Under the pieces are notes generated by a model. The model searched no databases. It was not told where the DNA came from and worked only from the letters and a program-made list of their open reading frames with translations. 61,589 nucleotides of DNA from Clostridium sp. (lineage in GTDB: Bacteria > Bacillota > Clostridia > Lachnospirales > Lachnospiraceae). Positions 1 through 61,589 of the stretch are shown one piece after another (within the stretch, counting starts at the first letter, position 1; each line of letters starts with the position of its first letter). The translations under genes were made by a program, and so were the position numbers. Where the stretch lies: NCBI GenBank assembly GCA_023664385.1, contig JAMPFU010000016.1, forward strand, positions 1 to 61,589, read 5' to 3'.

Positions 1-45
1 AATATGCTAAAGATAGCTCGGTAACCATAAAAATACAAAATATAA

Positions 46-106
46 GAGGCTTGTCAATGTAATTTTATGTGTGCCTTAAATCCTTACTGCAACAAGCCCC
101 TTTTTT
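46..106 (+). terminator. Possible long-loop terminator at window edge
   Basis: The arms GAGGCTTGT (46-54) and ACAAGCCCC (92-100) can pair at eight of nine positions and are followed by six T. The loop is long (37 nt), so it is a weaker call than the other terminators. Read on the plus strand it would end a gene left of the window; on the minus strand it lies just after the stop of the first gene. Confidence 0.4.
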
Positions 107-110
107 GTTT

Positions 111-2381
111 TTACATCTGGTAGAACATCAGGTTGTCCTTGAGCTCCTCCACGTTTTCTCCGTCAGCCTTAATATATTTGTCGTATACCGTCTGATGGTG
201 CTTGAGCTGCTTTTCTGTCTGATGCTCAAACTTGGTAATGGACGTCTGATAAACAGGGTTGTCCTTGAGGGTATTCCTGATAGCCTTTGCAAACGGACAG
301 TACCTTACAAGTATGTCCCTCGATACCTTGTTAAGACGGAAGCTTCCCTTGGATTCAAAAACAACCCAGTTAGCATAATCTCTTGTGAATACTTCACGGT
401 AATTGTTCTTGCAGCGGGAAAGTGCAATTTTAATCTTTTCCTTTGAGTCTGCCGAAAGGTCATTGTTTTTACGGTAGAACTGGATATAGGAACAGTATTC
501 TGCCGTCAGCGACTTGTCAAGAATGTCGTTCCAGTGAACGCCCTGTATTTTACGGCACATCTCCCAACGGAAAGCACCCATGACATGAATCATTAAATCA
601 TCAACCTCTGACATTGTAAAAATCGGAAACATAAATCTGCCCGGAGTATCACTTTTAACGCCTGAGGTTTCCTGCCACATAATGCCACGGCTTCCTGCAT
701 TCGGCATCAAAATCATGTCAGGCAGAACCTCTTTCATAATACGTTCACTGGTAATGCCCTTTGCCTGATCTGAGAAAAGCACCTCACGGTAAAATACCGA
801 ATAATCAACTTTTCTGATGGCATTCATGGCATTTTCAAGCTTCTCCGCAGTTACAAGCATCTTGTCAATGGAAGCGAGAAGGTCATCGCCATAAAGCACA
901 GGGCAGAAGGTTGTTACCCTGCCGTATGTAGTTTTGTTGACGGAGGTAAACATATTTTCAATTTCAAACTGTACTTTTCTTGCATTGTCCTGTAAGTATT
1001 CTTCTGCCTGCTCGCTTGTGATAGTTCTTCTTTTGAGAAGGTCTGCAATATGCGACTTGTAATCCATGTCAAATTCATTTTTACAAGGCTCCTTCTCACC
1101 CTTGTAAATACATTTCAGCCACTCATAGATGGTGAAGATATACTTTGAACGGCATACGTCAATATGCGCCGAAAGCTCATAGAGGGCATTTGTATTTTCT
1201 TCGCCGATAAATGAGGAGTCCATAAATCCAAAATTCAGGAACATTTCTATGTCGGGCATAATGCCTGCCTCGTCAGTCATGGCATGCATAAATACCTTGT
1301 AGTAAACCTCGTAAAATGCTTTGGAGGTATTTCTCCTGATTGTCTGCACATGCTTTTCAGTGGAATTTTTATCCTTTAAATCACGATAGCCTGTAAAGGT
1401 TTCGTAAAGCTGGTCGATTTCCTCGCCTGCATATCCTGCATAGTTCAGTATATGATACAGGCAGTCCTCTCCAAGCACATCCATTTCCTTTCTTGCAGGG
1501 GTTAAAATGCCGTTCTTCTCAGAAAGCTCTGCATCATAGTCATAATTTTTAAATTCGTTGGCACGAAGCTCAAGCATTTTCTTGTTGTATATATTCAGCC
1601 TGTCGGCAACCTTGAGAATGAGGTTAATATCTTTTTTGATAGGCTCTATATCATACAGCTTGTAATAAACCTTGACAGAAAGCTCAAACAGAAGCGTAAA
1701 TAAATCGTTGCGTGTATCACAAAGCAAAATGCTTTTGTTATAGGTAAGGTAGGATTCCATCTCCATGACGCCCAAGGTAAATCTGTGCATCTGCGCACTT
1801 GCCTCCATGATTACGCCTACGGTCAGGCTGTCATCCTTTCCCATAAGGTTTATGTACTCAGACATATAATTCTTTATGATGCTGTCGCTGTTATTTATCT
1901 CCCATGCCTCCGCCTGGTGGCTCATAATAAGACTGTTAAAACGCTCTATCTTGGAAAAGGGCTCCACGTCGACCTTGTATGTACTGCAAAGATGTCTGTA
2001 GTCGTCATAAAGTGACTCTACAAAGCTGTGAAACTGGCGTGTGTTTGTATCTAAGCTTGAATAAAGCGTAAGTGTCTGATGACGCTGCTCAAGGGCAGCT
2101 CTTAGAAACAAGCTTCTTATTTTTTCATGTCGTTTCAAAAGTGACTTTAAATCGGCAGAGCTTTGACATACAAATGATGCAAGCACGGTATCCTCAGCCG
2201 CAATGTAATCGCACTGAAAAATGTCTTTGTCGGCAATGCCGATGATTGCATTTTTTTTCAGGATAATCTCTGAAAAACCAAATTTCTGTATTACGCTTCC
2301 CTCCTGTATCAAATACCAGCAGGTTACTTTATCATTTTTCTGAGCAATGCTCTGATTTTGTTGGAACTTTAATAATTGCAC
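111..2381 (-). CDS. Cyclic-nucleotide-binding-domain-like protein, large hypothetical
   Basis: A soluble protein of about 756 residues without signal peptide or membrane segment. The N-terminal ~100 residues look like a cyclic nucleotide-binding (CRP-like) beta-roll domain: a Q-rich lead, then the pattern 'YLIQEGSVIQKFG' and 'NAIIGIADKDIF'. The remaining ~650 residues are mostly helical and I do not recognise a catalytic motif. The start is chosen at GTG 2381, because AAGGAG lies nine bases before it; the upstream in-frame ATGs overlap that ribosome site. It is transcribed divergently from the EAL-domain gene, with a 190-base gap between them, and neighbours two c-di-GMP genes, which suggests, but does not prove, a role in nucleotide signalling. 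No DNA-binding helix-turn-helix was recognised, so it is probably not a CRP-type transcription factor. Confidence 0.75.
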   Translation of the reverse strand: MQLLKFQQNQSIAQKNDKVTCWYLIQEGSVIQKFGFSEIILKKNAIIGIADKDIFQCDYIAAEDTVLASFVCQSSADLKSLLKRHEKIRSLFLRAALEQRHQTLTLYSSLDTNTRQFHSFVESLYDDYRHLCSTYKVDVEPFSKIERFNSLIMSHQAEAWEINNSDSIIKNYMSEYINLMGKDDSLTVGVIMEASAQMHRFTLGVMEMESYLTYNKSILLCDTRNDLFTLLFELSVKVYYKLYDIEPIKKDINLILKVADRLNIYNKKMLELRANEFKNYDYDAELSEKNGILTPARKEMDVLGEDCLYHILNYAGYAGEEIDQLYETFTGYRDLKDKNSTEKHVQTIRRNTSKAFYEVYYKVFMHAMTDEAGIMPDIEMFLNFGFMDSSFIGEENTNALYELSAHIDVCRSKYIFTIYEWLKCIYKGEKEPCKNEFDMDYKSHIADLLKRRTITSEQAEEYLQDNARKVQFEIENMFTSVNKTTYGRVTTFCPVLYGDDLLASIDKMLVTAEKLENAMNAIRKVDYSVFYREVLFSDQAKGITSERIMKEVLPDMILMPNAGSRGIMWQETSGVKSDTPGRFMFPIFTMSEVDDLMIHVMGAFRWEMCRKIQGVHWNDILDKSLTAEYCSYIQFYRKNNDLSADSKEKIKIALSRCKNNYREVFTRDYANWVVFESKGSFRLNKVSRDILVRYCPFAKAIRNTLKDNPVYQTSITKFEHQTEKQLKHHQTVYDKYIKADGENVEELKDNLMFYQM

Positions 2382-2504
2382 GTTGACCATCTCCTTCATT
2401 CTTTTACAACTATATAAGTATACCAAATTATTTGCATAACATCAAAGACTAAATGAAATTTATGCTAATTTATGATATTTTACGTCAAATGTCAATGGTT
2501 TTGC

Positions 2505-2533
2505 TTGTTAATTGGCGCTTGTTTTGCTACAAT
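2505..2533 (+). promoter_or_regulatory. Predicted sigma-A promoter for EAL gene
   Basis: TTGTTA (2505-2510) and TACAAT (2528-2533) are separated by 17 bases and lie 38 bases before the start codon of the EAL gene. This is the best sigma-70 type match in the divergent gap. Confidence 0.5.
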
Positions 2534-2571
2534 TTGGGTAGGGCAATAAATCATGAAGGGGGTATATAAAG

Positions 2572-3774
2572 ATGGAAGCATTAAAGGAAGATTTAATTTC
2601 AGAAGTTAGTGAAGCAATGAAAAACCATGAATTAAAGGTTTATTATCATCCCCAGTATGATGCAATCACAAGCAAGCTTGTGGGTGCAGAGGCATTGGTA
2701 CGATGGGTAAAACCGGATGGTTCCATTATAATGCCGGGAAGCTTTATCCCCCAACTGGAGGAGGACAATGCAATTTTAGATTTGGACTGGTATATGCTGA
2801 GAGGGGTGTGTGACTTTTTAAAAAGACAAAAGGAGCAGAATATACATAGCGTTACAGTGGCAGTCAACTTCTCCAGAAGACATATTTATGAGGATGATTT
2901 CGTGGAACGCTTATGCAAAATAGTAAGTGAATATGATGTGCCACGGAAAATGATTGAGGTAGAAATTACGGAGTCCGCCTTTGTTGACCAATCAGAAAAG
3001 ATTACGGAACGTATTGAGAACATACGGGCGGCAGGCTTTCGGGTAGCCATAGATGACTTTGGAAGCGGTCTTTCGTCTTTAAGCTTTGTCAAGGATATTT
3101 CCGTGGACGTTTTAAAGATTGACAAATCACTGTTAAGCAGAAATTGCGAGGATGAAAAAGAGCGTATTGTATTGGAGAGTATATTTAATTTTGCTCATCG
3201 GCTGAAGCTTACCACTGTGGCTGAGGGTGTGGAAACCAGGGAACAGTTAGGATTTTTAAGAACCTGCTCCTGCAAGGTCATTCAGGGATTTTTATTTGCA
3301 AAGCCAATGCCTGAGGCAGATTTTATGGAGCTTTGCAAAAAGGATGAGGATGTGGAAGAAATGGAGGATATTTTGCTTGTTCAGGCACCTACAAGTGCAA
3401 CCCAGCTCTTATTGGAAGCAGTATTTACAAGATACCCTTTGGTTATTTTCTCCAACCTCACGAGAAACAGCTTTTACATGATGGCATATGAAAATTTTAC
3501 GTCCCGTTCCTGTCCTTCTACAGGTGTATTTGACGAGCTGATTGCCCATGGGGCTTCCTCCATGCATCCTGAGGATCAGGACCTGTTTCGGAATACATTT
3601 AGTATTTCCAATCTATTGTCTGCTTATGAAAGAGGCGAAAAGTCCGTCAGCATCGTTACAAGGCAGATTGGGGACGACGGCATATACCGCAAGGTGGAAA
3701 CTACAGATTATTTTGTGAAAAATCCATCTGTCGATGACGTTTTGGTAATTGCACTCTGTCAAAATCTGGAATAG
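2572..3774 (+). CDS. EAL-domain c-di-GMP phosphodiesterase with C-terminal PAS-like domain
   Basis: Predicted to hydrolyse c-di-GMP to pGpG in the cytoplasm. The EAL domain occupies roughly residues 10-255 and keeps the catalytic set: EALVRW (E40), the metal-binding Asn in AVNFS, Glu in VEITES, the DDFGSG aspartates, Lys in LKIDKS, Glu in AEGVET and the QGFLFAKP terminus. It is therefore expected to be active. Residues ~270-400 resemble a PAS-type fold ('HPEDQDLF' then 'VSIVTRQIGDDG') of the kind found next to GGDEF/EAL domains in Lachnospiraceae, probably a sensor. The start has a strong GGGGG ribosome site. There is no membrane segment. The next gene is a membrane-bound GGDEF cyclase only 51 bases on, so synthesis and breakdown of c-di-GMP are encoded together, probably in one transcript. 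Confidence 0.93.
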   Translation: MEALKEDLISEVSEAMKNHELKVYYHPQYDAITSKLVGAEALVRWVKPDGSIIMPGSFIPQLEEDNAILDLDWYMLRGVCDFLKRQKEQNIHSVTVAVNFSRRHIYEDDFVERLCKIVSEYDVPRKMIEVEITESAFVDQSEKITERIENIRAAGFRVAIDDFGSGLSSLSFVKDISVDVLKIDKSLLSRNCEDEKERIVLESIFNFAHRLKLTTVAEGVETREQLGFLRTCSCKVIQGFLFAKPMPEADFMELCKKDEDVEEMEDILLVQAPTSATQLLLEAVFTRYPLVIFSNLTRNSFYMMAYENFTSRSCPSTGVFDELIAHGASSMHPEDQDLFRNTFSISNLLSAYERGEKSVSIVTRQIGDDGIYRKVETTDYFVKNPSVDDVLVIALCQNLE

Positions 3775-3825
3775 ATAAGCAGCACCCTCGCTTAATATTA
3801 ACGAATCATAAAGGAACAGGATAGT

Positions 3826-5571
3826 ATGGATAAAAGAAGCAGATTATATTATATCATGTATGCGTTTATGGCGATAACAATTTGTATTTTAATTGTCAGC
3901 GTGGCAATTAAGGGTGATACGCCTTCTCCGACAGATGAATTGTCGGAGGAGACGATTGCCTTTGACGGGGAGTGGACGCTGGAAAACGGAACGGTCGTTG
4001 ATTTGGATTACCTGAATAAAACCGAGGGCGTTAAGACAGGTAAGCAGTTCAGCATTTACAGCACCCTTCCTGACAAGCTTCAGGAGGGGGTGTCCCTTTG
4101 CTTTAGAACGAAAAATATTTTTTACAAGGTTTATATTGACGGAAAGCTAAGATACGAGCCTGAGGTTAAGGAGAACAGTGGTTACAATAAGTCCCTTGGA
4201 AACAGGCATAACTATGTGCCTCTTTACAGTGAGGACGCAGGAAAAACGGTACAGATTAAAATTACAACCGTATACGACAATGCAAAGACAAGGATAACGG
4301 ACGTATATATAGGCTCATCAGGCGGTGTGGCACTTTCTTTTATCAGGCAGGAGCTGTTTGCAATTCTTAACAGTGTTTTGCTTCTGTTTATAGGCATCAT
4401 TCTTATATTTGCAGATATTCCTTTGAATTTTAAAAGGGAAAAGAATCATGAGCTTATGTTCTTAGGCTGTACCTCTGTAAGCATAGCCATATGGTGTCTT
4501 CTTGAAACAGGAGTTTTTCAGCTCTTTTTGGGTGACAGCAGACTGATACAGACGATTACCTGTACGAGTTTGATGCTGATTGTCATTCCGATGACGCTTT
4601 ATTTTGATAAGGCATTTGGTTTTGGGTTTAAACACGTAAAGGGATTGCTTTGCACATTTTCCTTTCTTGGATTTTTAGTATGCTTTTCCCTGCATTTCCT
4701 TAACATTATGGATTTCCATGAAACGCTTGTGATTACACATGTATTGTGTGTATTTTCAGCAGCCGTAATTATACTTTCCGTTATCAAAAGGAGGGTCAAA
4801 AAGCAAAAAACGGAAAGCAGGGCAATTTTCCGCTGGTTTCGTGCAGTTGGGCTGTTAGCCATTGCCGTATCTGCAATGCTGGATATCGTAAGATTTTATG
4901 TATCTGCTTCACCTGACGCTGCAATGTGCGTCAGGGTTGGGCTTATTATATTTATGATATGCTTTGGCTTGTCAAGCTTGGAGAAAACCATAAATGCCGT
5001 CAAGCTTGGCGCACGCTCCGAGATGATAAGCGAGCTTGCATATAAGGACGGTCTTACGGGGGTTGGAAACAGGACCTTGTTTAAGGAGCGGGTTGCAGAG
5101 CTTGAGGAAAATAAGAATTATGCAAATGAGGTCATTTTTGTCATGTTTGATGTCAATGACCTAAAATATATTAACGATAAAATGGGACATCAGATAGGAG
5201 ACCAGCTCATTGTCAAGGGTGCGGAGATTATAAGAAATTCCTTTGAGGGACTCGGTGGAAGCTGTTATAGAATTGGCGGCGATGAATTTATTGTAATTAT
5301 TACGGGAGATGTGCCTGTTGCACAATACAATGAGGGAATGAAGCGGTTTGAATCAGCCATTGCAGAGCATAATGCAAACCCTGATAAGAAATTCAGGATA
5401 AGCATTGCTTACGGATATGCAACCTATAATGAATCGAACAGGGACAAAACAATGTCAGATATATGGCATATGGCGGACGCATTTATGTACAGAAATAAAA
5501 AGGATATGAAGGCACGCATGATTGAGGCAGACGCATATTATACAGGCAAGCTGTATGCGTCAGACAAATAA
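3826..5571 (+). CDS. Seven-TM sensor diguanylate cyclase (GGDEF)
   Basis: Predicted to make c-di-GMP from two GTP. One N-terminal membrane helix (residues ~8-27) leads to an extracellular domain (~30-175) with a beta-rich look similar to the 7TMR-DISM extracellular class. About seven membrane helices follow (~178-385), then a cytoplasmic GGDEF domain (~405-575). The active-site loop is canonical, RIGGDEF, near residues 482-488. The RxxD inhibitory site that normally lies about five residues before GGDEF is absent, so classic product inhibition is not expected. The start has an AAGGAACAGG ribosome site. It follows the EAL gene and probably senses an external ligand, which I cannot identify. 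Confidence 0.9.
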   Translation: MDKRSRLYYIMYAFMAITICILIVSVAIKGDTPSPTDELSEETIAFDGEWTLENGTVVDLDYLNKTEGVKTGKQFSIYSTLPDKLQEGVSLCFRTKNIFYKVYIDGKLRYEPEVKENSGYNKSLGNRHNYVPLYSEDAGKTVQIKITTVYDNAKTRITDVYIGSSGGVALSFIRQELFAILNSVLLLFIGIILIFADIPLNFKREKNHELMFLGCTSVSIAIWCLLETGVFQLFLGDSRLIQTITCTSLMLIVIPMTLYFDKAFGFGFKHVKGLLCTFSFLGFLVCFSLHFLNIMDFHETLVITHVLCVFSAAVIILSVIKRRVKKQKTESRAIFRWFRAVGLLAIAVSAMLDIVRFYVSASPDAAMCVRVGLIIFMICFGLSSLEKTINAVKLGARSEMISELAYKDGLTGVGNRTLFKERVAELEENKNYANEVIFVMFDVNDLKYINDKMGHQIGDQLIVKGAEIIRNSFEGLGGSCYRIGGDEFIVIITGDVPVAQYNEGMKRFESAIAEHNANPDKKFRISIAYGYATYNESNRDKTMSDIWHMADAFMYRNKKDMKARMIEADAYYTGKLYASDK

Positions 5572-5628
5572 ATCAATTTTTAGTACATAAAGAAAATTAT
5601 GGAATATACTGATAGAGGGAGGATAAAT

Positions 5629-6414
5629 ATGAAAGAGACAATGCTGGCACTGTGGATTCCTTTTATAGGTACTGCACTTGGCGCATCTACCGTACTTTTT
5701 ATGAAGGATAAGCTTAACGAAAAGCTGCAGAAAGCTCTTTCAGGCTTTGCAGGAGGTATTATGATTGCGGCGTCCGTGTGGTCGCTGCTTATTCCTGCCA
5801 TTGAAATGTCAGAGGAAGGCGGCATGAAAAAACTGTCATTTATCCCTGCTGCTGTCGGTTTTCTGCTGGGTGTGTTTTTTCTTTTACTTCTTGATGTACT
5901 GATACCCCATTTACATGTAAATGAAGATAAGGCGGAGGGTCTGCCTGCCCATATTTCAAGGACGGCAAAGCTGGTGCTTGCAGTAACCCTTCACAATATA
6001 CCTGAGGGCATGGCTGTAGGCGTAACCTTTGCAGGCGTAGTGGCAAAGGACAGCAATATTACATTTATGGGTGCCATGGCGCTTACAATCGGTATCGCCG
6101 TACAGAATTTTCCGGAGGGCGCCATCGTATCAATGCCTATGTGTGCTGCGGGAGCAGGAAAGAAGAAAGCATTTTTTTATGGAGTTTTGTCAGGGATCGT
6201 GGAGCCGATAGGCGCTATCATAACGCTGTGGCTTTCGGCACATTTACTTTCTGTTATGCCGTATCTTTTGGCATTTGCAGCAGGCGCAATGATGTATGTG
6301 GTGGTGGAGGAGCTTATACCTGAGTCCGCAGAGGGCGAACATTCAAACATTGGAACAATAGGCTTTGCAGTGGGATTTGTTATCATGATGATTTTGGATG
6401 TGGCGCTTGGATGA
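5629..6414 (+). CDS. ZIP family divalent metal transporter
   Basis: A 261-residue membrane protein of the ZIP family (GufA/ZupT-like), predicted to import zinc or related divalent cations. Around eight hydrophobic helices are visible. The two metal-binding motifs of the family are present: HNIPEGMAVG in the fourth helix and QNFPEGAIV in the fifth; a third conserved segment, VEELIPES, is near the C-terminus. A His-containing loop (LIPHLHVNEDK) may also bind metal. The start at 5629 is chosen because GGGAGG lies seven bases upstream; the in-frame ATG 30 bases earlier has no such site. The VWA-like gene follows 34 bases downstream, so they may be co-transcribed. Confidence 0.92.
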   Translation: MKETMLALWIPFIGTALGASTVLFMKDKLNEKLQKALSGFAGGIMIAASVWSLLIPAIEMSEEGGMKKLSFIPAAVGFLLGVFFLLLLDVLIPHLHVNEDKAEGLPAHISRTAKLVLAVTLHNIPEGMAVGVTFAGVVAKDSNITFMGAMALTIGIAVQNFPEGAIVSMPMCAAGAGKKKAFFYGVLSGIVEPIGAIITLWLSAHLLSVMPYLLAFAAGAMMYVVVEELIPESAEGEHSNIGTIGFAVGFVIMMILDVALG

Positions 6415-6448
6415 TTTTGATAAAAATTGCTTGAGGGGAATGTCAAAT

Positions 6449-7753
6449 ATGGTAAGTGAAATCGCAGAAGAAATATTTGAGCTTGCAAGGGCGGACATCA
6501 TGGTAAAATACAGGTATTTTGACGTTGCCCTTTTGGCAATTCGCCTAAAGGAAGCCTACGGATATGGAAAGGTCGGTCTTAGGGGAGATGCGCTTTGCCA
6601 TGACCCGGTCTATATTGTTCAAAATTATAGGAGAGACGGCAATTATGCCGTAAGACTTTATCTGCATGTCATTATGCATAAAATTTTTTTCCATGAAAAT
6701 CAGCTTGGACATATTTTGACCAAAAAAAATGCTGCGTTAAGTGATGAAAAACGCATAGAGTATTGGAACTTGGCGGCGGATATGGCTGCCGAGGCGGCAG
6801 TGCTTGATTTGACTGGGAATGCATTTTATCTTGCAGGGGACGATAATAAAAGACAGCTTCTTGAAAAAATGGGTGCCCGTGTTCCGAGGCTTACGGCGCA
6901 GCTTATTTACAGGGAGCTTGTGAATGAAGGAATAGAGGAGCAGGCGCTTTTACAGTACGGACAGGCTTTTTTCCTTGACTGCCATGACGCATGGCTTGGG
7001 GAGGAAAGAAATGAGCTTATCATAAATAAAAAGCAGTGGGAAAAAATATCGGAGAGATTGAGCAGTGACATAAAGAATTTTTCTAAAAAAAGGGCTTCGC
7101 ATATCATGGAGGACAACCTTTGGGAAGGACAGAAAAAATATGTGAGCTACAATCACATATTGGAGCATTTCCTGTCTTATGGTGAGGAGACGACTGCAAG
7201 CCCGGATGAATTTGATTATGCGTATTATATGTATGGGCTTCGCTTATATGGAGCTATGCCGCTTATTGAACCGTTGGAATATCGGGAGGCAGACAAGATT
7301 CGGGAGCTTGTCATAGCCATAGATACATCAGCCTCCTGCAAGGGGGAGCATATCAGGGGCTTTTTGCAGAGGACATATGATATTTTCCGTGCAAGGGAGC
7401 ATTTTTTTGATGAATTTCATATCTTGATTTTATTGTGTGACGATAACATTATTTCGGAGGAACATATCAGCAATTGGGACGCATTTCAAACATATGTAAA
7501 AAATGTGAAGGTGTCAGGCTATGGTGGTACGGATTTTCGTCCTGTGTTTGAGAAGGTGGAAATGCTCATAAATAATGGGACGATAAGAGCTGTAAACGGA
7601 CTCATATATTTTACGGACGGATATGGAATTTATCCTGAAAATGCACCTGACTATAAGACTGCCTTTGCATTTTTAAATGAGGATAAAAACAGACATGAGG
7701 TGCCTTGGTGGGCGATTAAGACCGTTTTGGAGGAGGAGCTTTATGAATATTAA
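6449..7753 (+). CDS. VWA-like protein of the DUF2201 (putative metallopeptidase) family
   Basis: A 434-residue soluble protein. The C-terminal third is a von Willebrand factor A-like domain with the MIDAS metal site: DTSAS, then the Thr/Asp of GGTDFRP, then FTDGYG. The N-terminal part corresponds to the putative metallopeptidase region of this family, but the expected HExxH is HVIMH here, lacking the glutamate, so peptidase activity is doubtful. The start at 6449 has GAGGGG ten bases upstream. It overlaps the MoxR ATPase gene by 11 bases. MoxR and VWA partners commonly act together as chaperone-like or metal-insertion machines; that role is inferred from the pairing. Confidence 0.85.
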   Translation: MVSEIAEEIFELARADIMVKYRYFDVALLAIRLKEAYGYGKVGLRGDALCHDPVYIVQNYRRDGNYAVRLYLHVIMHKIFFHENQLGHILTKKNAALSDEKRIEYWNLAADMAAEAAVLDLTGNAFYLAGDDNKRQLLEKMGARVPRLTAQLIYRELVNEGIEEQALLQYGQAFFLDCHDAWLGEERNELIINKKQWEKISERLSSDIKNFSKKRASHIMEDNLWEGQKKYVSYNHILEHFLSYGEETTASPDEFDYAYYMYGLRLYGAMPLIEPLEYREADKIRELVIAIDTSASCKGEHIRGFLQRTYDIFRAREHFFDEFHILILLCDDNIISEEHISNWDAFQTYVKNVKVSGYGGTDFRPVFEKVEMLINNGTIRAVNGLIYFTDGYGIYPENAPDYKTAFAFLNEDKNRHEVPWWAIKTVLEEELYEY

Positions 7754-9254
7754 AGAGGCGAAGGCTTATATAAAGGATACCATAAAAATTTATCTTGAAC
7801 GGGATGAATTTGGGGCGTATAAAATACCCATATCAAAGCAAAGACCGATTTTTATGGTCGGGGCTCCCGGAATAGGAAAAACTGCCATTATGGAGCAGCT
7901 TGCAGAGGAGCTGGGGGTTGCCCTTGTATCGTATTCCATGACGCACCACACAAGACAGTCGGCGCTTGGACTTCCGTTTATAAAAAAGAAAAAATACGGC
8001 GGGCAGGAATTTGACGTTTCCGAGTATACCATGAGCGAGATAATCTCCACGGTATACGACACGATGGAGACAAGCGGCATAACTGAGGGCATACTTTTTC
8101 TTGACGAGATAAATTGTGTGTCTGAAACACTTGCACCCTCAATGCTTGCGTTTTTGCAATACAAAACCTTTGGCAGACATAAGGTGCCTGAGGGCTGGGT
8201 GATTGTAACGGCAGGAAATCCCAAGGAGTACAATCGGGGCGTAAGGGAGTTTGATGTTGCAACCCTTGACCGTCTTAAGGTTATGTCGATTGAGCCTGAT
8301 TTTGCCGTATGGAAGGAATATGCCGCAAGCAAGGGCATATGCGGCTCAGTCATAGGTTTTCTTCAGGCGGAGCCTGACTATTTTTATCATATTGAGACTA
8401 CCGTCAAGGGACGCTCCTATGTGACTGCAAGAGGGTGGGAGGATTTGTCCCACATGATTTCCATGTATGAGGAAAATAAAATAACCGTTGATTACGGACT
8501 TATAGCCCAATATATAAGAAATGAATCTATTGCGAGGCGTTTCCTTGCCTATTATGAGCTGTATCATAAATATAAAAATGAGTATGCCCCTGAGGAAATA
8601 TTGTCAGGAAATGCGGGTGATGACGCTGTCCGTAAGGCAAGGGAGGCATCCTTTGATGAACGGCTGGCGCTCTTGGGGGTTCTGCTTGATTATGTGACGG
8701 CTGATACAAGGGAAGCTGTAGATGGGGCTTGTTATATGGAGGAGCTTTTAAAAAGGCTTACGGCTGTAAAGGAAAATGGTGATATACCTACGGCACTCGC
8801 AGACGAGGAGAGAAGCTGTCAAGCCGTTATAGACAGGCTTAGCATTGCAGGCGCTCTTTCCACGGAGAAAAAACAGCTCTTAAAAAGAGTGAGGCGTACA
8901 TTGAATGAAATGCTGCATGCTGTATCAAAGCGAGATGACAGTGCTGTTGCCTTTGTAATTATAAAAGGCGTGTATGACAAGGAGCTTGCTGACATGAAGG
9001 CTTTGGAAAAAACAGTGGGAGGCAGGCTTGAGGCACTGTTTCGCTTTGTGGAGGACGCATTTGGCGACGGGCAGGAAATGCTTGTTTTGGTTTCCGAGCT
9101 TACTGAGAATAGCTGCACTGCAAAATATATCAGCCTGTTCGGGTGCGGCAGCTATGCAAAATATAGTGAGAGGCTTATGGTAAGCGACAGAAAAATGCAG
9201 CTTGATGAGAAGATAAAAAAGCAGGAGGCATATTTGGAGCAGCTTAAGCTGTAG
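7743..9254 (+). CDS. MoxR-type AAA+ ATPase
   Basis: A 504-residue cytoplasmic AAA+ ATPase. Walker A is GAPGIGKT (residues 40-47); Walker B with the catalytic Asp-Glu is LFLDEIN near residues 117-123; the sensor-1 Asn lies in TAGNP and a sensor region follows with 'FDVATLDRL'. The C-terminal ~200 residues are helical and specific to this subfamily. The start is chosen at 7743 because GGAGGAG lies just upstream; longer in-frame starts would run deep into the VWA gene. Its 11-base overlap with that gene indicates translational coupling. It is expected to remodel or activate a protein partner together with the VWA protein. Confidence 0.9.
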   Translation: MNIKEAKAYIKDTIKIYLERDEFGAYKIPISKQRPIFMVGAPGIGKTAIMEQLAEELGVALVSYSMTHHTRQSALGLPFIKKKKYGGQEFDVSEYTMSEIISTVYDTMETSGITEGILFLDEINCVSETLAPSMLAFLQYKTFGRHKVPEGWVIVTAGNPKEYNRGVREFDVATLDRLKVMSIEPDFAVWKEYAASKGICGSVIGFLQAEPDYFYHIETTVKGRSYVTARGWEDLSHMISMYEENKITVDYGLIAQYIRNESIARRFLAYYELYHKYKNEYAPEEILSGNAGDDAVRKAREASFDERLALLGVLLDYVTADTREAVDGACYMEELLKRLTAVKENGDIPTALADEERSCQAVIDRLSIAGALSTEKKQLLKRVRRTLNEMLHAVSKRDDSAVAFVIIKGVYDKELADMKALEKTVGGRLEALFRFVEDAFGDGQEMLVLVSELTENSCTAKYISLFGCGSYAKYSERLMVSDRKMQLDEKIKKQEAYLEQLKL

Positions 9255-9275
9255 GATTTATGTACATTATGTCTC

Positions 9276-10181
9276 GTGGACAAAGGGTTGGTGTTAAGGG
9301 TGGAAAAAGAAAACTGTGGTTTAAGCTATGTCAGGGATAAAGAGCATATTGTAATAACGGGAATGAAGGGAAATGTGGAATGTCTTGTTATTCCTGATTT
9401 TATAGAGGATGACGGAGAGAATATGCCTGTCAGGGTGATAGGGAAAAAAGCCTTTATGTCCTGCAATATGAGGGAGGTAAGGCTTGGCAAAAATATCACA
9501 GCAGTGGAGGATTGGGCGTTTGCATATTGTGAAGGTCTTGCAGTGGTTACCAGTGATGAAAAAAATTTAGGCGTGACCTTTGGCAAGGACGTATTTGACG
9601 GATGTAAAAGGCTTAACAGACTATGCATCGGGGCATATAATGAGCCGCTTTCTTACCTGATGGCAATGACGGTACGGCTGCTTGCTACAGATGAATTTAT
9701 AAAGGCTGATAGGGAAAATATAAGGCTGTGGTATGAAAGGCTGGATAAAAAAATAACTGAAATGATAAACGCTCCTGATGATGCAGGCTATTATAATCAT
9801 ATGCTTGGCGGGGAGGAGGATATCAGCAAAACGAGGGAGGAATATGCCGCAGGACAGATTTTGTTTAAGCTTGAGCTTGCCCTTGAACGGCTTATGTATG
9901 ATGAAGGCATGGAGGCTAATATAAAAAAAGTGTATGTGGACTATATCTGCCTGCATATGAAGGGCTGTCCCGGCTGCCTGACGTGGAGGCTGATAAAGGA
10001 GAGATATGCAGACAGTCTCAAGCATTTTCGCCTGCTTACGGATATCGGTGCAATCAAGGACCAAAATATAGACACGCTGCTGGATGACCTTGGGGAAGGG
10101 CATGGAGAGATAAAGGCATATCTGATAAAGCATAAGCAGAAACAGGCGGGAGGAGATGTTTTTTCACGGCTTGAGCTGTAA
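9276..10181 (+). CDS. Leucine-rich-repeat (BspA-like) N-terminal protein, hypothetical
   Basis: About 301 residues. The first ~110 residues carry one to two BspA/TpLRR-type repeats, with the characteristic 'VIGKKAFMSC' and 'VEDWAFAYC' turns. The rest (~120-300) is helical and unrecognised. No signal peptide is present, so unlike most BspA proteins it is probably cytoplasmic. It lies 21 bases after the MoxR gene and likely belongs to the same operon. The start is uncertain: GTG at 9276 is used, but GTG codons at 9291 and 9300 are also possible and none has a strong ribosome site. Confidence 0.72.
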   Translation: MDKGLVLRVEKENCGLSYVRDKEHIVITGMKGNVECLVIPDFIEDDGENMPVRVIGKKAFMSCNMREVRLGKNITAVEDWAFAYCEGLAVVTSDEKNLGVTFGKDVFDGCKRLNRLCIGAYNEPLSYLMAMTVRLLATDEFIKADRENIRLWYERLDKKITEMINAPDDAGYYNHMLGGEEDISKTREEYAAGQILFKLELALERLMYDEGMEANIKKVYVDYICLHMKGCPGCLTWRLIKERYADSLKHFRLLTDIGAIKDQNIDTLLDDLGEGHGEIKAYLIKHKQKQAGGDVFSRLEL

Positions 10182-10292
10182 AAATATGGATGCTTGATGT
10201 ATTTGATTTTTGATTTTGTAAAAAAGAAGGTGAGGCGTAAAGGGGTTATTCATGGGTTTATGCATGAAGTTGACGGAATGGTATAATCTGTG

Positions 10293-10320
10293 TTAAAGTG
10301 AAATAAGTATCGCATATAAT
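10293..10320 (+). promoter_or_regulatory. Predicted promoter for flotillin gene
   Basis: TTAAAG (10293-10298) and TATAAT (10315-10320) with a 16-base spacer, 32 bases before the flotillin start. The preceding 171-base gap otherwise holds nothing I can name. Confidence 0.45.
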
Positions 10321-10352
10321 GGATATAAAAAACAAAGGAAAGAGGTAATGAT

Positions 10353-11858
10353 ATGCCATATTTTGTAATTGGAATAGTTATTGCAGTAGTCGTATTGTTG
10401 ATATGCAGTTATGTTAAGGCACCGCCTGATGTTGCTTACATAATATCGGGTATGAGAAAACAGCCTAAAATACTGATTGGCCGTGCAGGAATACGGATTC
10501 CTTTTTTTGAACGAATGGATAAGCTTATTGTAAGGCAGATTTCCATTGATATAAAAACAGGTGATTATGTGCCGACCTTGGATTTTATAGGCGTAAATAT
10601 TGACGCTGTTGCCAAGGTAAGGGTAATGACAGACCCGGAGGGTGTACAAAAGGCAATGAAAAACTTTCTCAACATGAAAGAGGAGGAAATTATAATTGCA
10701 CTGGTTGATTCTCTGCAGGGTAACATGAGGGAAATCATCGGAACCGTAAATCTCAAGGATTTATGTAATGACCGAAAGGTATTCGGTGATCAGGTACAGG
10801 AAAAGGCACAAAAGGACATGAACAATCTCGGCATCGAGATTATTTCATGCAACATCCAGCACGTAACCGACCAAAACGATTTGATTCCTGCTTTGGGACA
10901 GGACAACATGGCGGCCATTCAGAAAAATGCATCTATTGCAAAGGCAAATGCTGATAGGGACGTGGCGATAGCGCAGGCTGAGGCTAACAAGCAGGCAAAT
11001 GATGCCAGAGTGAAGGCAGATACGGAAATTGCAATTAAGCAGAATGAGCTTGCAATTAAGAAATCAGAGCTGAAAACCGTTGAAGATACAAAAAAGGCTG
11101 AGGCTGACGCAGCATACAAAATTCAGGAGCATGAGCAGAGAAAATCCATTGAGGTAACTGCCGCAAATGCAGATATAGCAAGACAGGAAAGGGAAATTGA
11201 GTTAAAGACCAAGGAGGCTCAGGTACAGGAGCAGACGCTTAATGCCCAAATAAGAAAGCAGGCAGACGCCAAGAAATATGAGCAGCAACAGATGGCAGAT
11301 GTTGAGCTTTATAAAAGACAGAAGGATGCTGAAGCAAAGAAGTACGAGATTGAGCAGGACGCAGAGGCGAAAAAGATAGAGGCTGACGCCCTTAAATATG
11401 CCATGGAGCAGGAGGCAGCAGGTATCATTGCAAAGGGTAAAGCAGAGGCGGAAGCCATACGTGCAAAGGCGGAGGCAGAGGCAGCAGGTATAGATAAAAA
11501 GGCGGAAGCCATGCAGAAATATGGCGAGGCGGCAATTATCGAAATGCTCTGTCAAATGTATCCACAGGTGGCAGAAGCCGTTGCAGCGCCGCTTGCCAAC
11601 ATTGACAAGATTACAATGTACGGCTCGGGCAATACTGCCAAAATGACAGAAGACGTCACAAAGTCCTTAAAACAGGTAATTGATGGTATCGGTGACAGCC
11701 TTGGCATAAATCCAAGTGCGTTATTGTCGAGCTTTGCAGGAACAAAGCTTGCTGTGGAGACGTCAAGAATGAAAAATGACACAGACGTTAAGGTAGATGC
11801 TGTAGGAAATATGCAGGCTGACGATGCGGGAGACGCAGAGGAAAACACGCAGGAATAG
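10353..11858 (+). CDS. floT: Flotillin-like SPFH/Band 7 membrane scaffold protein
   Basis: A 501-residue protein with an N-terminal membrane-inserting segment (residues ~4-23), an SPFH/Band 7 domain (~25-190) and a long Ala/Glu/Lys-rich coiled coil (~190-390) with repeated 'EAEAIRAKAEAEAAG'-type heptads. The C-terminus contains the flotillin hallmark 'AAPLANIDKITMYG', closely matching FloT of Bacillus. Such proteins oligomerise in membrane microdomains and influence signalling, secretion and stress tolerance. The start has GAGGTAATG-type spacing with a clear AGAGG site. It follows the VWA/MoxR/LRR genes but appears to have its own promoter and terminator. Confidence 0.9.
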   Translation: MPYFVIGIVIAVVVLLICSYVKAPPDVAYIISGMRKQPKILIGRAGIRIPFFERMDKLIVRQISIDIKTGDYVPTLDFIGVNIDAVAKVRVMTDPEGVQKAMKNFLNMKEEEIIIALVDSLQGNMREIIGTVNLKDLCNDRKVFGDQVQEKAQKDMNNLGIEIISCNIQHVTDQNDLIPALGQDNMAAIQKNASIAKANADRDVAIAQAEANKQANDARVKADTEIAIKQNELAIKKSELKTVEDTKKAEADAAYKIQEHEQRKSIEVTAANADIARQEREIELKTKEAQVQEQTLNAQIRKQADAKKYEQQQMADVELYKRQKDAEAKKYEIEQDAEAKKIEADALKYAMEQEAAGIIAKGKAEAEAIRAKAEAEAAGIDKKAEAMQKYGEAAIIEMLCQMYPQVAEAVAAPLANIDKITMYGSGNTAKMTEDVTKSLKQVIDGIGDSLGINPSALLSSFAGTKLAVETSRMKNDTDVKVDAVGNMQADDAGDAEENTQE

Positions 11859-11890
11859 AGCCTGATAACTGAATATGAAAGTAAAGAAGG

Positions 11891-11931
11891 GACTGTCGCA
11901 TTAAGGATAGATACTGCGACAGTCTCTTTTT
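11891..11931 (+). terminator. Rho-independent terminator after flotillin gene
   Basis: A perfect ten-base stem, GACTGTCGCA (11891-11900) with TGCGACAGTC (11915-11924), followed by TCTTTTT. Confidence 0.9.
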
Positions 11932-12043
11932 ACATGCGTAATTACAAAAACGGTATTTTAAACTGCAAAAATCGCCATTTTGATGAAAATGAAAAAAATA
12001 TATGGTATAGTAGAAGTGAAATAAATGTTGCAAAAGTGGAGAT

Positions 12044-12068
12044 GAAGTATCAATTAATCAGATACTTC
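12044..12068. other. Leader hairpin before DUF6273 lipoprotein gene
   Basis: GAAGTATC (12044-12051) and GATACTTC (12061-12068) form a perfect eight-base stem with a nine-base loop. No T run follows, so it is not a terminator. It could be a leader structure or an operator about 100 bases upstream of the lipoprotein start. Confidence 0.4.
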
Positions 12069-12170
12069 GTGATCCGATAAGTGTGAATGAGATGCTTATA
12101 CCATATGCCAAGGAGAAAAGACTTAATGAAATTCAAAAATAGAGATTATATGAATATGGGGAGGTCTTGG

Positions 12171-13046
12171 ATGATAAAAATTGAGAAACTGTTTTTATTT
12201 TTATTTTTCCTCACGGTCTTTATGGCAGGATGCGATAATAAAGTATATGAATATGCGGCAATGCATGAAGAAGACATTACAAAGGGAATAAATTATTCAA
12301 CGGAAGAATTGGAGACGGTAGAGATATCGCAGGCGGAGCCGGGAGATATAATACGGATGGGACATTATGAGCAGGATGGAGACGAGGCAGCTGACGATGA
12401 AATTTTTTGGGATGTATTGGATAAAAAGGAAGATAAGCTGTTGGTAATTTCTCACTATATTTTGGCTCGCAGGTCGTTTGATGATGAAAATGTAACGTGG
12501 GAAAATTCCCAGCTCAGGGAATGGCTTAATAGCGAATTTTATAATGGGGCATTTAATGACAACGAAAAAAATAGGATTGCAATATCTATAATGTCAAATC
12601 CAAGCTCACGTGTTTTTTATGAAAGTGAAGATGCAGAGAGGGAAGCTTCAAATCCCCCTTTTTTAGAAAATATGTGTGATACGGAGGATAATATATTTTT
12701 GCTTAGCTGGGAGGAAGTGTTAAAGTATTATGATTTTAAGCTTGTAGCAGACGATGATGGTAATAAGCAGCATGTTTATTTTTATTTGATGGCTAGACCG
12801 TCTTATGTCGTTACATTAGAGCATTATAAGGGACAGATTGAAAGCGAAATATTGTGGCTTTCATCATACGGGTTAGATGCTCGTGCAGGGGCGAGTACAT
12901 GGTGGTTAAGGTCTGAAGGTTTGCATCCGGATCGGTGTATGTATATTCAACAGGATGATATTAAGTTTTCGGTGGGATATATTTCTGATCAAGCACATTT
13001 TTTTGATGCTGGAGTCAGACCTGCCATGTGGATTAATATTAAGTAA
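12171..13046 (+). CDS. DUF6273-domain lipoprotein
   Basis: A 291-residue predicted lipoprotein. A short signal sequence ends at the lipobox FMAGC, giving lipidated Cys21. The mature part matches the DUF6273 pattern: 'IIRMGHYEQDGD', 'FWDVLDKKEDKLLVIS', 'NSQLREWLNSEFYNGAF', a central 'IFLLSWEEV', and a terminal 'WWLRS' plus 'GVRPAMWI'. The family is common in clostridial surface proteins and its function is unknown. The start at 12171 is chosen because GGGGAGG lies six bases before it and the signal sequence begins directly. It converges on another lipoprotein gene, sharing a bidirectional terminator. Confidence 0.85.
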   Translation: MIKIEKLFLFLFFLTVFMAGCDNKVYEYAAMHEEDITKGINYSTEELETVEISQAEPGDIIRMGHYEQDGDEAADDEIFWDVLDKKEDKLLVISHYILARRSFDDENVTWENSQLREWLNSEFYNGAFNDNEKNRIAISIMSNPSSRVFYESEDAEREASNPPFLENMCDTEDNIFLLSWEEVLKYYDFKLVADDDGNKQHVYFYLMARPSYVVTLEHYKGQIESEILWLSSYGLDARAGASTWWLRSEGLHPDRCMYIQQDDIKFSVGYISDQAHFFDAGVRPAMWINIK

Positions 13047-13054
13047 TTATGGAC

Positions 13055-13090
13055 TAATGGGTGGATAAAGATTATTCACCCACTAATTTT
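13055..13090. terminator. Bidirectional terminator between convergent lipoprotein genes
   Basis: TAATGGGTGGATAA (13055-13068) pairs with TTATTCACCCACTA (13072-13085) at twelve of fourteen positions; T-rich sequence follows on both sides. It overlaps the stop codon of the minus-strand gene. Confidence 0.75.
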
Positions 13091-13614
13091 ATTAACGCAT
13101 CCCAATATTCAGGTAAATCTTCATAAACGTACTCAAATTCCTGACCGTGTAATTCTTTATAACGAAACCCCTTCGATATAATTACTCCTGTATCTGTATA
13201 GATGCAGACACCCCACATCATATCAGGGTCATAATAGTCTTTATTATGAGAGGAAATTACTCCTGTACCGTTTAAATAATTTTTTTCCTGAAGCATACAT
13301 GGAATGACGGTTTCATAAATATAATTTTTAAGCTCCACACCATTTTGGAATGTAGCGTTGTTTATGAAGTCATCACCATCGAGCCGTATAGACTTTGTAT
13401 CGGGCTGGTCTACAAGTGAAAAAAATCTAACCTCAATAACTTTATAAACTTTATAATCGTCTGAGGTTAAGTAATGGTTATAATCATATATTCCTATTCC
13501 ATATATGTAGTTAAATTCTTTGATTTCTGCTTCTTTATTGCAACCGGTAAGCAATAGGGAAATAAATAATAAAGAAATAAAGAAAGAACAAAATGTCGTT
13601 GCTCGTTTTGTCAT
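13072..13614 (-). CDS. Hypothetical lipoprotein
   Basis: A 180-residue predicted lipoprotein: basic start, hydrophobic stretch, lipobox LLLTGC with Cys near residue 25. I do not recognise the mature domain; it contains an even mix of beta-prone segments and a 'GVCIYTDTGVIIS' strand pair. The start has GGAGGGG seven bases upstream. It converges on the DUF6273 lipoprotein gene and is preceded by about 280 AT-rich bases (13615-13897) in which I see no gene. Confidence 0.75.
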   Translation of the reverse strand: MTKRATTFCSFFISLLFISLLLTGCNKEAEIKEFNYIYGIGIYDYNHYLTSDDYKVYKVIEVRFFSLVDQPDTKSIRLDGDDFINNATFQNGVELKNYIYETVIPCMLQEKNYLNGTGVISSHNKDYYDPDMMWGVCIYTDTGVIISKGFRYKELHGQEFEYVYEDLPEYWDALIKLVGE

Positions 13615-13897
13615 AGCTCCCCTCCATATTTTGTCTGACCATTGTCAAGCTTATACCATTATTTATGATGTAAATATATATTATATATAAGTTGATGTCA
13701 AATGGATTTATTATTGCATTTATCAGATACATTTTTCTTTACAGACCACATAATAATTTATTGATTATTTCCATATGAATATAATATTTATGTTTCAAAC
13801 AGCCGATAAAGATTACATATGTAAATAATTAAATTAATAGAATGGAGCTGCAGCTTTCATAAAGTGAAATTCGGCGGCAAAATCAGGAGGCAGTTAT

Positions 13898-14470
13898 ATG
13901 AATATAAAAATGAATCAAAATAGTTTTTTTGGAAATATGGCAAATACGGGACTAAAAAGTACGGCAGAGAAGCAGGAGCGTCAAGCGAAATGCCAAAGTC
14001 AGGTTGATTTTTGGGAAAAGAAAAAAGAGAGCCTGAAAAATATGGAATGTGCAACGGTTGAAGAAATAGCCGAGAAGCTGGAATTATATCACAGCTATGA
14101 AGATAGCATTGCGGCGGCAAAAAAGGCATACAATAATGAGCAGATGTGGCACATAATGGACGAGGCAAAGGAGCGTGGAGAAAAGATTGCCGAGGCAGCC
14201 AAAAAGAACGAGCCAAAGACAGAGGAGGAAAGAAAGGAAGAACTCAAGGAGGAAGCGTCAGGCGGCGGCTTGCTGGATGCGTTGGGTGATTTGTCTGAAT
14301 TAGTGGAAGAAACCATTGAGGATATTCAGGAGGCAAAGCTTGAACAGATAGGGGAAGCCTTGCAGGATGCTGACGGTCAGATAAACGGTCAGGCATACAT
14401 GACAAAAGATGAAGCTATAACGAAAGAGCAGACGGATATGCCCATAAAGCATATTGACTTCAAGGTTTAG
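13898..14470 (+). CDS. Hypothetical acidic coiled-coil protein
   Basis: A 190-residue hydrophilic protein with no signal or membrane segment and strong Glu/Lys bias. Two long helical stretches (~20-75 and ~85-125) are likely coiled coils, separated by a Gly-rich turn (SGGGLLDALG) from a third acidic helix. An AGGAGG ribosome site lies upstream of the ATG. I do not recognise a family. The N-terminus 'NSFFGNMANTGLKS' recalls small bacterial proteins of flagellar/ secretion-associated neighbourhoods, but nothing nearby supports that. Confidence 0.7.
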   Translation: MNIKMNQNSFFGNMANTGLKSTAEKQERQAKCQSQVDFWEKKKESLKNMECATVEEIAEKLELYHSYEDSIAAAKKAYNNEQMWHIMDEAKERGEKIAEAAKKNEPKTEEERKEELKEEASGGGLLDALGDLSELVEETIEDIQEAKLEQIGEALQDADGQINGQAYMTKDEAITKEQTDMPIKHIDFKV

Positions 14471-14656
14471 GTATATTGTACAAGTATTATACAAAATAAT
14501 ATTGAACCCTAAAAAGAAATGTTTTTTGTGTCGAGTGAATACAAAAATTTTATGAATGAAAAAATTAGCATTGCATATAATAGCTCTATGTGGTAGTATA
14601 AAAGAAAACGATACATAGTTTTCAAAACTACATTATATAGAGTGGAGGCTGATAAA

Positions 14657-15322
14657 GTGAGCAATGCAATAAAAAAGCTGAAAGACCCGGGAAGTGCAAT
14701 CACACATTTCATAGGAATGTTGATGGCTGTGTTTGCAACAGCGCCGCTGATTATCAGGGCATTTTCAGGAGGAACGGATGTAACATTAAGTTGCCTTGTT
14801 TTTATGGTCAGCATGATTTTACTTTACGGCGCCAGCACCATGTATCATAGCTTTGATATGGGAGAGCGGAAAAATAAAATACTGAAAAAATTTGACCATG
14901 CCATGATATTTGTGCTGATAGCAGGCTCCTACACGCCTGTGTGTCTGCTTGTTATCGGTGGAAAAACGGGCATCGTTCTTCTTTCTCTTGTTTGGATGGC
15001 TGGTATTCTTGGGATTATTTTCAAGCTCTGCTGGGTAACCTGTCCAAAATGGTTATCCTCGGCTATGTATATCGCTATGGGCTGGATGTGTGTTATGGCG
15101 TTTGCGCCGATTATGAACAACATGACAGCCTCGGAGTTTGCATGGCTTTTGACAGGAGGAATTATCTATACAATCGGAGGAATTATCTATGCAGTAAAGA
15201 CGCCGAGAGTTAAGGCGTACAATGAGCGTCATAGATATTTTGGGACACATGAGATTTTTCATGTATGTGTTATGATTGGAAGTTTGTGCCATTTTGTAAT
15301 GGTTTATCATGTAATATCATAA
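14657..15322 (+). CDS. Hemolysin III (HlyIII/PAQR) family membrane protein
   Basis: A 221-residue protein with about seven membrane helices and the hallmark motifs of the hemolysin III / PAQR family: GSAITHFIG at the N-terminus, 'GASTMYHSF' with the metal-ligand His, 'FDHAMIFVLIAGSYTP', and the C-terminal 'HEIFHVCVMIGSLCHF' with two metal-ligand histidines. Members are predicted zinc-dependent membrane hydrolases or stress proteins; haemolysis by the bacterial homologues is not generally established. The start is set at GTG 14657 because GGAGG lies eight bases before it. Confidence 0.92.
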   Translation: MSNAIKKLKDPGSAITHFIGMLMAVFATAPLIIRAFSGGTDVTLSCLVFMVSMILLYGASTMYHSFDMGERKNKILKKFDHAMIFVLIAGSYTPVCLLVIGGKTGIVLLSLVWMAGILGIIFKLCWVTCPKWLSSAMYIAMGWMCVMAFAPIMNNMTASEFAWLLTGGIIYTIGGIIYAVKTPRVKAYNERHRYFGTHEIFHVCVMIGSLCHFVMVYHVIS

Positions 15323-15362
15323 GGGGAAGGCTGTGCTTAATAGCATTTGCCATATTTAAAAA

Positions 15363-15430
15363 AAGCTGCCACGATAAAAGCCTGAAAGGTTTTCATACCC
15401 TGCTTTTCGTGTGGCGGCTTGCTTTTTTTG
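15363..15430 (+). terminator. Strong terminator after hemolysin III gene
   Basis: A long stem pairs AAGCTGCCACGA-TAAAAGC with GCTTTTCGTGTGGCGGCTT, with a few wobble or bulged positions, followed by a run of seven T. Confidence 0.85.
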
Positions 15431-15516
15431 TGTAGTTAGACTATTATAATGAAGCATGTATCATCTGCATGAAACAACATGTGTGTACAGCTTTTATCAA
15501 ACGAAGGGGGACCGCA

Positions 15517-16443
15517 ATGCCTAAAAAAATGAATAAAAATAACGATAACGTGAAAAGCTATGAGGAAATTTATAAGGAATTTAATAGTCAGTTTTCGGAA
15601 GAATTACTGGAGCTTCTTGTATATAATGAGCATATGGGTTATGGCACTGGTTTTTTTCAGGGTATAATAGAGGAGCGCCGGTCAAATTTTTTGGCATGCA
15701 CTGATGCGGCTTCCGGACGTATAATGAAAGAACTGGGTATTTTAACATTGCCTGTTGATAAGAGGAACTATAGAAAAAATAAGAAGATAAGACTGAAGGA
15801 TAATACAATTTATAGGGTGCGTGTGAGAAAACGCTGCCTTTGGAAGCTGTACCATAACGGGAAATTAATAACGACAATTGATAGTACCTCTGAAAAGCAC
15901 AGAATAAATGAATATATGCTGGTGGATATTCTTGATAAAAAGCTTAGAAATGAGGAGCTTGAGACGGCGGCAGCATTGGCGAAGGAGCCTGTCGTCATTC
16001 ATACGGCTGAGTTTGGAGATTTTACAATGCAAAGAAACGGTTTATATGTGGAATTTTCAGGACAGATTGCGTGGCTGGGAGAGAAATGTGATGTCACGCT
16101 TTGCCCTGATACTGTTAATGTGCCAAGAACAATAGATAAGTCTATGGAGGCACTGAAAACCCTCGTTTCATCTATGGAGGAATGGGACAGGAAGGTAAAG
16201 GATTTTGCGGCTGATGAAATGGCGGAAGATGACGGAATGGTTTATACATGGGAAGGCGAGGAGGGTGAAACGCCTGTTTCAAAGGATGAATTTAAGCGGC
16301 GGCTTTCACTCACCGATATTTATATTGAGCCTTCGGGAGATATTTGTTTTTCATATGAATTAGATGAAATGTTTACAGACCATGGTTTATCTGTGGAAGG
16401 GAATATTTCGGGAAAAATGGATTCGGTTTCGCTTGACGGATAA
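15517..16443 (+). CDS. DUF2262-like hypothetical protein
   Basis: A 308-residue soluble protein. The C-terminal half resembles DUF2262: 'FGDFTMQRNGLYVEFSGQIAWLGE' followed by 'DVTLCPDTV' and a terminal 'DIYIEPSGDICFSYELDEMFTDHG' that reads like a display of a displacement-type immunity fold. The N-terminal part contains a Lys-rich 'YRKNKKIRLKDNTIYRVRVRKR' region cut here into shorter repeats of basic residues. DUF2262 members are often immunity-like proteins in polymorphic toxin loci, but no toxin is adjacent. The start at 15517 follows GAAGGGGG by six bases. Confidence 0.65.
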   Translation: MPKKMNKNNDNVKSYEEIYKEFNSQFSEELLELLVYNEHMGYGTGFFQGIIEERRSNFLACTDAASGRIMKELGILTLPVDKRNYRKNKKIRLKDNTIYRVRVRKRCLWKLYHNGKLITTIDSTSEKHRINEYMLVDILDKKLRNEELETAAALAKEPVVIHTAEFGDFTMQRNGLYVEFSGQIAWLGEKCDVTLCPDTVNVPRTIDKSMEALKTLVSSMEEWDRKVKDFAADEMAEDDGMVYTWEGEEGETPVSKDEFKRRLSLTDIYIEPSGDICFSYELDEMFTDHGLSVEGNISGKMDSVSLDG

Positions 16444-16536
16444 TCATAAAAATAATTGTGTCTAGCAGCCTGTATAGGCTGTTTCAGAAAATGCTATGCA
16501 GTATATAAAAAGGAATGGAAAAAGAGGAATAAAAGA

Positions 16537-17766
16537 ATGAACACATTAAAAAATGTAATATGTGAGGGCGTAAGTCCTTTTCATGTGGTGAGGCATGTAA
16601 AGGAGCAGCTGCGTCAATGCGGATTTGAGGAGCTTGATATTGCGGGGGATTGGCATGTGGAGGAAAATCATGCCTATATTATCACGCCTTATCCGTCCCT
16701 GCTTATGGCAGTAAGCGTGGGAAGCCTCAAGGAAAGCTCTGTTTTACGCATGGCAACGGCGCATACAGACTCTCCATGTCTGAAAATAAAATCCAATCCC
16801 AAGTTAGAGGGAAAACACTGCCTTAGATTAAATGTAGAGCCATATGGCGGACTTATAAAATGCTCTTGGTTTGACAGACCTTTAGGTGTGGCAGGAAAAT
16901 TGGTTTTAGAGGGTATGGATGCATTTCATCCTGAGGTTCGGTATGTGTCATCGGGAAAGGGGATATGTACCATTCCTTCGCTTGCGCCTCATCTTGACAA
17001 AGACAAAAAGTCTGAGATGGACATTCAAAAGGAAATGATGCCTGTATTCGGGCTTGAAAATGCTGATTTTAGCTGCGTAGACGGTCTGCTTGATTATGAC
17101 CTTTATTTATATAACCCTGAACAGCCTGAGGTTATAGGCATTGCCGAAGGACTTATTTCCTCGCCGAGACTTGATAATTTAGCTTCTGCGGCAGCGCTTA
17201 TGGAGGCAATGCAGAGGTTGACAGGCGTATCGCATAATAACATTTCGGCTGCCGTTATGTTTGACAATGAGGAAATCGGCAGCCGTTCAAAGCAGGGGGC
17301 AGACTCCATACTTTTGCTTCATATATTGGAAACCCTTGCGGGTAAATTGGGCCTGCAGCAAGAAAAATGGCTTAAAATGCTGGCGAATGGATTTCTGCTT
17401 TCCATGGACGGGGCACAGGGCTTTCATCCAAACTATCCTGAAAAAAGTGATCCGACGAATCCTGTATATTTGGGAGAGGGAATTGTAATTAAGACAAGTG
17501 CAACCCAGCGGTATGTGTCTGACAGTGAGGCGTCCGCTGTTATAAAGAAGCTGTGTCAGGAAGCGGGTATTTCATGGCAGCAGCAGGTGAACCGTTCGGG
17601 TATGCCTGGAGGTCAGACACTTGGACCGATTACCTCCTCCTATTTTCCGATGCTCGGCGCTGATGTTGGTATTCCGATGCTTGCAATGCATTCCGCAAGG
17701 GAGCTTGCAGCCTGTGAGGATTATGAAAGCTTGAGAAAGCTTGCAGAGATATTTTATAGGTATTAG
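16537..17766 (+). CDS. M18 family aminopeptidase
   Basis: A 409-residue cytosolic zinc aminopeptidase of family M18 (aspartyl aminopeptidase-like). The co-catalytic metal ligands are visible: His in TAHTDSP, Asp in SPRLDNLAS, the Glu pair in FDNEEIGS, Asp in 'SDSEAS' and the C-terminal His in LAMHSARE. The family segments SSGKG, MDGAQGFHPNYPEK and GMPGGQTLGPI are intact, so it is expected to be active in peptide turnover. The start at 16537 is chosen for an AGAGGAA site and because upstream residues do not fit the family. It follows the DUF2262-like gene by 93 bases. Confidence 0.93.
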   Translation: MNTLKNVICEGVSPFHVVRHVKEQLRQCGFEELDIAGDWHVEENHAYIITPYPSLLMAVSVGSLKESSVLRMATAHTDSPCLKIKSNPKLEGKHCLRLNVEPYGGLIKCSWFDRPLGVAGKLVLEGMDAFHPEVRYVSSGKGICTIPSLAPHLDKDKKSEMDIQKEMMPVFGLENADFSCVDGLLDYDLYLYNPEQPEVIGIAEGLISSPRLDNLASAAALMEAMQRLTGVSHNNISAAVMFDNEEIGSRSKQGADSILLLHILETLAGKLGLQQEKWLKMLANGFLLSMDGAQGFHPNYPEKSDPTNPVYLGEGIVIKTSATQRYVSDSEASAVIKKLCQEAGISWQQQVNRSGMPGGQTLGPITSSYFPMLGADVGIPMLAMHSARELAACEDYESLRKLAEIFYRY

Positions 17767-17849
17767 CTGAAGCATTGCTCTTGTTTGTCTTTGCTATAAG
17801 TTTTTCAAAGAAAAAATGAAATCGGGCTAACTATCGGTAGCTTCTGTAG

Positions 17850-17882
17850 GACACCTGTTCGTGTGGGTGTCTTTCTTTTTTT
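17850..17882 (+). terminator. Terminator after M18 aminopeptidase
   Basis: GACACC (17850-17855) pairs with GGTGTC (17866-17871), followed by TTTCTTTTTTT. Confidence 0.85.
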
Positions 17883-18000
17883 ATATCATGTTTTCTAAAA
17901 AATAATACAACATAATTTTTCTGTTTTTTTACCATTTTTAGATGATTATTTCAGCCTGGAATGTTGGTTTGATTTATGAATGAAATACAAACATACTTAA

Positions 18001-18090
18001 ATGGGAATATTTTTCTTAATAACTAACAAAAATTCCGAAATAGGAATATTTTTATAGATATTTAATTTAAATTCCGAAATGGGAATATTT
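18001..18090. repeat. Three 39-bp-spaced GGAAT repeats, two forming ATTCC-N6-GGAAT palindromes
   Basis: Within a 477-base gap, the block GGGAATATTTTT or a close variant recurs with GGAAT at 18004, 18043 and 18082, an exact 39-base period. The second and third copies are complete inverted repeats, ATTCC-GAAAT(A/G)-GGAAT at 18032-18047 and 18071-18086; the first is a half site. They end just before the predicted promoter of the acetyltransferase gene. This arrangement suggests binding of a dimeric regulator. Confidence 0.7.
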
Positions 18091-18091
18091 T

Positions 18092-18120
18092 TTGATTATA
18101 TGGACGCAATATGCTATATT
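18092..18120 (+). promoter_or_regulatory. Predicted promoter for AAC(3)-family gene
   Basis: TTGATT (18092-18097) and TATATT (18115-18120) have a 17-base spacer. It starts six bases after the last ATTCC/GGAAT palindrome and leaves a leader of about 115 bases. Confidence 0.65.
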
Positions 18121-18243
18121 GGGAATAATCTGAATAGGGCGTGATGGTTCAGCGAAAAGATTATTTACAGAAATTATTTTCATAGAAAGACGGCAAAATG
18201 ATAAAGGTGGCTGCTTGGAACTGGGAAAAGGAGGTAAACTGTC

Positions 18244-19035
18244 ATGGGAGAAAATAAAAAGCTTGTACTAAAAAAGGATTTTCTTGAGGGCTTCAAAAAT
18301 TTAGGGATAAGATCCGGTGATGTTGTAATTGTTCATACTGCTTTGGGCAGCTTTGGTTATGTTTGCGGAGGGGCACAGACTGTAATAGAAGCACTTATGG
18401 AAAGCGTAGGTGAGAATGGTACAATTATTATGCCAACTCAGTCTTGGAAAAATCTTGACCCTGACAGAGGGGTACACTGGGAGATATCGGAAATGGATTG
18501 GCAATTGATACGGGAAAATTGGCCTGCGTATGATAAGGATATTACACCGTCAGATAATATGGGAATTGTGGCTGAAATGTTCAGAACATGGCATGGTGTA
18601 GTAAGAAGCGGGCATCCGTCCAGGTCATTTGCCGCTTGGGGGCTACATGCAGAGCACATTGTAAAAGACCATGACATAGAAAATGTTTTTGGAGAAAATT
18701 CACCATTACATAAAATATACCAATTGGACGGAAAGGTATTGTTACTTGGAGTTGAGTTTGATAAGTGTACTTCTTTACATTTGGCTGAGACACTCGCAAC
18801 ATTTTCTAAAAGAAAGATTACGGAACATAGTGCGGTGATGAACCATGGTGTTCGGGAATGGATTTCATATAATGTACTTGATGTTGATGATTCTGATTTC
18901 TTGAAATTGCAGGAAGACTTTGAAAAATATAATACAATTTCTAAAGTATCAATTGGAAATGCCCAGGCTAGATATTTCAGTCAAAAAAGGTTAGTTGACT
19001 TTGCGGTTGAATGGTTTGAAAAAAATAGAATATAG
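18244..19035 (+). CDS. AAC(3)-family aminoglycoside N3'-acetyltransferase-like protein
   Basis: A 263-residue soluble protein of the antibiotic N-acetyltransferase (AAC(3)/YokD) family, which uses acetyl-CoA. Conserved segments are 'VIVHTALGSFGYVCGGAQ', 'GTIIMPTQSW', 'TPSDNMGIVAEMFR', 'RSGHPSRSFAAWG' and 'LLLGVEFDKCTSLHLAE', covering the catalytic His and acetyl-CoA-binding regions. Length is normal. An AGGAGG site precedes the ATG. Whether it acetylates aminoglycosides is not known; many chromosomal homologues have other or unknown substrates. It is preceded by a possible operator array, suggesting inducible expression. Confidence 0.9.
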   Translation: MGENKKLVLKKDFLEGFKNLGIRSGDVVIVHTALGSFGYVCGGAQTVIEALMESVGENGTIIMPTQSWKNLDPDRGVHWEISEMDWQLIRENWPAYDKDITPSDNMGIVAEMFRTWHGVVRSGHPSRSFAAWGLHAEHIVKDHDIENVFGENSPLHKIYQLDGKVLLLGVEFDKCTSLHLAETLATFSKRKITEHSAVMNHGVREWISYNVLDVDDSDFLKLQEDFEKYNTISKVSIGNAQARYFSQKRLVDFAVEWFEKNRI

Positions 19036-19069
19036 CATAAGTTAATATAAAAAATTTTAAATAGATACC

Positions 19070-19097
19070 TTGACACTTTTTTGATTTTTCATATGTA
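19070..19097 (+). promoter_or_regulatory. Predicted promoter for response-regulator operon
   Basis: A consensus TTGACA (19070-19075) with TATGTA (19092-19097) 16 bases on, 23 bases before the response regulator start. Confidence 0.45.
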
Positions 19098-19120
19098 TTA
19101 TCTTTCAGGGAGGTGTTTGG

Positions 19121-19798
19121 ATGAAGCATAAAATTTTAATCGTGGATGACGAAACGATGATGACAGAGCTGCTTTCGGATTATTTAGGGGATGAGGGCTA
19201 TGAGGTTTACACTGCAAACAGTGCGAAGCATGCACTGACGCTATTGCCGAAAAAGCCTGACCTGATTATTTTAGATATCAATATGCCCCAAATGGATGGC
19301 TTGGAGCTTTGCAAGGCGATACGGAGCCATGTTTCCTGTCCGATTTTGTTTCTGACAGCAAGAATTACGGAGCAGGATAAAATAAACGGATTACAGTTTG
19401 GCGGGGATGATTATATAACCAAGCCGTTCAGCTTAAAGGAGCTTGCGGCAAGGGTGTCCGCCCATTTAAGACGTGATGAACGCATCCGAAGCGGTTCCCG
19501 GTCGGTCTTGACGTCGGGAGAGCTGCTCGTAAACCTGACAGAACGCCGTATATTTTTCAGGGACACGGAGATAGAGGTTTCCAAAAAGGAGTTTGAATTA
19601 ATTGAGTTTCTGCTGACAAATGCAGGGCAGGTGTTTGACAGGGAACGCATATATGAACGGATATGGGGATATGATGCGGAGGGCAGTGCAGACGTAATCA
19701 AGGAGCATGTCAGAAAAATACGTGCCAAGCTGCATACAGTGTCAGGAGAGGAATACATTGAAACGGTCTGGGGGGTTGGGTATAAATGGAAGCGTTAA
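19121..19798 (+). CDS. OmpR/PhoB-family response regulator
   Basis: A 225-residue two-component regulator. The receiver domain (1-120) has the acidic pocket DDE (9-11), phospho-acceptor Asp52 in LDINMP, Thr in FLTAR and Lys in YITKPF. The C-terminal winged helix (~130-225) shows the OmpR pattern 'LTSGELLVNLTERRIFF', 'EFELIEFLLTNAGQVF', 'ERIWGYD' and 'VWGVGYKW'. A GGGAGG site lies upstream. The gene overlaps the histidine kinase by 13 bases and precedes an ABC transporter operon, which it probably controls in response to an antimicrobial or envelope signal. Confidence 0.95.
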   Translation: MKHKILIVDDETMMTELLSDYLGDEGYEVYTANSAKHALTLLPKKPDLIILDINMPQMDGLELCKAIRSHVSCPILFLTARITEQDKINGLQFGGDDYITKPFSLKELAARVSAHLRRDERIRSGSRSVLTSGELLVNLTERRIFFRDTEIEVSKKEFELIEFLLTNAGQVFDRERIYERIWGYDAEGSADVIKEHVRKIRAKLHTVSGEEYIETVWGVGYKWKR

Positions 19799-21072
19799 AA
19801 AAGAAATGGAACGATTTGCCGCTGAAGCGTTTTCTGATACTTACTGTTCTGTGTTCCATCGGCATTGTGGCGGTTTTATCGGCACTGATTGTGGGTGGCT
19901 GTGTTGCATTCCGTCATTGGCTTTTGCCGAATCCAAATGAGGTGTATCTCACAATGGAACAAACATGGGCGAATGGAAATGTTACAGTGAGCACATACCG
20001 TCTGGAAATCGGAACGGATCTGTCTACCCTGCCTTCCTTGCAGACATTTGACAATGATGATGAAATTTCAGAAGCTGTGAAGGAGCAGAGATACTCCATA
20101 CAAAAAATAGAAACAGGTGCAGACTCCCTTACGCCCAAAAGAAAGCTTGCCTATAGGCTGTGCGGGGTTATCATGGTTGCCGCACCTGCAACGCTGGCAT
20201 TTGCCGCAATTTTTTTGTGTAGCATTTATTTTTACAGGCGAAAATTAAAGCAGCCCTTAGAGTTGTTGTCTGATGCAACAAAGCAGATTGCAGGGCAAAA
20301 TCTGGATTTTGAGATAGCCTATGACTGTAACGATGAGATGGGAGGCTTGTGCCGTTCCTTTGAGGATATGCGGCTGGCACTTTATGAAAACAACAAAGCA
20401 ATGTGGAGCATGCTGGAGGAACGGCGGCTGATGCAGGCTTCGGTTGCACATGACCTGCGTAATCCCATTGCCATTATAAAGGGCTATACGGAGTATCTTG
20501 AGGCAGGGCTTGTACATGGGGAAATGAGCAGGGAAAAAATGAGCCGCATGATTCATAACCTTGGCGAATCGGCAGAGCGGCTGGAGCAGTACACCGAATC
20601 GGTCAGGCTGTTAAATCAGCTTGAGGAAATGCAGCTTTCCCGCAAAACCGTAGCGGCGGCACGGCTTGCGGACGATGTCACAGAGGATTTGGCACTTTTG
20701 GCGGAGCAAAAGGGAATCACACTCCATGCGAAGCATACCCTGACCGATAAGGAAATACAGGTTGATTCCGCCGTGCTGTACAGAATTTTGGAAAACCTGG
20801 TAAATAACGCAGTACGATATGCAAAAAAAGAAATACGGCTTACCTTTACCTTGTCCGATATGTTCCTGTTTGTTACCGTAACGGATGACGGGGACGGATT
20901 TTCTTCAGATATTTTAAACCGAAAGAAGGAAAATATGCTGACTGCCGATAAGGACGGACATATGGGAATTGGGCTTGCCATCAGCAGGCTCTTGTGCAGA
21001 AAGCATGGCGGAGACATGGAGCTGTCCAACAAGGAAAGGGGTGCCTGCGTAAAAATTTCTCTTTTGATTTGA
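19786..21072 (+). CDS. HAMP-containing sensor histidine kinase
   Basis: A 428-residue membrane kinase. One membrane helix (~15-40), an extracellular sensor region of about 85 residues, a second helix (~124-147) and a HAMP linker are followed by the H-box 'ASVAHDLRNP' (His ~222) and the ATPase domain with N-box 'ENLVNNAVRYAK', G1 'DDGDGF' and G2 'HMGIGLAISR'. All catalytic motifs are present. The start lies inside the end of the response regulator gene, so the two are translationally coupled. It is the cognate kinase of that regulator. Confidence 0.94.
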   Translation: MEALKKKWNDLPLKRFLILTVLCSIGIVAVLSALIVGGCVAFRHWLLPNPNEVYLTMEQTWANGNVTVSTYRLEIGTDLSTLPSLQTFDNDDEISEAVKEQRYSIQKIETGADSLTPKRKLAYRLCGVIMVAAPATLAFAAIFLCSIYFYRRKLKQPLELLSDATKQIAGQNLDFEIAYDCNDEMGGLCRSFEDMRLALYENNKAMWSMLEERRLMQASVAHDLRNPIAIIKGYTEYLEAGLVHGEMSREKMSRMIHNLGESAERLEQYTESVRLLNQLEEMQLSRKTVAAARLADDVTEDLALLAEQKGITLHAKHTLTDKEIQVDSAVLYRILENLVNNAVRYAKKEIRLTFTLSDMFLFVTVTDDGDGFSSDILNRKKENMLTADKDGHMGIGLAISRLLCRKHGGDMELSNKERGACVKISLLI

Positions 21073-21160
21073 CTATTTTTTGACTTTTATAATTTAAGAT
21101 TTCCTTTGTTGAAAGCAAATTTGAAATGGATTAGTGCTCAGAACAAGGAGGTCTTTTTTT

Positions 21161-22543
21161 ATGAAAAAAATGTTATTTTTTATGATGGCAACACTTTTAT
21201 GTCTATCGCTGTGTGCCTGTGGCAAAGCGGCGGATGCAAAAAATACGGGGCAAAATTCCGGGCTGCAGGTAGTGACAGGCGAGACGGATACTGCTTCAAA
21301 AAGTGAGTTAAAAACATTGATAAGCAAGGATGGAGAATCAGCCTGCAACACGGAGGATGGATATTATTACCTGACATCCGATGTAACAAAGTTAAGCGAT
21401 GGAAATTATGGGATGCATTTAATGTACATGGATTTTGCACAGGAGCGGGAAATTTACTTGTGCAGTACGGCAGGTTGCAGGCATGATACCCTAGATTGCC
21501 CTGCGGTATTTTCCTATGACGATTTTCCGATATTTACGACCAAGCTGTTTACATTTCAGGACAGCCTGTATATTTTAAGCCGTGAATATGATAATGATGG
21601 TTCTAGTTCGCAAAACGTCATTACCATCGGTGATGATAGTGGGGTGGAAAGCAGTCCTGCTGCGTTGTACCGGGCAAATCTTGATGGAACCGAACGAAAA
21701 AAAGTCTATACCTTTGATGCTGATTTGACAATTGAGGATATGGTAATTGGAAATGATGCAGGGATTTATCTCGTTACAAAAAAGCTTTCGACGGAAAAAG
21801 CGGAAGGTGCCACATACACTACCTCCCAGGAGCGTAAGCTGGTATTTTTAAATCTCGCCTCGCTTCAAATGCAGGAGATTTGTCCGATGGATTTTGATGA
21901 CAATATTACATGGAGCATTGTCGGCTGTTACGGAAATGCGTTCATATTATACGGTATTGATTTCGGACGGGAGCTTTCACGGGAAGAAATATGGGACGAT
22001 GATGTGTATAGGGAGCTGTATGATAATTCTGATACCGTGTATGCAAGCTTAGATGAAAATGGCGGACAATTACGGGAAATTTGCAGGCAGTCAAACAGGT
22101 ATGAAAGCTCCATGCAGCTCAATGGAGACAGCATGTATCTGTCATCTAATCAAAATCAGAACATCGAAGTTATTAACCTAAAGACAGGGGAAAGAAAAAC
22201 CCTATGTGCACTGCCGCAAAATTTGATGATGTACACATTTGAAGATACGTTGTGCTGCAGGGACTGGAGCCTTGGCGGGGAAAATCAGACATGGTATTTT
22301 GTGGACAAAAAAACAGGAGAGATAACCCAAACGCCGCTCGTCAACAAGTGTAATGGATGGGCACTGGAATTTTGCGGGGAAACCACGGATGAGGCTTTAT
22401 TTATCTATGATTATGATGCGACAGGCTATGAGGATGGCTCCTATGAAATCCATCAGTACAAATATGCATTGATGAAAAAGGCAGACCTGTTTTCAGGAAA
22501 AGAAAATTACCGCAGCATTGAAATGATTGGAGCAGGCAGGTAA
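21161..22543 (+). CDS. Large lipoprotein, possible beta-propeller, in two-component/ABC operon
   Basis: A 460-residue predicted lipoprotein with signal sequence and lipobox SLCAC. The mature protein has recurring strand-turn units such as 'ALYRANLDGTERKKVY' and 'IEVINLKTGERKTL', suggestive of a DUF5050-like beta-propeller. A Cys pair motif 'CSTAGCRHDTLDCP' near the N-terminus recurs in this protein type in clostridia. The start at 21161 follows AAGGAGG. It sits between the kinase and the ABC transporter genes, so it may act as external sensor or accessory to that transporter; that role is inference. A TATAAT at 21088-21093 with TTGATT 18 bases earlier could be an internal promoter. Confidence 0.8.
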   Translation: MKKMLFFMMATLLCLSLCACGKAADAKNTGQNSGLQVVTGETDTASKSELKTLISKDGESACNTEDGYYYLTSDVTKLSDGNYGMHLMYMDFAQEREIYLCSTAGCRHDTLDCPAVFSYDDFPIFTTKLFTFQDSLYILSREYDNDGSSSQNVITIGDDSGVESSPAALYRANLDGTERKKVYTFDADLTIEDMVIGNDAGIYLVTKKLSTEKAEGATYTTSQERKLVFLNLASLQMQEICPMDFDDNITWSIVGCYGNAFILYGIDFGRELSREEIWDDDVYRELYDNSDTVYASLDENGGQLREICRQSNRYESSMQLNGDSMYLSSNQNQNIEVINLKTGERKTLCALPQNLMMYTFEDTLCCRDWSLGGENQTWYFVDKKTGEITQTPLVNKCNGWALEFCGETTDEALFIYDYDATGYEDGSYEIHQYKYALMKKADLFSGKENYRSIEMIGAGR

Positions 22544-22557
22544 GGAGGCTTTTACAT

Positions 22558-23301
22558 ATGCTGGAATTAAACCATATTACAAAGAAATACAAGGATAAAA
22601 CGGCACTGGACGACGTTTCCATTACGCTTGACTGCGGTATTTATGGGCTGCTTGGACCAAACGGTGCGGGAAAATCCACATTGATGAACATTATTACAGG
22701 AAACATCAAGCCTACGGAGGGAAATGTATTGTGGGACGGAACTGATATTTCCAAGCTGGGTGTGCAGTTCCGCAGTCTGATAGGCTATGCACCCCAACAG
22801 CAGGGGCTTTACAATAGCTTTTCAGGCAGACGTTTCCTGGCGTACATGGCGGCACTGAAGGGAATTTCCAAAAAGGACGTGAAGTGTGAGCTGGAGCGTG
22901 TGCTGTCTTATGTGAATATGCAGGACATGGCAGACAGGGCGATAGGCGGATATTCGGGAGGAATGAAGCAGCGGATTTTGATTGCACAGGCGATTTTAGG
23001 AAATCCAAAACTGATTGTGCTGGACGAGCCTACGGCAGGACTTGACCCTAAGGAGCGGGTCCGTGTCAGGGAGCAGATACAGGCACTTGCAGGGGATAAA
23101 ATTATTCTCGTTTCCACCCATGTCGTATCGGACATTGCACCTATAGCCAAGGAAATATTGCTTATCCGCAGCGGCAGCATCGTTGACAGGGACACGGTGG
23201 AGGCACTTTGCCACAAATATGGCGAAAGCCAAAATCTTGAGGAAGTGTATATGCATGTGTTTAAGGAGGAGGGATGTTATGCTTCGGTTGATTCCATTTG
23301 A
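22558..23301 (+). CDS. ABC transporter ATP-binding protein
   Basis: A 247-residue ABC ATPase. Walker A GPNGAGKS(T) near residues 35-43, Q-loop 'GYAPQQQ', signature YSGGMKQR, Walker B 'LIVLDEPTAG' and the switch His in 'VSTHVVSD' are complete. It is most like ABC-2/CcmA-type subunits. The ribosome site TAAGGAGG precedes the ATG. Its last 23 bases overlap the permease gene, so the two form one transporter. Substrate unknown; association with a two-component system suggests peptide or antibiotic export or sensing. Confidence 0.95.
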   Translation: MLELNHITKKYKDKTALDDVSITLDCGIYGLLGPNGAGKSTLMNIITGNIKPTEGNVLWDGTDISKLGVQFRSLIGYAPQQQGLYNSFSGRRFLAYMAALKGISKKDVKCELERVLSYVNMQDMADRAIGGYSGGMKQRILIAQAILGNPKLIVLDEPTAGLDPKERVRVREQIQALAGDKIILVSTHVVSDIAPIAKEILLIRSGSIVDRDTVEALCHKYGESQNLEEVYMHVFKEEGCYASVDSI

Positions 23302-25558
23302 GCTGGGTAAGCTGTTAAAGAAGAAAAGCTTTGTGCTATCGGTCTGTTTTTTGCTGTTTCTTCATTTGTTTCTGCTGTGGTACACATCCCTGCCAAAGGA
23401 GGAAACACCGCCCCTTTCCGCATATAAGGCAATCGGGAGGGAGCTTATGGATAAAAGCGAGGCGGAAAAAGGAAATTATATCACGGCACTGAAAGAGAAA
23501 ATGGACGGCGTCTTATTTGTGCGTGACATTTTGGCAATGCAGTCCTTCCAAAATGAAATGGGAAATGCCCTGGCAAACCAAGAGCTGCAAAATAATCCTG
23601 ATGTATTTGAACGGTATTATGAGCTGTATCAATCGGGTGACTATCTTGCATTTACCGATTCACTGGAACAGGAATGTCATCTGATTGATGAATTGTATGC
23701 TGAGTGGCAGACAGTTTCAGGCTACGGGGAGTATCTTGCGTCCATTCAGGAAAATAAGGAGGCATTAAGCAAAATATCCATTTTTGGCGGGGCAGGCAAG
23801 GATTCCTTTAGTTTAAGGAATTTGGAAAAAAGTGCGGCGGATTACGGAACGCTGACAAGTGAGACGATACGGTTTACGCCGTCTAAAGGGCTTGTCCTTG
23901 CCATGGAAGCGGTTTGGGTTGACTGCCTGCTGTTTCTTGGCATGATGCTTTTTGTGGGCAGCATGATTGTAGAGGAGAAGGAGAAAAAGCTGTTTTTTAT
24001 TACCAGAAGCACGAGGCATGGCAGAATGGACAGTATCGCATCAAGGCTTGCAGCACTGCTTATTTATTGTGTCCTGCTGACAGGCTTGTTTTATTTTGTC
24101 AGTATCTTCTTTTTTGGACAGAGTACGGGCTGGTTTGATGTTACGGCGGGCATACAGTCAATTGCAGCTTATACCGAAAGCAGTCTTAACATCAGCATTT
24201 TGGGCTATATTCTGCTTTCCGTATGCATCAAGGCACTGGTGCTGTTTGGCGTTGGTGCAGTGCTTACTATTTTCTGTATCATGTCAGAAATTGCAGCGTT
24301 GCCGTTTTTGGTGGGTGCAGTCTGTATCGGTGTAAGTGCATTGCTTTATTATCTGATTCCCGCTGGCTCGGCACTGTCAGTTTTAAAATATATGAACCTG
24401 ATTGGACTGATGAAAACAGAAAACCTGTATGGCGGTTACCTGAATTTTAATGTATTTCAATATCCCGTGGCAAGGCTGGGGTTGTCGCTCGGACTTACGC
24501 TTGTGATTTGTGTAATTGGTGTGGCAGGCGGGCTGTGGAGCTTTTGCCACATGAAAAGCTTTGAAATACGGAAGCTTAAATTACCCATTACCATTCCTTT
24601 TAAGCCGCACACCAGCATTTGGCGGCATGAGGGATATAAAATATTAATTACAAATAAGGCATTGATTATCAGTTTGCTGTTTACCATGCTGCTCGTATAT
24701 AAGAATGTCAGCCATACCTATACGCCTTCGGTTGGGGAACAGTATTACCAGACGCTTATGGCAGAGCTGGAGGGGAAGCTGACAGAAGAAAAGGAAGCCC
24801 TTGTTTTATCGGAGCGGGCAAGGTATGAGGAAGCCCTGCAAAAAATAGAGGAGATTGATGAGATGATTGCCGCTGGTACAATCAGTGATGACGCAGGAGA
24901 TTCCTTAAAAGCACAGGCAAATATGACGCTTGCTTTTTATCCTGCATTCCTGCGGGTGGAGGAGCAGTATGCACACATAAAATCAGAGGGCGGCAGCTTT
25001 GTTTATGATACGGGGTATCTTTACCTGTTTGGGGTTATGGAGGATGCAGGTTCCGTTGACCTTCTGATTTTATCCATCGGTATTATTCTTGCAGTGAGCG
25101 GTGCGGCGACAATGGAATATCAGAGCGGTTCCCTGTTTTTGCTTGGAGCTACCAAGGCAGGCGTGCGGCGGATCATGGTTTGTAAAGCCCTGATTTGTTG
25201 TATGGTGGCTACGGTTCCTGCCATTGCCTGTTGCGTGAGCCGGCTTTGTCATATTGCTTCCGTTTATCCGATGCATGAAGCAGGGGCGGACATTAGAAGC
25301 ATTTTATATTTTGCAGGGCTTCCCCTTCCCATGACCATCGGATGTTTTGTCCTGCTTTTTGTCCTCTCCCAGCTTGTGGCAGCAACAGTTATTACACTGG
25401 CAACAATCGGAATATCCCTATGGAGAAAAAATCAGGTGCAGACTGTGTTTTTTGCCCTGCTGTTTTTGGCTGTTCCCCTGGTGTTAAAGCAGCTTGGCTT
25501 TGAGGCGGCAAAGTGGTTTTCGCTCTATCCACTGTATGGCTGGATGGGGATGCTGTAG
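23279..25558 (+). CDS. ABC-2-type membrane permease
   Basis: A 759-residue membrane protein with two related halves. Each half has an N-terminal helix (near 15-35 and 455-470) followed by an extracellular segment of roughly 150 residues and a block of about five to six helices, the layout of ABC-2 permeases fused in tandem. The start at 23279 is set by the GGAGGAGGG site; a longer frame extends further into the ATPase gene but has no ribosome site. It completes the transporter with the preceding ATPase. No terminator is evident in the 183-base gap that follows, which contains a repeated promoter element. Confidence 0.88.
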   Translation: MLRLIPFELGKLLKKKSFVLSVCFLLFLHLFLLWYTSLPKEETPPLSAYKAIGRELMDKSEAEKGNYITALKEKMDGVLFVRDILAMQSFQNEMGNALANQELQNNPDVFERYYELYQSGDYLAFTDSLEQECHLIDELYAEWQTVSGYGEYLASIQENKEALSKISIFGGAGKDSFSLRNLEKSAADYGTLTSETIRFTPSKGLVLAMEAVWVDCLLFLGMMLFVGSMIVEEKEKKLFFITRSTRHGRMDSIASRLAALLIYCVLLTGLFYFVSIFFFGQSTGWFDVTAGIQSIAAYTESSLNISILGYILLSVCIKALVLFGVGAVLTIFCIMSEIAALPFLVGAVCIGVSALLYYLIPAGSALSVLKYMNLIGLMKTENLYGGYLNFNVFQYPVARLGLSLGLTLVICVIGVAGGLWSFCHMKSFEIRKLKLPITIPFKPHTSIWRHEGYKILITNKALIISLLFTMLLVYKNVSHTYTPSVGEQYYQTLMAELEGKLTEEKEALVLSERARYEEALQKIEEIDEMIAAGTISDDAGDSLKAQANMTLAFYPAFLRVEEQYAHIKSEGGSFVYDTGYLYLFGVMEDAGSVDLLILSIGIILAVSGAATMEYQSGSLFLLGATKAGVRRIMVCKALICCMVATVPAIACCVSRLCHIASVYPMHEAGADIRSILYFAGLPLPMTIGCFVLLFVLSQLVAATVITLATIGISLWRKNQVQTVFFALLFLAVPLVLKQLGFEAAKWFSLYPLYGWMGML

Positions 25559-25624
25559 GGGGAGAAAAACCGTATATGGGTCGCCTAAAAAATCCTCTTT
25601 GCCAGATAGTTCTTGATTTTTATT

Positions 25625-25709
25625 TTTGAAATACTAGTTGTGTAATAAAAAGGCTGAGGGTATAATTAAATTGGAAAATACCTCTGGGGAGTTGTTTTTC
25701 TGTTTTGAA
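25625..25709 (+). repeat. Promoter-bearing 85-bp repeat, copy A
   Basis: This block is about 80% identical over the first 60 bases to 47959-48041. Both copies start with TTTGAAATA, end with CTGTTTTGAA and hold a promoter: here TTGTGT (25638-25643) and TATAAT (25661-25666) with a 17-base spacer. It lies just upstream of the RecQ-like gene and probably drives it. Confidence 0.75.
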
Positions 25710-25741
25710 TACAGTGTATCGTTAATAGGGGGGATAAAACA

Positions 25742-27808
25742 ATGAGAGATTTATTATCGGAATTGAGAGAATGCTATGGACAAGATGCTAAATTTAGAGA
25801 CGGACAGGAAGAAGCCATAAATAGTGTGCTTGATGGAAAAAGAACCTTGGTTGTACAAAAGACCGGATGGGGCAAAAGTTTAGTTTATTTTTTGGCAACA
25901 AAAATTATTAGAAGGGAAAGTAATAAAATAACGCTGATTATAAGCCCGTTATTAGCATTAATGAATAATCAGATAGAATCAGCAAGTAAACTGGGAATGA
26001 AGGTAAAAACCTTAAATTCAGAAAATACGGAAGACTGGGATTTGATTATTGAAGAAATAAATGAAAACGATGTTGATGCGTTAATTATTTCACCTGAGAG
26101 ACTGGCGAATGATGATTTTAAAAAGATACTTACAGACAAATTGACTGTAAATATAGGATTATTTGTTGTAGATGAGGCACATTGTATTTCTGATTGGGGA
26201 CATGATTTCAGACCAGATTATAGACGTATCATTGATATTGTAAACTTGTTGCCACCGAATATTCCGGTTTTGGCTACAACGGCAACAGCTAATAATAGGG
26301 TTGTGAACGATATTAAGGCACAGCTTGGAAATGATATCATAATCAGCCGTGGAGATTTAATTAGAAAATCATTAGCTATCCAAGTGATAAAACTCGCCTC
26401 AAAAGAGGAACGTTTGGCATGGTTATCAAATAATCTCAAAGATATTCCCGGAACGGGTATTATTTACTGTTTAACAGTTAATGATTGCAAGTTGGTTGAG
26501 AAGTGGTTAAAGGAGAATGAATATGCGTGTGAAAGCTATTATGCGGCGGTTGATAAAGAGAGAAAAATGGAAATCATAGATAAATTTATGAAAAATCAAA
26601 TCAAAGTGTTGGTTGCAACTGTGGCTTTTGGCATGGGATTTGATAAGAAAGATATATCTTTTGTAATTCATTTTCAAAAACCTGCTAATATTGTGGCTTA
26701 TTATCAACAAATAGGCAGAGCTGGTCGTGCTATTGATAAATCATATGCCATATTGTTTTGCGGAAGTGAGGACGATGAGATAAGTAATTATTTTATTGAT
26801 TCAGCATTTCCGACTGAAAAGGCAATGGATGCGGTCATTCATCTGCTATCGGAAAACCAAGGACTTAAAATGGCAGATTTTGAAAAAAACTTGAACATGA
26901 AACGTGCTGGAATTGAGAAGTGTATTAAATATCTTCTGGTAAACGGCGATATTTATAAAGATGGTTCTCAATATTACAAGACGTTAAAGCCATGGGAGCC
27001 AGATTTGGAGAAAAGCGAAGAGATTACGGCGATACGCAAAAATGAATTGAAACAGATGAATGAATTTGTGGATATATCTGATTGCTACATGAAATACATT
27101 GCGAATGCACTGGATGATAGTAAAGCTGAACCATGTGGATGTTGTGCAAATTGCAGGGGACAAAATCTTTTTGCGGTTGAACCGCTTATGGATGATGTTA
27201 CAAGGGCACAGTTATTTATTAAGAATGATTTTAATGTTATAGAACCGAGAAAGAAATGGCCTGCAACTATCAAAATTTCAGATAAAAATACAATATTATC
27301 GGAACAATTATGTGAGCAAGGGCGGGTATTGAGCAATTACGGAGATGCCGGTTGGGGAAAACATGTAGCAGACTGTAAATATAAAATGGGTGTTTTTGAT
27401 GAGCAGCTAGTTGATGCATCTGTTGAATTGCTTAATGCGTTTGTTGTCGAAAACGAAATAGAATGGGTTACGAGTATTCCATCGTTAAGACGACCAAAAT
27501 TAGTGAGGGATTTTGCAATCAGGATTTCTGAGAAGCTTGGACTTCCGTATGTTGATTCACTTATCAAAAAAGATAATAGTCAATGTCAAAAGGAATTGCA
27601 CACAAGTTATCTTCAGTATAAAAATGCAAATGATACATTTGATGTATTAAGCGAAAAAATATTAGGTGAAAATGTGTTATTGATAGATGATATGGTAGAT
27701 TCAAGATGGACTTTTGCTGTATGTGGGTATAAATTAAGAAGTAATGGATGTGGAAAAGTATATCCATTTGCACTGGCAAATACAGCAGGTAGAAATGAAG
27801 GTGAATAA
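25742..27808 (+). CDS. RecQ-like DNA helicase fused to a phosphoribosyltransferase-like domain
   Basis: A 688-residue SF2 helicase. Motif I is QKTGWGKS (~39-46), motif II VVDEAHCISDWGHDF (~140-154), motif III ATTATA, and motifs IV-VI include GIIYCLT, VATVAFGMGFDK and QQIGRAGR. A RecQ-type zinc site follows (Cys in CGCCANC, ~463-469, with an earlier Cys in SDCYMKY). The C-terminal ~170 residues are unlike classic RecQ and hold a PRPP-binding-type loop, VLLIDDMVDSRWT (~645-657), as in type I phosphoribosyltransferases such as ComF. The DprA-like gene starts two bases after its stop. The combination recalls competence-derived defence or toxin-antitoxin modules such as ShosTA. The gene is AT-rich relative to the left flank. 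Confidence 0.88.
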   Translation: MRDLLSELRECYGQDAKFRDGQEEAINSVLDGKRTLVVQKTGWGKSLVYFLATKIIRRESNKITLIISPLLALMNNQIESASKLGMKVKTLNSENTEDWDLIIEEINENDVDALIISPERLANDDFKKILTDKLTVNIGLFVVDEAHCISDWGHDFRPDYRRIIDIVNLLPPNIPVLATTATANNRVVNDIKAQLGNDIIISRGDLIRKSLAIQVIKLASKEERLAWLSNNLKDIPGTGIIYCLTVNDCKLVEKWLKENEYACESYYAAVDKERKMEIIDKFMKNQIKVLVATVAFGMGFDKKDISFVIHFQKPANIVAYYQQIGRAGRAIDKSYAILFCGSEDDEISNYFIDSAFPTEKAMDAVIHLLSENQGLKMADFEKNLNMKRAGIEKCIKYLLVNGDIYKDGSQYYKTLKPWEPDLEKSEEITAIRKNELKQMNEFVDISDCYMKYIANALDDSKAEPCGCCANCRGQNLFAVEPLMDDVTRAQLFIKNDFNVIEPRKKWPATIKISDKNTILSEQLCEQGRVLSNYGDAGWGKHVADCKYKMGVFDEQLVDASVELLNAFVVENEIEWVTSIPSLRRPKLVRDFAIRISEKLGLPYVDSLIKKDNSQCQKELHTSYLQYKNANDTFDVLSEKILGENVLLIDDMVDSRWTFAVCGYKLRSNGCGKVYPFALANTAGRNEGE

Positions 27809-27810
27809 TT

Positions 27811-29007
27811 ATGACTTATTCTGAAAATGCAATGAGCGTCATACTTTTATGTTCTTATTTAGGAATAGAAAAAAAAGATTTGTTGAAGCCATTTTCTTTG
27901 GGGGAGTGGAATTTATTTTTGGATGAGATTATAAAAATAAAAGAAGAACCATCAATTTTATTTTCAAATGATGGCAGTTGGAAGAAAAAATTGCATTATC
28001 CGGAGGAACAGTTAAAACGGATTAGTGACTTGATTTCAAGAGGAGCAAGTGTGGCACTTGAGTTGGATAGTTTAGAAAGAAAGGGAATCAAAGTAGTAAC
28101 ATTGCTTGATGATGATTATCCGATTCTTTTAAGGCGGAAGCTAAAGAAAAAGGCACCACCATTATTATTTTATGCAGGTAACTTGGAGCTTGCAAAGAAA
28201 ATCGGTATAGCTGTTGTAGGCTCAAGAAATGCTGATGATGAATGTATAAAGTTTACCCAAAAACTGGTTGAAAAGGCGTCAAAGGAAAAGCTGGTTGTGT
28301 ACTCTGGCGGGGCTAGAGGGGTAGATAACATTTCAGAAATAACTGCATTAAATTCAGGAAGTGCTGTGGTTTCGTTCGTGGCAGATTCCTTATTAAATAA
28401 AATAAAGAAACAGGAAACCATAAAAAATATTATTGATGGAAGGCTGCTGTTGCTTTCTGATGTTAAACCTGATGCGGGGTTTTCGGCTGCAAGAGCCATG
28501 AATAGGAATAAATATATATATACTTCAGCATATGGTGCCTTTGTTATAGAATCCGATTACAATAAAGGTGGAACATGGAATGGAGCCATGGAGTCAATTA
28601 GAAATGATTATACAAGGACATTAGTATGGAACAATAAAAAGTATGCTGGAAATCAAAAGTTAATTGAAAATGGAGGCATTGCATTTGAAATTACAGAGGA
28701 AAGTATTTATTCTGTGATAACTAAGAAACAGGATAATTTTGAGCAATTTGATTTGTTTAAAAGCTATGAAAGCGAAGATGATGCGATAGGAACTGGCAAG
28801 CTAGAAGATACTACGAAACAAAGAGATAAAAATGACATTTATGATATGGTAAAAATGCTTTTGGTTGAATATGTCGGAGTTGGAAGAAGATTGGAAGAGA
28901 TATCAAGCAATTTCAATATTGTGGAAAACCAAATGTCCATATGGCTGGATTCGTTGTGCCATGATAAGTTAGTAGTATGTGAAAAGGGAGTATATAAAAA
29001 ATTATAA
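27811..29007 (+). CDS. DprA-like DNA-processing protein, partner of RecQ-PRTase
   Basis: A 398-residue protein with a DprA/LOG-type Rossmann domain (~100-300): 'LLFYAGNLELAKKIGIAVVGSRN', 'VVYSGGARGVDN' and 'AFVIESDYNKGGTWNGA'. In DprA the second motif is GGArGiD, so the nucleotide/ssDNA-binding core is preserved. The N-terminal ~90 residues are helical and the C-terminal ~60 residues form a winged-helix-like end ('RLEEISSNFNIVENQMSIWLDSL'). It is immediately downstream of the RecQ-PRTase gene (two-base gap), with an AAGGTG site, so it is translated with it. It is probably not the housekeeping DprA, because it lies in an accessory island and its central region diverges. Confidence 0.85.
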   Translation: MTYSENAMSVILLCSYLGIEKKDLLKPFSLGEWNLFLDEIIKIKEEPSILFSNDGSWKKKLHYPEEQLKRISDLISRGASVALELDSLERKGIKVVTLLDDDYPILLRRKLKKKAPPLLFYAGNLELAKKIGIAVVGSRNADDECIKFTQKLVEKASKEKLVVYSGGARGVDNISEITALNSGSAVVSFVADSLLNKIKKQETIKNIIDGRLLLLSDVKPDAGFSAARAMNRNKYIYTSAYGAFVIESDYNKGGTWNGAMESIRNDYTRTLVWNNKKYAGNQKLIENGGIAFEITEESIYSVITKKQDNFEQFDLFKSYESEDDAIGTGKLEDTTKQRDKNDIYDMVKMLLVEYVGVGRRLEEISSNFNIVENQMSIWLDSLCHDKLVVCEKGVYKKL

Positions 29008-29044
29008 ATTAGTTATCACCAGTGATATTACAAAACACTATAAC

Positions 29045-29445
29045 ATTAAAAAATTTGACGTTTTTAACTGCGTGGTGAAGCATGTAGGTAAGACATTTTC
29101 GGTGAATGCCATTGTAAAGTTTTTGAAAAACGAAGGACGCCCTTTTTTCGGTGTGTAGGGTGTCTATAATTATTTGGAATGGTTAGAGACGGCTATGAGG
29201 TTTAAATCAGAAAGAACGAAACAAAAGGAATTGATTTTGTTGCAGTACGAAGCGATTAGCGTATTTATGTACAGGTATGTCATGATCTGCAAGCGGAATC
29301 TGACCGTGATGCCGCAAATCTGCTTGAGATTATGGACCATGACTCTAAGTGTGTGGTAACGCTTGACGAGTTTGCAGGGGAAATATTAATGGTGTTAAGA
29401 GTGTGCATTTGGCGTTTTTTGTTGAGGGGGGGAGTATTAGGAAGG
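29045..29445 (+). pseudogene. Remnant of AAA ATPase with DUF4143 domain
   Basis: Three fragments in different frames match parts of a DUF4143-type ATPase: 'CVVKHVGKTFSVNAIVKFL' with 'KNEGR' (from 29051), 'VYNYLEWLETA' (~29159-29192), and 'LLEIMDHDSKCVVTLDEFA' followed by the frame-shifted 'GNINGVKSVHLAFF'. Stops and frame changes separate them and the ATPase half is missing. This fills the 523-base gap after the DprA-like gene. Confidence 0.7.
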
Positions 29446-29530
29446 TAATTTATTGTTGCTATTTGACAGATTGAGGTTTGCTAGATAACTATAATTTGGA
29501 AACATGAAATTGTGAAAGGTGGTATAAATT

Positions 29531-30301
29531 TTGTTTAGTAAAAAAACAGGTGAAAGACTAGAAAGTTATGTTCAATATGTTTATCAGAGATTGTTAAATT
29601 TAAATGATTATAAGAATGTGATTGTTTCTCGGAATGTTTCTATAAAAGGGATAAGTGGAACAATGAATGAGTTTGATATTTATTATCAAATTTTTCATCT
29701 GAATTTGGAATGCAGAGTTGTAATAGAGTGCAAGGATTGGAAAACTGCAGTGCCAGTTGGAGAAGTAAGAGATTTTGCTTGTAAAATCGATGATATAGGG
29801 GTGGGAAATGTTATAGGAGTTATGATTTCAAAAAATGGTTATCAAAAAGGTGCAGACACTTTTGCAAAATCTAAAGGAATAAAATTAATGAAGGAGGATG
29901 AGTTGCCAAAAATTCCAGATTTGTTAGCGGGATTTGTTGAAAAATTTTTTTTACCGGATGAAAAATGTAAAGGAGAACCTTTTTGGACTATAATGGAGTG
30001 TGAAAATGAAAGAGTTACAGGGTCATATATGTCAATATCAACAAACTCTAAAGAGCGACCTACTATTCCGCTGTTTTATTCAAAAAAAATTGCAGAGTTT
30101 TTTTTGGACAGAAGGGGTGATAAAAAATATTATTGCATAAGAGGAGTAACTCAATATCAGTTAAAAGGGTTATTAGAGATGCAGTCTTTAGGAAATCCAC
30201 AATTTGCTGTTTTTTATATGCCTATTTTAGATAATTCAAAAAATTTGGATTACAGAATTTGTGAGTTTAAAGATATAAAAAAATGGTATATAATGGATTA
30301 A
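29531..30301 (+). CDS. Mrr-like restriction endonuclease-fold protein
   Basis: A 256-residue protein whose first ~130 residues match the Mrr-type PD-(D/E)xK nuclease fold: 'GISGTMNEFDIYY' supplies the Asp, 'RVVIECKDW' the E-x-K pair, and 'GNVIGVMISKNGYQKGAD' plus 'KSKGIKLM' are the later strands typical of the family. The C-terminal ~110 residues are unrecognised and may recognise DNA or a partner. The start is TTG at 29531 with AGGTGG nine bases upstream. No methyltransferase is nearby, so a modification-dependent (type IV-like) or stand-alone defence nuclease is more plausible than a classical R-M enzyme. Confidence 0.8.
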   Translation: MFSKKTGERLESYVQYVYQRLLNLNDYKNVIVSRNVSIKGISGTMNEFDIYYQIFHLNLECRVVIECKDWKTAVPVGEVRDFACKIDDIGVGNVIGVMISKNGYQKGADTFAKSKGIKLMKEDELPKIPDLLAGFVEKFFLPDEKCKGEPFWTIMECENERVTGSYMSISTNSKERPTIPLFYSKKIAEFFLDRRGDKKYYCIRGVTQYQLKGLLEMQSLGNPQFAVFYMPILDNSKNLDYRICEFKDIKKWYIMD

Positions 30302-30514
30302 GTATTTGTGATGTTTATGTAAAATAAGTCGGAATGTATTGAAGGATGGTGGATTAGAAGAGAATATATTAGTAATAGAAAGATATTATGAAGGTGCACT
30401 GGTATTCAGCACGGTATTTCCTAATTAATGAGATATAATAAATAAGGGAGAGCAGGACATTTGTAAAACGTAAAAAGTACTAAAAACTGATGAGGTTATC
30501 ATGTTACATGGCTA

Positions 30515-30682
30515 GTGCTTAACAGTACGGATTTCGGTCGAGCCAATCTTGAAAGAAAGTGTGCATTATTGGATTCCTTGGAGAACGATATTCTAGAGAA
30601 AGGTTTTGAGGAGCAGATGTACTTTGACTTGATTTACTTTGGACGGCAACGCCGACCGTTTGGGGAGATGTGGGAATTTTGA
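30515..30682 (+). other. Short ORF, likely fragment of a mobile-element gene
   Basis: In the 593-base gap between the nuclease and Fic genes, an open frame starting at GTG 30515 encodes 55 residues, including 'LERKCALLDSLENDILEKG' and 'MYFDLIYFGRQRRPFGEMW'. It looks like a conserved protein fragment, but I cannot name the family and see no ribosome site. A second short stretch (~30715-30785) reads 'EYEVWVKVPVKSGYGKENCG' in another frame. The gap is therefore probably decayed element sequence. Confidence 0.35.
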
Positions 30683-30826
30683 AATTTTTAAAGACTGTGG
30701 GTCGATTATGAGAGACAGGAGTATGAAGTGTGGGTTAAAGTGCCGGTAAAGTCAGGCTATGGAAAAGAAAATTGTGGGTTGTGGCAGGGGATAAGTGAAT
30801 ATAATTGCAGATTCCATAAAAAACAG

Positions 30827-30876
30827 TTGCTATATAGGGAACATTTGGGGTATAATACACACAAAAAAGTTCCCTA
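30827..30876 (+). promoter_or_regulatory. Fic gene promoter bracketed by an inverted repeat
   Basis: TTGCTA (30827-30832) and TATAAT (30851-30856) are 18 bases apart. A perfect eight-base inverted repeat, TAGGGAAC (30835-30842) and GTTCCCTA (30869-30876), encloses the -10 box. This could be an operator or a structural site covering the start of transcription. Confidence 0.55.
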
Positions 30877-30894
30877 AAGAAAGAAGGACGTGTT

Positions 30895-31833
30895 GTGGGT
30901 GCAAATTATTCAGAAATTCAGGAATTGTTACAGCAAAGGGCAGATTATCAGGCAAGGTTAAATCTGATACCCTATGATGGCAATCCTGAGATAAAAGAGA
31001 AAAATGGTTCTAAATATTTATATATCCGGAAACGAGTAGCGGGAAAACTGAAATCCACGTATGTGGACGTATATACGGATGCGTTGTATCAACTGCTCCT
31101 TCGCAATGCAAAGGAAGCAAGGGAATTAAATAAAGCAATTCGGAAGATTACGAGAGAGCTGACTGCACTTGGATATGAGGATAAGGAGCTTTCGGCAAGG
31201 GTGTTGCAGAACCTTGATTTTGCAAGGGTAAACATGAAAACGAATATCTATGACCAGGCAGTTTTGGAGGGTGTGGCTACTTCATTTCCGCAGACAGAGG
31301 ATATTATTGAGAATGGAAAGGTAAATGGTGTTTCAGCCACAGACATGCAAAAGATATTAAATTTAAAACATGCATGGGAATTCATACTGGATCGGGATGT
31401 AATTCAAAGTGATACAAACTATTATATGCTGTGCCATATTGCAAAGCTGGTAAATGAAGGCTTTTTCTATGACGGGGGTCGTATCAGAGGCATTCCCGTG
31501 ACAATCGGAGGAAGCACTTACGTTCCGCCGATTCCGATAGAATCCGTTGTTGTGGAACGGATTGATAAAATCCGTTCGCAGGAAAAGGAAGCGGTAGATA
31601 TAGCGATTGAACTGTGTCTGTATTGCATGAAGACGCAGGTGTTTACGGACGGAAACAAAAGGGCATCGGTAATTTTTGCAAACCACTATCTGATTGCACA
31701 TGGAGAAGGATTTATTGTTATTCCCGAAAAGGATGTACCGGAATTTAAAAAGCTTCTGGTAGATTTTTATGAAGGTAAAGAGATAGAAGTAATCAGCAAT
31801 TTTATGCGGGAACGCTGCTGGAAAAGGTTTTAG
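30895..31833 (+). CDS. Fic-family protein lacking the catalytic histidine
   Basis: A 312-residue protein. The C-terminal ~170 residues carry a Fic fold: 'YYMLCHIAKLVNEG', then the core loop QVFTDGNKR where the active consensus is HPFxDGNGR. Gln replaces the catalytic His and Lys the second Gly-loop residue, so ordinary AMPylation is unlikely; the anion-binding DGN is retained. The middle region 'LEGVATSFPQTEDII' resembles the N-terminal Fic helix. The first ~100 residues are helical and include a basic segment (KYLYIRKRVAGKLKST). The start is GTG 30895 after AAGAAGG. Many mobile-element-borne clostridial Fic proteins share this layout. It is followed at once by a degraded TOPRIM gene. Confidence 0.85.
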   Translation: MGANYSEIQELLQQRADYQARLNLIPYDGNPEIKEKNGSKYLYIRKRVAGKLKSTYVDVYTDALYQLLLRNAKEARELNKAIRKITRELTALGYEDKELSARVLQNLDFARVNMKTNIYDQAVLEGVATSFPQTEDIIENGKVNGVSATDMQKILNLKHAWEFILDRDVIQSDTNYYMLCHIAKLVNEGFFYDGGRIRGIPVTIGGSTYVPPIPIESVVVERIDKIRSQEKEAVDIAIELCLYCMKTQVFTDGNKRASVIFANHYLIAHGEGFIVIPEKDVPEFKKLLVDFYEGKEIEVISNFMRERCWKRF

Positions 31834-32162
31834 GCACACGGCTATGCGGTGGCATGTTCCGTATCCGACAGAGTTTTATTTCACTCCCTGACAGGGCATA
31901 AGCATCTGCAAAAGGTATATTTATGTCTGGACCATGATGAGGCAGGGCAAAAAGTAAATAAGCGGATCGCAGACCGATTAACCGAATAGGGAGCAGATAT
32001 GAAATCCTCGTACCAATCCATAAGGACTGGAACGAGGATTTATTATCTTTGAGAGACATAAATAAAAAATTTGAAAAAACAGTCGGAAGGAGGAGAGAAG
32101 GCAGAGAAATAGACAGCAGATGGGCAGACAGAAACTACAATCAGGCAGGATGGGAAACGTAG
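31834..32162 (+). pseudogene. TOPRIM (DUF3991-type) mobile-element primase remnant
   Basis: Frame one reads 'AHGYAVACSVSDRVLF' and 'VYLCLDHDEAGQKVNKRIA' to a stop at ~31987; another frame then continues 'YEILVPIHKDWNEDLLSLRD' to a stop at 32162. The LDHDEAG and HKDWNEDL segments are typical of the TOPRIM half of DUF3991 proteins of integrative conjugative elements. The N-terminal half is missing and the frame is broken. Confidence 0.75.
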
Positions 32163-32169
32163 GAAGCAG

Positions 32170-32385
32170 CATGACAGAATTGCAGCCTTGATTTATATTT
32201 ACCTTGCCGATCACACAGACAAGGAAAGTGCTGGCTGGCAATGCCAACCATAGCAAGGAAACTGAAACTGTTTGAGGTCACTGTTAGGTGGCAATCAGAG
32301 ACTTGAGGAAAACTGAACTGACAAGAACGAACAGCGGTATCGGATAGCGGAGGTAAGAACAGCCTTTTATATGTGTTGCCGTGAT
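32170..32385 (+). pseudogene. Helix-turn-helix protein remnant of an integrative element
   Basis: Successive frames read 'HDRIAALIYIYLADHTDKES' with 'AGWQCQP', then 'TIARKLKLFEVTVRWQSET', then 'AIRDLRKTELTRTN'. Together they resemble the small HTH protein usually found just after the TOPRIM/DUF3991 gene in Firmicute integrative elements. Several stops and frame changes show it is dead. Confidence 0.65.
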
Positions 32386-32400
32386 AAAACAAACATCTGC

Positions 32401-32431
32401 CACCAAGGGAGAATTCTGCCCTTTTGGTGGT
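32401..32431. other. Hairpin in decayed mobile-element segment
   Basis: CCACCAAGGG pairs with CCCTTTTGGTGG apart from small bulges, around an AGAATTCTG loop. No T run follows. The surrounding sequence (32379-32490) has a faint, more diverged echo at 33325-33440, suggesting an old duplication. Confidence 0.4.
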
Positions 32432-32544
32432 AGGTGGGACCTGTCATGATGACGGGAAAATGTGAAGGATACAATGGAAAAGAAGGTACGGCAGAGGGGA
32501 AAATATATGGTGGAAGGCTACCAAAGTGGTACGATGCACTTAGT

Positions 32545-32591
32545 GCTAGTACAATGAGCCTAGTGATTTTTTTAATCTAATAATTTATAAT
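32545..32591 (+). promoter_or_regulatory. Shared 27-nt block plus TATAAT, copy 1
   Basis: A 27-base block beginning GCTAGTACAATGAGC and ending GTGATTTTT (32545-32571) matches 39399-39425 at 24 of 27 positions. In both places a TATAAT begins exactly 41 bases after the block's first base (here 32586-32591). It precedes the gene for the four-helix membrane protein. Confidence 0.6.
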
Positions 32592-32701
32592 AGAAATGAA
32601 ATAGACTTGGAGGGTTTAAAAAATATCTGAAATATATTTATACTGTAATATCCTAATTAGTGTTTGATGTATGATAGAAATAGTACTAATGAAGGGGGAT
32701 T

Positions 32702-33283
32702 ATGTTTGTGGGTTCAAAAGAAATTAAAGAATATGAAATGCTACGCCAAGAAATTCTGCAATATATGGAAGAATATCAATCTATTAGAAATATGATGTAT
32801 ATAGTTACATTTACAATTTTGGTTATTTGTTTAACTGGTGATAATGTGCAAAAATATACATTTCTAATACCGCTTGTTGTAATATTACCTTCATATTTAG
32901 CTTATTTTAGTTATAAGGAAGGGGTTATTATAGATGCTACATATTTAATGGTATTTTATGAAACAAATCCAGAAATTCCGTTTAAATGGGAAACAAGGAT
33001 TCGAAAATTACGAGAAGATAAGATGATAAAAACTAAAACAGGTTCACACAAATTATCATATATAATTTGTGCATTGTTATGTGTAATTCTATATCTTGCT
33101 CATATTGATACTGGAAATTATATAGATATTGTGGTGGGATTAATAAGTTGCATTGTATGTTTTTGTTTTTTTGTTGAAAACAATAATATAGATGATGCAG
33201 TTTTTATTAATAAATGGAAAGAAATAAAACAAATGGAAGAAAGAAATACATCTAATAACTTAATGCGTCAAAAAGATGATTAG
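32702..33283 (+). CDS. Hypothetical membrane protein with two helix pairs
   Basis: A 193-residue protein. A short N-terminal helix (1-30) is followed by two membrane helices (~31-47 and ~52-70), a cytoplasmic stretch with 'WETRIRKLREDKM', two more helices (~115-131 and ~138-155) and a charged tail. No family is recognised; the arrangement resembles small SLATT-like or accessory membrane proteins found in defence islands. GAAGGGGG lies upstream of the ATG. It has a promoter block shared with the DUF6615-like nuclease gene 6.9 kb away. Confidence 0.65.
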   Translation: MFVGSKEIKEYEMLRQEILQYMEEYQSIRNMMYIVTFTILVICLTGDNVQKYTFLIPLVVILPSYLAYFSYKEGVIIDATYLMVFYETNPEIPFKWETRIRKLREDKMIKTKTGSHKLSYIICALLCVILYLAHIDTGNYIDIVVGLISCIVCFCFFVENNNIDDAVFINKWKEIKQMEERNTSNNLMRQKDD

Positions 33284-33847
33284 TATAGGAAATTATATAA
33301 TGTTATTGGTATATATTAATGCTCTGATACGATAAAAACAACTATTTGTTACCGAAGGGGAAAATATCTTTTTCTATTGATAGATGGTATCAGTTATGAT
33401 ATAGAATAATGTGAAATATACAATAAAAGAGCATATATGACAGAAAAAATTTGATTGGAAATAGATACAGGGTGAGATTATGAGCTGGTGCTTTTTTGGG
33501 AGATATGGAGAATGGCTTAATATAGTAGATTAATTGTTATTAAATAATTTGTTGTTATTTAATAGGTGGATTTTGAACTTTATCCAATAATACCGTTCAA
33601 AGTTTAATAAATATAAGGATTAAAGGATTGTTAAGATGAAATTTTCATGGGATTTCTTATTATGCATGTGATACAATTAGGGAAGTTATGTATGTTTGTG
33701 GAAAAAAGTATTAATTCATGAAGTGGATTAAGTTTATTTTTAATGTTATAAAAGTGAGTGATTCGATTATAAAGTTGATTGATAATTGTATTAATATTTA
33801 AGGAAAATACATAAGTAAAAAGTTAAAAATAGAGATGGAGGAAGAAG
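33284..33847. other. AT-rich gap without recognisable gene
   Basis: 564 bases of very AT-rich sequence. I see no coding potential on either strand beyond short chance frames. A section near 33325-33440 weakly resembles 32379-32490 in the decayed mobile-element segment. Confidence 0.5.
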
Positions 33848-35818
33848 ATGCGGTTATCAAATATAAAAATTAAAAATTATCGGTTACTTATTGATGCAGA
33901 TTTAAAAGTAGATGATAGCATTACATTAATTGTTGGACGTAATAATACAGCTAAAACATCTTGTGCTGAATTAATAGAAAAGGTGTTGAAAAGCAAAGCG
34001 TTGTCATATGATGATTATCCTTTATCGAAACGCAAGTATGCGTATGTCTTGTTGGCTCAATTTATGCGTAATAAATTATCATTTGGAAGTCTATGTAAAA
34101 AATTTCCTGTAACAGCTATTGATTTTTATGTTGATTATTCATTAGATGACCCGAACATGAATTTAGGAGCACTTTCTCCGTTCATTATTGATGTAGATGT
34201 GGATAGTGTTATGGCAATGATTCATGTAGAATATAGTATTAAAATCAGTGAAGAATCTTTAAGAAATATGTTCGAAACATGTTTTTTTGAAAATAATAAT
34301 TTTGTATGTAAACCGGAAGATGTTCGTGATGTGTCCATTGCTAATTTCTCAAAGATATTTGGAATGAATATATATGCGAGTAATCCTCAAAATGAGACCG
34401 ATAGACAATTAAAAACACAAAAGGAATTAATTGATTTATTTCCATTTTATTCGATACCAGCAGAAAGAACGCTAGGAGAAAATGGAGACCATAACAGTAA
34501 TTCATTAGGAACATTAATTTCTAGTTATTTTGGTGTTGATGTTGAGAATATAGACCCCAAAGTGGCAGAAGAAGTAAAAATACTTCGAAAGACAGTAGAA
34601 GAAGCAAATGTTAATCTTCAAAGGAAGAGCAATGAACTTTTAGGAACAATTGTAAATAAAGCTGTCGGATTTGGATATCCAAACGCAGAAGAACTTCAAT
34701 TGGGAGTGAATACCAGGTTACAGATCGATGATCAGATTAAGGACAGAACAGAACTTACATATAAATCCACGGTAATGGGGGAATCGCTTCCAAGTTCTCA
34801 TAATGGTTTAGGGTACAAAAATCTTATAAAAATTGAATTTATGCTAGCTGATTTTGCAGAAAAAATAAAACAGGGGAATCTTGCATGCATTCCGCTATTG
34901 TTCATTGAGGAGCCAGAGTCACACATGCATCCACAAATGCAGCATACATTTGCTGGGTATTTAGAAAAATTTTTAGGAGAGATTTCTGATGTCCATATTC
35001 AAACATTTTTGACGTCTCATTCGGCACATATTGCAAATACTATTGAGTTTTCTAAAATTCGCTATGCACAGAAGACCATGAAGGGGGTTGTTTACAAAAA
35101 TTTAAATGCATTTGCCAAAGAAAATGGGGCACACATGGATTTTATAAAGAAATATCTTACGCTTAGTAGATGTGATTTGTTCTTTGCGGATAAGGTGATT
35201 TTTGTAGAAGGGGCATCAGAGAGGTTGCTTCTTCCAGATATGATAGAAAAATGCAATAGTGAGGGTTTGTTTGATACGAAAAGATATAAATTGCCAGCAC
35301 AATACTATGCACTTATTGAAATTGGTGGAGCTTATGCGAACAAATTTATTCCATTTATAAACTTTTTGGGTATTCCTTGTTTGATATTGACAGATATAGA
35401 TTCTATGGAGGATGGGCGGACAAAAGCAATAGTGAGTAAGGGAAAAACTACTTCGAATACAACATTAAAGTGGTGGATGCGGAAAGTAAAAGGATTACCA
35501 GAAACTGATACGAGTAAAATAGATTTGTCTGAGATAATCGCACTGACAGATATTCAAAAGACAATTGATAAATGTCATATAGAATTTCAGGCAAAAGAAC
35601 ACGGTTTATGTGGTAGGTCCTTAGAGGAAGCCATTAAGAATGTTAATCGAAACTATTATGGACTAAAGGGTTCTATTACAGAAGGTGATTTGGAATTTAC
35701 GGATAAGAGTAAAACGGATTTTGCACTAAATTTGGTGTGCAATAATCCAAATTATGTAATTCCTAAATATATTAAAGATGGATTAGTGTGGCTTAACGAA
35801 CAGAATGTTTTAGTATAG
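33848..35818 (+). CDS. OLD-family ATPase/TOPRIM nuclease, Gabija GajA-like
   Basis: A 656-residue protein of the OLD family. The SMC-like ATPase head has Walker A GRNNTAKT (30-37) and, after a long insertion with coiled-coil character, 'LLFIEEPESHMHPQMQ' (~348-363) for the signature/Walker B region and a switch His in 'TSHSAHIANT'. The C-terminal TOPRIM nuclease shows 'VIFVEGASERLLLPDM' (Glu ~453) and 'ILTDIDS' (DxD ~513). These are the metal-binding residues of OLD nucleases, so DNA cleavage is expected. A UvrD-like helicase starts 11 bases later, the gene pair that defines Gabija-type anti-phage defence. GajA of described systems is somewhat shorter, so this is a divergent or extended form. 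Confidence 0.9.
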   Translation: MRLSNIKIKNYRLLIDADLKVDDSITLIVGRNNTAKTSCAELIEKVLKSKALSYDDYPLSKRKYAYVLLAQFMRNKLSFGSLCKKFPVTAIDFYVDYSLDDPNMNLGALSPFIIDVDVDSVMAMIHVEYSIKISEESLRNMFETCFFENNNFVCKPEDVRDVSIANFSKIFGMNIYASNPQNETDRQLKTQKELIDLFPFYSIPAERTLGENGDHNSNSLGTLISSYFGVDVENIDPKVAEEVKILRKTVEEANVNLQRKSNELLGTIVNKAVGFGYPNAEELQLGVNTRLQIDDQIKDRTELTYKSTVMGESLPSSHNGLGYKNLIKIEFMLADFAEKIKQGNLACIPLLFIEEPESHMHPQMQHTFAGYLEKFLGEISDVHIQTFLTSHSAHIANTIEFSKIRYAQKTMKGVVYKNLNAFAKENGAHMDFIKKYLTLSRCDLFFADKVIFVEGASERLLLPDMIEKCNSEGLFDTKRYKLPAQYYALIEIGGAYANKFIPFINFLGIPCLILTDIDSMEDGRTKAIVSKGKTTSNTTLKWWMRKVKGLPETDTSKIDLSEIIALTDIQKTIDKCHIEFQAKEHGLCGRSLEEAIKNVNRNYYGLKGSITEGDLEFTDKSKTDFALNLVCNNPNYVIPKYIKDGLVWLNEQNVLV

Positions 35819-35829
35819 GGGGTATATTT

Positions 35830-37575
35830 GTGATGGAGGCAGATGAGAGAACAAATTATCAAATGGCCAAAGAAGAAGCAGATAAAATTGATGCACAGAT
35901 TATTGCTATACTTCAGCAAGGGAAGAATTTTCGTGTCGAAGCGGGTGCAGGTTCTGGAAAAACATATTCGTTAAATAAAGTTATTGAATGGATTCAAGAT
36001 AATAAATGGAATGAATATCGTCGTAAAAATCAAAATGTTGTGTGCATTACTTATACGAACGCAGCAGTAAATGTAATTGCTGAACGGCTTGCAAATGATT
36101 CCTTTATATTGCCATCTACTATACATTCTTTTGCATGGAATGCAATTAAGCAATATCAGAGTTTTTTGCTTAGGATTATCAAAGAAAATGAGAATTTACA
36201 GCCGCGAGAGGGAGACTTTTCTGCGATTACACAAGTGCAATATACTTTGGGACATAGATATAAACAAAACGGAATACTGTATCTTTTTCATGATGATGTT
36301 ATAACTTTGTTTTCAGCGTTGCTTGATAATGTTAAGTTTCGTCGAATGTTTAGTGATAGGTTTCCTCTGATTTTAATAGATGAATATCAAGATTCATTTA
36401 GACCTATTATGGATAAATTTATAGAATATTTTATTGATAAAGATGTTGGACCGCAGTTTGGTTTTTTCGGAGATGCGTGGCAGACTATATACCAATCTAA
36501 TAAAGCCTGTGGATTGATAGAACATGAGAATATCACAGAAATTAAAAAAGTGTCAAATTTTAGGTCGGCATCAAGGATAGTAGATTTGTTAAATGATATA
36601 CGACCACAATTACCACAAATTTCAGCCATTGATGATTTTGAAGGAGAAGTATTGGTTATCACATGTGATGACTATATTGGCGAGCGTCGGACAGATAGAA
36701 ATTTTAAAGGAGATCTGCCCGCAAATGTATTAAAAAGTCGACTTACGAATTTAACGGAGCATATAAAAAAGAACCATATATCTGATAAAGAAAGCTTAAA
36801 AATTTTGATGATCACGCACAAGGTACTGGCATTTCAGCAGGGTTATGAAAAATTGCTAGATATATTGGATAATGGTTTGCGGGATAAAGAAGATATCTTT
36901 TTGCAGTTTTTTATGGAGATGGTTGAGCCAATCTTTAAAGCACTTGAAACATCTGATATGCAATTGCTTTTTGATACACTTAAAGTTAAAAGATATCCTA
37001 TAACAAAAAAATATGAAAAGGTAAAGTGGAGGATGCTTCAAGAGCAACTTACGCATGTCCGTGCTAAAAAAACTATTGATGTGTTGAAAGTAGTGATAGA
37101 ATCGGAACTTATTCCAATTCCGCAGAATATTTCTGCCTATTATGGTATGTATTATTCTGTGCCAGACTTGTGTTATTCTAATACAACCATAAAAGAATTT
37201 CTAGATTTGGAATATGAACAGTTTTTATCAGTAATTAATTTTTTGTATCCTGAAGCGGAGTTTTCAACAGAACATGGTGTTAAAGGTGAAGAGTATGATA
37301 ATGTGGTTTTCGTAATAAGTAAGGGATGGAATCAATATCAATTTGAAACTTATGCACCAATGATAAAGAATGGTTATGATTTAAATAAAGAGGCATCTTA
37401 TGTAAGAAATCGTAATCTTTTTTATGTTTGTTGTTCTCGTCCTAAAAAGAGATTGTTCTTTTTTGTTTCTGTAGAAATTAATGATACATTTCGTGATTTT
37501 TTAAGCGGACTTGTGGGTGAGGATAATATTTTTACCTATGAAGAATATATTGGACGAGATTGGAGGGAAGGATAA
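35830..37575 (+). CDS. UvrD-like SF1 helicase, Gabija GajB-like
   Basis: A 581-residue SF1 helicase. Walker A is AGAGSGKT (~38-45), motif Ia 'VVCITYTNAAV', motif II 'LILIDEYQDS' (~178-187), motif III 'FFGDAWQTIY', and the C-terminal RecA fold has 'EHGVKGEEYDNVVFV' (motif V) and 'FYVCCSRPKKRL' (motif VI). It is partner of the OLD nuclease upstream; in Gabija the helicase and nuclease form a complex. The start is GTG 35830 or ATG 35833; AGGGGG spans the junction and does not decide. It is longer than typical GajB. A 139-base gap with a TATAA-like box separates it from the next pair, which may or may not be part of the same system. Confidence 0.9.
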   Translation: MMEADERTNYQMAKEEADKIDAQIIAILQQGKNFRVEAGAGSGKTYSLNKVIEWIQDNKWNEYRRKNQNVVCITYTNAAVNVIAERLANDSFILPSTIHSFAWNAIKQYQSFLLRIIKENENLQPREGDFSAITQVQYTLGHRYKQNGILYLFHDDVITLFSALLDNVKFRRMFSDRFPLILIDEYQDSFRPIMDKFIEYFIDKDVGPQFGFFGDAWQTIYQSNKACGLIEHENITEIKKVSNFRSASRIVDLLNDIRPQLPQISAIDDFEGEVLVITCDDYIGERRTDRNFKGDLPANVLKSRLTNLTEHIKKNHISDKESLKILMITHKVLAFQQGYEKLLDILDNGLRDKEDIFLQFFMEMVEPIFKALETSDMQLLFDTLKVKRYPITKKYEKVKWRMLQEQLTHVRAKKTIDVLKVVIESELIPIPQNISAYYGMYYSVPDLCYSNTTIKEFLDLEYEQFLSVINFLYPEAEFSTEHGVKGEEYDNVVFVISKGWNQYQFETYAPMIKNGYDLNKEASYVRNRNLFYVCCSRPKKRLFFFVSVEINDTFRDFLSGLVGEDNIFTYEEYIGRDWREG

Positions 37576-37714
37576 ATGACTTATTTAAGATAAGACGAAT
37601 TTATAGAAGTAATCTAATAATAGTTACAAGAACAGATTGTAATTATAAAAGTGCAAACTTTGTGCAGATAAATAAGGCAAATGAAAAATAGTAGAAAAGG
37701 AGAAGATAATTATT

Positions 37715-38059
37715 ATGATTATTTTTGAACTTGATAAAGAAGATGTAGAATATGCTGATCGTATCAGTGAATTGGCAGATATGTCAATTGTAATTGAAAA
37801 TCCGAAGTCGTTTAGTAGTGATCTTAATACTGTGATTCAAATAGGAGTAACATTGGCACCTTATGCAATTTCAGGAGTCACGTTGATTATTATTGAATTG
37901 ATAAGAAATAGGAAAAAAATTAAAATAAAAGTTTCAGATAGAAGTTTTGAAGTTGAAGGTGAACAAGAAAAGGTAATAGAGGTTGCAAAGGAACTTATTG
38001 AACAACAACAAGAGGAAGAAGCAAAAAAAATATTAAATGATTTATTATCGAGGAAATAA
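37715..38059 (+). CDS. Small single-TM protein resembling effector-associated component EACC1
   Basis: A 114-residue protein. An N-terminal ~40-residue soluble part precedes one hydrophobic helix (~47-68, 'VTLAPYAISGVTLIIIEL'), then basic residues and a compact 'KIKIKVSDRSFEVEGEQ' strand pair plus helix. This order (short domain, membrane or hydrophobic helix, basic stretch, beta-alpha tail) is like EACC1, a small constant component coupled to proteases and other effectors in NTP-dependent conflict systems. The resemblance is by layout, not proven homology. An AAAGGAG site precedes the ATG. The metalloprotease gene starts seven bases after its stop. Confidence 0.7.
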   Translation: MIIFELDKEDVEYADRISELADMSIVIENPKSFSSDLNTVIQIGVTLAPYAISGVTLIIIELIRNRKKIKIKVSDRSFEVEGEQEKVIEVAKELIEQQQEEEAKKILNDLLSRK

Positions 38060-38066
38060 TACGATT

Positions 38067-39224
38067 ATGAATATTGATGAAAAAGTTATAGAGTTTGTTA
38101 AAAATTCAAGATATAGTATTTATGTTGATGAAATATCAGAAGTTGAACAAGCAAGACTAAAGAATTTATTTGATAATTGCGTATCCGTGCTTATAAAAGA
38201 TTATGCCGAAGAATTTATGCCTACTTTTATTATTTGTGATACTTATAATAAGTACAGCACGATTCTTCCAGTAAGACTTCATCAAAATAATTATAAATAT
38301 TATCTTTTGTATGATTGCCATTTGATTCAAATTAATCGCTTACTTGATGCACTTTATTTGGATAACAATGATGCATCGCATGATATTTGGAAATTTTCAT
38401 ATGAGTTATTTGCGGAAGATGCACTGTTAGAAGAAAATGAAATATTAGTGTCATATTATGGTTTGAACAAGGTGGCATTAGGACAATTTGAAGTGAATAT
38501 TGAAGAACAAGCGGATTTGGATTTTATAATTGATATTCAAGAGCGTTATATTATTGGACATGAATTGGGACATTGGATTTACAAAGTAGCAGAGAATAGA
38601 AATATTGAAAGCATATTTAATGTTAGTTTTGACGCAGATTGGGTTCGTTTTTTAGAGAATATTAAAGCACTTCTATGTGATTTATATGACAAGTATGAAA
38701 AAATATTTCAATCAAATGAGTATATTGAAATGATACATGAACAGAAAAACCTCGTCAATGAAAATAATGGTATATTGGAAGAATGTTTTGCTGATGCTGT
38801 TGCATATGCCATGACATTTTCGTATGTTGGACTTAATTATCCTAATGATTTAAATCAAAAAATTCTTGCAGGAAAGGCTTTGTTGTTGGAAATGATGAAT
38901 CTTCAATTATTAGCCATGCAGCATATGTATGTATCTGAAAAGTCATTTGAATCAGCTACCTCAATAAGGGTAGGATTTCTGCGTAATTATATAAGTCTTT
39001 ATTTTGAGGATAATGAAATATTGTTTGATAAAATGTTAGAAGAAACTGTAATTCGTTATGAGGAACGAATTACAAATATTATGTTGGAATGTTTTTCAGA
39101 ATTAGAAGATAGAGGGGACAATATATTTGATGCTTTGATTGATACGGATGGTTTTTTAAATTTAGATAAAGTTATAGGCTTAAAAGATGTATATCGAAAC
39201 AGCGATTTGTATGATTTCAAATAA
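38067..39224 (+). CDS. Zinc metalloprotease (HELGH) likely effector
   Basis: A 385-residue soluble protein with a zincin motif: HELGH at ~165-169 in 'YIIGHELGHWIYKVAE', and a downstream glutamate ligand in 'EECFADAVAYAM' (~242-253). The EExxAD pattern is typical of gluzincins including phage-element and defence-associated peptidases. The rest is helical and unrecognised. The start at 38067 is preferred because GAGGAAA lies upstream and it avoids overlap; an ATG at 38037 is in frame but inside the previous gene. Its tight pairing with the small membrane protein and position after a Gabija-like pair suggest a regulated cell-damaging or phage-targeting protease. Confidence 0.8.
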   Translation: MNIDEKVIEFVKNSRYSIYVDEISEVEQARLKNLFDNCVSVLIKDYAEEFMPTFIICDTYNKYSTILPVRLHQNNYKYYLLYDCHLIQINRLLDALYLDNNDASHDIWKFSYELFAEDALLEENEILVSYYGLNKVALGQFEVNIEEQADLDFIIDIQERYIIGHELGHWIYKVAENRNIESIFNVSFDADWVRFLENIKALLCDLYDKYEKIFQSNEYIEMIHEQKNLVNENNGILEECFADAVAYAMTFSYVGLNYPNDLNQKILAGKALLLEMMNLQLLAMQHMYVSEKSFESATSIRVGFLRNYISLYFEDNEILFDKMLEETVIRYEERITNIMLECFSELEDRGDNIFDALIDTDGFLNLDKVIGLKDVYRNSDLYDFK

Positions 39225-39398
39225 AAAAGTTTTTATTTATTATATTGTTATTCTTAAGAATGGAAAACTTTGGATTACTTTGGGTGTTATTAATAAGAGT
39301 CTTTAGATTAAAGTAAAGAAGTTTTGTATGATTGGCTAAAAGAATGATAAATAAAAGTAAATCGGAGAATATAAAAAGGTAGGACAAAAGTACCAATG

Positions 39399-39445
39399 GC
39401 TAGGACAATGAGCATGGTGATTTTTGGATGGATGAGGGGTATAAT
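39399..39445 (+). promoter_or_regulatory. Shared 27-nt block plus TATAAT, copy 2
   Basis: Second copy of the block at 32545-32571, here 39399-39425 with TATAAT at 39440-39445, again 41 bases from the block start. It is in the 324-base gap before the DUF6615-like gene, whose start is about 100 bases downstream; nothing else is recognised in the gap. Confidence 0.6.
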
Positions 39446-39548
39446 CGAAATATGGTAGGTGGTTTTGTTTGTATTAGGAAACTATAGGAGTTTATGTAAT
39501 TAGGTTATTAATTTGGAAAACATATATTATTTTTAGGAGAAATATAAG

Positions 39549-40379
39549 ATGCTGTTTCATAACTGTTCTGAATATATATACAATTGGATTAGAAGACAAA
39601 ATCATGTAAAGGAAGAATCATTAACAGATTGGCTTTTGTATGAAATATCCCAACAATGCCCTTTGGTTTATTATAAGGCTTTTTCAAGGCACGAGGAGGC
39701 ACAAAATGGAAGCGATTGGGAGTGGTGGATTTTAACCAATGATAGTAAAAATCTACATAAGTTTAATGCGTATAGGTTTGTGGTACAGGCAAAAAAATTA
39801 TCATCGAATAATCAAGATAATTATCATATTATTAATTATACAAATCGTCATGGAGCACAAATTGATTTGTTATTGGATTTTGCAAAAGATAGAAATGCGT
39901 TGCCTTTATATATGTATTATTCAATAGGAATTCCGGATATATTAAAACAAATAGAAAATGTAACGTACCTGAGCGAATCAACAATTCGTTGGTGTGAAAG
40001 TTGTACTAATGGCTGTTTTTTAACCTTGGCTTCTGATGTGTATGATTTAGTTTATAGGACTGCCAGAAAAAAGATATCGGATTGTCAATTACTTAATCAT
40101 TCATTTAAACTATCATTATTAGATAAAGGATTTGATTATTGTGGAGTTGAAATTGATAAGATTCTGACTGATTTTAATAATAGATTAATTCGTGAAAAAA
40201 ATATAGGGAATATATATTTTAATAATGAAATACGTGGAATTAAGCATGATGAAAAGACTATACCGAGGTATTTGAGTGTTTTTATTGAACATAGACAAGA
40301 TGAATTGAATTGGTTTGAGGACGAAATGAGGATAACCGATATTGGAGGCTTAGGTATGATAGATGTTAGAAAGAAATAA
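39549..40379 (+). CDS. DUF6615-like predicted PD-(D/E)xK nuclease
   Basis: A 276-residue protein. Residues ~22-85 show 'EESLTDWLLYEIS', 'QNGSDWEWWIL' and 'RFVVQAKKL', i.e. Glu, then D-x-E, then Q-x-K, consistent with a restriction-endonuclease fold active site. This is the pattern of DUF6615 proteins. The rest is alpha/beta, with a Cys-containing 'WCESCTNGCF' stretch that may bind metal. An AGGAG site precedes the ATG. It is a single gene with its own promoter and terminator at the right edge of the AT-rich island, and likely a stand-alone defence nuclease. Confidence 0.7.
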   Translation: MLFHNCSEYIYNWIRRQNHVKEESLTDWLLYEISQQCPLVYYKAFSRHEEAQNGSDWEWWILTNDSKNLHKFNAYRFVVQAKKLSSNNQDNYHIINYTNRHGAQIDLLLDFAKDRNALPLYMYYSIGIPDILKQIENVTYLSESTIRWCESCTNGCFLTLASDVYDLVYRTARKKISDCQLLNHSFKLSLLDKGFDYCGVEIDKILTDFNNRLIREKNIGNIYFNNEIRGIKHDEKTIPRYLSVFIEHRQDELNWFEDEMRITDIGGLGMIDVRKK

Positions 40380-40423
40380 TAAATTGAATAAATCAGAGTA
40401 TTTTTGAAATACTGGTACAAACT

Positions 40424-40459
40424 TCACCCCGACTGGTACGATGTTCGGGGTGATTTTTT
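40424..40459 (+). terminator. Terminator after DUF6615-like gene
   Basis: TCACCCCGA (40424-40432) pairs perfectly with TCGGGGTGA (40445-40453), followed by six T. Confidence 0.92.
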
Positions 40460-41037
40460 ATGAAAAACAATCTATAATATACATCAGAAGGATTTTGAGA
40501 AACAGCATCATCTTTCTGAAAAAATAAATAGCAATTACAGATACTGCGGTTATGTATGCCGCAGCGTATAAGTGGTGAGAAAGCTATACGGAGTAAAATT
40601 CCGGTACATCTGTCAGACAGGCAATCAGTTGTAAGGTGCGAGGAGAGTTGATGAACCCAGCGGTGAAGATGGAGCACACAGGCGGAGTTTAATGTGGCGG
40701 AAGGATAATAATCCATACGGGTGACCAATCGGGTTCCCCAATCCTCGAAAATCGGCATCAGAGGAGATAGTGCCCTAAAGGGTGCGTCGTGAACGCTTCA
40801 GGCGGCTCGTCTGTAATTCCCATGTGTACAGGGCGATGAGGGATAAAATGTACACGTTGTAGTCGTAGTAAGGGCAGTGGTGAAATTAGTCAATATTTTG
40901 CTGTGCGAATGACTGCCCAAATAAAAGGAAAGGATGAAAATACTTAGGACCCCAAAGCATATAGCCATTGGCATATAATAAAGCAATGCACAGATATGTG
41001 CTTTACATAGATAACAAATTAATAAGGAGGAGATCAA
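40460..41037. other. Non-coding gap, base composition unlike the island
   Basis: 578 bases with no credible gene. The central part (~40600-40900) is richer in G and C than the preceding island and holds no convincing frame on either strand. It could contain decayed element sequence or a structured leader for the surface protein gene. I recognise no known RNA family. Confidence 0.4.
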
Positions 41038-44000
41038 ATGTTTAAAAGAACAATCTCGTTGTGCATGGCAGTTCTGATGTTTACGCAGACTGCCTTTTTT
41101 GATGCAGAAAAATACAGCCGCACCAAAAAAGCATACACAAATGAGGCAACAGTAACGGAAACCACGGAGGACATCATAACATCAGAGGAAGCCTTTGAGG
41201 AATTGAACATATCCGTGGCGGATGAAATGACGGAAGTTACAACGGGGAAGCCTTCAGAAGCGGAAGTGACGGAAGAATCTGCAACAGAGACAGCCGAAGC
41301 ATCGGAGGAAGCAACCGAAACAGAAGAAACAACTGAACAACCAGCCGATGAAAAAACGACATCTTCAGGGCTGACGGAAGAAACAGCTGCAGAAGCAACG
41401 GAAGCAGTACAGGAAACCGAAACGACGGAAGAAGCAGCATCAGAGGAAACAATAGGAGAAGCGGAGTCTCCCGAAATTGGTACAGAGGCGGGTGGAACAC
41501 CAACGGATGCAGCGGAAGGTAGCCTTCTTTCCATGATAAGCCTTTTTATGTGCGACGTTTCCGACATGCCGATGCTCCTTGCGGCAGGTGCAAGTGCAAA
41601 TTATGGTTTCAGGTTATCGGCTACAGGTGATGACTATATTACAGCTATGTGCCTAAACGGAGACCACCCGGCAAAAGCTGTCATAACATCGGAAACCCAC
41701 AACGGCAAGTATATCCATTGTGCCGACAGCAATAATACCTCAGCATTCCAGTGGACAAATTCAGCATGGCACTCAGGCAGCCGATACTGGACCCTCACTG
41801 AGGTTGACAACGGCATGGCAGACATACTTTTCAGCTATTATGCGGGTGCAGACCCGAACGGTGCGGGCAATCAAAAATCCGATGCCGCATATTTACAGCT
41901 CACAAAAGACCTGACGCCTAAAAGGGAGGGGTCCGAACGTACCGTCCCTCATGCATCCGCCTTTGCTGTCAAAAACGGCACGGAAAAGGTTAAGGACACG
42001 ACGGTGGAGGCTTTCTTTAAGGACGGGGTACAGGAAACGCCGACATTGACCTTTTCAACGGGAACAGACGTGATTTGCCACAGCGTATCCGTTCCGAAGG
42101 GCGTCACAATCCATTACCGTGGAAAAAATGAAACAGCCTGGAAGAACGTTACGGGAACGGGTGACACGGAAGTCATCATTGCCGACGGCGGGGAGGCTTA
42201 TTTTTCCGTGCCTTCGGGTTCTTCCATTACAAAAGCATCCGTTTCGACCAGGAGCGTAAGGCTTGACGGTTCGGACTATTCCACGGGATATTATATAGGA
42301 AAGCAGTACATCCTTGAACCTGAATTTACCGTAACAAACAATGCGGGGGAAACCGTTTATCTCCAGAAATTCATGTTCTGCGACGGAGAAACGGCAGTCT
42401 CCTCCTTTGACCTTAAGTTTACGTCCTACGGTTCCGTATACCTTGAAAAGACGTCGGCAGACCCTTCATTTACCGACGGATGCGGAATATACACGACAAA
42501 GGGCATAGAATACACGGTTTATTCCGATGCGGCAAGGACGGTGCCTGCCGATGCCTTTAAAATGGATAAGGACGGAAGCTTCTCCAAAACGGACCCTAAA
42601 TTTGTCATAGGAGACGACAATGAATCAAACGTGCTTTATTTCCCGTTGGGGGTCAAGTATTATTATAAGGAAACAAAAACAAACGACTATTTCGCACTGG
42701 ACACAAGCCCTGCATCAAAGCAGAACTTCACGCTTGCCGATGCACATGCTGTTCCTGCGGATGTCCATATAAGACCAGCAAATGCATTAAAGCTTTCCGA
42801 GGCGGACGTTCCCGTAAGTGACCCTGTCGGTCTTCAGCTTTTAAAAACCGACAGCGAGGGCATCACCATTGCCAACACGACGGGAGAAAATCCTGATTCA
42901 TTTACGGGTCCCGACCTTTCGGGTGCAGTTTTCCGCATGGATTACTACAGCGACTATTACGACACGGTAAACAGGGATGGAAGCATTACTGGGGCAGTGC
43001 CTGACAGCACATGGTATTTCCAGACAAAGCTAAACAAAACCACAGGAGAATACAGATTTTTCTACGGGGACAGCTTTCTTGCCCCAGGCTATGCGAGCAG
43101 TGAGATAAAATATAACTCACAGGGAGCAGCAGCACTTCCTCTCGGAACGGTCGTCATGTACGAAGCCGACCCTCCGAAGGGCTACAACAAATCGGGTGCA
43201 ATGCTTGACGCCGCAGGAGCGGTCAACAGCCAGGTGTTCATAGGTCAGGTAAGACCTGCCAATATTAACGGAATACAGTCTGCACGTACCTTTGTAAAAG
43301 GGGCAGGAGACAATGCCTTTGAGACAAACCAGTCGGGAAAGAATGTAAGGGTGTTTACCACGGCACAGTCGGGAACGCCAGTTGCACTTGCCGAGGACGC
43401 AGTCCGCGTGGGATTTACCGTATCGAAGATGGATTACGTTACCTACGGGGAAATGGAGGATGTCTTCTTTAAGGTAACCTCGTCAACAGGCGAGAGCCAT
43501 TACATCAAGACGGGGGACAAGGGCTTTTACTCGTCCGAGGCAGTTCCCCACACGAAATACACGAACGCATACGACAGGCTTTTCGATAACGACCCTTCAA
43601 ACGACACGATAGACGGGGTAAACATAGCCGAGCTTGACTGCGGGCTTTGGTTCTACGGAACGGCGGACGAAACGGAATGGACTGCGGATAAGATAGACGA
43701 CACGAAAAAGGCGTGCCGTTACGACGAGTCGCTCGTGTTTACGGAAATCGTGACCGATGCCAATGAGGGAAAGCAGATGATAGTGGACTGCACGGTTTCC
43801 CTCACGGTAAATGACACAATAAGGAATCTGGGCGTCTGGACGAATGTTCCCGACATACAGCTTTCTTCCCTTGAAAGCGACGCATCAACGGGAACGCATG
43901 CATCCGTGCCTGAAAAGGGGACGGTCATAAAGGACCTTGTGACATACAGATACCTTACGGCAGGAAAAACCTACACTTTAAAGGGAATTTTAATGGAAAA

Positions 44001-44085
44001 GCGGGAAGACGGAAGCGTTGCCCCTCTTAAAGATGCGGAAGGAAACCTGATACGCTCCAATGAGGTATTTACGGTTCCTTCATAA
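41038..44085 (+). CDS. VaFE-repeat surface protein, N-terminal portion (frame ends early)
   Basis: 1015 residues in frame with a signal sequence (1-~25), a long Thr/Glu-rich low-complexity linker (~35-165) and a folded surface region. Around residues 190-300 'AMCLNGDHPAK' and 'NTSAFQWTNSAWHSGSRYW' suggest a thioester or adhesive domain; Cna/SpaA-like beta domains follow ('YLEKTSADPSF', 'LQLLKTDSEG', 'GTVVMYEADPPKGYN'). The end begins a VaFE repeat (TYRYLTAGKTYTLKGILM) and stops at 44083. The missing rest of this repeat continues in the minus-one frame immediately downstream, so the gene is interrupted by an apparent one-base deletion near 44075-44083. AGGAGG precedes the ATG. Confidence 0.85.
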   Translation: MFKRTISLCMAVLMFTQTAFFDAEKYSRTKKAYTNEATVTETTEDIITSEEAFEELNISVADEMTEVTTGKPSEAEVTEESATETAEASEEATETEETTEQPADEKTTSSGLTEETAAEATEAVQETETTEEAASEETIGEAESPEIGTEAGGTPTDAAEGSLLSMISLFMCDVSDMPMLLAAGASANYGFRLSATGDDYITAMCLNGDHPAKAVITSETHNGKYIHCADSNNTSAFQWTNSAWHSGSRYWTLTEVDNGMADILFSYYAGADPNGAGNQKSDAAYLQLTKDLTPKREGSERTVPHASAFAVKNGTEKVKDTTVEAFFKDGVQETPTLTFSTGTDVICHSVSVPKGVTIHYRGKNETAWKNVTGTGDTEVIIADGGEAYFSVPSGSSITKASVSTRSVRLDGSDYSTGYYIGKQYILEPEFTVTNNAGETVYLQKFMFCDGETAVSSFDLKFTSYGSVYLEKTSADPSFTDGCGIYTTKGIEYTVYSDAARTVPADAFKMDKDGSFSKTDPKFVIGDDNESNVLYFPLGVKYYYKETKTNDYFALDTSPASKQNFTLADAHAVPADVHIRPANALKLSEADVPVSDPVGLQLLKTDSEGITIANTTGENPDSFTGPDLSGAVFRMDYYSDYYDTVNRDGSITGAVPDSTWYFQTKLNKTTGEYRFFYGDSFLAPGYASSEIKYNSQGAAALPLGTVVMYEADPPKGYNKSGAMLDAAGAVNSQVFIGQVRPANINGIQSARTFVKGAGDNAFETNQSGKNVRVFTTAQSGTPVALAEDAVRVGFTVSKMDYVTYGEMEDVFFKVTSSTGESHYIKTGDKGFYSSEAVPHTKYTNAYDRLFDNDPSNDTIDGVNIAELDCGLWFYGTADETEWTADKIDDTKKACRYDESLVFTEIVTDANEGKQMIVDCTVSLTVNDTIRNLGVWTNVPDIQLSSLESDASTGTHASVPEKGTVIKDLVTYRYLTAGKTYTLKGILMEKREDGSVAPLKDAEGNLIRSNEVFTVPS

Positions 44086-44117
44086 AAACGGCACAGGAAA
44101 AATGCGGGTATGTCACC

Positions 44118-45572
44118 GTGACGTTTTCCTTTGACGGCTCGGTGCTGGACGGAAAAACTTTCGTTGTTTACGAATACCTTTTTGACGGAAATAGCATGGG
44201 GCTTATCGAAACGGACGGTGATGCGGTAATCACCGACGGGGCAAAGCTCAATACCGCAGGCGAGGTCATATCCCACGCCGACAGCGGGGACGAGGACCAG
44301 ACGGGCAGTTTTTACTCAATAAAGACATATGCTTCAGGCACATCGGGAACGAACCTTACGGAAATTTCAAAAAACATGGCAATAACCGACAGCGTTTCAT
44401 GCACGGGTCTTGATGCAGGCTTTGAATACCGTCTTGACGGTGCCCTGAAATATAAGGACCAAAACGGGCAGATAAAGGATGTCCTTGACGGGGAAGGAAA
44501 CCCGCTTACGTTTTCAAAACACTTTATAAGTAAAGATGGAAACGACGTAATAGAGATGAGGTTCCCTGCATTTGACGGGACACAGCTCCTCGGCAGCGAC
44601 GGAAAGCCTGTAACGGGCGGCATCGTCGTTTATGAAAAGCTGTACTGGAACAACACCCTGCTTGTTTCCCATGAGGACATAGACGACAAAGACCAGACGG
44701 TGTTTATCCCAGAGATAAAAACAACCGCCCTGTCGGAAAACGGCACAAAGACCGTATATGCAAAGAAAGACGTTACCGTTACCGACCATGTAAGCTATAA
44801 GAACCTTGTCGCTGGAAAGAAATACACCCTGAAGGGAATTTTGACGGACAAGGCAACAGGCAGACCGCTTCTTGACGGAAATGGCAGCGAGATAACGGCA
44901 GAAACGACATTTACGGCGGAAACAGCCGACGGCAGCGTTGACGTTACGTTTAAATTCGATGCGGTTGCATTAAGCGGAAAAACGGCAGTCGTGTTTGAAA
45001 GCCTCTACCATAACGGCACTGAGATTGCCGTACATGCGGACATAGAGGACGAGGACCAGACGTTTTACATCCCAGGAATAACAACAACGGCAAGGGATGC
45101 AGCCACGGGCAGTAATGAAGGCAGGGTTTCCGAAAAGGTTACAATCATTGACACGGTAAGCTACAAAAATCTCATTGTCGGAAAGGAATATACCATAAAA
45201 GGAATTTTGATGGACAAGGCGACGGGTGAGCCGTTTATTACGGCAGACGGAGAGCAGGTCACAGCCGAAAAAACATTTACGGCAGAGACAGCCGACGGCT
45301 TCATTGAGCTTGAATTTACATTCAACGGGTCGGAACTTGAAGGGAAATCCGTAGTCGTGTTTGAGAGGATTTACCATGAAGGCATTGAGGTGGGGAGCCA
45401 TGCAGACCTTGAGGATGAAGGACAGACGATTCATTTTCCTCCTTCAGAGCCTCCTTCGGGTCCTCCCCATACGGGTGACAGCGTGCCTGTTGCCGCTGTT
45501 ATTGTTATAATGCTTCTTGCACTGGCAGGCATCATTGTAACGGCAGTAGCAAGGTCAAGGAAGAAAGATTGA
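44118..45572 (+). CDS. VaFE-repeat surface protein, C-terminal portion with sortase signal
   Basis: 484 residues from the first possible GTG, but no ribosome site, and the frame is open back to about 44087 ('IKTAQEKCGYVTVTFSF'), so it is the continuation of the previous gene. It holds the rest of one VaFE repeat and three full repeats (~44330-44700, 44705-45070, 45080-45430). Each has 'YKNLVAGKKYTLKGILTDK'-like, 'GKTAVVFESLY' and 'HADIEDEDQT' segments with residues suited to isopeptide cross-links. The end has a Pro-rich spacer, sorting motif PPHTG, a membrane helix and the RSRKKD tail, so it would be wall-anchored by sortase. No sortase gene is in the window. Confidence 0.82.
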   Translation: MTFSFDGSVLDGKTFVVYEYLFDGNSMGLIETDGDAVITDGAKLNTAGEVISHADSGDEDQTGSFYSIKTYASGTSGTNLTEISKNMAITDSVSCTGLDAGFEYRLDGALKYKDQNGQIKDVLDGEGNPLTFSKHFISKDGNDVIEMRFPAFDGTQLLGSDGKPVTGGIVVYEKLYWNNTLLVSHEDIDDKDQTVFIPEIKTTALSENGTKTVYAKKDVTVTDHVSYKNLVAGKKYTLKGILTDKATGRPLLDGNGSEITAETTFTAETADGSVDVTFKFDAVALSGKTAVVFESLYHNGTEIAVHADIEDEDQTFYIPGITTTARDAATGSNEGRVSEKVTIIDTVSYKNLIVGKEYTIKGILMDKATGEPFITADGEQVTAEKTFTAETADGFIELEFTFNGSELEGKSVVVFERIYHEGIEVGSHADLEDEGQTIHFPPSEPPSGPPHTGDSVPVAAVIVIMLLALAGIIVTAVARSRKKD

Positions 45573-45578
45573 TTGCTT

Positions 45579-45669
45579 ATCAGGTAACCACCTGATATCT
45601 TTTAAAGTATATGGTTTTATTTATAGCCATTATAAAAGACCGTTTTCTTTCGGGAAAGCGGTCGTTTTA
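45579..45669 (+). terminator. Two consecutive hairpins ending the surface protein gene
   Basis: ATCAGGT-AACC-ACCTGAT (45579-45596) is a perfect seven-base stem followed by ATCTTTT. A second, GACCGTTTTC with GAAAGCGGTC (45638-45663), is followed by GTTTTATT. Confidence 0.75.
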
Positions 45670-45682
45670 TTATGATTATAAT

Positions 45683-45710
45683 AAAAGGGGCAGCCCATTT
45701 CGAGACTGCC
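45683..45710 (-). terminator. Terminator for minus-strand ribbon-domain gene
   Basis: On the minus strand GGCAG and CTGCC (45689-45710) form a stem followed by CCCTTTTATT. Confidence 0.55.
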
Positions 45711-45722
45711 TATACTGATTGC

Positions 45723-46613
45723 TTATTTTTTGGTTTTCCCACAGCTACATTCATAATGGTCGATTATCGTTTCTGCTGGTTTGTCGATTACCTTTTCATC
45801 CACGTATTCATATACTGCGTCATGATGGATGGTGGTAGGAACAGTCCCAGTACCAAATCCAGTAAATTCAAGTTCTGTTCCACAATTAGGGCAGATGTGA
45901 CCTCCATCTTCGTTAGTTTGCAAAGTGCTGAAATGGTCTGTAAATGTATACATACAAGCCCAACAAACTGTACCTGGTACATTAACCACCTCATCATATG
46001 CCTCTGTTACCAGTTTCTTGACCTTTTCAGTATGAGAAACCTCTGGAACGGTCTTGTAAACAGGAGTCCAGTTGTGAGTATGAGTCGGTGCAGGAGCTTC
46101 CGTAGAGGCTGAAGACCCTCCGCTCGAAGAACCACCATTGCCTCCTGTCGAATCGTTGCCGTTGCCTTGAGAGCCTCCGTTACCTTGAGAACCGTTGTCC
46201 TGAGAACCTCCGTTACCAACGGACGAATTGCCGCCTCCTGAAGAACCGTTGCCCGATGAATTACCGCTTTCGGAGCTGTTGCTTCCTGAAGAAATGCCGC
46301 TGCCATCAGTGATGTTGCTGCTTATGCCAGCATTTTCAGCAGTCGATGATGCAGTGTCTTTTTTATCATCCTTCTTATCGTCTTTTTTGTCATCCGTTTT
46401 GTCGTCTTTCCTGCCGTCTGCCGCCTGACTGTCGGTCTGCTGGTGTTCCGCATCCGAAACGCCGTTTTCCGTGGTGCTCTCGATTGCCGTTTCGATAACT
46501 GCGGTGTTATCCGATGTAAGCTTTATTGCGGTCATCGTGCCACCTGCTGCAAGAGCTGTCACTAATATAACGACTATTAGCCTACGTTTTTTTACTGTAT
46601 CTTTTTCCTGCAC
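45723..46613 (-). CDS. Membrane-anchored protein with Gly/Ser linker and metal-ribbon C-terminus
   Basis: A 296-residue protein: basic start, one membrane helix or signal anchor (~10-30), an acidic 'DDKKDD' repeat, a long Gly/Ser/Asn-rich linker (~95-175) and a compact C-terminal domain. That domain starts with HTHNWTPVYKTV and holds CWAC and CPNC Cys pairs plus a final 'CSCGK', suggesting a zinc-ribbon-like fold outside the membrane. GTG start at 46613 after AGGAAG. It has a near-identical paralogue next to it and more distant relatives at 48-49 kb. Function unknown; probably a surface-displayed metal or ligand-binding protein. Confidence 0.8.
   Translation of the reverse strand: MQEKDTVKKRRLIVVILVTALAAGGTMTAIKLTSDNTAVIETAIESTTENGVSDAEHQQTDSQAADGRKDDKTDDKKDDKKDDKKDTASSTAENAGISSNITDGSGISSGSNSSESGNSSGNGSSGGGNSSVGNGGSQDNGSQGNGGSQGNGNDSTGGNGGSSSGGSSASTEAPAPTHTHNWTPVYKTVPEVSHTEKVKKLVTEAYDEVVNVPGTVCWACMYTFTDHFSTLQTNEDGGHICPNCGTELEFTGFGTGTVPTTIHHDAVYEYVDEKVIDKPAETIIDHYECSCGKTKK
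46030..46544. repeat. Direct repeat shared with 47339-47833
   Basis: The DNA for the signal anchor, linker and HTHNW start of the two minus-strand paralogues is nearly identical, with a few short in-frame deletions or insertions in the low-complexity parts. It is a recent tandem duplication about 1.3 kb apart. Confidence 0.85.
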
Positions 46614-46740
46614 TTCGTCACTTCCTATACATATGTACTAATCCGTATTTGCTTAATTATATATCCTTTACAGGTAAAAATCTATATGTTTATCTTATTT
46701 TAAGGTAGTTTAAGTCTTTTAAGATTGATTATGTGTCAAT

Positions 46741-46773
46741 AAAAAAGAGGCAGCCTGTTTTCAAGGTTGCCTC
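46741..46773 (-). terminator. Terminator for small minus-strand gene
   Basis: GAGGCAGCC and GGTTGCCTC (46747-46773) form a nine-base stem with one wobble, flanked by AAAAAA on the plus strand, i.e. a T run on the minus strand. Confidence 0.8.
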
Positions 46774-46790
46774 TCCTGACTGCCTATTTT

Positions 46791-46991
46791 TTAGAATACT
46801 AAAGCATATATTTCTTTTGCGTCTTTGTCAGCATATTTTGCAATCAATCCAAATTGTTCCGCTGATATGTTATTCTTTTCACAAGTCTCTACTGCTTTCT
46901 TGATGTCGTTTTTTAAAATCAAATTTTTTATAACGGATATTGCAATAGTTGTGTTCGTTTCTTTGATTTTGCTTTGCGGTTGATGTTTCAT
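46791..46991 (-). CDS. Hypothetical 66-residue protein
   Basis: A small helical protein rich in Lys and Ala ('KNDIKKAVETCEKNNISAEQ'). The AAGGAGG ribosome site at the right spacing supports translation. It starts just after the ribbon-domain gene's stop and shares its transcript. No family recognised. Confidence 0.65.
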   Translation of the reverse strand: MKHQPQSKIKETNTTIAISVIKNLILKNDIKKAVETCEKNNISAEQFGLIAKYADKDAKEIYALVF

Positions 46992-47887
46992 ATAAAAATC
47001 CTCCTTCGGATTGACTGCTTATTTTTTAGTTTCCCCACAACTGCATTTATAGTAGTCAACAACCTGCTTGTCTTCTGCTTCCTTATCAACAATTTTCTTG
47101 TCTTCATATACTGCGTCATGGTGTTCTGTGCCAATTTGGATAGTACCACCAGAAAAGCCATCAAGTTCAAGTACGGTTCCGCAATTCGGACAATAATGCC
47201 CCCTTCCGTTCCGTCATCACAATATGCAATTTGCAACGTCCGCCACCGTTCCACTGTAATTTCACAACCACATTTTCCACATACATATCCATATCCATAA
47301 ACAGGCACATCTTCCGCAGGCTTTATCTCTACCCTCTCCGTATGAGAAACCTCGTCGTGGTGGACGGTCTTGTAAACAGGAGTCCAGTTGTGAGTATGCG
47401 TCGGTGCAGGAGCTTCCGTAGAGGCTGAAGACCCTCCGCCCGAAGAACCACCATTGCCTTCTGTCGAATCGTTGCCGTTACCTTGAGAACCATTGCCCTG
47501 AGAACCTCCGTTCCCAACGGACGAATTGCCGTCTCCCGAAGAACCGTTGCCCGATGAATTACCGCTTTCGGAGCTGTTGCTTCCTGAAGAAATGCCGCTG
47601 CCATCAGTGATGTTGCTGCTTATGCCAGCATTTTCAGCAGTCGATGATGCATCATCCTTCTTATCGTCTTTTTTGTCATCCGTCCTGTCGTCTTTCGTGC
47701 CGACTGACGCCTGACTGTCGGTCTGTTCCGCATCCAAAACGCCGTTTTCCGTGGTGCCCTCATCGGTGCTCTCGACTGCCGTTTCGATAACTGCGGTGTT
47801 GTCTGATGTAAGCTTTATTGCGGTCATCGTGCCGCCGCCGATGATGAGTGCCGCTGCCGCTGCATATATCACATGCTGCTTTTTCAT
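46988..47887 (-). CDS. Paralogous membrane-anchored ribbon-domain protein, frameshifted in a poly-G tract
   Basis: Same design as its neighbour: start MKKQHV after AAAGGAG, signal anchor, acidic repeat, Gly/Ser linker and HTHNWTPVYKTV domain. After 'YCDDGTEGG' the frame goes off into an unrelated tail. In the frame one base away the DNA reads 'GHYCPNCGTVLELDGF' and ends '...YYKCSCGETKK' at 47019, exactly the neighbour's domain (which has 'EDGGHICPNCG'). The break is at five C on the plus strand (47199-47203); six would restore the frame. So this is an in-gene frameshift in a homopolymer, either real (phase variation or decay) or a sequencing error. Also has a 'CGKCGCE' pair the neighbour lacks. 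Confidence 0.8.
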   Translation of the reverse strand: MKKQHVIYAAAAALIIGGGTMTAIKLTSDNTAVIETAVESTDEGTTENGVLDAEQTDSQASVGTKDDRTDDKKDDKKDDASSTAENAGISSNITDGSGISSGSNSSESGNSSGNGSSGDGNSSVGNGGSQGNGSQGNGNDSTEGNGGSSGGGSSASTEAPAPTHTHNWTPVYKTVHHDEVSHTERVEIKPAEDVPVYGYGYVCGKCGCEITVERWRTLQIAYCDDGTEGGIIVRIAEPYLNLMAFLVVLSKLAQNTMTQYMKTRKLLIRKQKTSRLLTTINAVVGKLKNKQSIRRRIFI

Positions 47888-47958
47888 AAGAACCAGCTCC
47901 TTTCCATTACAATTATAATATATTTCCTTTTGGTTTACAACATAAACCAAGAAGCCTA

Positions 47959-48041
47959 TTTGAAATATTGATTGTGTAATCAAAGGGCAGAGTGTATAAT
48001 AAAATTAGAAAATATTTATGGAAGATGTTTTCTGTTTTGAA
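47959..48041 (+). repeat. Promoter-bearing 83-bp repeat, copy B
   Basis: Relative of 25625-25709, with TTGTGT (47972-47977) and TATAAT (47995-48000), spacer 17 bases. It abuts the truncated ribbon-domain gene: the repeat's terminal CTGTTTTGAA is followed directly by sequence from the middle of that gene family. Confidence 0.75.
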
Positions 48042-48371
48042 GCGACAGAAGCAGCTCCTGCCCATGTGCATAAATGGAAAACCATAGAACATAAGGCAGA
48101 AACACATAAGGAAAAACAGCTTGTGCATGAGGCATATGACGAGGATATATATGAGTATCATACGTACTGTAATGCTTGTGGAATATACAGTGACAAATTT
48201 AGTAGTCTTGAGGAATTTCAAAATCATTGTGTAGATGAATCAACTGGCTGCACTTCAGGTACAATCAAAGTCGGTACAGTACACCATGATGCTGAATACG
48301 AGACAGTAACAGTTGTAGATAAGGAAGCATAGACAGAGACAGTATGTGAAACCTGCGGAGAAAGAAAGTAG
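48018..48371 (+). pseudogene. Truncated ribbon-domain lipoprotein gene fused to repeat B
   Basis: From about 48043 the frame matches the C-terminal domain of the gene at 48393 ('HVHKWKTIEHKAETHKEKQ', 'YCNACG', 'VGTVHHDAEYETVTVVDKEA'). The signal and linker are absent and replaced by the promoter repeat. A TAG at 48330-48332 replaces the Trp codon of the paralogue, so the last residues (to 48371) are cut off. A 104-residue product could still be made from ATG 48018, but it lacks export signals. Confidence 0.75.
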
Positions 48372-49313
48372 TTTATATCAGGAGTGGTCTTTATGAAAAA
48401 GAAAGTATTGATAATAGTAGCAGTTGTACTACTGATTGTGGCAGGGTGTACGGCTGCGTTTATCGTGCAGAACCACAAAAGTGAAAAAACATCTGTAGCC
48501 AATGCCAACAATGGGGCAGAAACATTACAGGGTAAAGAGGCAGATGATAAACAGGCGGATGCAGAGATAAAGACCACTTCCGAAAAAACAACTGAGACTT
48601 CCGTAAAGGATGAGAAAGATACAAAAACAACTGAAACTGGAAGAACGACAGAGAGTACAACAACAGAAAGTGTGGCATCCTCAGCAGGATTTACAGCACC
48701 TGCAGTGACTGAAACACCAACAGTTTCCGAAAAACCAAAGACAACAGAGGTACAAGCACCAACGACAAAACCAAACATGACGGAAGCACCTGCAACAACG
48801 GAAAAGCCAAGTACGACAGAAGCGGCTCCTGCCCATGTACACAAATGGAAAACCATAGAACATAAGGCAGAAACACACAAGGAAAAACAGCTTGTGCATG
48901 AGGCATATGATGAAGATGTATATGAGTATCATGTTTATTGTAATGCATGTGGAACTTATCTTGAAAACATGAGCGATGAGGAATTGACAGGTCATGCGTA
49001 TGACTGTTCCTCTGGCTACACGGGTGGTACAATCAAAGTCGGCACAGTACATCATGATGCCGAATACGAGACAGTAACAGTTGTAGATAAGGAAGCATGG
49101 ACAGAGACAGTATGTGAAACCTGCGGAGAAAGAAAGTAGTTTATATCAGGAGTGGTCTTTATGAAAAAGAAAGTATTGATAATAGTAGCAGTTGTACTAC
49201 TGATCGTGGCAGGGTGTACGGCTGCGTTTATCATGCAGAACCGCAAAAGTGAAAAAACATCTGTAGCCAGTGCCAATAATGGGACAGAAACATTACAGGG
49301 TAAAGAGGCAGAT
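48043..49313 (+). repeat. Tandem duplication (units start 48043 and 48814)
   Basis: 48043-48545 and 48814-49313 are near-identical. Each copy runs from the middle of one ribbon-domain gene, through its stop and the intergenic ribosome site, into the N-terminal part of the next. The unit length is about 770 bases. It explains the truncated copies at both ends of the intact gene. Confidence 0.85.
48393..49139 (+). CDS. Ribbon-domain lipoprotein, intact copy
   Basis: A 248-residue predicted lipoprotein: MKKKVLIIV signal, lipobox LIVAGC, a Thr/Glu/Lys-rich linker (~30-145) and a C-terminal domain starting HVHKWKTIEH. That domain carries CNAC, a further Cys in 'YDCSSGYTGG' and a final CETCG, comparable to the ribbon domains of the minus-strand paralogues ('HTHNWTPVY'). 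It is probably surface-exposed. The AGGAG site is eight bases before ATG 48393; an in-frame ATG nine bases earlier is less well placed. Flanked by truncated copies of itself. Confidence 0.82.
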   Translation: MKKKVLIIVAVVLLIVAGCTAAFIVQNHKSEKTSVANANNGAETLQGKEADDKQADAEIKTTSEKTTETSVKDEKDTKTTETGRTTESTTTESVASSAGFTAPAVTETPTVSEKPKTTEVQAPTTKPNMTEAPATTEKPSTTEAAPAHVHKWKTIEHKAETHKEKQLVHEAYDEDVYEYHVYCNACGTYLENMSDEELTGHAYDCSSGYTGGTIKVGTVHHDAEYETVTVVDKEAWTETVCETCGERK

Positions 49314-49331
49314 ACTTTCCTATCTCAGTGA
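49161..49331 (+). pseudogene. Truncated third copy of the ribbon-domain lipoprotein
   Basis: 56 codons with its own AGGAG site, almost identical to the start of the intact copy (signal, lipobox and first linker residues to 'LQGKEAD'), then unrelated 'TFLSQ' and a stop. The linker and C-terminal domain are missing. Confidence 0.8.
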
Positions 49332-49348
49332 CAGGAAAAAATAGCACT

Positions 49349-49395
49349 AAAAAACCTACCTTGTAAAACTTTAGCGAGTTCTCGGTAGGTTTTTT
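49349..49395. terminator. Bidirectional terminator between lipoprotein and agr kinase genes
   Basis: AAAAAACCTACC (49349-49360) and GGTAGGTTTTTT (49384-49395) are perfect complements, giving T runs on both strands. Confidence 0.85.
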
Positions 49396-49499
49396 ACTAA
49401 ATCTAACGGGAGGCTAACCACAACTTTGTGGTCGGTGCTTCCTTGTTTTTAATTTATCATAATAAAAATCAATATGTCAAGGTTTAACGAACCTGCTTA

Positions 49500-50816
49500 T
49501 CACGACTGCTCTTGTGGCAGCAGTAATATAACGGTAAATTGGGTATCTTCGATAAGACATTCCAGATAACCGCCGTTCTTTTCTGCGGTATTGCTGACGC
49601 TTTTCAATCCGACACCATGAATTCCTGCCTCATTTTTGGTTGACTGGAAAGCGTCTCCAATTCGCAATGGGATTTTCGCATAGCTGTTTGAAATCTTGAT
49701 GACAAGAAAGCTTCCGTCATTTTGTGTAAATATACGAATATGTACGAAACGCTTATCTTTACATAAAACGGCGGCTTCCAAAGCATTGTCAATCAGATTG
49801 CTGAATATGGCAATAATATCTAAATCAGAAATGCTGTTGATATTGCAGTACGGTTCAATATAGATATCCATGTCAATATCATTTTTGGCAGCAAGCATTC
49901 GTTTTTCAGACAAAATGGAATTCAGTACATTGTTATCCGAATACAGGGTTGTTACATGAGCTTCCAATTCAACATTAAGTGACTCAAGAATATCCATAAC
50001 CTCCTGCAATTTTCCTTCTGATAAAAGCGTGCCGATTGTTTTAATATAATGGCTGGTATTGTGGATAAATTCCTGATGGCTGATGTCCTGTGTCTGCATT
50101 TTGGTATAATGCTCCAGCTTCATGCGTTGGTCCGAAATAATCAGACTTTGCTGCATATTTTTGTATAATTCCTCCGAATATTTTTGAAAAGCACGGAAGA
50201 TAAGAAAATTACCAAACTGCATGATGCCGAAATACACGGAAAGCATGATTTTAACATATGCTTCGGCATGATATCCAATGCCTGAATAATAAAGCAGGAG
50301 CATAATTCCAAAGCTTGAGACAGGAATACAAAGATAATAGAAAAAGATTTTATGATTGATATATGTTTGTGTTTTGCCTGAAAAATGCTTAAAAATCGTG
50401 CATATAAGGTGTTTTAACAGCAACAGTGCAAATATATACCACGAAATGGAGGACAGGTCCATTACACTGTTGGCATCTGAAATGTAAGATGGAATGCTTA
50501 ACAAAACTGCAAACAAAAAATCACAACCGTAAAAGATTGCACAGACAAATATTAGATAAATCAGTTTTTCCCGTAAGGAACCCTGAAAAATAATTGTAAC
50601 GTAAGCAAAAATAACCAGCGGAAATGCTGCCAGATTGAGGAAAGTAAGATGAAAGGAATTTATGTAAAAGTGAAACAATCCAATACCGGTAGTTAGAAGG
50701 ACAATATACAGGCGGTTTGAAAAGACTGTCTTTTTTGGCAAAAATGCACGGCAGAAATCATAGCAGATATATAGCTCTGTCAGGCAGACAATCAGGGAAA
50801 TGGCAGTGTTTAACAT
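49500..50816 (-). CDS. agrC: AgrC-like GHKL sensor histidine kinase
   Basis: A 438-residue kinase of the AgrC/GHKL type. About six to seven membrane helices fill residues ~1-215. The kinase part has a helix with 'QEFIHNTSHYIKTI' at the expected His position, N-box 'SNLIDNALEAA' and the G2-like 'HGVGLKSV'. Such kinases sense cyclic autoinducer peptides. The start at 50816 follows AAGGAG, 11 bases after the response regulator stop, so the pair is one operon. It is opposite to agrD and agrB, an atypical layout for agr but complete in parts. Confidence 0.88.
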   Translation of the reverse strand: MLNTAISLIVCLTELYICYDFCRAFLPKKTVFSNRLYIVLLTTGIGLFHFYINSFHLTFLNLAAFPLVIFAYVTIIFQGSLREKLIYLIFVCAIFYGCDFLFAVLLSIPSYISDANSVMDLSSISWYIFALLLLKHLICTIFKHFSGKTQTYINHKIFFYYLCIPVSSFGIMLLLYYSGIGYHAEAYVKIMLSVYFGIMQFGNFLIFRAFQKYSEELYKNMQQSLIISDQRMKLEHYTKMQTQDISHQEFIHNTSHYIKTIGTLLSEGKLQEVMDILESLNVELEAHVTTLYSDNNVLNSILSEKRMLAAKNDIDMDIYIEPYCNINSISDLDIIAIFSNLIDNALEAAVLCKDKRFVHIRIFTQNDGSFLVIKISNSYAKIPLRIGDAFQSTKNEAGIHGVGLKSVSNTAEKNGGYLECLIEDTQFTVILLLPQEQS

Positions 50817-50826
50817 AAAAATCTCC

Positions 50827-51573
50827 TTACTCATACTTTTTTGAAACATAGGCTGCAAGGGCGGTACGCAGTCCTTTTTCCTTGGAACGGGAAATTGATA
50901 GCAGAGTTCCGTCTGTTAATTCCAATTCAGTCGGCGAAATCCTTTTTATATATCGGAGATTCACGATATAGCTGTTGTGTGCATATGCAAATCCATAATC
51001 CTTCAGTATCTGATATAAAGTATTCAGCTTTTGCCTGCTTGCCATTTTTTGTTCCGTGGAAAAATATTTGCTCTTTGGATGGATATACAATCTGCTTCGG
51101 GCATTACGATTATTAGAAATATAAAGAATGTCAGCAGGCTTAAATAAAACAGAATAGTGATACCAGCTGCCGAGGATGACTGGTTCCGCTTTTTTTGCCT
51201 CTACTTCATGTAAAATTATTTTTAATTCCGTAACCATTTTGGGATTTGTATACGATTTCAGCAGATAGCGGAATGGGTTTGGTTCAAATGATTTTACTGT
51301 AGGCTGGTATATGCCTGAACAAAATACAAGAATGGAATCAGGAAAATGTAATCTGAATTGCTTTGCTATTTCATTGCCATCCAATTCAGGCATTTGGATA
51401 TCAAGAATCAGCAAATCAATGCAGGATATGTCATCAAATGCATGAATAAACTCTTTGCCTGACTGGAATTCAAAATATGTACAGGAATTTTCAGACACAC
51501 CTGCCTTCGTTAACATGGTTTTCATATAGCTGATGAAATGAATATCATCGTCACATATTGCAATATAATACAT
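50827..51573 (-). CDS. agrA: AgrA-like LytTR response regulator
   Basis: A 248-residue regulator: receiver domain (1-~125) with acidic DDD at 8-10 and phospho-acceptor in LLILDIQMP, and a C-terminal LytTR DNA-binding domain (~140-245) with 'FAYAHNSYIVNLRYIKRI' and 'ELTDGTLLSISRSKEKGL'. It pairs with the AgrC-like kinase. LytTR proteins bind direct repeats; the 229-base divergent region between XRE and agrD is the likely target. AGGGGAGAAG-type ribosome site upstream. Confidence 0.9.
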   Translation of the reverse strand: MYYIAICDDDIHFISYMKTMLTKAGVSENSCTYFEFQSGKEFIHAFDDISCIDLLILDIQMPELDGNEIAKQFRLHFPDSILVFCSGIYQPTVKSFEPNPFRYLLKSYTNPKMVTELKIILHEVEAKKAEPVILGSWYHYSVLFKPADILYISNNRNARSRLYIHPKSKYFSTEQKMASRQKLNTLYQILKDYGFAYAHNSYIVNLRYIKRISPTELELTDGTLLSISRSKEKGLRTALAAYVSKKYE

Positions 51574-51618
51574 AGCTTCTCCCCTCGATTTCTCCCCTGT
51601 AATATAAAAATGAAATAA

Positions 51619-51939
51619 TTATTTCGTGTTGATAAATGCCTCAATCACGTTAAATAGCCGTCTTTGCTCGATTTCGCTCAAGGACGCAATCTGCTCTGTA
51701 TATTTTGAGGCTTTTATTTTGTATCCCTGATTTAAAACATCTGCCAAAATCTCATCAGCAGATACATTTAGGGCATTGGCAATCCGTATAAACGTATCAA
51801 GCTTCGGTTGTTTTTCGCCACGTTCAATCATACCGATATATACAGGGCTTAACCCTACCTTTTCGGAAAGATTTTCCTGACTCCATGAATGTTCCAGCCT
51901 TTTTTCTTTGATCCGCTTACCGATTGCTTTTAAGTCCAT
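51619..51939 (-). CDS. XRE-family regulator in agr locus
   Basis: A 106-residue protein with an N-terminal helix-turn-helix ('LSEKVGLSPVYIGMIERGEKQP') and a short helical C-terminus. It lies upstream of the response regulator in the same direction and divergent from agrD. The start at 51939 is set by GGAGG six bases upstream; the preceding ATG overlaps that site. A perfect palindrome in its promoter region may be its own operator. Confidence 0.88.
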   Translation of the reverse strand: MDLKAIGKRIKEKRLEHSWSQENLSEKVGLSPVYIGMIERGEKQPKLDTFIRIANALNVSADEILADVLNQGYKIKASKYTEQIASLSEIEQRRLFNVIEAFINTK

Positions 51940-51964
51940 AACCATCCTCCATTAGTTATTATAA

Positions 51965-51976
51965 ACTACTAGTAGT
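51965..51976. promoter_or_regulatory. Palindrome ACTACTAGTAGT, candidate XRE operator
   Basis: A perfect 12-base palindrome 25 bases before the XRE start, next to a minus-strand TATAAT-like box. A second inverted pair, GGTGAT (51991-51996) and ATCACC (52023-52028), lies nearer agrD. Either could bind the XRE protein or the LytTR regulator. Confidence 0.5.
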
Positions 51977-52167
51977 ATAGATTTTGAATGGGTGATTATA
52001 CATAAACTAATAATATCAAACTATCACCAATAGTTATAGTGAATAAACAAATTTCTGGAAAATATTACAAAAACTGCACTGCTATCTGCAAAAACCGACA
52101 GATTAATTGATATAAAATGTCGAAAGGAATAAAATTTAGAAAAATAAAATTAAGGAGGTAAGACTGT

Positions 52168-52299
52168 ATGAAACAATTGGTAACTGCATTAAATAACTTG
52201 ACGCTTGCAGTGGTAATTCAGAGTGCAAATTCTGCCTGTACATGGATATTCCATCAACCGGAATTTCCGAAAGGGGCAGAAAAATATAAAAAGCAATGA
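52168..52299 (+). CDS. agrD: AgrD-like cyclic autoinducer peptide precursor
   Basis: A 43-residue peptide. An amphipathic N-terminal helix (MKQLVTALNNLTLAV) is followed by the autoinducer core around Cys24 in 'NSACTWIF', then the conserved acidic/Lys tail 'HQPEFPKGAEKYKKQ'. This matches the AgrD layout; a thiolactone ring between Cys24 and a residue four positions on (Phe28) is the usual geometry, though the exact ends are not known. AAGGAGG precedes the ATG. The last four bases overlap agrB (ATGA), so they are translated together. Confidence 0.92.
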   Translation: MKQLVTALNNLTLAVVIQSANSACTWIFHQPEFPKGAEKYKKQ

Positions 52300-52871
52300 T
52301 TGACAGGATAGCATGTGTGATTGTGGAAACACAAATTAAGGCGGGGCTTTTGAAGGACGAGGAAAGGGACATATACAAATATGGTTATGTGCTTGTAATA
52401 GAAACTCTGCTGAATATCCTTGTTGGAATTTTGATTGGTTTCGTGTTCAGGGCGATAGATACTGTTATGATTTTTTGGTTATTGTATATTCCGTTGAGAA
52501 TTTTTTGCGGAGGATGGCATGCCAAAGAAAGCTGGCAGTGCCTTATCGCATCCAATGTTATTTTATTGTTTGTTATAAGGGTGGAGGAAATATTGCCGTC
52601 AGGAATGCCTGTATGGGAAGCTGTTTCGTTGGAAATTCTGCTTGCGGCAGTGCTGATACTTCTATCCCCTGTGTCTACAAAACACAAACCAATTACAGCA
52701 AGGGAAAAGACACGATTTAAACGAGACTGTATCGGCATTATAGTGATTGAGCTGTCAGCTTCACTTTTTATATACAGATTTCGGAATATCATAATGGTTG
52801 CATATAGTGTTTTGTTAATTTCACTGGTAATGCAAATGATAATAAACCATAAAACAGGATGTGAAGCTTAA
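52296..52871 (+). CDS. agrB: AgrB-like autoinducer-processing membrane protease
   Basis: A 191-residue membrane protein with about five to six helices. The catalytic pair is His75 in CGGWHAK and Cys82 in SWQC, spaced seven residues as in AgrB. It cleaves and cyclises the AgrD peptide encoded just upstream. The ATG overlaps the agrD stop, indicating coupling. It is followed by a good terminator. Confidence 0.94.
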   Translation: MIDRIACVIVETQIKAGLLKDEERDIYKYGYVLVIETLLNILVGILIGFVFRAIDTVMIFWLLYIPLRIFCGGWHAKESWQCLIASNVILLFVIRVEEILPSGMPVWEAVSLEILLAAVLILLSPVSTKHKPITAREKTRFKRDCIGIIVIELSASLFIYRFRNIIMVAYSVLLISLVMQMIINHKTGCEA

Positions 52872-52912
52872 AATCTTGTGACCCCAATAATATATCAAAA
52901 TTGTAAATTACC

Positions 52913-52978
52913 AAAGGTCTGAAAACATGGGCATTTATCCAATCTCGATTTTGGTGCCTTAACGTCAGACCTTTTTAT
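52913..52978 (+). terminator. Terminator after agrDB
   Basis: AAAGGTCTGA (52913-52922) pairs with TCAGACCTTT (52965-52974), followed by TTATTTT. The loop is long. Confidence 0.7.
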
Positions 52979-53129
52979 TTTACAGGATAATAGAAATTCC
53001 TGACTATTGTTTCATTACTGGATTTCCGGAAAGGAATATGTGTGAAACAAGCCTGTTGGGGATATAGGATCAGGTATCCGTGAGAACCCAATTTCTAGAA
53101 AGTAAATATAGAAGTTTGGAGGAAAAAAC

Positions 53130-53447
53130 ATGGATATAAAAAATTTAAACAGCATAGGAATCCGTTTGTTTGAATTGCGAAAGGAACGAGGCATTTCCCA
53201 AGAGGGACTTGCACTGGAGGTGGGACTCAAGATAGATACTTATCGGGCGATTGAGCAGGGGAAAACGAGGGGAAGAATAGATACTTTGGTTATACTGGCT
53301 GATTACTTTCATGTTTCATTGGATTATCTGATATGCGATAAGAAAAATGTGGCAAATGAATTGGAAATACAGACAGATGTACTAAGTGAGGAGAGCAAGG
53401 AAAAGGTTTACCGTATTATGAAGGCGGTAATCCATGAAATTGGCTAG
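53130..53447 (+). CDS. XRE-family transcriptional regulator
   Basis: A 105-residue protein with a helix-turn-helix (~10-65, 'GISQEGLALEVGLKIDTYRAIEQG') and a helical tail. TTGGAGG lies upstream. It is the first gene of a small group: XRE, resolvase-like, XRE. Confidence 0.87.
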   Translation: MDIKNLNSIGIRLFELRKERGISQEGLALEVGLKIDTYRAIEQGKTRGRIDTLVILADYFHVSLDYLICDKKNVANELEIQTDVLSEESKEKVYRIMKAVIHEIG

Positions 53448-53513
53448 TACAAAATAGGGGATAAACTGATATAAAAGGGTGGCTGTTCCTGCGTGATAAA
53501 TGAGTTACACTTA

Positions 53514-53531
53514 CTTCTATCGCAATAGAAG
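53514..53531. other. Leader hairpin before resolvase-like gene
   Basis: CTTCTAT-CGCA-ATAGAAG is a perfect seven-base stem with a tetraloop, directly before the ribosome site of the next gene. It may shape translation start or be a remnant. Confidence 0.4.
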
Positions 53532-53547
53532 ATTGGAGTGATAAGTC

Positions 53548-53922
53548 ATGAAAGGACAGGGTACACTTCGGTGTATTGTATATCTTTCCGTAGCTGGAGA
53601 ACTGGAAGAGATAACGGAAAAAGAACGTCGGCAGCTGCATTATATCAGAGAATATGCAAGAGCAAACAGAATTGAAATTGCGGGGATTTTACATAGAGGC
53701 GGGCTGGGACAGTTTGAGGTAAACCGCCAAATAAATGCCATCATTCGTGAGATAGAAGCAAAAAAGTATGATGGAATTTTGATAGCAAACATGGCGGCAG
53801 TTTCGGTAGGAATTTCTGATGCATATACAAAGGTTGGAAAGATAATAGAAATCGGCGGTCATATTATTACAGTTGATGAGGGAGAACTGAGGCTCCCTCT
53901 GAAAATACGGGAGGAACATTAA
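53548..53922 (+). CDS. Resolvase-like N-terminal domain protein, catalytic serine not evident
   Basis: A 124-residue protein resembling the catalytic domain of serine recombinases: 'VYLSVAGELEEITEKER', 'QLHYIREYARANRIEI', 'GILIANMAAVSVG' and 'HIITVDEGEL'. In active enzymes the first strand ends Y-x-R-V-S; here Ala stands where the catalytic Ser would be and Arg is missing. No DNA-binding domain follows. It is likely a non-catalytic derivative, as often seen with small regulator genes on clostridial elements. The XRE gene starts two bases after its stop. Confidence 0.7.
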   Translation: MKGQGTLRCIVYLSVAGELEEITEKERRQLHYIREYARANRIEIAGILHRGGLGQFEVNRQINAIIREIEAKKYDGILIANMAAVSVGISDAYTKVGKIIEIGGHIITVDEGELRLPLKIREEH

Positions 53923-53924
53923 TT

Positions 53925-54236
53925 ATGTACGATAAAATTGAATGTGCAAAGCGTTTGAAATCACTTCGGGAGGCAGCCAAAAAGACCCAGCAGGAGGTTG
54001 CACAGGATTTGAATATTTCTGTCGACACCCTGCGTAAGCTGGAGCAGGGGAAAAGAATGCCCTCTGCATGGATAATAGATATTTTGGGAAATTATTATAA
54101 AATAACCACCGATTACATCATATCAGGAAAAAACGAAATACAAATTCAAAACCTTGAACGCCCAAATTCTACTTCATCGGACAAGAAAGTTATTCTGGAG
54201 CGGATTATGGTGGATTTAAAAAGACTGGTGGAATAA
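53925..54236 (+). CDS. XRE-family transcriptional regulator
   Basis: A 103-residue protein with helix-turn-helix ('TQQEVAQDLNISVDTLRKLEQG') and a helical C-terminus. GGGAGG precedes the ATG. It is translationally close to the resolvase-like gene and presumably regulates this small group. Confidence 0.88.
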   Translation: MYDKIECAKRLKSLREAAKKTQQEVAQDLNISVDTLRKLEQGKRMPSAWIIDILGNYYKITTDYIISGKNEIQIQNLERPNSTSSDKKVILERIMVDLKRLVE

Positions 54237-54260
54237 AGAGGGCATAAATTTAATCAGTTT

Positions 54261-54386
54261 CTAGTTATACCATTCGCCTTTTATATATGGTTCCACATCA
54301 AAGCTTTTCTTTTCACCAGTATCAAATGTTACCAATATCTGATATTCACAAATTGCTGCTACTTGAATTGCAGTTGGTCTTAACAT
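54261..54386 (-). CDS. DUF2442-domain small protein
   Basis: A 41-residue protein with the DUF2442 signature: 'CEYQILVTFDTGEKKSFDVEP' and final 'YIKGEWYN'. A GGAGG site precedes the ATG. DUF2442 genes are usually paired with DUF4160 as small toxin-antitoxin-like modules; the partner upstream here is broken. Confidence 0.8.
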   Translation of the reverse strand: MLRPTAIQVAAICEYQILVTFDTGEKKSFDVEPYIKGEWYN

Positions 54387-54406
54387 AATAAACGCCTCCG
54401 AATTGT

Positions 54407-54507
54407 CTAATGCAATGGCTCTATCTTAAAATAACCGTCACCATTGCTTAATAGTTTCCAGTTTGCATCCGTACGATAATCCCAAAAAACATGGATAATG
54501 CTGGCAT
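54407..54507 (-). pseudogene. DUF4160 gene with internal deletion
   Basis: The start 'MPALSMFFGIIVRM' after GGAGG and the end 'NWKLLSNGDGYFKIEPLH' are those of DUF4160, but about 50 central residues are missing and the two parts are out of frame (first frame stops after 'QTGNY'). Confidence 0.8.
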
Positions 54508-54725
54508 TTCAAATACCTCCATCCTAAATAAATACCTACGCTTTATTATATACAGAATATCATAAAGTCCTTAACAAATAAAGGAATTTATTGTAAAAAT
54601 ACGGTTGTAAATCCCGCTTTTTCGGAGTATATTCCCATACTTGTAATATGCTATAATTTGAGGTATATTACAAGGAATAAAAGGTGCTTTCACCATAATG
54701 AAAAAGGTTATTTGGGAGGGAACAA

Positions 54726-55421
54726 ATGGACAACGCTATAAAAATTTCAGACCATTTTTGGATTATTGAGGAAAATGGCGTCCGCTCATTTTTATTTGAG
54801 GGTGACAAAAAAGCCATGTTAATTGATACGGGCTTTGGAACCTTGCAGCTTCGTGAGCTGGTAGCAGGGCTGACGGATTTACCTGTGTTTTTGGTAAACA
54901 CCCACACGGATAAAGACCATACAGGCTGTAACAGAGATTTTAAGCCTGTGTATATGCATCCTGCAGAAATGGAGCATTACAAAAAATCATTGCCTGAGGG
55001 CTGTCTGTTAGAGGATGTTTTGCCTTTATGGGAAGGGGACATCATAGATTTGGGATTTTGGAAATTTGAAGTAATATTAACGCCGGGACATACTCCAGGG
55101 AGCATTATGCTGTTGGAACGGGAAAAGCGTATGCTCCTTTCGGGAGACATGATTCAGGATGGGGATATTTTTATGTTTGGCGAGGGACGGAATATGCAGG
55201 CGTTTCAGTGCAGTCTCAGGAAAATATCAGCTATGGCAGATGCGTTTGATACGATTTGGGCTTCACATGGCAGCTATCCGTTAAAGGCGGATATTATTTC
55301 GGGCATTTTGCAGGGAGCAGAGGATCTGCTTGCAGGAAAGCTGACGGAGCAGGAGCCGCCGTGGCAGATGCCATGCAAAAAATATGTTTGTGATGTGGCA
55401 GGCTTCCTGTATCAGTTTTAA
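54726..55421 (+). CDS. MBL-fold metal-dependent hydrolase
   Basis: A 231-residue metallo-beta-lactamase-fold protein. The metal motifs are THTDKDHTG (where the usual HxHxDH has Asp in place of the second His), 'TPGHTPGS', 'LLSGDMIQDG' and 'ASHGSYPL'. The substitution is common in a subfamily with 'THTDGDH' cores, so a metal site is still expected. Substrate unknown. A GGGAGG site precedes the ATG. It stands alone. Confidence 0.85.
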   Translation: MDNAIKISDHFWIIEENGVRSFLFEGDKKAMLIDTGFGTLQLRELVAGLTDLPVFLVNTHTDKDHTGCNRDFKPVYMHPAEMEHYKKSLPEGCLLEDVLPLWEGDIIDLGFWKFEVILTPGHTPGSIMLLEREKRMLLSGDMIQDGDIFMFGEGRNMQAFQCSLRKISAMADAFDTIWASHGSYPLKADIISGILQGAEDLLAGKLTEQEPPWQMPCKKYVCDVAGFLYQF

Positions 55422-55579
55422 AAATCAGCGGGTGTTCCTGCGGTGATTTGCCATAGTATATGATTTGTCTGTTTCACGGTGCAGCAGGGAAGATATATAG
55501 TTTGAGTGGTAAGAAAATTGCTTTGCAATGTGCATAAAAAGTGTCAGGACAAGAATATTACAAAAAGCGTATGATTTAA

Positions 55580-55608
55580 TTGAAAAACTGTGTTATTGAT
55601 GATATGAT
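55580..55608 (+). promoter_or_regulatory. Promoter of small toxin gene, near-duplicate at 60229
   Basis: TTGAAA (55580-55585), 17 bases, TATGAT (55603-55608). The block 55558-55608 closely matches 60209-60257, including the spacer AACTGTGTTATTGATGA against CACTGTGTTATGGATGA. Confidence 0.8.
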
Positions 55609-55615
55609 TATAAAT

Positions 55616-55706
55616 GTGGCGAGAGCCACTAGGAGAGTACCCATGACAGGGTGGTAGCCTCCCGAACCAATTGCCCTAGCTTGCTGGGAGTACATAGGAA
55701 GGGAGG
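55616..55706 (+). promoter_or_regulatory. Structured leader that can hide the toxin ribosome site
   Basis: GTGGC-GAGA-GCCAC (55616-55629) and TACCC-ATGACA-GGGTGGTA are hairpins. CCTCCC at 55658-55663 is complementary to the GGGAGG ribosome site at 55701-55706, so the leader can sequester it, as in type I toxins whose mRNA must be processed before translation. Pairing is read from sequence only. Confidence 0.65.
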
Positions 55707-55714
55707 TGCGTAAT

Positions 55715-55834
55715 ATGACGGCTGCGGATATTATTTTAATATTCATAGGGATAATCGGCTTGCTGATTTCCTTTGGTAGTTTGATTGTTGCGTTTCTGAC
55801 CTTTCTCGACAAGAGAAACAGTAAGAAGAAATAA
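55715..55834 (+). CDS. Holin-like small membrane toxin (type I TA-like)
   Basis: A 39-residue peptide: a short start (MTAAD), one hydrophobic helix (ILIFIGIIGLLISFGSLIVA), then 'FLTFLDKRNSKKK' with a basic tail. This is the pattern of the putative holin-like toxin family. Such peptides insert in the membrane and are usually controlled by an antisense RNA from the opposite strand over the 3' end. A GGGAGG site eight bases before the ATG supports translation. Confidence 0.85.
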   Translation: MTAADIILIFIGIIGLLISFGSLIVAFLTFLDKRNSKKK

Positions 55835-55897
55835 AAATGCCTCACCTGTCTGCACCAGATGAGGCAGTGTCCGTAAGGACAAAATAACCTTTTCGGG

Positions 55898-55925
55898 AGC
55901 ATCCACTTTGGAGTGGGTGCTTTTC
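55898..55925 (+). terminator. Terminator after holin-like toxin
   Basis: AGCATCCACT (55898-55907) and AGTGGGTGCT (55912-55921) form a stem with one wobble, followed by TTTT. A second stem, GCCTCA with TGAGGC, lies just upstream at 55839-55865 and could belong to an antisense RNA. Confidence 0.75.
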
Positions 55926-56042
55926 CTATGCCTAATATAACATATGATGTCGGGAAATTCAATAGCTTTTTCTTTTCAATCCCCATAAAAATCCTTTATA
56001 AATCTCGTTTTTCAGAGTTTTTCAGAGTACAGCATAAAGATA

Positions 56043-56071
56043 TTGACAAACGGCATTTGACGGCGTATACT
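56043..56071 (+). promoter_or_regulatory. TetR gene promoter
   Basis: TTGACA (56043-56048), 17 bases, TATACT (56066-56071): a near-consensus promoter. The operator palindrome starts nine bases later, so binding would block the gene's own transcription. Confidence 0.8.
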
Positions 56072-56079
56072 CAAACAAG

Positions 56080-56092
56080 ATAACAGTGTTAT
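56080..56092. promoter_or_regulatory. TetR operator 1 (ATAACA-G-TGTTAT)
   Basis: A perfect six-base inverted repeat around one base, overlapping the transcription start of the TetR gene. The same palindrome recurs twice downstream of the gene. Confidence 0.8.
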
Positions 56093-56111
56093 GTTGAGAG
56101 GGGCGGATGGA

Positions 56112-56729
56112 TTGGACGAGGAAAAGGAAACGAGGAAAAAGCTGCTTGACAGTGCAAAGCAGGAGTTCCTTGATAAGGGATACATGAAAGCCTCCCTTCG
56201 GACGATATGTAAAAATGCAGGAGTGACAACAGGAGCCTTGTATTTTTTCTTTCAGGATAAAGAAGATTTGCTAAAGCAGCTTGTGGGGGAGCCTTTAAAG
56301 AAACTGGCTTCCATGATACAGGTACATCTTTCCGAGGAAATGAATATGGCACCAAACTGTGCTTCGGTAAGTGTTGATTCGGATGACATAAAGGTTGCTG
56401 TTGATATTGTACATTTCATGTATCAGAACCATGACATTTTTGATATATTGCTAACGAAAAGTCAGGGGAGCATATATGAAAATATTGTAAGTCAGTTTGC
56501 TGACTGGGGCGAAAAGCATTACAATCTTTTGGCAGAGCAAATGGTAAAAAAGCTTGGTACGGCAAGACCTGACAATTATATGATTCATTGGATGGCACAT
56601 ATGCAGGTGGATGCGTTTGTACATTTGTTTACCCATGAAAAAGATGAGCAGGAAGCAGTCAGGCATATGGAGGAAATCGTAGTTTATCTGGTGTCAGGCT
56701 GGAATGGATTGTTTTTGCCGAAAGACTGA
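56112..56729 (+). CDS. TetR-family regulator of the downstream ABC exporter
   Basis: About 205 residues. The N-terminal helix-turn-helix is 'ASLRTICKNAGVTTGALYFFF' with following 'QDKEDLLKQL', typical of TetR; the C-terminal ligand domain is unremarkable. The start is probably TTG 56112 with AGAGGGG eight bases upstream; the ATG at 56091 lies in the operator and has no ribosome site. Three matching operators, one before and two after the gene, point to autoregulation and control of the ABC transporter. Confidence 0.9.
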   Translation: MDEEKETRKKLLDSAKQEFLDKGYMKASLRTICKNAGVTTGALYFFFQDKEDLLKQLVGEPLKKLASMIQVHLSEEMNMAPNCASVSVDSDDIKVAVDIVHFMYQNHDIFDILLTKSQGSIYENIVSQFADWGEKHYNLLAEQMVKKLGTARPDNYMIHWMAHMQVDAFVHLFTHEKDEQEAVRHMEEIVVYLVSGWNGLFLPKD

Positions 56730-56757
56730 CGGACTGCAATAAATATATACCCATGAC

Positions 56758-56805
56758 ATAACGGTGTTATGCAGGCTTAAACTACATAAAACATAACAGT
56801 GTTAC
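56758..56805. promoter_or_regulatory. TetR operators 2 and 3 upstream of ABC exporter
   Basis: ATAAC-GGT-GTTAT (56758-56770) and ATAACA-G-TGTTAC (56793-56805) match operator 1, centres 35 bases apart. They lie about 200 bases before the ABC ATPase gene. The intervening leader (56806-57006) holds no other recognised feature. Confidence 0.8.
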
Positions 56806-57006
56806 GTAAAAATGGGACATATAAGATACCACTAAAATTAAATTACATTACCTTTAACAGGGAAAGGACATGCTTTTTCAGGTGTATGTGATTGTTTAAT
56901 AATAAAGAAGTAATTTATATGCAAAGGAATCAGATATAAGCAAAACAGACAATTGCGAAAGCAGCATTTTGTTTATAGCTGTGAAAACGCATGAATGGAG
57001 GTCATT

Positions 57007-57708
57007 ATGTATCTTGAAGTGAAAAATCTAAAAAAGAGCTATGGAGAGGGTGGAAGCTTTGTTCAGGTATTAAAGGGAGTTTCCGTCTCGGTTAATCAGG
57101 GAAGCATGTGTGTCATTCAGGGAACCAGCGGTTCAGGAAAATCCACGCTGTTGAACTGTATCGGAGGGCTGGATTTGATGGACTCAGGCTCCATACAGGT
57201 GGACGGTCAGGAAATATTCGGGCTGCAGCAGGAGAAGCTGTCTGATTACCGCAGGGATAATCTTGGGTTTATTTTCCAGTTTTATAATCTTGTGCCAAAT
57301 CTTACAGTCAGGGAGAACATTCAGGTGTGCGAGTACCTGACGGAAAAGCCGTTGGATTTGGATGAGCTGCTTGAGACGCTTGGGCTTACGGAGCATCAAA
57401 ATAAATTTCCGTCACAGCTTTCAGGCGGACAGCAGCAGCGGTGTGCCATTGCAAGGGCGTTAATCAAAAATCCAAAGTTGCTGCTTTGTGATGAGCCGAC
57501 AGGTGCGTTGGATTCACGGACGTCAAGGGACATTTTGGTTTTGCTTGAGGAGGTAAACCGAAAATACGGAACAACCATGCTGATTGTAACGCACAACAAT
57601 TCCATCAAATATATGGTCGACCAGGTCATTATCCTGAAGGATGGACAAATTAAGCAGGATTATCAAAATGAGAAGAAGGTGCCTGCGGCGGAATTGGAGG
57701 ATTTATAA
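57007..57708 (+). CDS. MacB-type ABC transporter ATP-binding protein
   Basis: A 233-residue ABC ATPase of the LolD/MacB group: Walker A GTSGSGKS(T), Q-loop 'FIFQFYNLVPNLT', signature LSGGQQQR, Walker B 'LLLCDEPTGALD', switch 'IVTHN'. The 'LVPNLTVRENI' stretch is typical of this group. The start at 57007 is preferred because GGAGG lies five bases before it; an in-frame ATG 12 bases earlier overlaps the site. The permease starts on the last base of its stop codon. Confidence 0.94.
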   Translation: MYLEVKNLKKSYGEGGSFVQVLKGVSVSVNQGSMCVIQGTSGSGKSTLLNCIGGLDLMDSGSIQVDGQEIFGLQQEKLSDYRRDNLGFIFQFYNLVPNLTVRENIQVCEYLTEKPLDLDELLETLGLTEHQNKFPSQLSGGQQQRCAIARALIKNPKLLLCDEPTGALDSRTSRDILVLLEEVNRKYGTTMLIVTHNNSIKYMVDQVIILKDGQIKQDYQNEKKVPAAELEDL

Positions 57709-60128
57709 TGCAGAAAATACTGAGAAAAAGACTCCTTAGGGATTTAAAGGAAAACCTGTTTCGTTATCTTGCGTTGGGATTTCTCATTATCCTTGGAATG
57801 TATTTAATTATAAGTCTGGTGGGAGCGGCAGATACAGTCATACTGGGTACGGCAGACAAGGCGGAGGAAAACAAATTGGAGGACGGACAATTCAGTCTGT
57901 TTGTGCCGTTGTCGGAAAATGAAAGGGCTTCATTAACTGATAAAGGCATTACACTGGAGGAGCATTTTTATCTTGATTACTCCATGGAGGATGCGTCAGT
58001 GCTTCGTATATTTTCCGAGAGAACCCAAATTGACGTGCCGGAGGCGGATTTGGGAGCACTGCCACAAAAAACAGGTGAGATACTGTTGGAAAAGAAGTAC
58101 TGTGATGAGCACGGTATCTCTGTCAATGATGAAATTATGATTGGCGGGCACCGCTTTGTGGTATGTGGTATTGGCTCGTCGCCTGATTATGAGGCACCTT
58201 ACCGTGAGCTGTCGGACAGTGCCGTGGACAGCGAGCTTTTTGGTATCGGCTTTTTGACTGAGGAGGATTACAACCGTTTAAATGAGGAAAAAAAGAGCTT
58301 ACGCTCAGAGGAGTACATTTATGCATACCGTTTAAATGGAGCACTTACCCAAAAGGAGCTGAAGGAGAAACTTCAGAAGCTTGAAATTGCTGCGGAGGAT
58401 ATTGATGACAGTTATTTTCAGGAGTATTGGAAGGAAACAGGGGGAAGGCTCGATGATTTGCAGCAGGCAATTGACAGCCTGCCTGACAGTGTAAATGAAA
58501 TTAAAAAGGGCGTAAATGAGCTGATTGATAATTATGACGTACAGCTTTACAAAATGACGCGGTTTATTGAGGCTGACGATAATACAAGAATAGGAGCGGC
58601 GGCTGACGACCATTACATTAATAAGGCGGGCGGACTTGCGGCAGGTGTTATCGTGTTAATTTTGTTTGCCTATGTAATCTCCGTTTTTGTCGTACATAGC
58701 ATTGAGCAGGAATCGGGCATCATCGGAACCTTGTATGCCATGGGCGTAAAAAGAAATGAGCTTGTACGCCATTATCTGACATTGCCTGTTGTTATTACCT
58801 TTATTGCGGGAATTATCGGAACTGCGGCAGGCTATAGCAGCATAGGCGTCGATGTACAATTGAAAGACTGCTACAATTTATTTTCGGTGCCTGAACTAGA
58901 TACGATATATGAACCGTATTTGCTGTTATACGGAATTATTATGCCGCCTGTGATTGCAGCAATTACCATTTTTCTAGTCATCCGTAAAAAGCTGGAACGT
59001 CCTGCACTTGCACTGATTAAAAATGAGCAGAAAAACAGCAGGACGCAGAATGTTAAGCTTAAGAGCGGAAGCTTTGTGCGTATATTCCAAATCCGTCAGA
59101 TGCTCAGGGAAAAAAGAACTGCATTTACAGTATTTTTTGGAATGTTTATTTCATTGCTGATTGTCATGCTTGCCCTAAACTGTTATGTGCTCTGCGACCA
59201 TATTAAAATAGACAACAGCAGGGATACAAAATTTGAATACATGTATACCTACAAATATCCTGAAAAGCAGGTGCCGAATGGAGGTGAGGCTGCCTACGGC
59301 ATAACCCTGAAAAAGGAAGTGCTTGGTTATAATCTTGACATTACCCTTTTGGGTGTAGATGGAGACATTCTTTATTTTGATATAGACGCAAAAGGGGAAG
59401 ATGAATCATTCAGTGGAAAAAATAAGGTGCAGATATCCTCGGCAATGGCGGAAAAATACCATTTGGACGTGGGAGACGATTTGGTTTTGAAGGATGAAGA
59501 AAATGACCAAAATTATGCATTTACTGTGGATGGGATTGTGCCGTATTCCACCAGCTTCTTTGCCTTTATGGATATTGACAGCATGCGTGAGCTGATGGGC
59601 GTGGATGAGGATTACTATAATATTGTGTTTGCTGACCATGCACTTGATATAGACAGTGGCAGGCTTTACGCATCCATATCAAAGTCTGAAATTGAAAAAA
59701 ATGCCTCTGTGTTCGTAAATCAAATGAGGTCCATGGTTATTACAATGACACTGGCATCTGCCCTGATTTTTGTAGTCGTTATGTATTTGATGATGAAGGT
59801 TATGATTGACCGTTCTGCGATGTCCATTTCATTGATGAAGGTGTTTGGCTACAGGAAAAAGGAAGTGAAAAAGCTGTACTTAAATGGCAATCTCCTTGTT
59901 GTGGCAGTCAGTGCGTTGATTGGAATTCCATTATCAAAAATCGTAATGAACAGCATGTACCCGTACCTTGTATCCAATGTCGCCTGTGGAATTAACCTTA
60001 CCTTCCCGTGGCAGATGTATGTGGCAATTTTTGGTGTGATTTTGGTTTTGTATTTTGCCATAAACGGTATTTTGATGCATCGTGTAAACAAGATTTTACC
60101 CGCACAGGTGTTAAAAAACAGGGAATAG
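57708..60128 (+). CDS. FtsX/MacB-like ABC permease
   Basis: An 806-residue membrane protein. One helix (~18-40), a large extracytoplasmic domain (~45-295), three helices (~303-415), a fourth (~465-490), a second extracytoplasmic domain and three C-terminal helices (~665-800). The C-terminal block matches FtsX permeases ('MSISLMKVFGYRKKEVKKLYL'). Partner of the ATPase upstream (one-base overlap, TAATG). Likely exports or extracts a peptide, lipid or drug, under TetR control. Confidence 0.92.
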   Translation: MQKILRKRLLRDLKENLFRYLALGFLIILGMYLIISLVGAADTVILGTADKAEENKLEDGQFSLFVPLSENERASLTDKGITLEEHFYLDYSMEDASVLRIFSERTQIDVPEADLGALPQKTGEILLEKKYCDEHGISVNDEIMIGGHRFVVCGIGSSPDYEAPYRELSDSAVDSELFGIGFLTEEDYNRLNEEKKSLRSEEYIYAYRLNGALTQKELKEKLQKLEIAAEDIDDSYFQEYWKETGGRLDDLQQAIDSLPDSVNEIKKGVNELIDNYDVQLYKMTRFIEADDNTRIGAAADDHYINKAGGLAAGVIVLILFAYVISVFVVHSIEQESGIIGTLYAMGVKRNELVRHYLTLPVVITFIAGIIGTAAGYSSIGVDVQLKDCYNLFSVPELDTIYEPYLLLYGIIMPPVIAAITIFLVIRKKLERPALALIKNEQKNSRTQNVKLKSGSFVRIFQIRQMLREKRTAFTVFFGMFISLLIVMLALNCYVLCDHIKIDNSRDTKFEYMYTYKYPEKQVPNGGEAAYGITLKKEVLGYNLDITLLGVDGDILYFDIDAKGEDESFSGKNKVQISSAMAEKYHLDVGDDLVLKDEENDQNYAFTVDGIVPYSTSFFAFMDIDSMRELMGVDEDYYNIVFADHALDIDSGRLYASISKSEIEKNASVFVNQMRSMVITMTLASALIFVVVMYLMMKVMIDRSAMSISLMKVFGYRKKEVKKLYLNGNLLVVAVSALIGIPLSKIVMNSMYPYLVSNVACGINLTFPWQMYVAIFGVILVLYFAINGILMHRVNKILPAQVLKNRE

Positions 60129-60228
60129 AAGCTGTCTTTTGATTATGGTTTCCCTTTATGAAAGATACGAATTACGAAAGAAAATTGAAGAATACGAGAG
60201 TAAAATACTACAAAAAGCAATAATTTAA

Positions 60229-60257
60229 TTGAAACACTGTGTTATGGATGATATGAT
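60229..60257 (+). promoter_or_regulatory. Promoter of alpha/beta hydrolase gene, near copy of toxin promoter
   Basis: TTGAAA (60229-60234), 17 bases, TATGAT (60252-60257), within a block closely matching 55558-55608. The leader that follows is shorter and different. The spacer's GTGTTATG also resembles half of the TetR operator. Confidence 0.8.
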
Positions 60258-60326
60258 GTTCCCTATGAAGACACGAAAGGGCAAGTGTTTCGCTCGCTTG
60301 TATAAATTGGAAATTAGGAGTATACA

Positions 60327-61430
60327 ATGAAAAAAAGAAAAGTTGGTAAGATTATAATAAGAGTGCTCATTATAATGCTTGCTGCTGTTGTGCTGTTTGT
60401 ATTGGGAACATTCATATTTCACAGAGTAAAAACGAGTAGAGAGACTGAACTGTTAAAGGAAAAGGGGTATTATAACCCTGTTTCAGTAGGCGACTACTAC
60501 CTAAATGTTGCAAGCTTCGGCAATAAAAACGGTGAGCATACGATTATAGCTATGGCAGGACTTGGGTCAGGCGATTTTCCTGTGGCTATGAGACACGTGA
60601 CCGCACCGCTTGAAAAGGATAATCTTATCGTGTTCGTTGACCGTGCAGGTTATGGCTTCAGCGATGATACGGACAACGAAATGACGCTTGAATACATAGT
60701 TGAAGATTACCGGAAGGCTTTGAAAAATGCAGGTATTGAAGCACCGTATATCCTTATGCCACACTCTATCGGAGGAGCGTATGCAACATATTGGGTAAGC
60801 CATTATCCAAAGGAGATAGAAGCTGTCATTTTCGTGGATGGCAGCCAGTTAAGTCCGACAGCGTTTGACGATTCATCGGGTTACACTGTGGGGATAAAGG
60901 ATAAAGCCCTTGCATTTCTTGCAAAAATGGGTTTAAGCAGATATGCTCTGCGAAATTATTTTTATCAGTATGCTGACAATTTCACAGAGGAAGAACAAGA
61001 ACTTGCAGACGCACTTATGTATATGACGCTCGATTCGGTTGCACCCATTTCAGAGGATGGGTTGCTTGCCCGAAATGCACAGGATGCATTTAACGGTATC
61101 ATCACAAATGATGTGCCGAAGCTCTATATCTGTGCAAGCTGGGGATTTGAAACAAAGGAAGATATACTTGAGTATCATACATGGGTAAACCGTCAGATAG
61201 AAATGAATGACTTGGATCTACAGCCGCTGTCTACTCAATATAGCGATGAAATGATAAAAGAAATTCTTGACAATTATGAACAAGCCAGACAGGAAACCAT
61301 TTTTCCGTACGCAGAAAAACTTGGCAACTGCAAGGTGGTGTGTATTGGTGGAGATCATATGATATATGAGCAGAAACCGGAAGAATGTGCTGAGGTAATT
61401 ATAGAATTTTTGAAGGGGTTGGATAACTAA
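60327..61430 (+). CDS. Membrane-anchored alpha/beta hydrolase
   Basis: A 367-residue protein with an N-terminal membrane helix (~10-32) and an alpha/beta-hydrolase fold. The nucleophile elbow is 'MPHSIGGAYA', with Pro in place of the usual first Gly of GxSxG; the oxyanion region 'MAGLGSGDF' and 'VDRAGYGFSDD' and a late catalytic His in 'IGGDHMIYEQ' are present. Substrate unknown. TAGGAG precedes the ATG. Its promoter duplicates that of the holin-like toxin. Confidence 0.87.
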   Translation: MKKRKVGKIIIRVLIIMLAAVVLFVLGTFIFHRVKTSRETELLKEKGYYNPVSVGDYYLNVASFGNKNGEHTIIAMAGLGSGDFPVAMRHVTAPLEKDNLIVFVDRAGYGFSDDTDNEMTLEYIVEDYRKALKNAGIEAPYILMPHSIGGAYATYWVSHYPKEIEAVIFVDGSQLSPTAFDDSSGYTVGIKDKALAFLAKMGLSRYALRNYFYQYADNFTEEEQELADALMYMTLDSVAPISEDGLLARNAQDAFNGIITNDVPKLYICASWGFETKEDILEYHTWVNRQIEMNDLDLQPLSTQYSDEMIKEILDNYEQARQETIFPYAEKLGNCKVVCIGGDHMIYEQKPEECAEVIIEFLKGLDN

Positions 61431-61475
61431 GGAAACTGTTGTCCGAATCCACAGAAAAAATAGTTCAAAAACAAA

Positions 61476-61547
61476 GAGAGACTTGATTTTTTAAGTTTCT
61501 CCCATTCTAATCTACTTAGAAAGGTTATCGGATGTGTTTTATCCGAT
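61476..61547. other. Two hairpins at right edge of window
   Basis: GAGAGACTT with AAGTTTCTC (61476-61501) has no T run on the plus strand but a T-rich tail on the minus strand, so it could end a minus-strand gene beyond the edge. ATCGGAT with ATCCGAT (61527-61547) is a perfect stem. No gene is seen from 61431 to the end. Confidence 0.4.
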
Positions 61548-61589
61548 TGCCCTCAGTTAAATACAAAATTAAAAGAAATTAAGCATCTT

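Follow-up and report, generated by a model that had tools for sequence, protein, structure and literature searches.

The analysed window, a 61,589-nucleotide stretch of a Lachnospiraceae genome (Clostridium sp., contig JAMPFU010000016.1), contains two adjacent genes on the plus strand, psyrT and psyrA, inside an inserted AT-rich island (Table 1). PADLOC models cover both products nearly end to end: the PsyrT model matched the first protein with 899 bits (residues 4-684 on model positions 8-687 of 689), and the PsyrA model matched the second with 335 bits (residues 1-390 on positions 1-387 of 398). The psyrT stop and the psyrA start are separated by 2 bp. Promoter-like sites (11 versus 18.5 in shuffled sequences) and terminator-like sites (2 versus 1.7) were present in no or hardly any excess.

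Table 1. Features of the psyrT-psyrA locus, in positions of the window.
Feature	Position	Strand	Basis
Inserted AT-rich island, 14,840 bp, holding psyrT-psyrA	25569..40408	.	Empty site in a same-genus genome, GC
PsyrT (RqlH-type), 688 aa: RecQ-like helicase with C-terminal phosphoribosyltransferase (PRTase), putative toxin/effector	25742..27808	+	PADLOC PsyrT
Walker A TGWGKS, PsyrT residues 41-46	25862..25879	+	Invariant in 68/68 aligned PsyrT (this locus included)
DEAH box, PsyrT residues 144-147	26171..26182	+	D144, E145, H147 in 68/68; A146 in 66/68
RecQ zinc-binding four-cysteine site, PsyrT C448, C465, C468, C471	27083..27154	+	RecQ_Zn_bind E 1.3e-5
Predicted C-terminal PRTase domain (modelled region), PsyrT residues 474-688	27161..27805	+	AlphaFold2, Pribosyltran family matches, ComFC-like profile
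PRPP loop VLLIDDMVDSRWT, PsyrT residues 645-657	27674..27712	+	Motif conservation in aligned PsyrT
PsyrA (RqlI-type), DprA/SLOG-like, 398 aa, putative antitoxin/regulator	27811..29007	+	PADLOC PsyrA
DprA (DNA_processg_A) domain, PsyrA residues 88-288	28072..28674	+	Pfam PF02481 E 1.3e-35

A sequence-only reading of this DNA had described a RecQ helicase core with a zinc site, fused to a C-terminal PRPP loop and followed two bases on by a DprA-like gene, and all these parts were recovered. For the helicase, Pfam detected the domains DEAD (E 6e-28), Helicase_C (2e-19) and RecQ_Zn_bind, and the RecQ family model TIGR00614 scored 286.7 bits, above its cut-off of 219.8. The PsyrT alignment (n=68) comprised 66 of 80 genome loci, this locus and L007; loci were admitted if they had a complete start, at least 650 aa and a non-repeated stretch of first 60 residues. 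K45, D144, E145, H147, D649 and D650 are conserved in all 68 sequences. Judged by its motif, K45 would be the counterpart of K49 in RqlH, a protein outside this alignment. Each of the zinc-site cysteines is present in 43-44 of the 68 sequences; this PsyrT keeps all four, whereas most aligned proteobacterial members lack them.

Conservation extends to the rest of the PRPP loop, where W656 is also found in 68/68 sequences and D653, S654 and T657 in 67/68. With D649, D650 and W656 invariant, a chance occurrence of the motif is ruled out. The PRTase assignment itself rests on the family, because the signal of the single protein is weak: Pribosyltran reached 17.1 bits against this PsyrT alone, under the cut-off of 26.3, and a Pfam scan of the full-length protein at E<=0.01 gave no Pribosyltran match. 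Likewise, a PF00156 search of the host genome listed seven other places and the PsyrT domain was not among them. Across 56 aligned PRTase domains (this locus included), 51 matched Pribosyltran at E<=0.1, the best at 1e-9, and the profile of these domains matched proteins of solved structure, namely PRPP synthetases, HGPRT and PurF, with a best E of 4e-6. AlphaFold2 modelled residues 474-688 confidently (pLDDT 93.4, pTM 0.89). The contrary case, that the C-terminus would not adopt a PRTase fold, is not borne out by the family matches, the profile or the model. The domain had also been called ComF-like, in agreement with our profile comparison. Among the host PRTases (seven found, four fetched, three compared), the ComFC-like protein matched at E 1.9e-9, the HPRT-like at 2.8e-5 and the APRT-like at 0.006, while one unrelated control gave 0.37. 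By profile similarity, the PsyrT domain is nearer to the ComFC-like protein than to the other two.

PsyrA scored 94 bits on the model of canonical DprA, TIGR00732, below the cut-off of 191; a separate canonical DprA elsewhere in the host genome (C22 copy) scored 252 bits, above it. One might read the pair as a competence or DNA-uptake module, a fused counterpart of ComFA-ComFC plus DprA, since it is built from the same kinds of parts, with a DprA-like PsyrA and a PRTase domain nearest to ComFC. However, the helicase here is RecQ-type and fused to the PRTase, the pair is surrounded by an inserted accessory island with Gabija, and the host has its own DprA and ComFC-like protein. Since a separate canonical DprA exists, psyrT-psyrA is no competence locus, and we consider a competence role very improbable. 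The possibility that relatives carry the same pair as their ordinary competence locus, which had been named as a potential refutation of the sequence-only reading, is further contradicted by an empty site in the same-genus genome G712 and, within the genus, by the restriction of strong PsyrA matches to 2 of 37 genomes.

PsyrTA is the PsyrT-PsyrA pair of Pseudomonas syringae (Sberro et al. 2013, via PMC4670107 and PMC8790059). Its two proteins have been called orthologs of RqlH (for PsyrT) and RqlI (for PsyrA), the pair of extraintestinal E. coli characterised in 2015 (PMC4670107); a superfamily II helicase-PRTase fusion coupled to DprA was reported in 2017 (PMC5512222). The locus in the window shares with PsyrTA the RecQ-type helicase with PRTase tail, the downstream DprA-like partner and lengths near those of the PADLOC models, and with RqlH/RqlI the gene order, adjacency and domain layout. 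The features by which PsyrTA is recognised are all found: a helicase-PRTase of ~690 aa, a DprA-like gene of ~400 aa directly downstream, and the PRPP-loop and Walker A/DEAH residues. Identity to the two aligned Pseudomonas members (L072, L082) is 42-44%, the P. syringae sequence lying outside the alignment. On these sequence grounds, the pair is an ordinary member of a system that has been named before, PsyrTA (RqlH/RqlI), and sits in a defence-type island.

The earlier interpretation thus holds only in part: its suggestion of an extended or new class of ShosTA is superfluous, as the pair already has a name. The resemblance is real: ShosTA also joins a PRTase to a DprA-family partner, and a P2-encoded pair of this type is reported to protect E. 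coli against T7 and lambda (PMC9122126). In contrast to the described ShosTA pair, which has no helicase, the PRTase is fused to one here. Membership of ShosTA was rejected on this fusion and on the score of PsyrA against ShosA, which was 96 bits only. Membership of the Dpd system was rejected as well, since DpdF models match the helicase part, the best with 311 bits against 899 for PsyrT. A new class between ShosTA and PsyrTA could appeal to the PRTase and DprA common to both systems and to the weak match between PsyrA and ShosA. But PsyrA scores far higher on its own model than on ShosA, ShosT is not among the best 25 of 42 PADLOC families for PsyrT, and the label is unnecessary because both proteins fit the PsyrTA models nearly end to end. 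PsyrTA membership refutes it as a class claim, and we give it practically no credence.

The surroundings had been described as a defence-like AT-rich island, and this description holds. In the same-genus genome without the island (L114/G712), the flanks 23160-25568 (97.5%) and 40409-46794 (95.0%) are only 17 bp apart. The GC content of the island is 33.0%, versus 41.8% in the left and 42.0% in the right flank. Besides PsyrTA, the island encodes the neighbouring Gabija genes (GajA 663 bits, GajB 664 bits in PADLOC), an Mrr-type nuclease and a Fic protein (PADLOC, Pfam). Among the 10 island proteins scanned with Pfam, smaller ORFs lying outside the scan, none had a recombinase domain. On the left, no inverted repeat was found at the boundary of the island; on the right, a single 14-nt inverted-repeat pair lies just outside it.

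The neighbourhood survey of RecQ-PRTase plus DprA pairs that had been suggested showed frequent pairing. Of the 80 best-matching PsyrT loci, 75 are followed by a PsyrA-like gene in the same orientation, a rate that is not a census because these were the best of 177, ranked by queries from this locus and two family members. Spacing ranges from a 110-bp overlap to a 20-bp gap in 65 of the 75 paired loci. For the five loci without PsyrA, the downstream sequence measures <200 bp in two, 914 bp in one and ~8 kb in L046 and L074. In the phylum search, a PsyrA-like ORF was near the match in 9 of 10 matching genomes, within the stretch examined, and G662 had none. PsyrT trees agree with PsyrA trees: the distance correlation is 0.92 over 65 of the 72 pairs, a value reached in 0 of 2,000 permutations, with host phylogeny uncontrolled in this statistic. 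A separate PsyrA set comprised 36 sequences. PADLOC found defence families such as KwaA/KwaB, SoFic, GajB and HEC-01A among the relatives' neighbours, each in 1-2 ORFs (E<=1e-30, among the 25 of 48 families listed); the scan covered 119 of 335 complete ORFs at 18 of the 51 loci with at least 12 kb, had no control set and carries no claim of enrichment. Two loci (L099, L100) have a shortened PRTase with PsyrA in a BREX operon, flanked by BrxC and PglX. Viral contigs gave 54 pattern matches but 0 relatives, the phage records searched gave no match, and the plasmid search yielded 7 records.

Occurrence is patchy. PsyrT with its PRTase part (E<=1e-60) was found in 4 of 299 family genomes, one copy being broken, with two more matches to the helicase only, and the PRTase part was matched in 10 of 398 phylum genomes, fragments included. 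This distribution, and the lack of the pair at the same site in G712, count against an alternative modelled by Russell and Mulvey, in which PsyrT would be a DNA repair or genome-maintenance helicase, its partner would resolve a modification that the PRTase makes on DNA, and defence plays no part. That model draws on the SOS response and mutation caused by uncontrolled RqlH and on its authors' proposal of a PRPP addition to DNA or bases, which RqlI would resolve (PMC4670107); in the host genome, PsyrT is moreover the only RecQ-model match >40 bits. We judge it improbable.

Rather, PsyrTA (RqlHI) is probably a two-gene defence unit of toxin-antitoxin type that was acquired with the defence island. 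PsyrT would use its RecQ-type motor to move on DNA, and its toxic part would be the ComFC-like, PRPP-using PRTase domain. PsyrA, probably made from the same message, would bind this domain and hold it in check. Single-stranded DNA is the classical ligand of DprA. Invader DNA, probably single-stranded, may act as the trigger by occupying or removing PsyrA; the freed PRTase would then act while the helicase keeps PsyrT on DNA, damaging DNA or the nucleotide pool, so that the cell or the invader is stopped. By this route the present copy might protect against phages or plasmids. As a bolder variant, which we think rather unlikely, PsyrTA may be the competence trio of helicase, ComFC and DprA turned guard: the ComFC-like PRTase would modify DNA or nucleotides with PRPP once PsyrA leaves to bind the single-stranded DNA of an invader. 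The helicase would be dispensable, as suggested by the shortened pair in the BREX operon.

Published work on relatives bears on the toxin-antitoxin reading in several ways. According to PMC4670107, deletion of the RqlH PRTase domain or the D663A exchange abolishes growth inhibition and SOS induction, although a modest loss of viable counts remains with D663A. The same source reports that RqlI rescues cells from RqlH toxicity and that the two proteins co-immunoprecipitate in a manner dependent on the PRTase domain, the interaction being lost without it; its authors termed the pair non-canonical as a toxin-antitoxin system. Other findings weigh against the reading. For PsyrTA of E. coli NILS69, PMC12409345 reports that protective activity was undetected and that expression slowed growth; plating of three phages even improved, an effect that the authors explained by cell density. 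In one metagenome survey, PsyrTA was under-represented in defence islands, but inside islands it co-localised with other systems (PMC10924106).

The pair is thus an already known system and not a new one. What the window mainly adds is a well-delimited Lachnospiraceae copy of PsyrTA, together with an empty site in a genome of the same genus. RqlH is reported to occur without RqlI in 99.6% of Gram-positives (PMC4670107); the Bacillota-type loci described here depart from this, and the DprA-like partner looks intact at the present locus. Finally, the ComFC-like protein, a closer match than the two other host PRTases, may offer a lead to how the PRTase uses PRPP.

The neighbouring genes PsyrT and PsyrA, separated by 2 bases, form a genuine PsyrTA module, well delimited and apparently intact, of a system that is already known. 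PsyrT fits its PADLOC model at 899 bits (E 4e-271), its residues 4-684 spanning positions 8-687 of the 689-position profile; PsyrA scored 335 bits on its own model (residues 1-390) and far less, 96 bits only, on that of ShosA. A sequence-only reading had described a RecQ-type helicase with a C-terminal PRPP-loop and a DprA-like gene two bases on. Coordinates and domain matches agree: the PsyrT core is of the RecQ type (TIGR00614, 286.7 bits, above its cut-off) with a four-cysteine site (RecQ_Zn_bind, E 1e-5), residues 645-657 inside the C-terminal domain read VLLIDDMVDSRWT, and PsyrA is DprA-like (Pfam PF02481, E 1e-35). The same reading had proposed an extended or new class of ShosTA. PADLOC already names the pair. 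PMC4670107 describes E. coli RqlH/RqlI and terms P. syringae PsyrT an RqlH ortholog, PMC5512222 notes a fusion of PRTase and superfamily II helicase that is coupled to DprA, and PMC9122126 counts shosTA, syrTA and rqlHI among the systems whose antitoxin is a DprA homolog. Thus, the idea proposed as new was already in print.

Evidence for a PRTase domain is thin when the window PsyrT is taken by itself. Its domain reached 17.1 bits against Pribosyltran (cut-off 26.3), a Pfam scan of the full protein gave no Pribosyltran match at E<=0.01, and a PF00156 search of the host genome matched seven other places and missed this domain. With relatives included, the evidence from sequence becomes good. 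Of the 56 aligned domains, the window's own among them, 51 matched Pribosyltran at E<=0.1 (best 1e-9), and the profile built from all 56 matched proteins of solved structure, namely PRPP synthetases (best 4e-6), HGPRT and PurF. An AlphaFold2 model of the domain had a pLDDT of 93.4 and a pTM of 0.89. We set the profile against three PRTases encoded by the host and an unrelated control, all named by reading their sequences: ComFC-like (E 1.9e-9, probability 96), HPRT-like (E 2.8e-5, probability 74), APRT-like (E 0.006, probability 6) and a histidine kinase (E 0.37, probability 0.2). The domain is therefore judged PRTase-like, with ComFC nearest among the proteins compared.

A search with the C-terminal part found 177 places in the genome collection with an encoded relative, of which the best 80 were retained. 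A PsyrA-like gene lay downstream on the same strand in 75 of these 80, at a spacing of -110 to +20 bp in 65 of the 75. Among the five loci without a partner, L023 and L059 have <200 bp of downstream sequence and L037 has 914 bp; L046 and L074 (titled Chloroflexi and Anaerolineae) gave no PsyrA match in ~8 kb downstream. At phylum level 10 of 398 genomes matched, fragments counted, nine of them with a PsyrA-like ORF in the examined stretch. Seven plasmid records matched; the viral contigs and phage records searched gave no relative. PsyrT is broken in genome G162 (L009/L012; 343- and 186-aa ORFs adjoining a full-length PsyrA ORF) and in G662 (L095; no PsyrA match in the stretch examined). The PsyrT and PsyrA trees agree closely (r 0.92, 65 pairs; 0/2000 permutations), which is consistent with joint inheritance but confounded by host ancestry.

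K45, D144, E145, H147, D649, D650 and W656 are invariant over 68 full-length PsyrT proteins (window included). Each zinc cysteine is present in 43-44 of the 68, nearly all-or-none: in the 65-pair set, 39 proteins have four, 25 none and one a single cysteine. Among these PsyrT relatives (L013-L092), the cysteine-free copies are proteobacterial by record title in 16 of 25 cases (17 if Geobacter is counted); a PsyrA partner of at least 390 aa accompanies 22 of them.

PsyrTA stands at the start of an AT-rich island (25569-40408; 14,840 bp, 33.0% GC versus about 42% in the flanks).

Genes of the PsyrTA pair and annotated neighbours in the island
Feature	Position	Strand	Length	Location	Match
PsyrT	25742-27808	+	688 aa
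PsyrA	27811-29007	+	398 aa
Mrr-type nuclease (restriction endonuclease)	29531-30301			island	Pfam
Fic-family protein	30895-31833			island	Pfam
Gabija GajA + GajB	33848-37575			island	PADLOC (GajA 663 bits, GajB 664 bits)
DUF6615 protein	39549-40379			island	Pfam

For the ORFs at 37715-38059 and 38037-39224, neither Pfam nor PADLOC gave a match at E<=0.01. In G712, a genome of the same genus, the matching flanks (97.5% identical on the left, 95.0% on the right) are only 17 bp apart; its locus (L114) is therefore an empty site that lacks the island. An 85-bp segment inside the left edge, upstream of PsyrT (25625-25709), is 81% like L114 10029-10111, which is distant from the empty site. A Clostridiales-3 RNA (RF02942, 152 bits; 40641-40860) lies immediately beyond the right edge of the island, within the L114-aligned stretch. 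The surface-protein gene at 41038-45572 has a frame break in the window (ORFs of 1015 and 484 aa; one of 1514 aa in L114).

PsyrA was matched at E<=1e-5 in 24 of 37 genus genomes, strongly only in the host and in G702 (53%); the remaining matches (23-28% identity, <=39 bits) look like ordinary DprA. A canonical DprA is encoded elsewhere in the host (252 bits, above the family cut-off, versus 94 bits, below it, for PsyrA). An ordinary competence locus was therefore rejected, given the empty site, the two strong matches and the separate DprA, and the earlier non-competence reading held. PsyrT is the host's sole RecQ-model match above 40 bits; genome-wide, nothing exceeded the TIGR01389 recQ cut-off.

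For RqlH, PMC4670107 reports toxicity and SOS induction by the full protein without RqlI. Growth inhibition and SOS induction both disappeared when the PRTase domain was deleted or its PRPP motif carried D663A, with D663A still modestly affecting viable counts; helicase mutants remained harmful, and the isolated PRTase domain was non-toxic. RqlH-RqlI binding was abolished without the PRTase domain, and full rescue needed the N-terminal part of RqlI (DprA and MoCo-binding regions), its HTH part being dispensable. By analogy, we infer that the window pair works like RqlH/RqlI: PsyrT would be a motor plus PRPP-using effector held in check by PsyrA, single-stranded DNA may be the trigger, and DNA or nucleotides the PRTase substrate. 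Our literature search, made on paper listings and selected passages from a collection with few subscription papers, found no solution to the PRTase chemistry of PsyrT/RqlH. Against a defence role, E. coli NILS69 PsyrTA is reported to have shown no protection (PMC12409345), and rqlHI deletion to have caused no detected fitness loss (PMC4670107).

In two genomes of one genus, at L099 (445-1881, -) and L100 (1513-3003, +), a short PRTase ORF (130-148 aa) is followed by PsyrA (346 aa). The L100 ORF matches PsyrT positions 540-686 only, and the pair sits there between BrxC and PglX genes by family matches; L099 has the same ORFs. It is either a helicase-less variant or a remnant.

This shortened pair within a BREX operon is mildly informative, as are the nearly all-or-none zinc site, the ComFC affinity of the PRTase domain and the probable Lachnospiraceae context of PsyrT with its partner.
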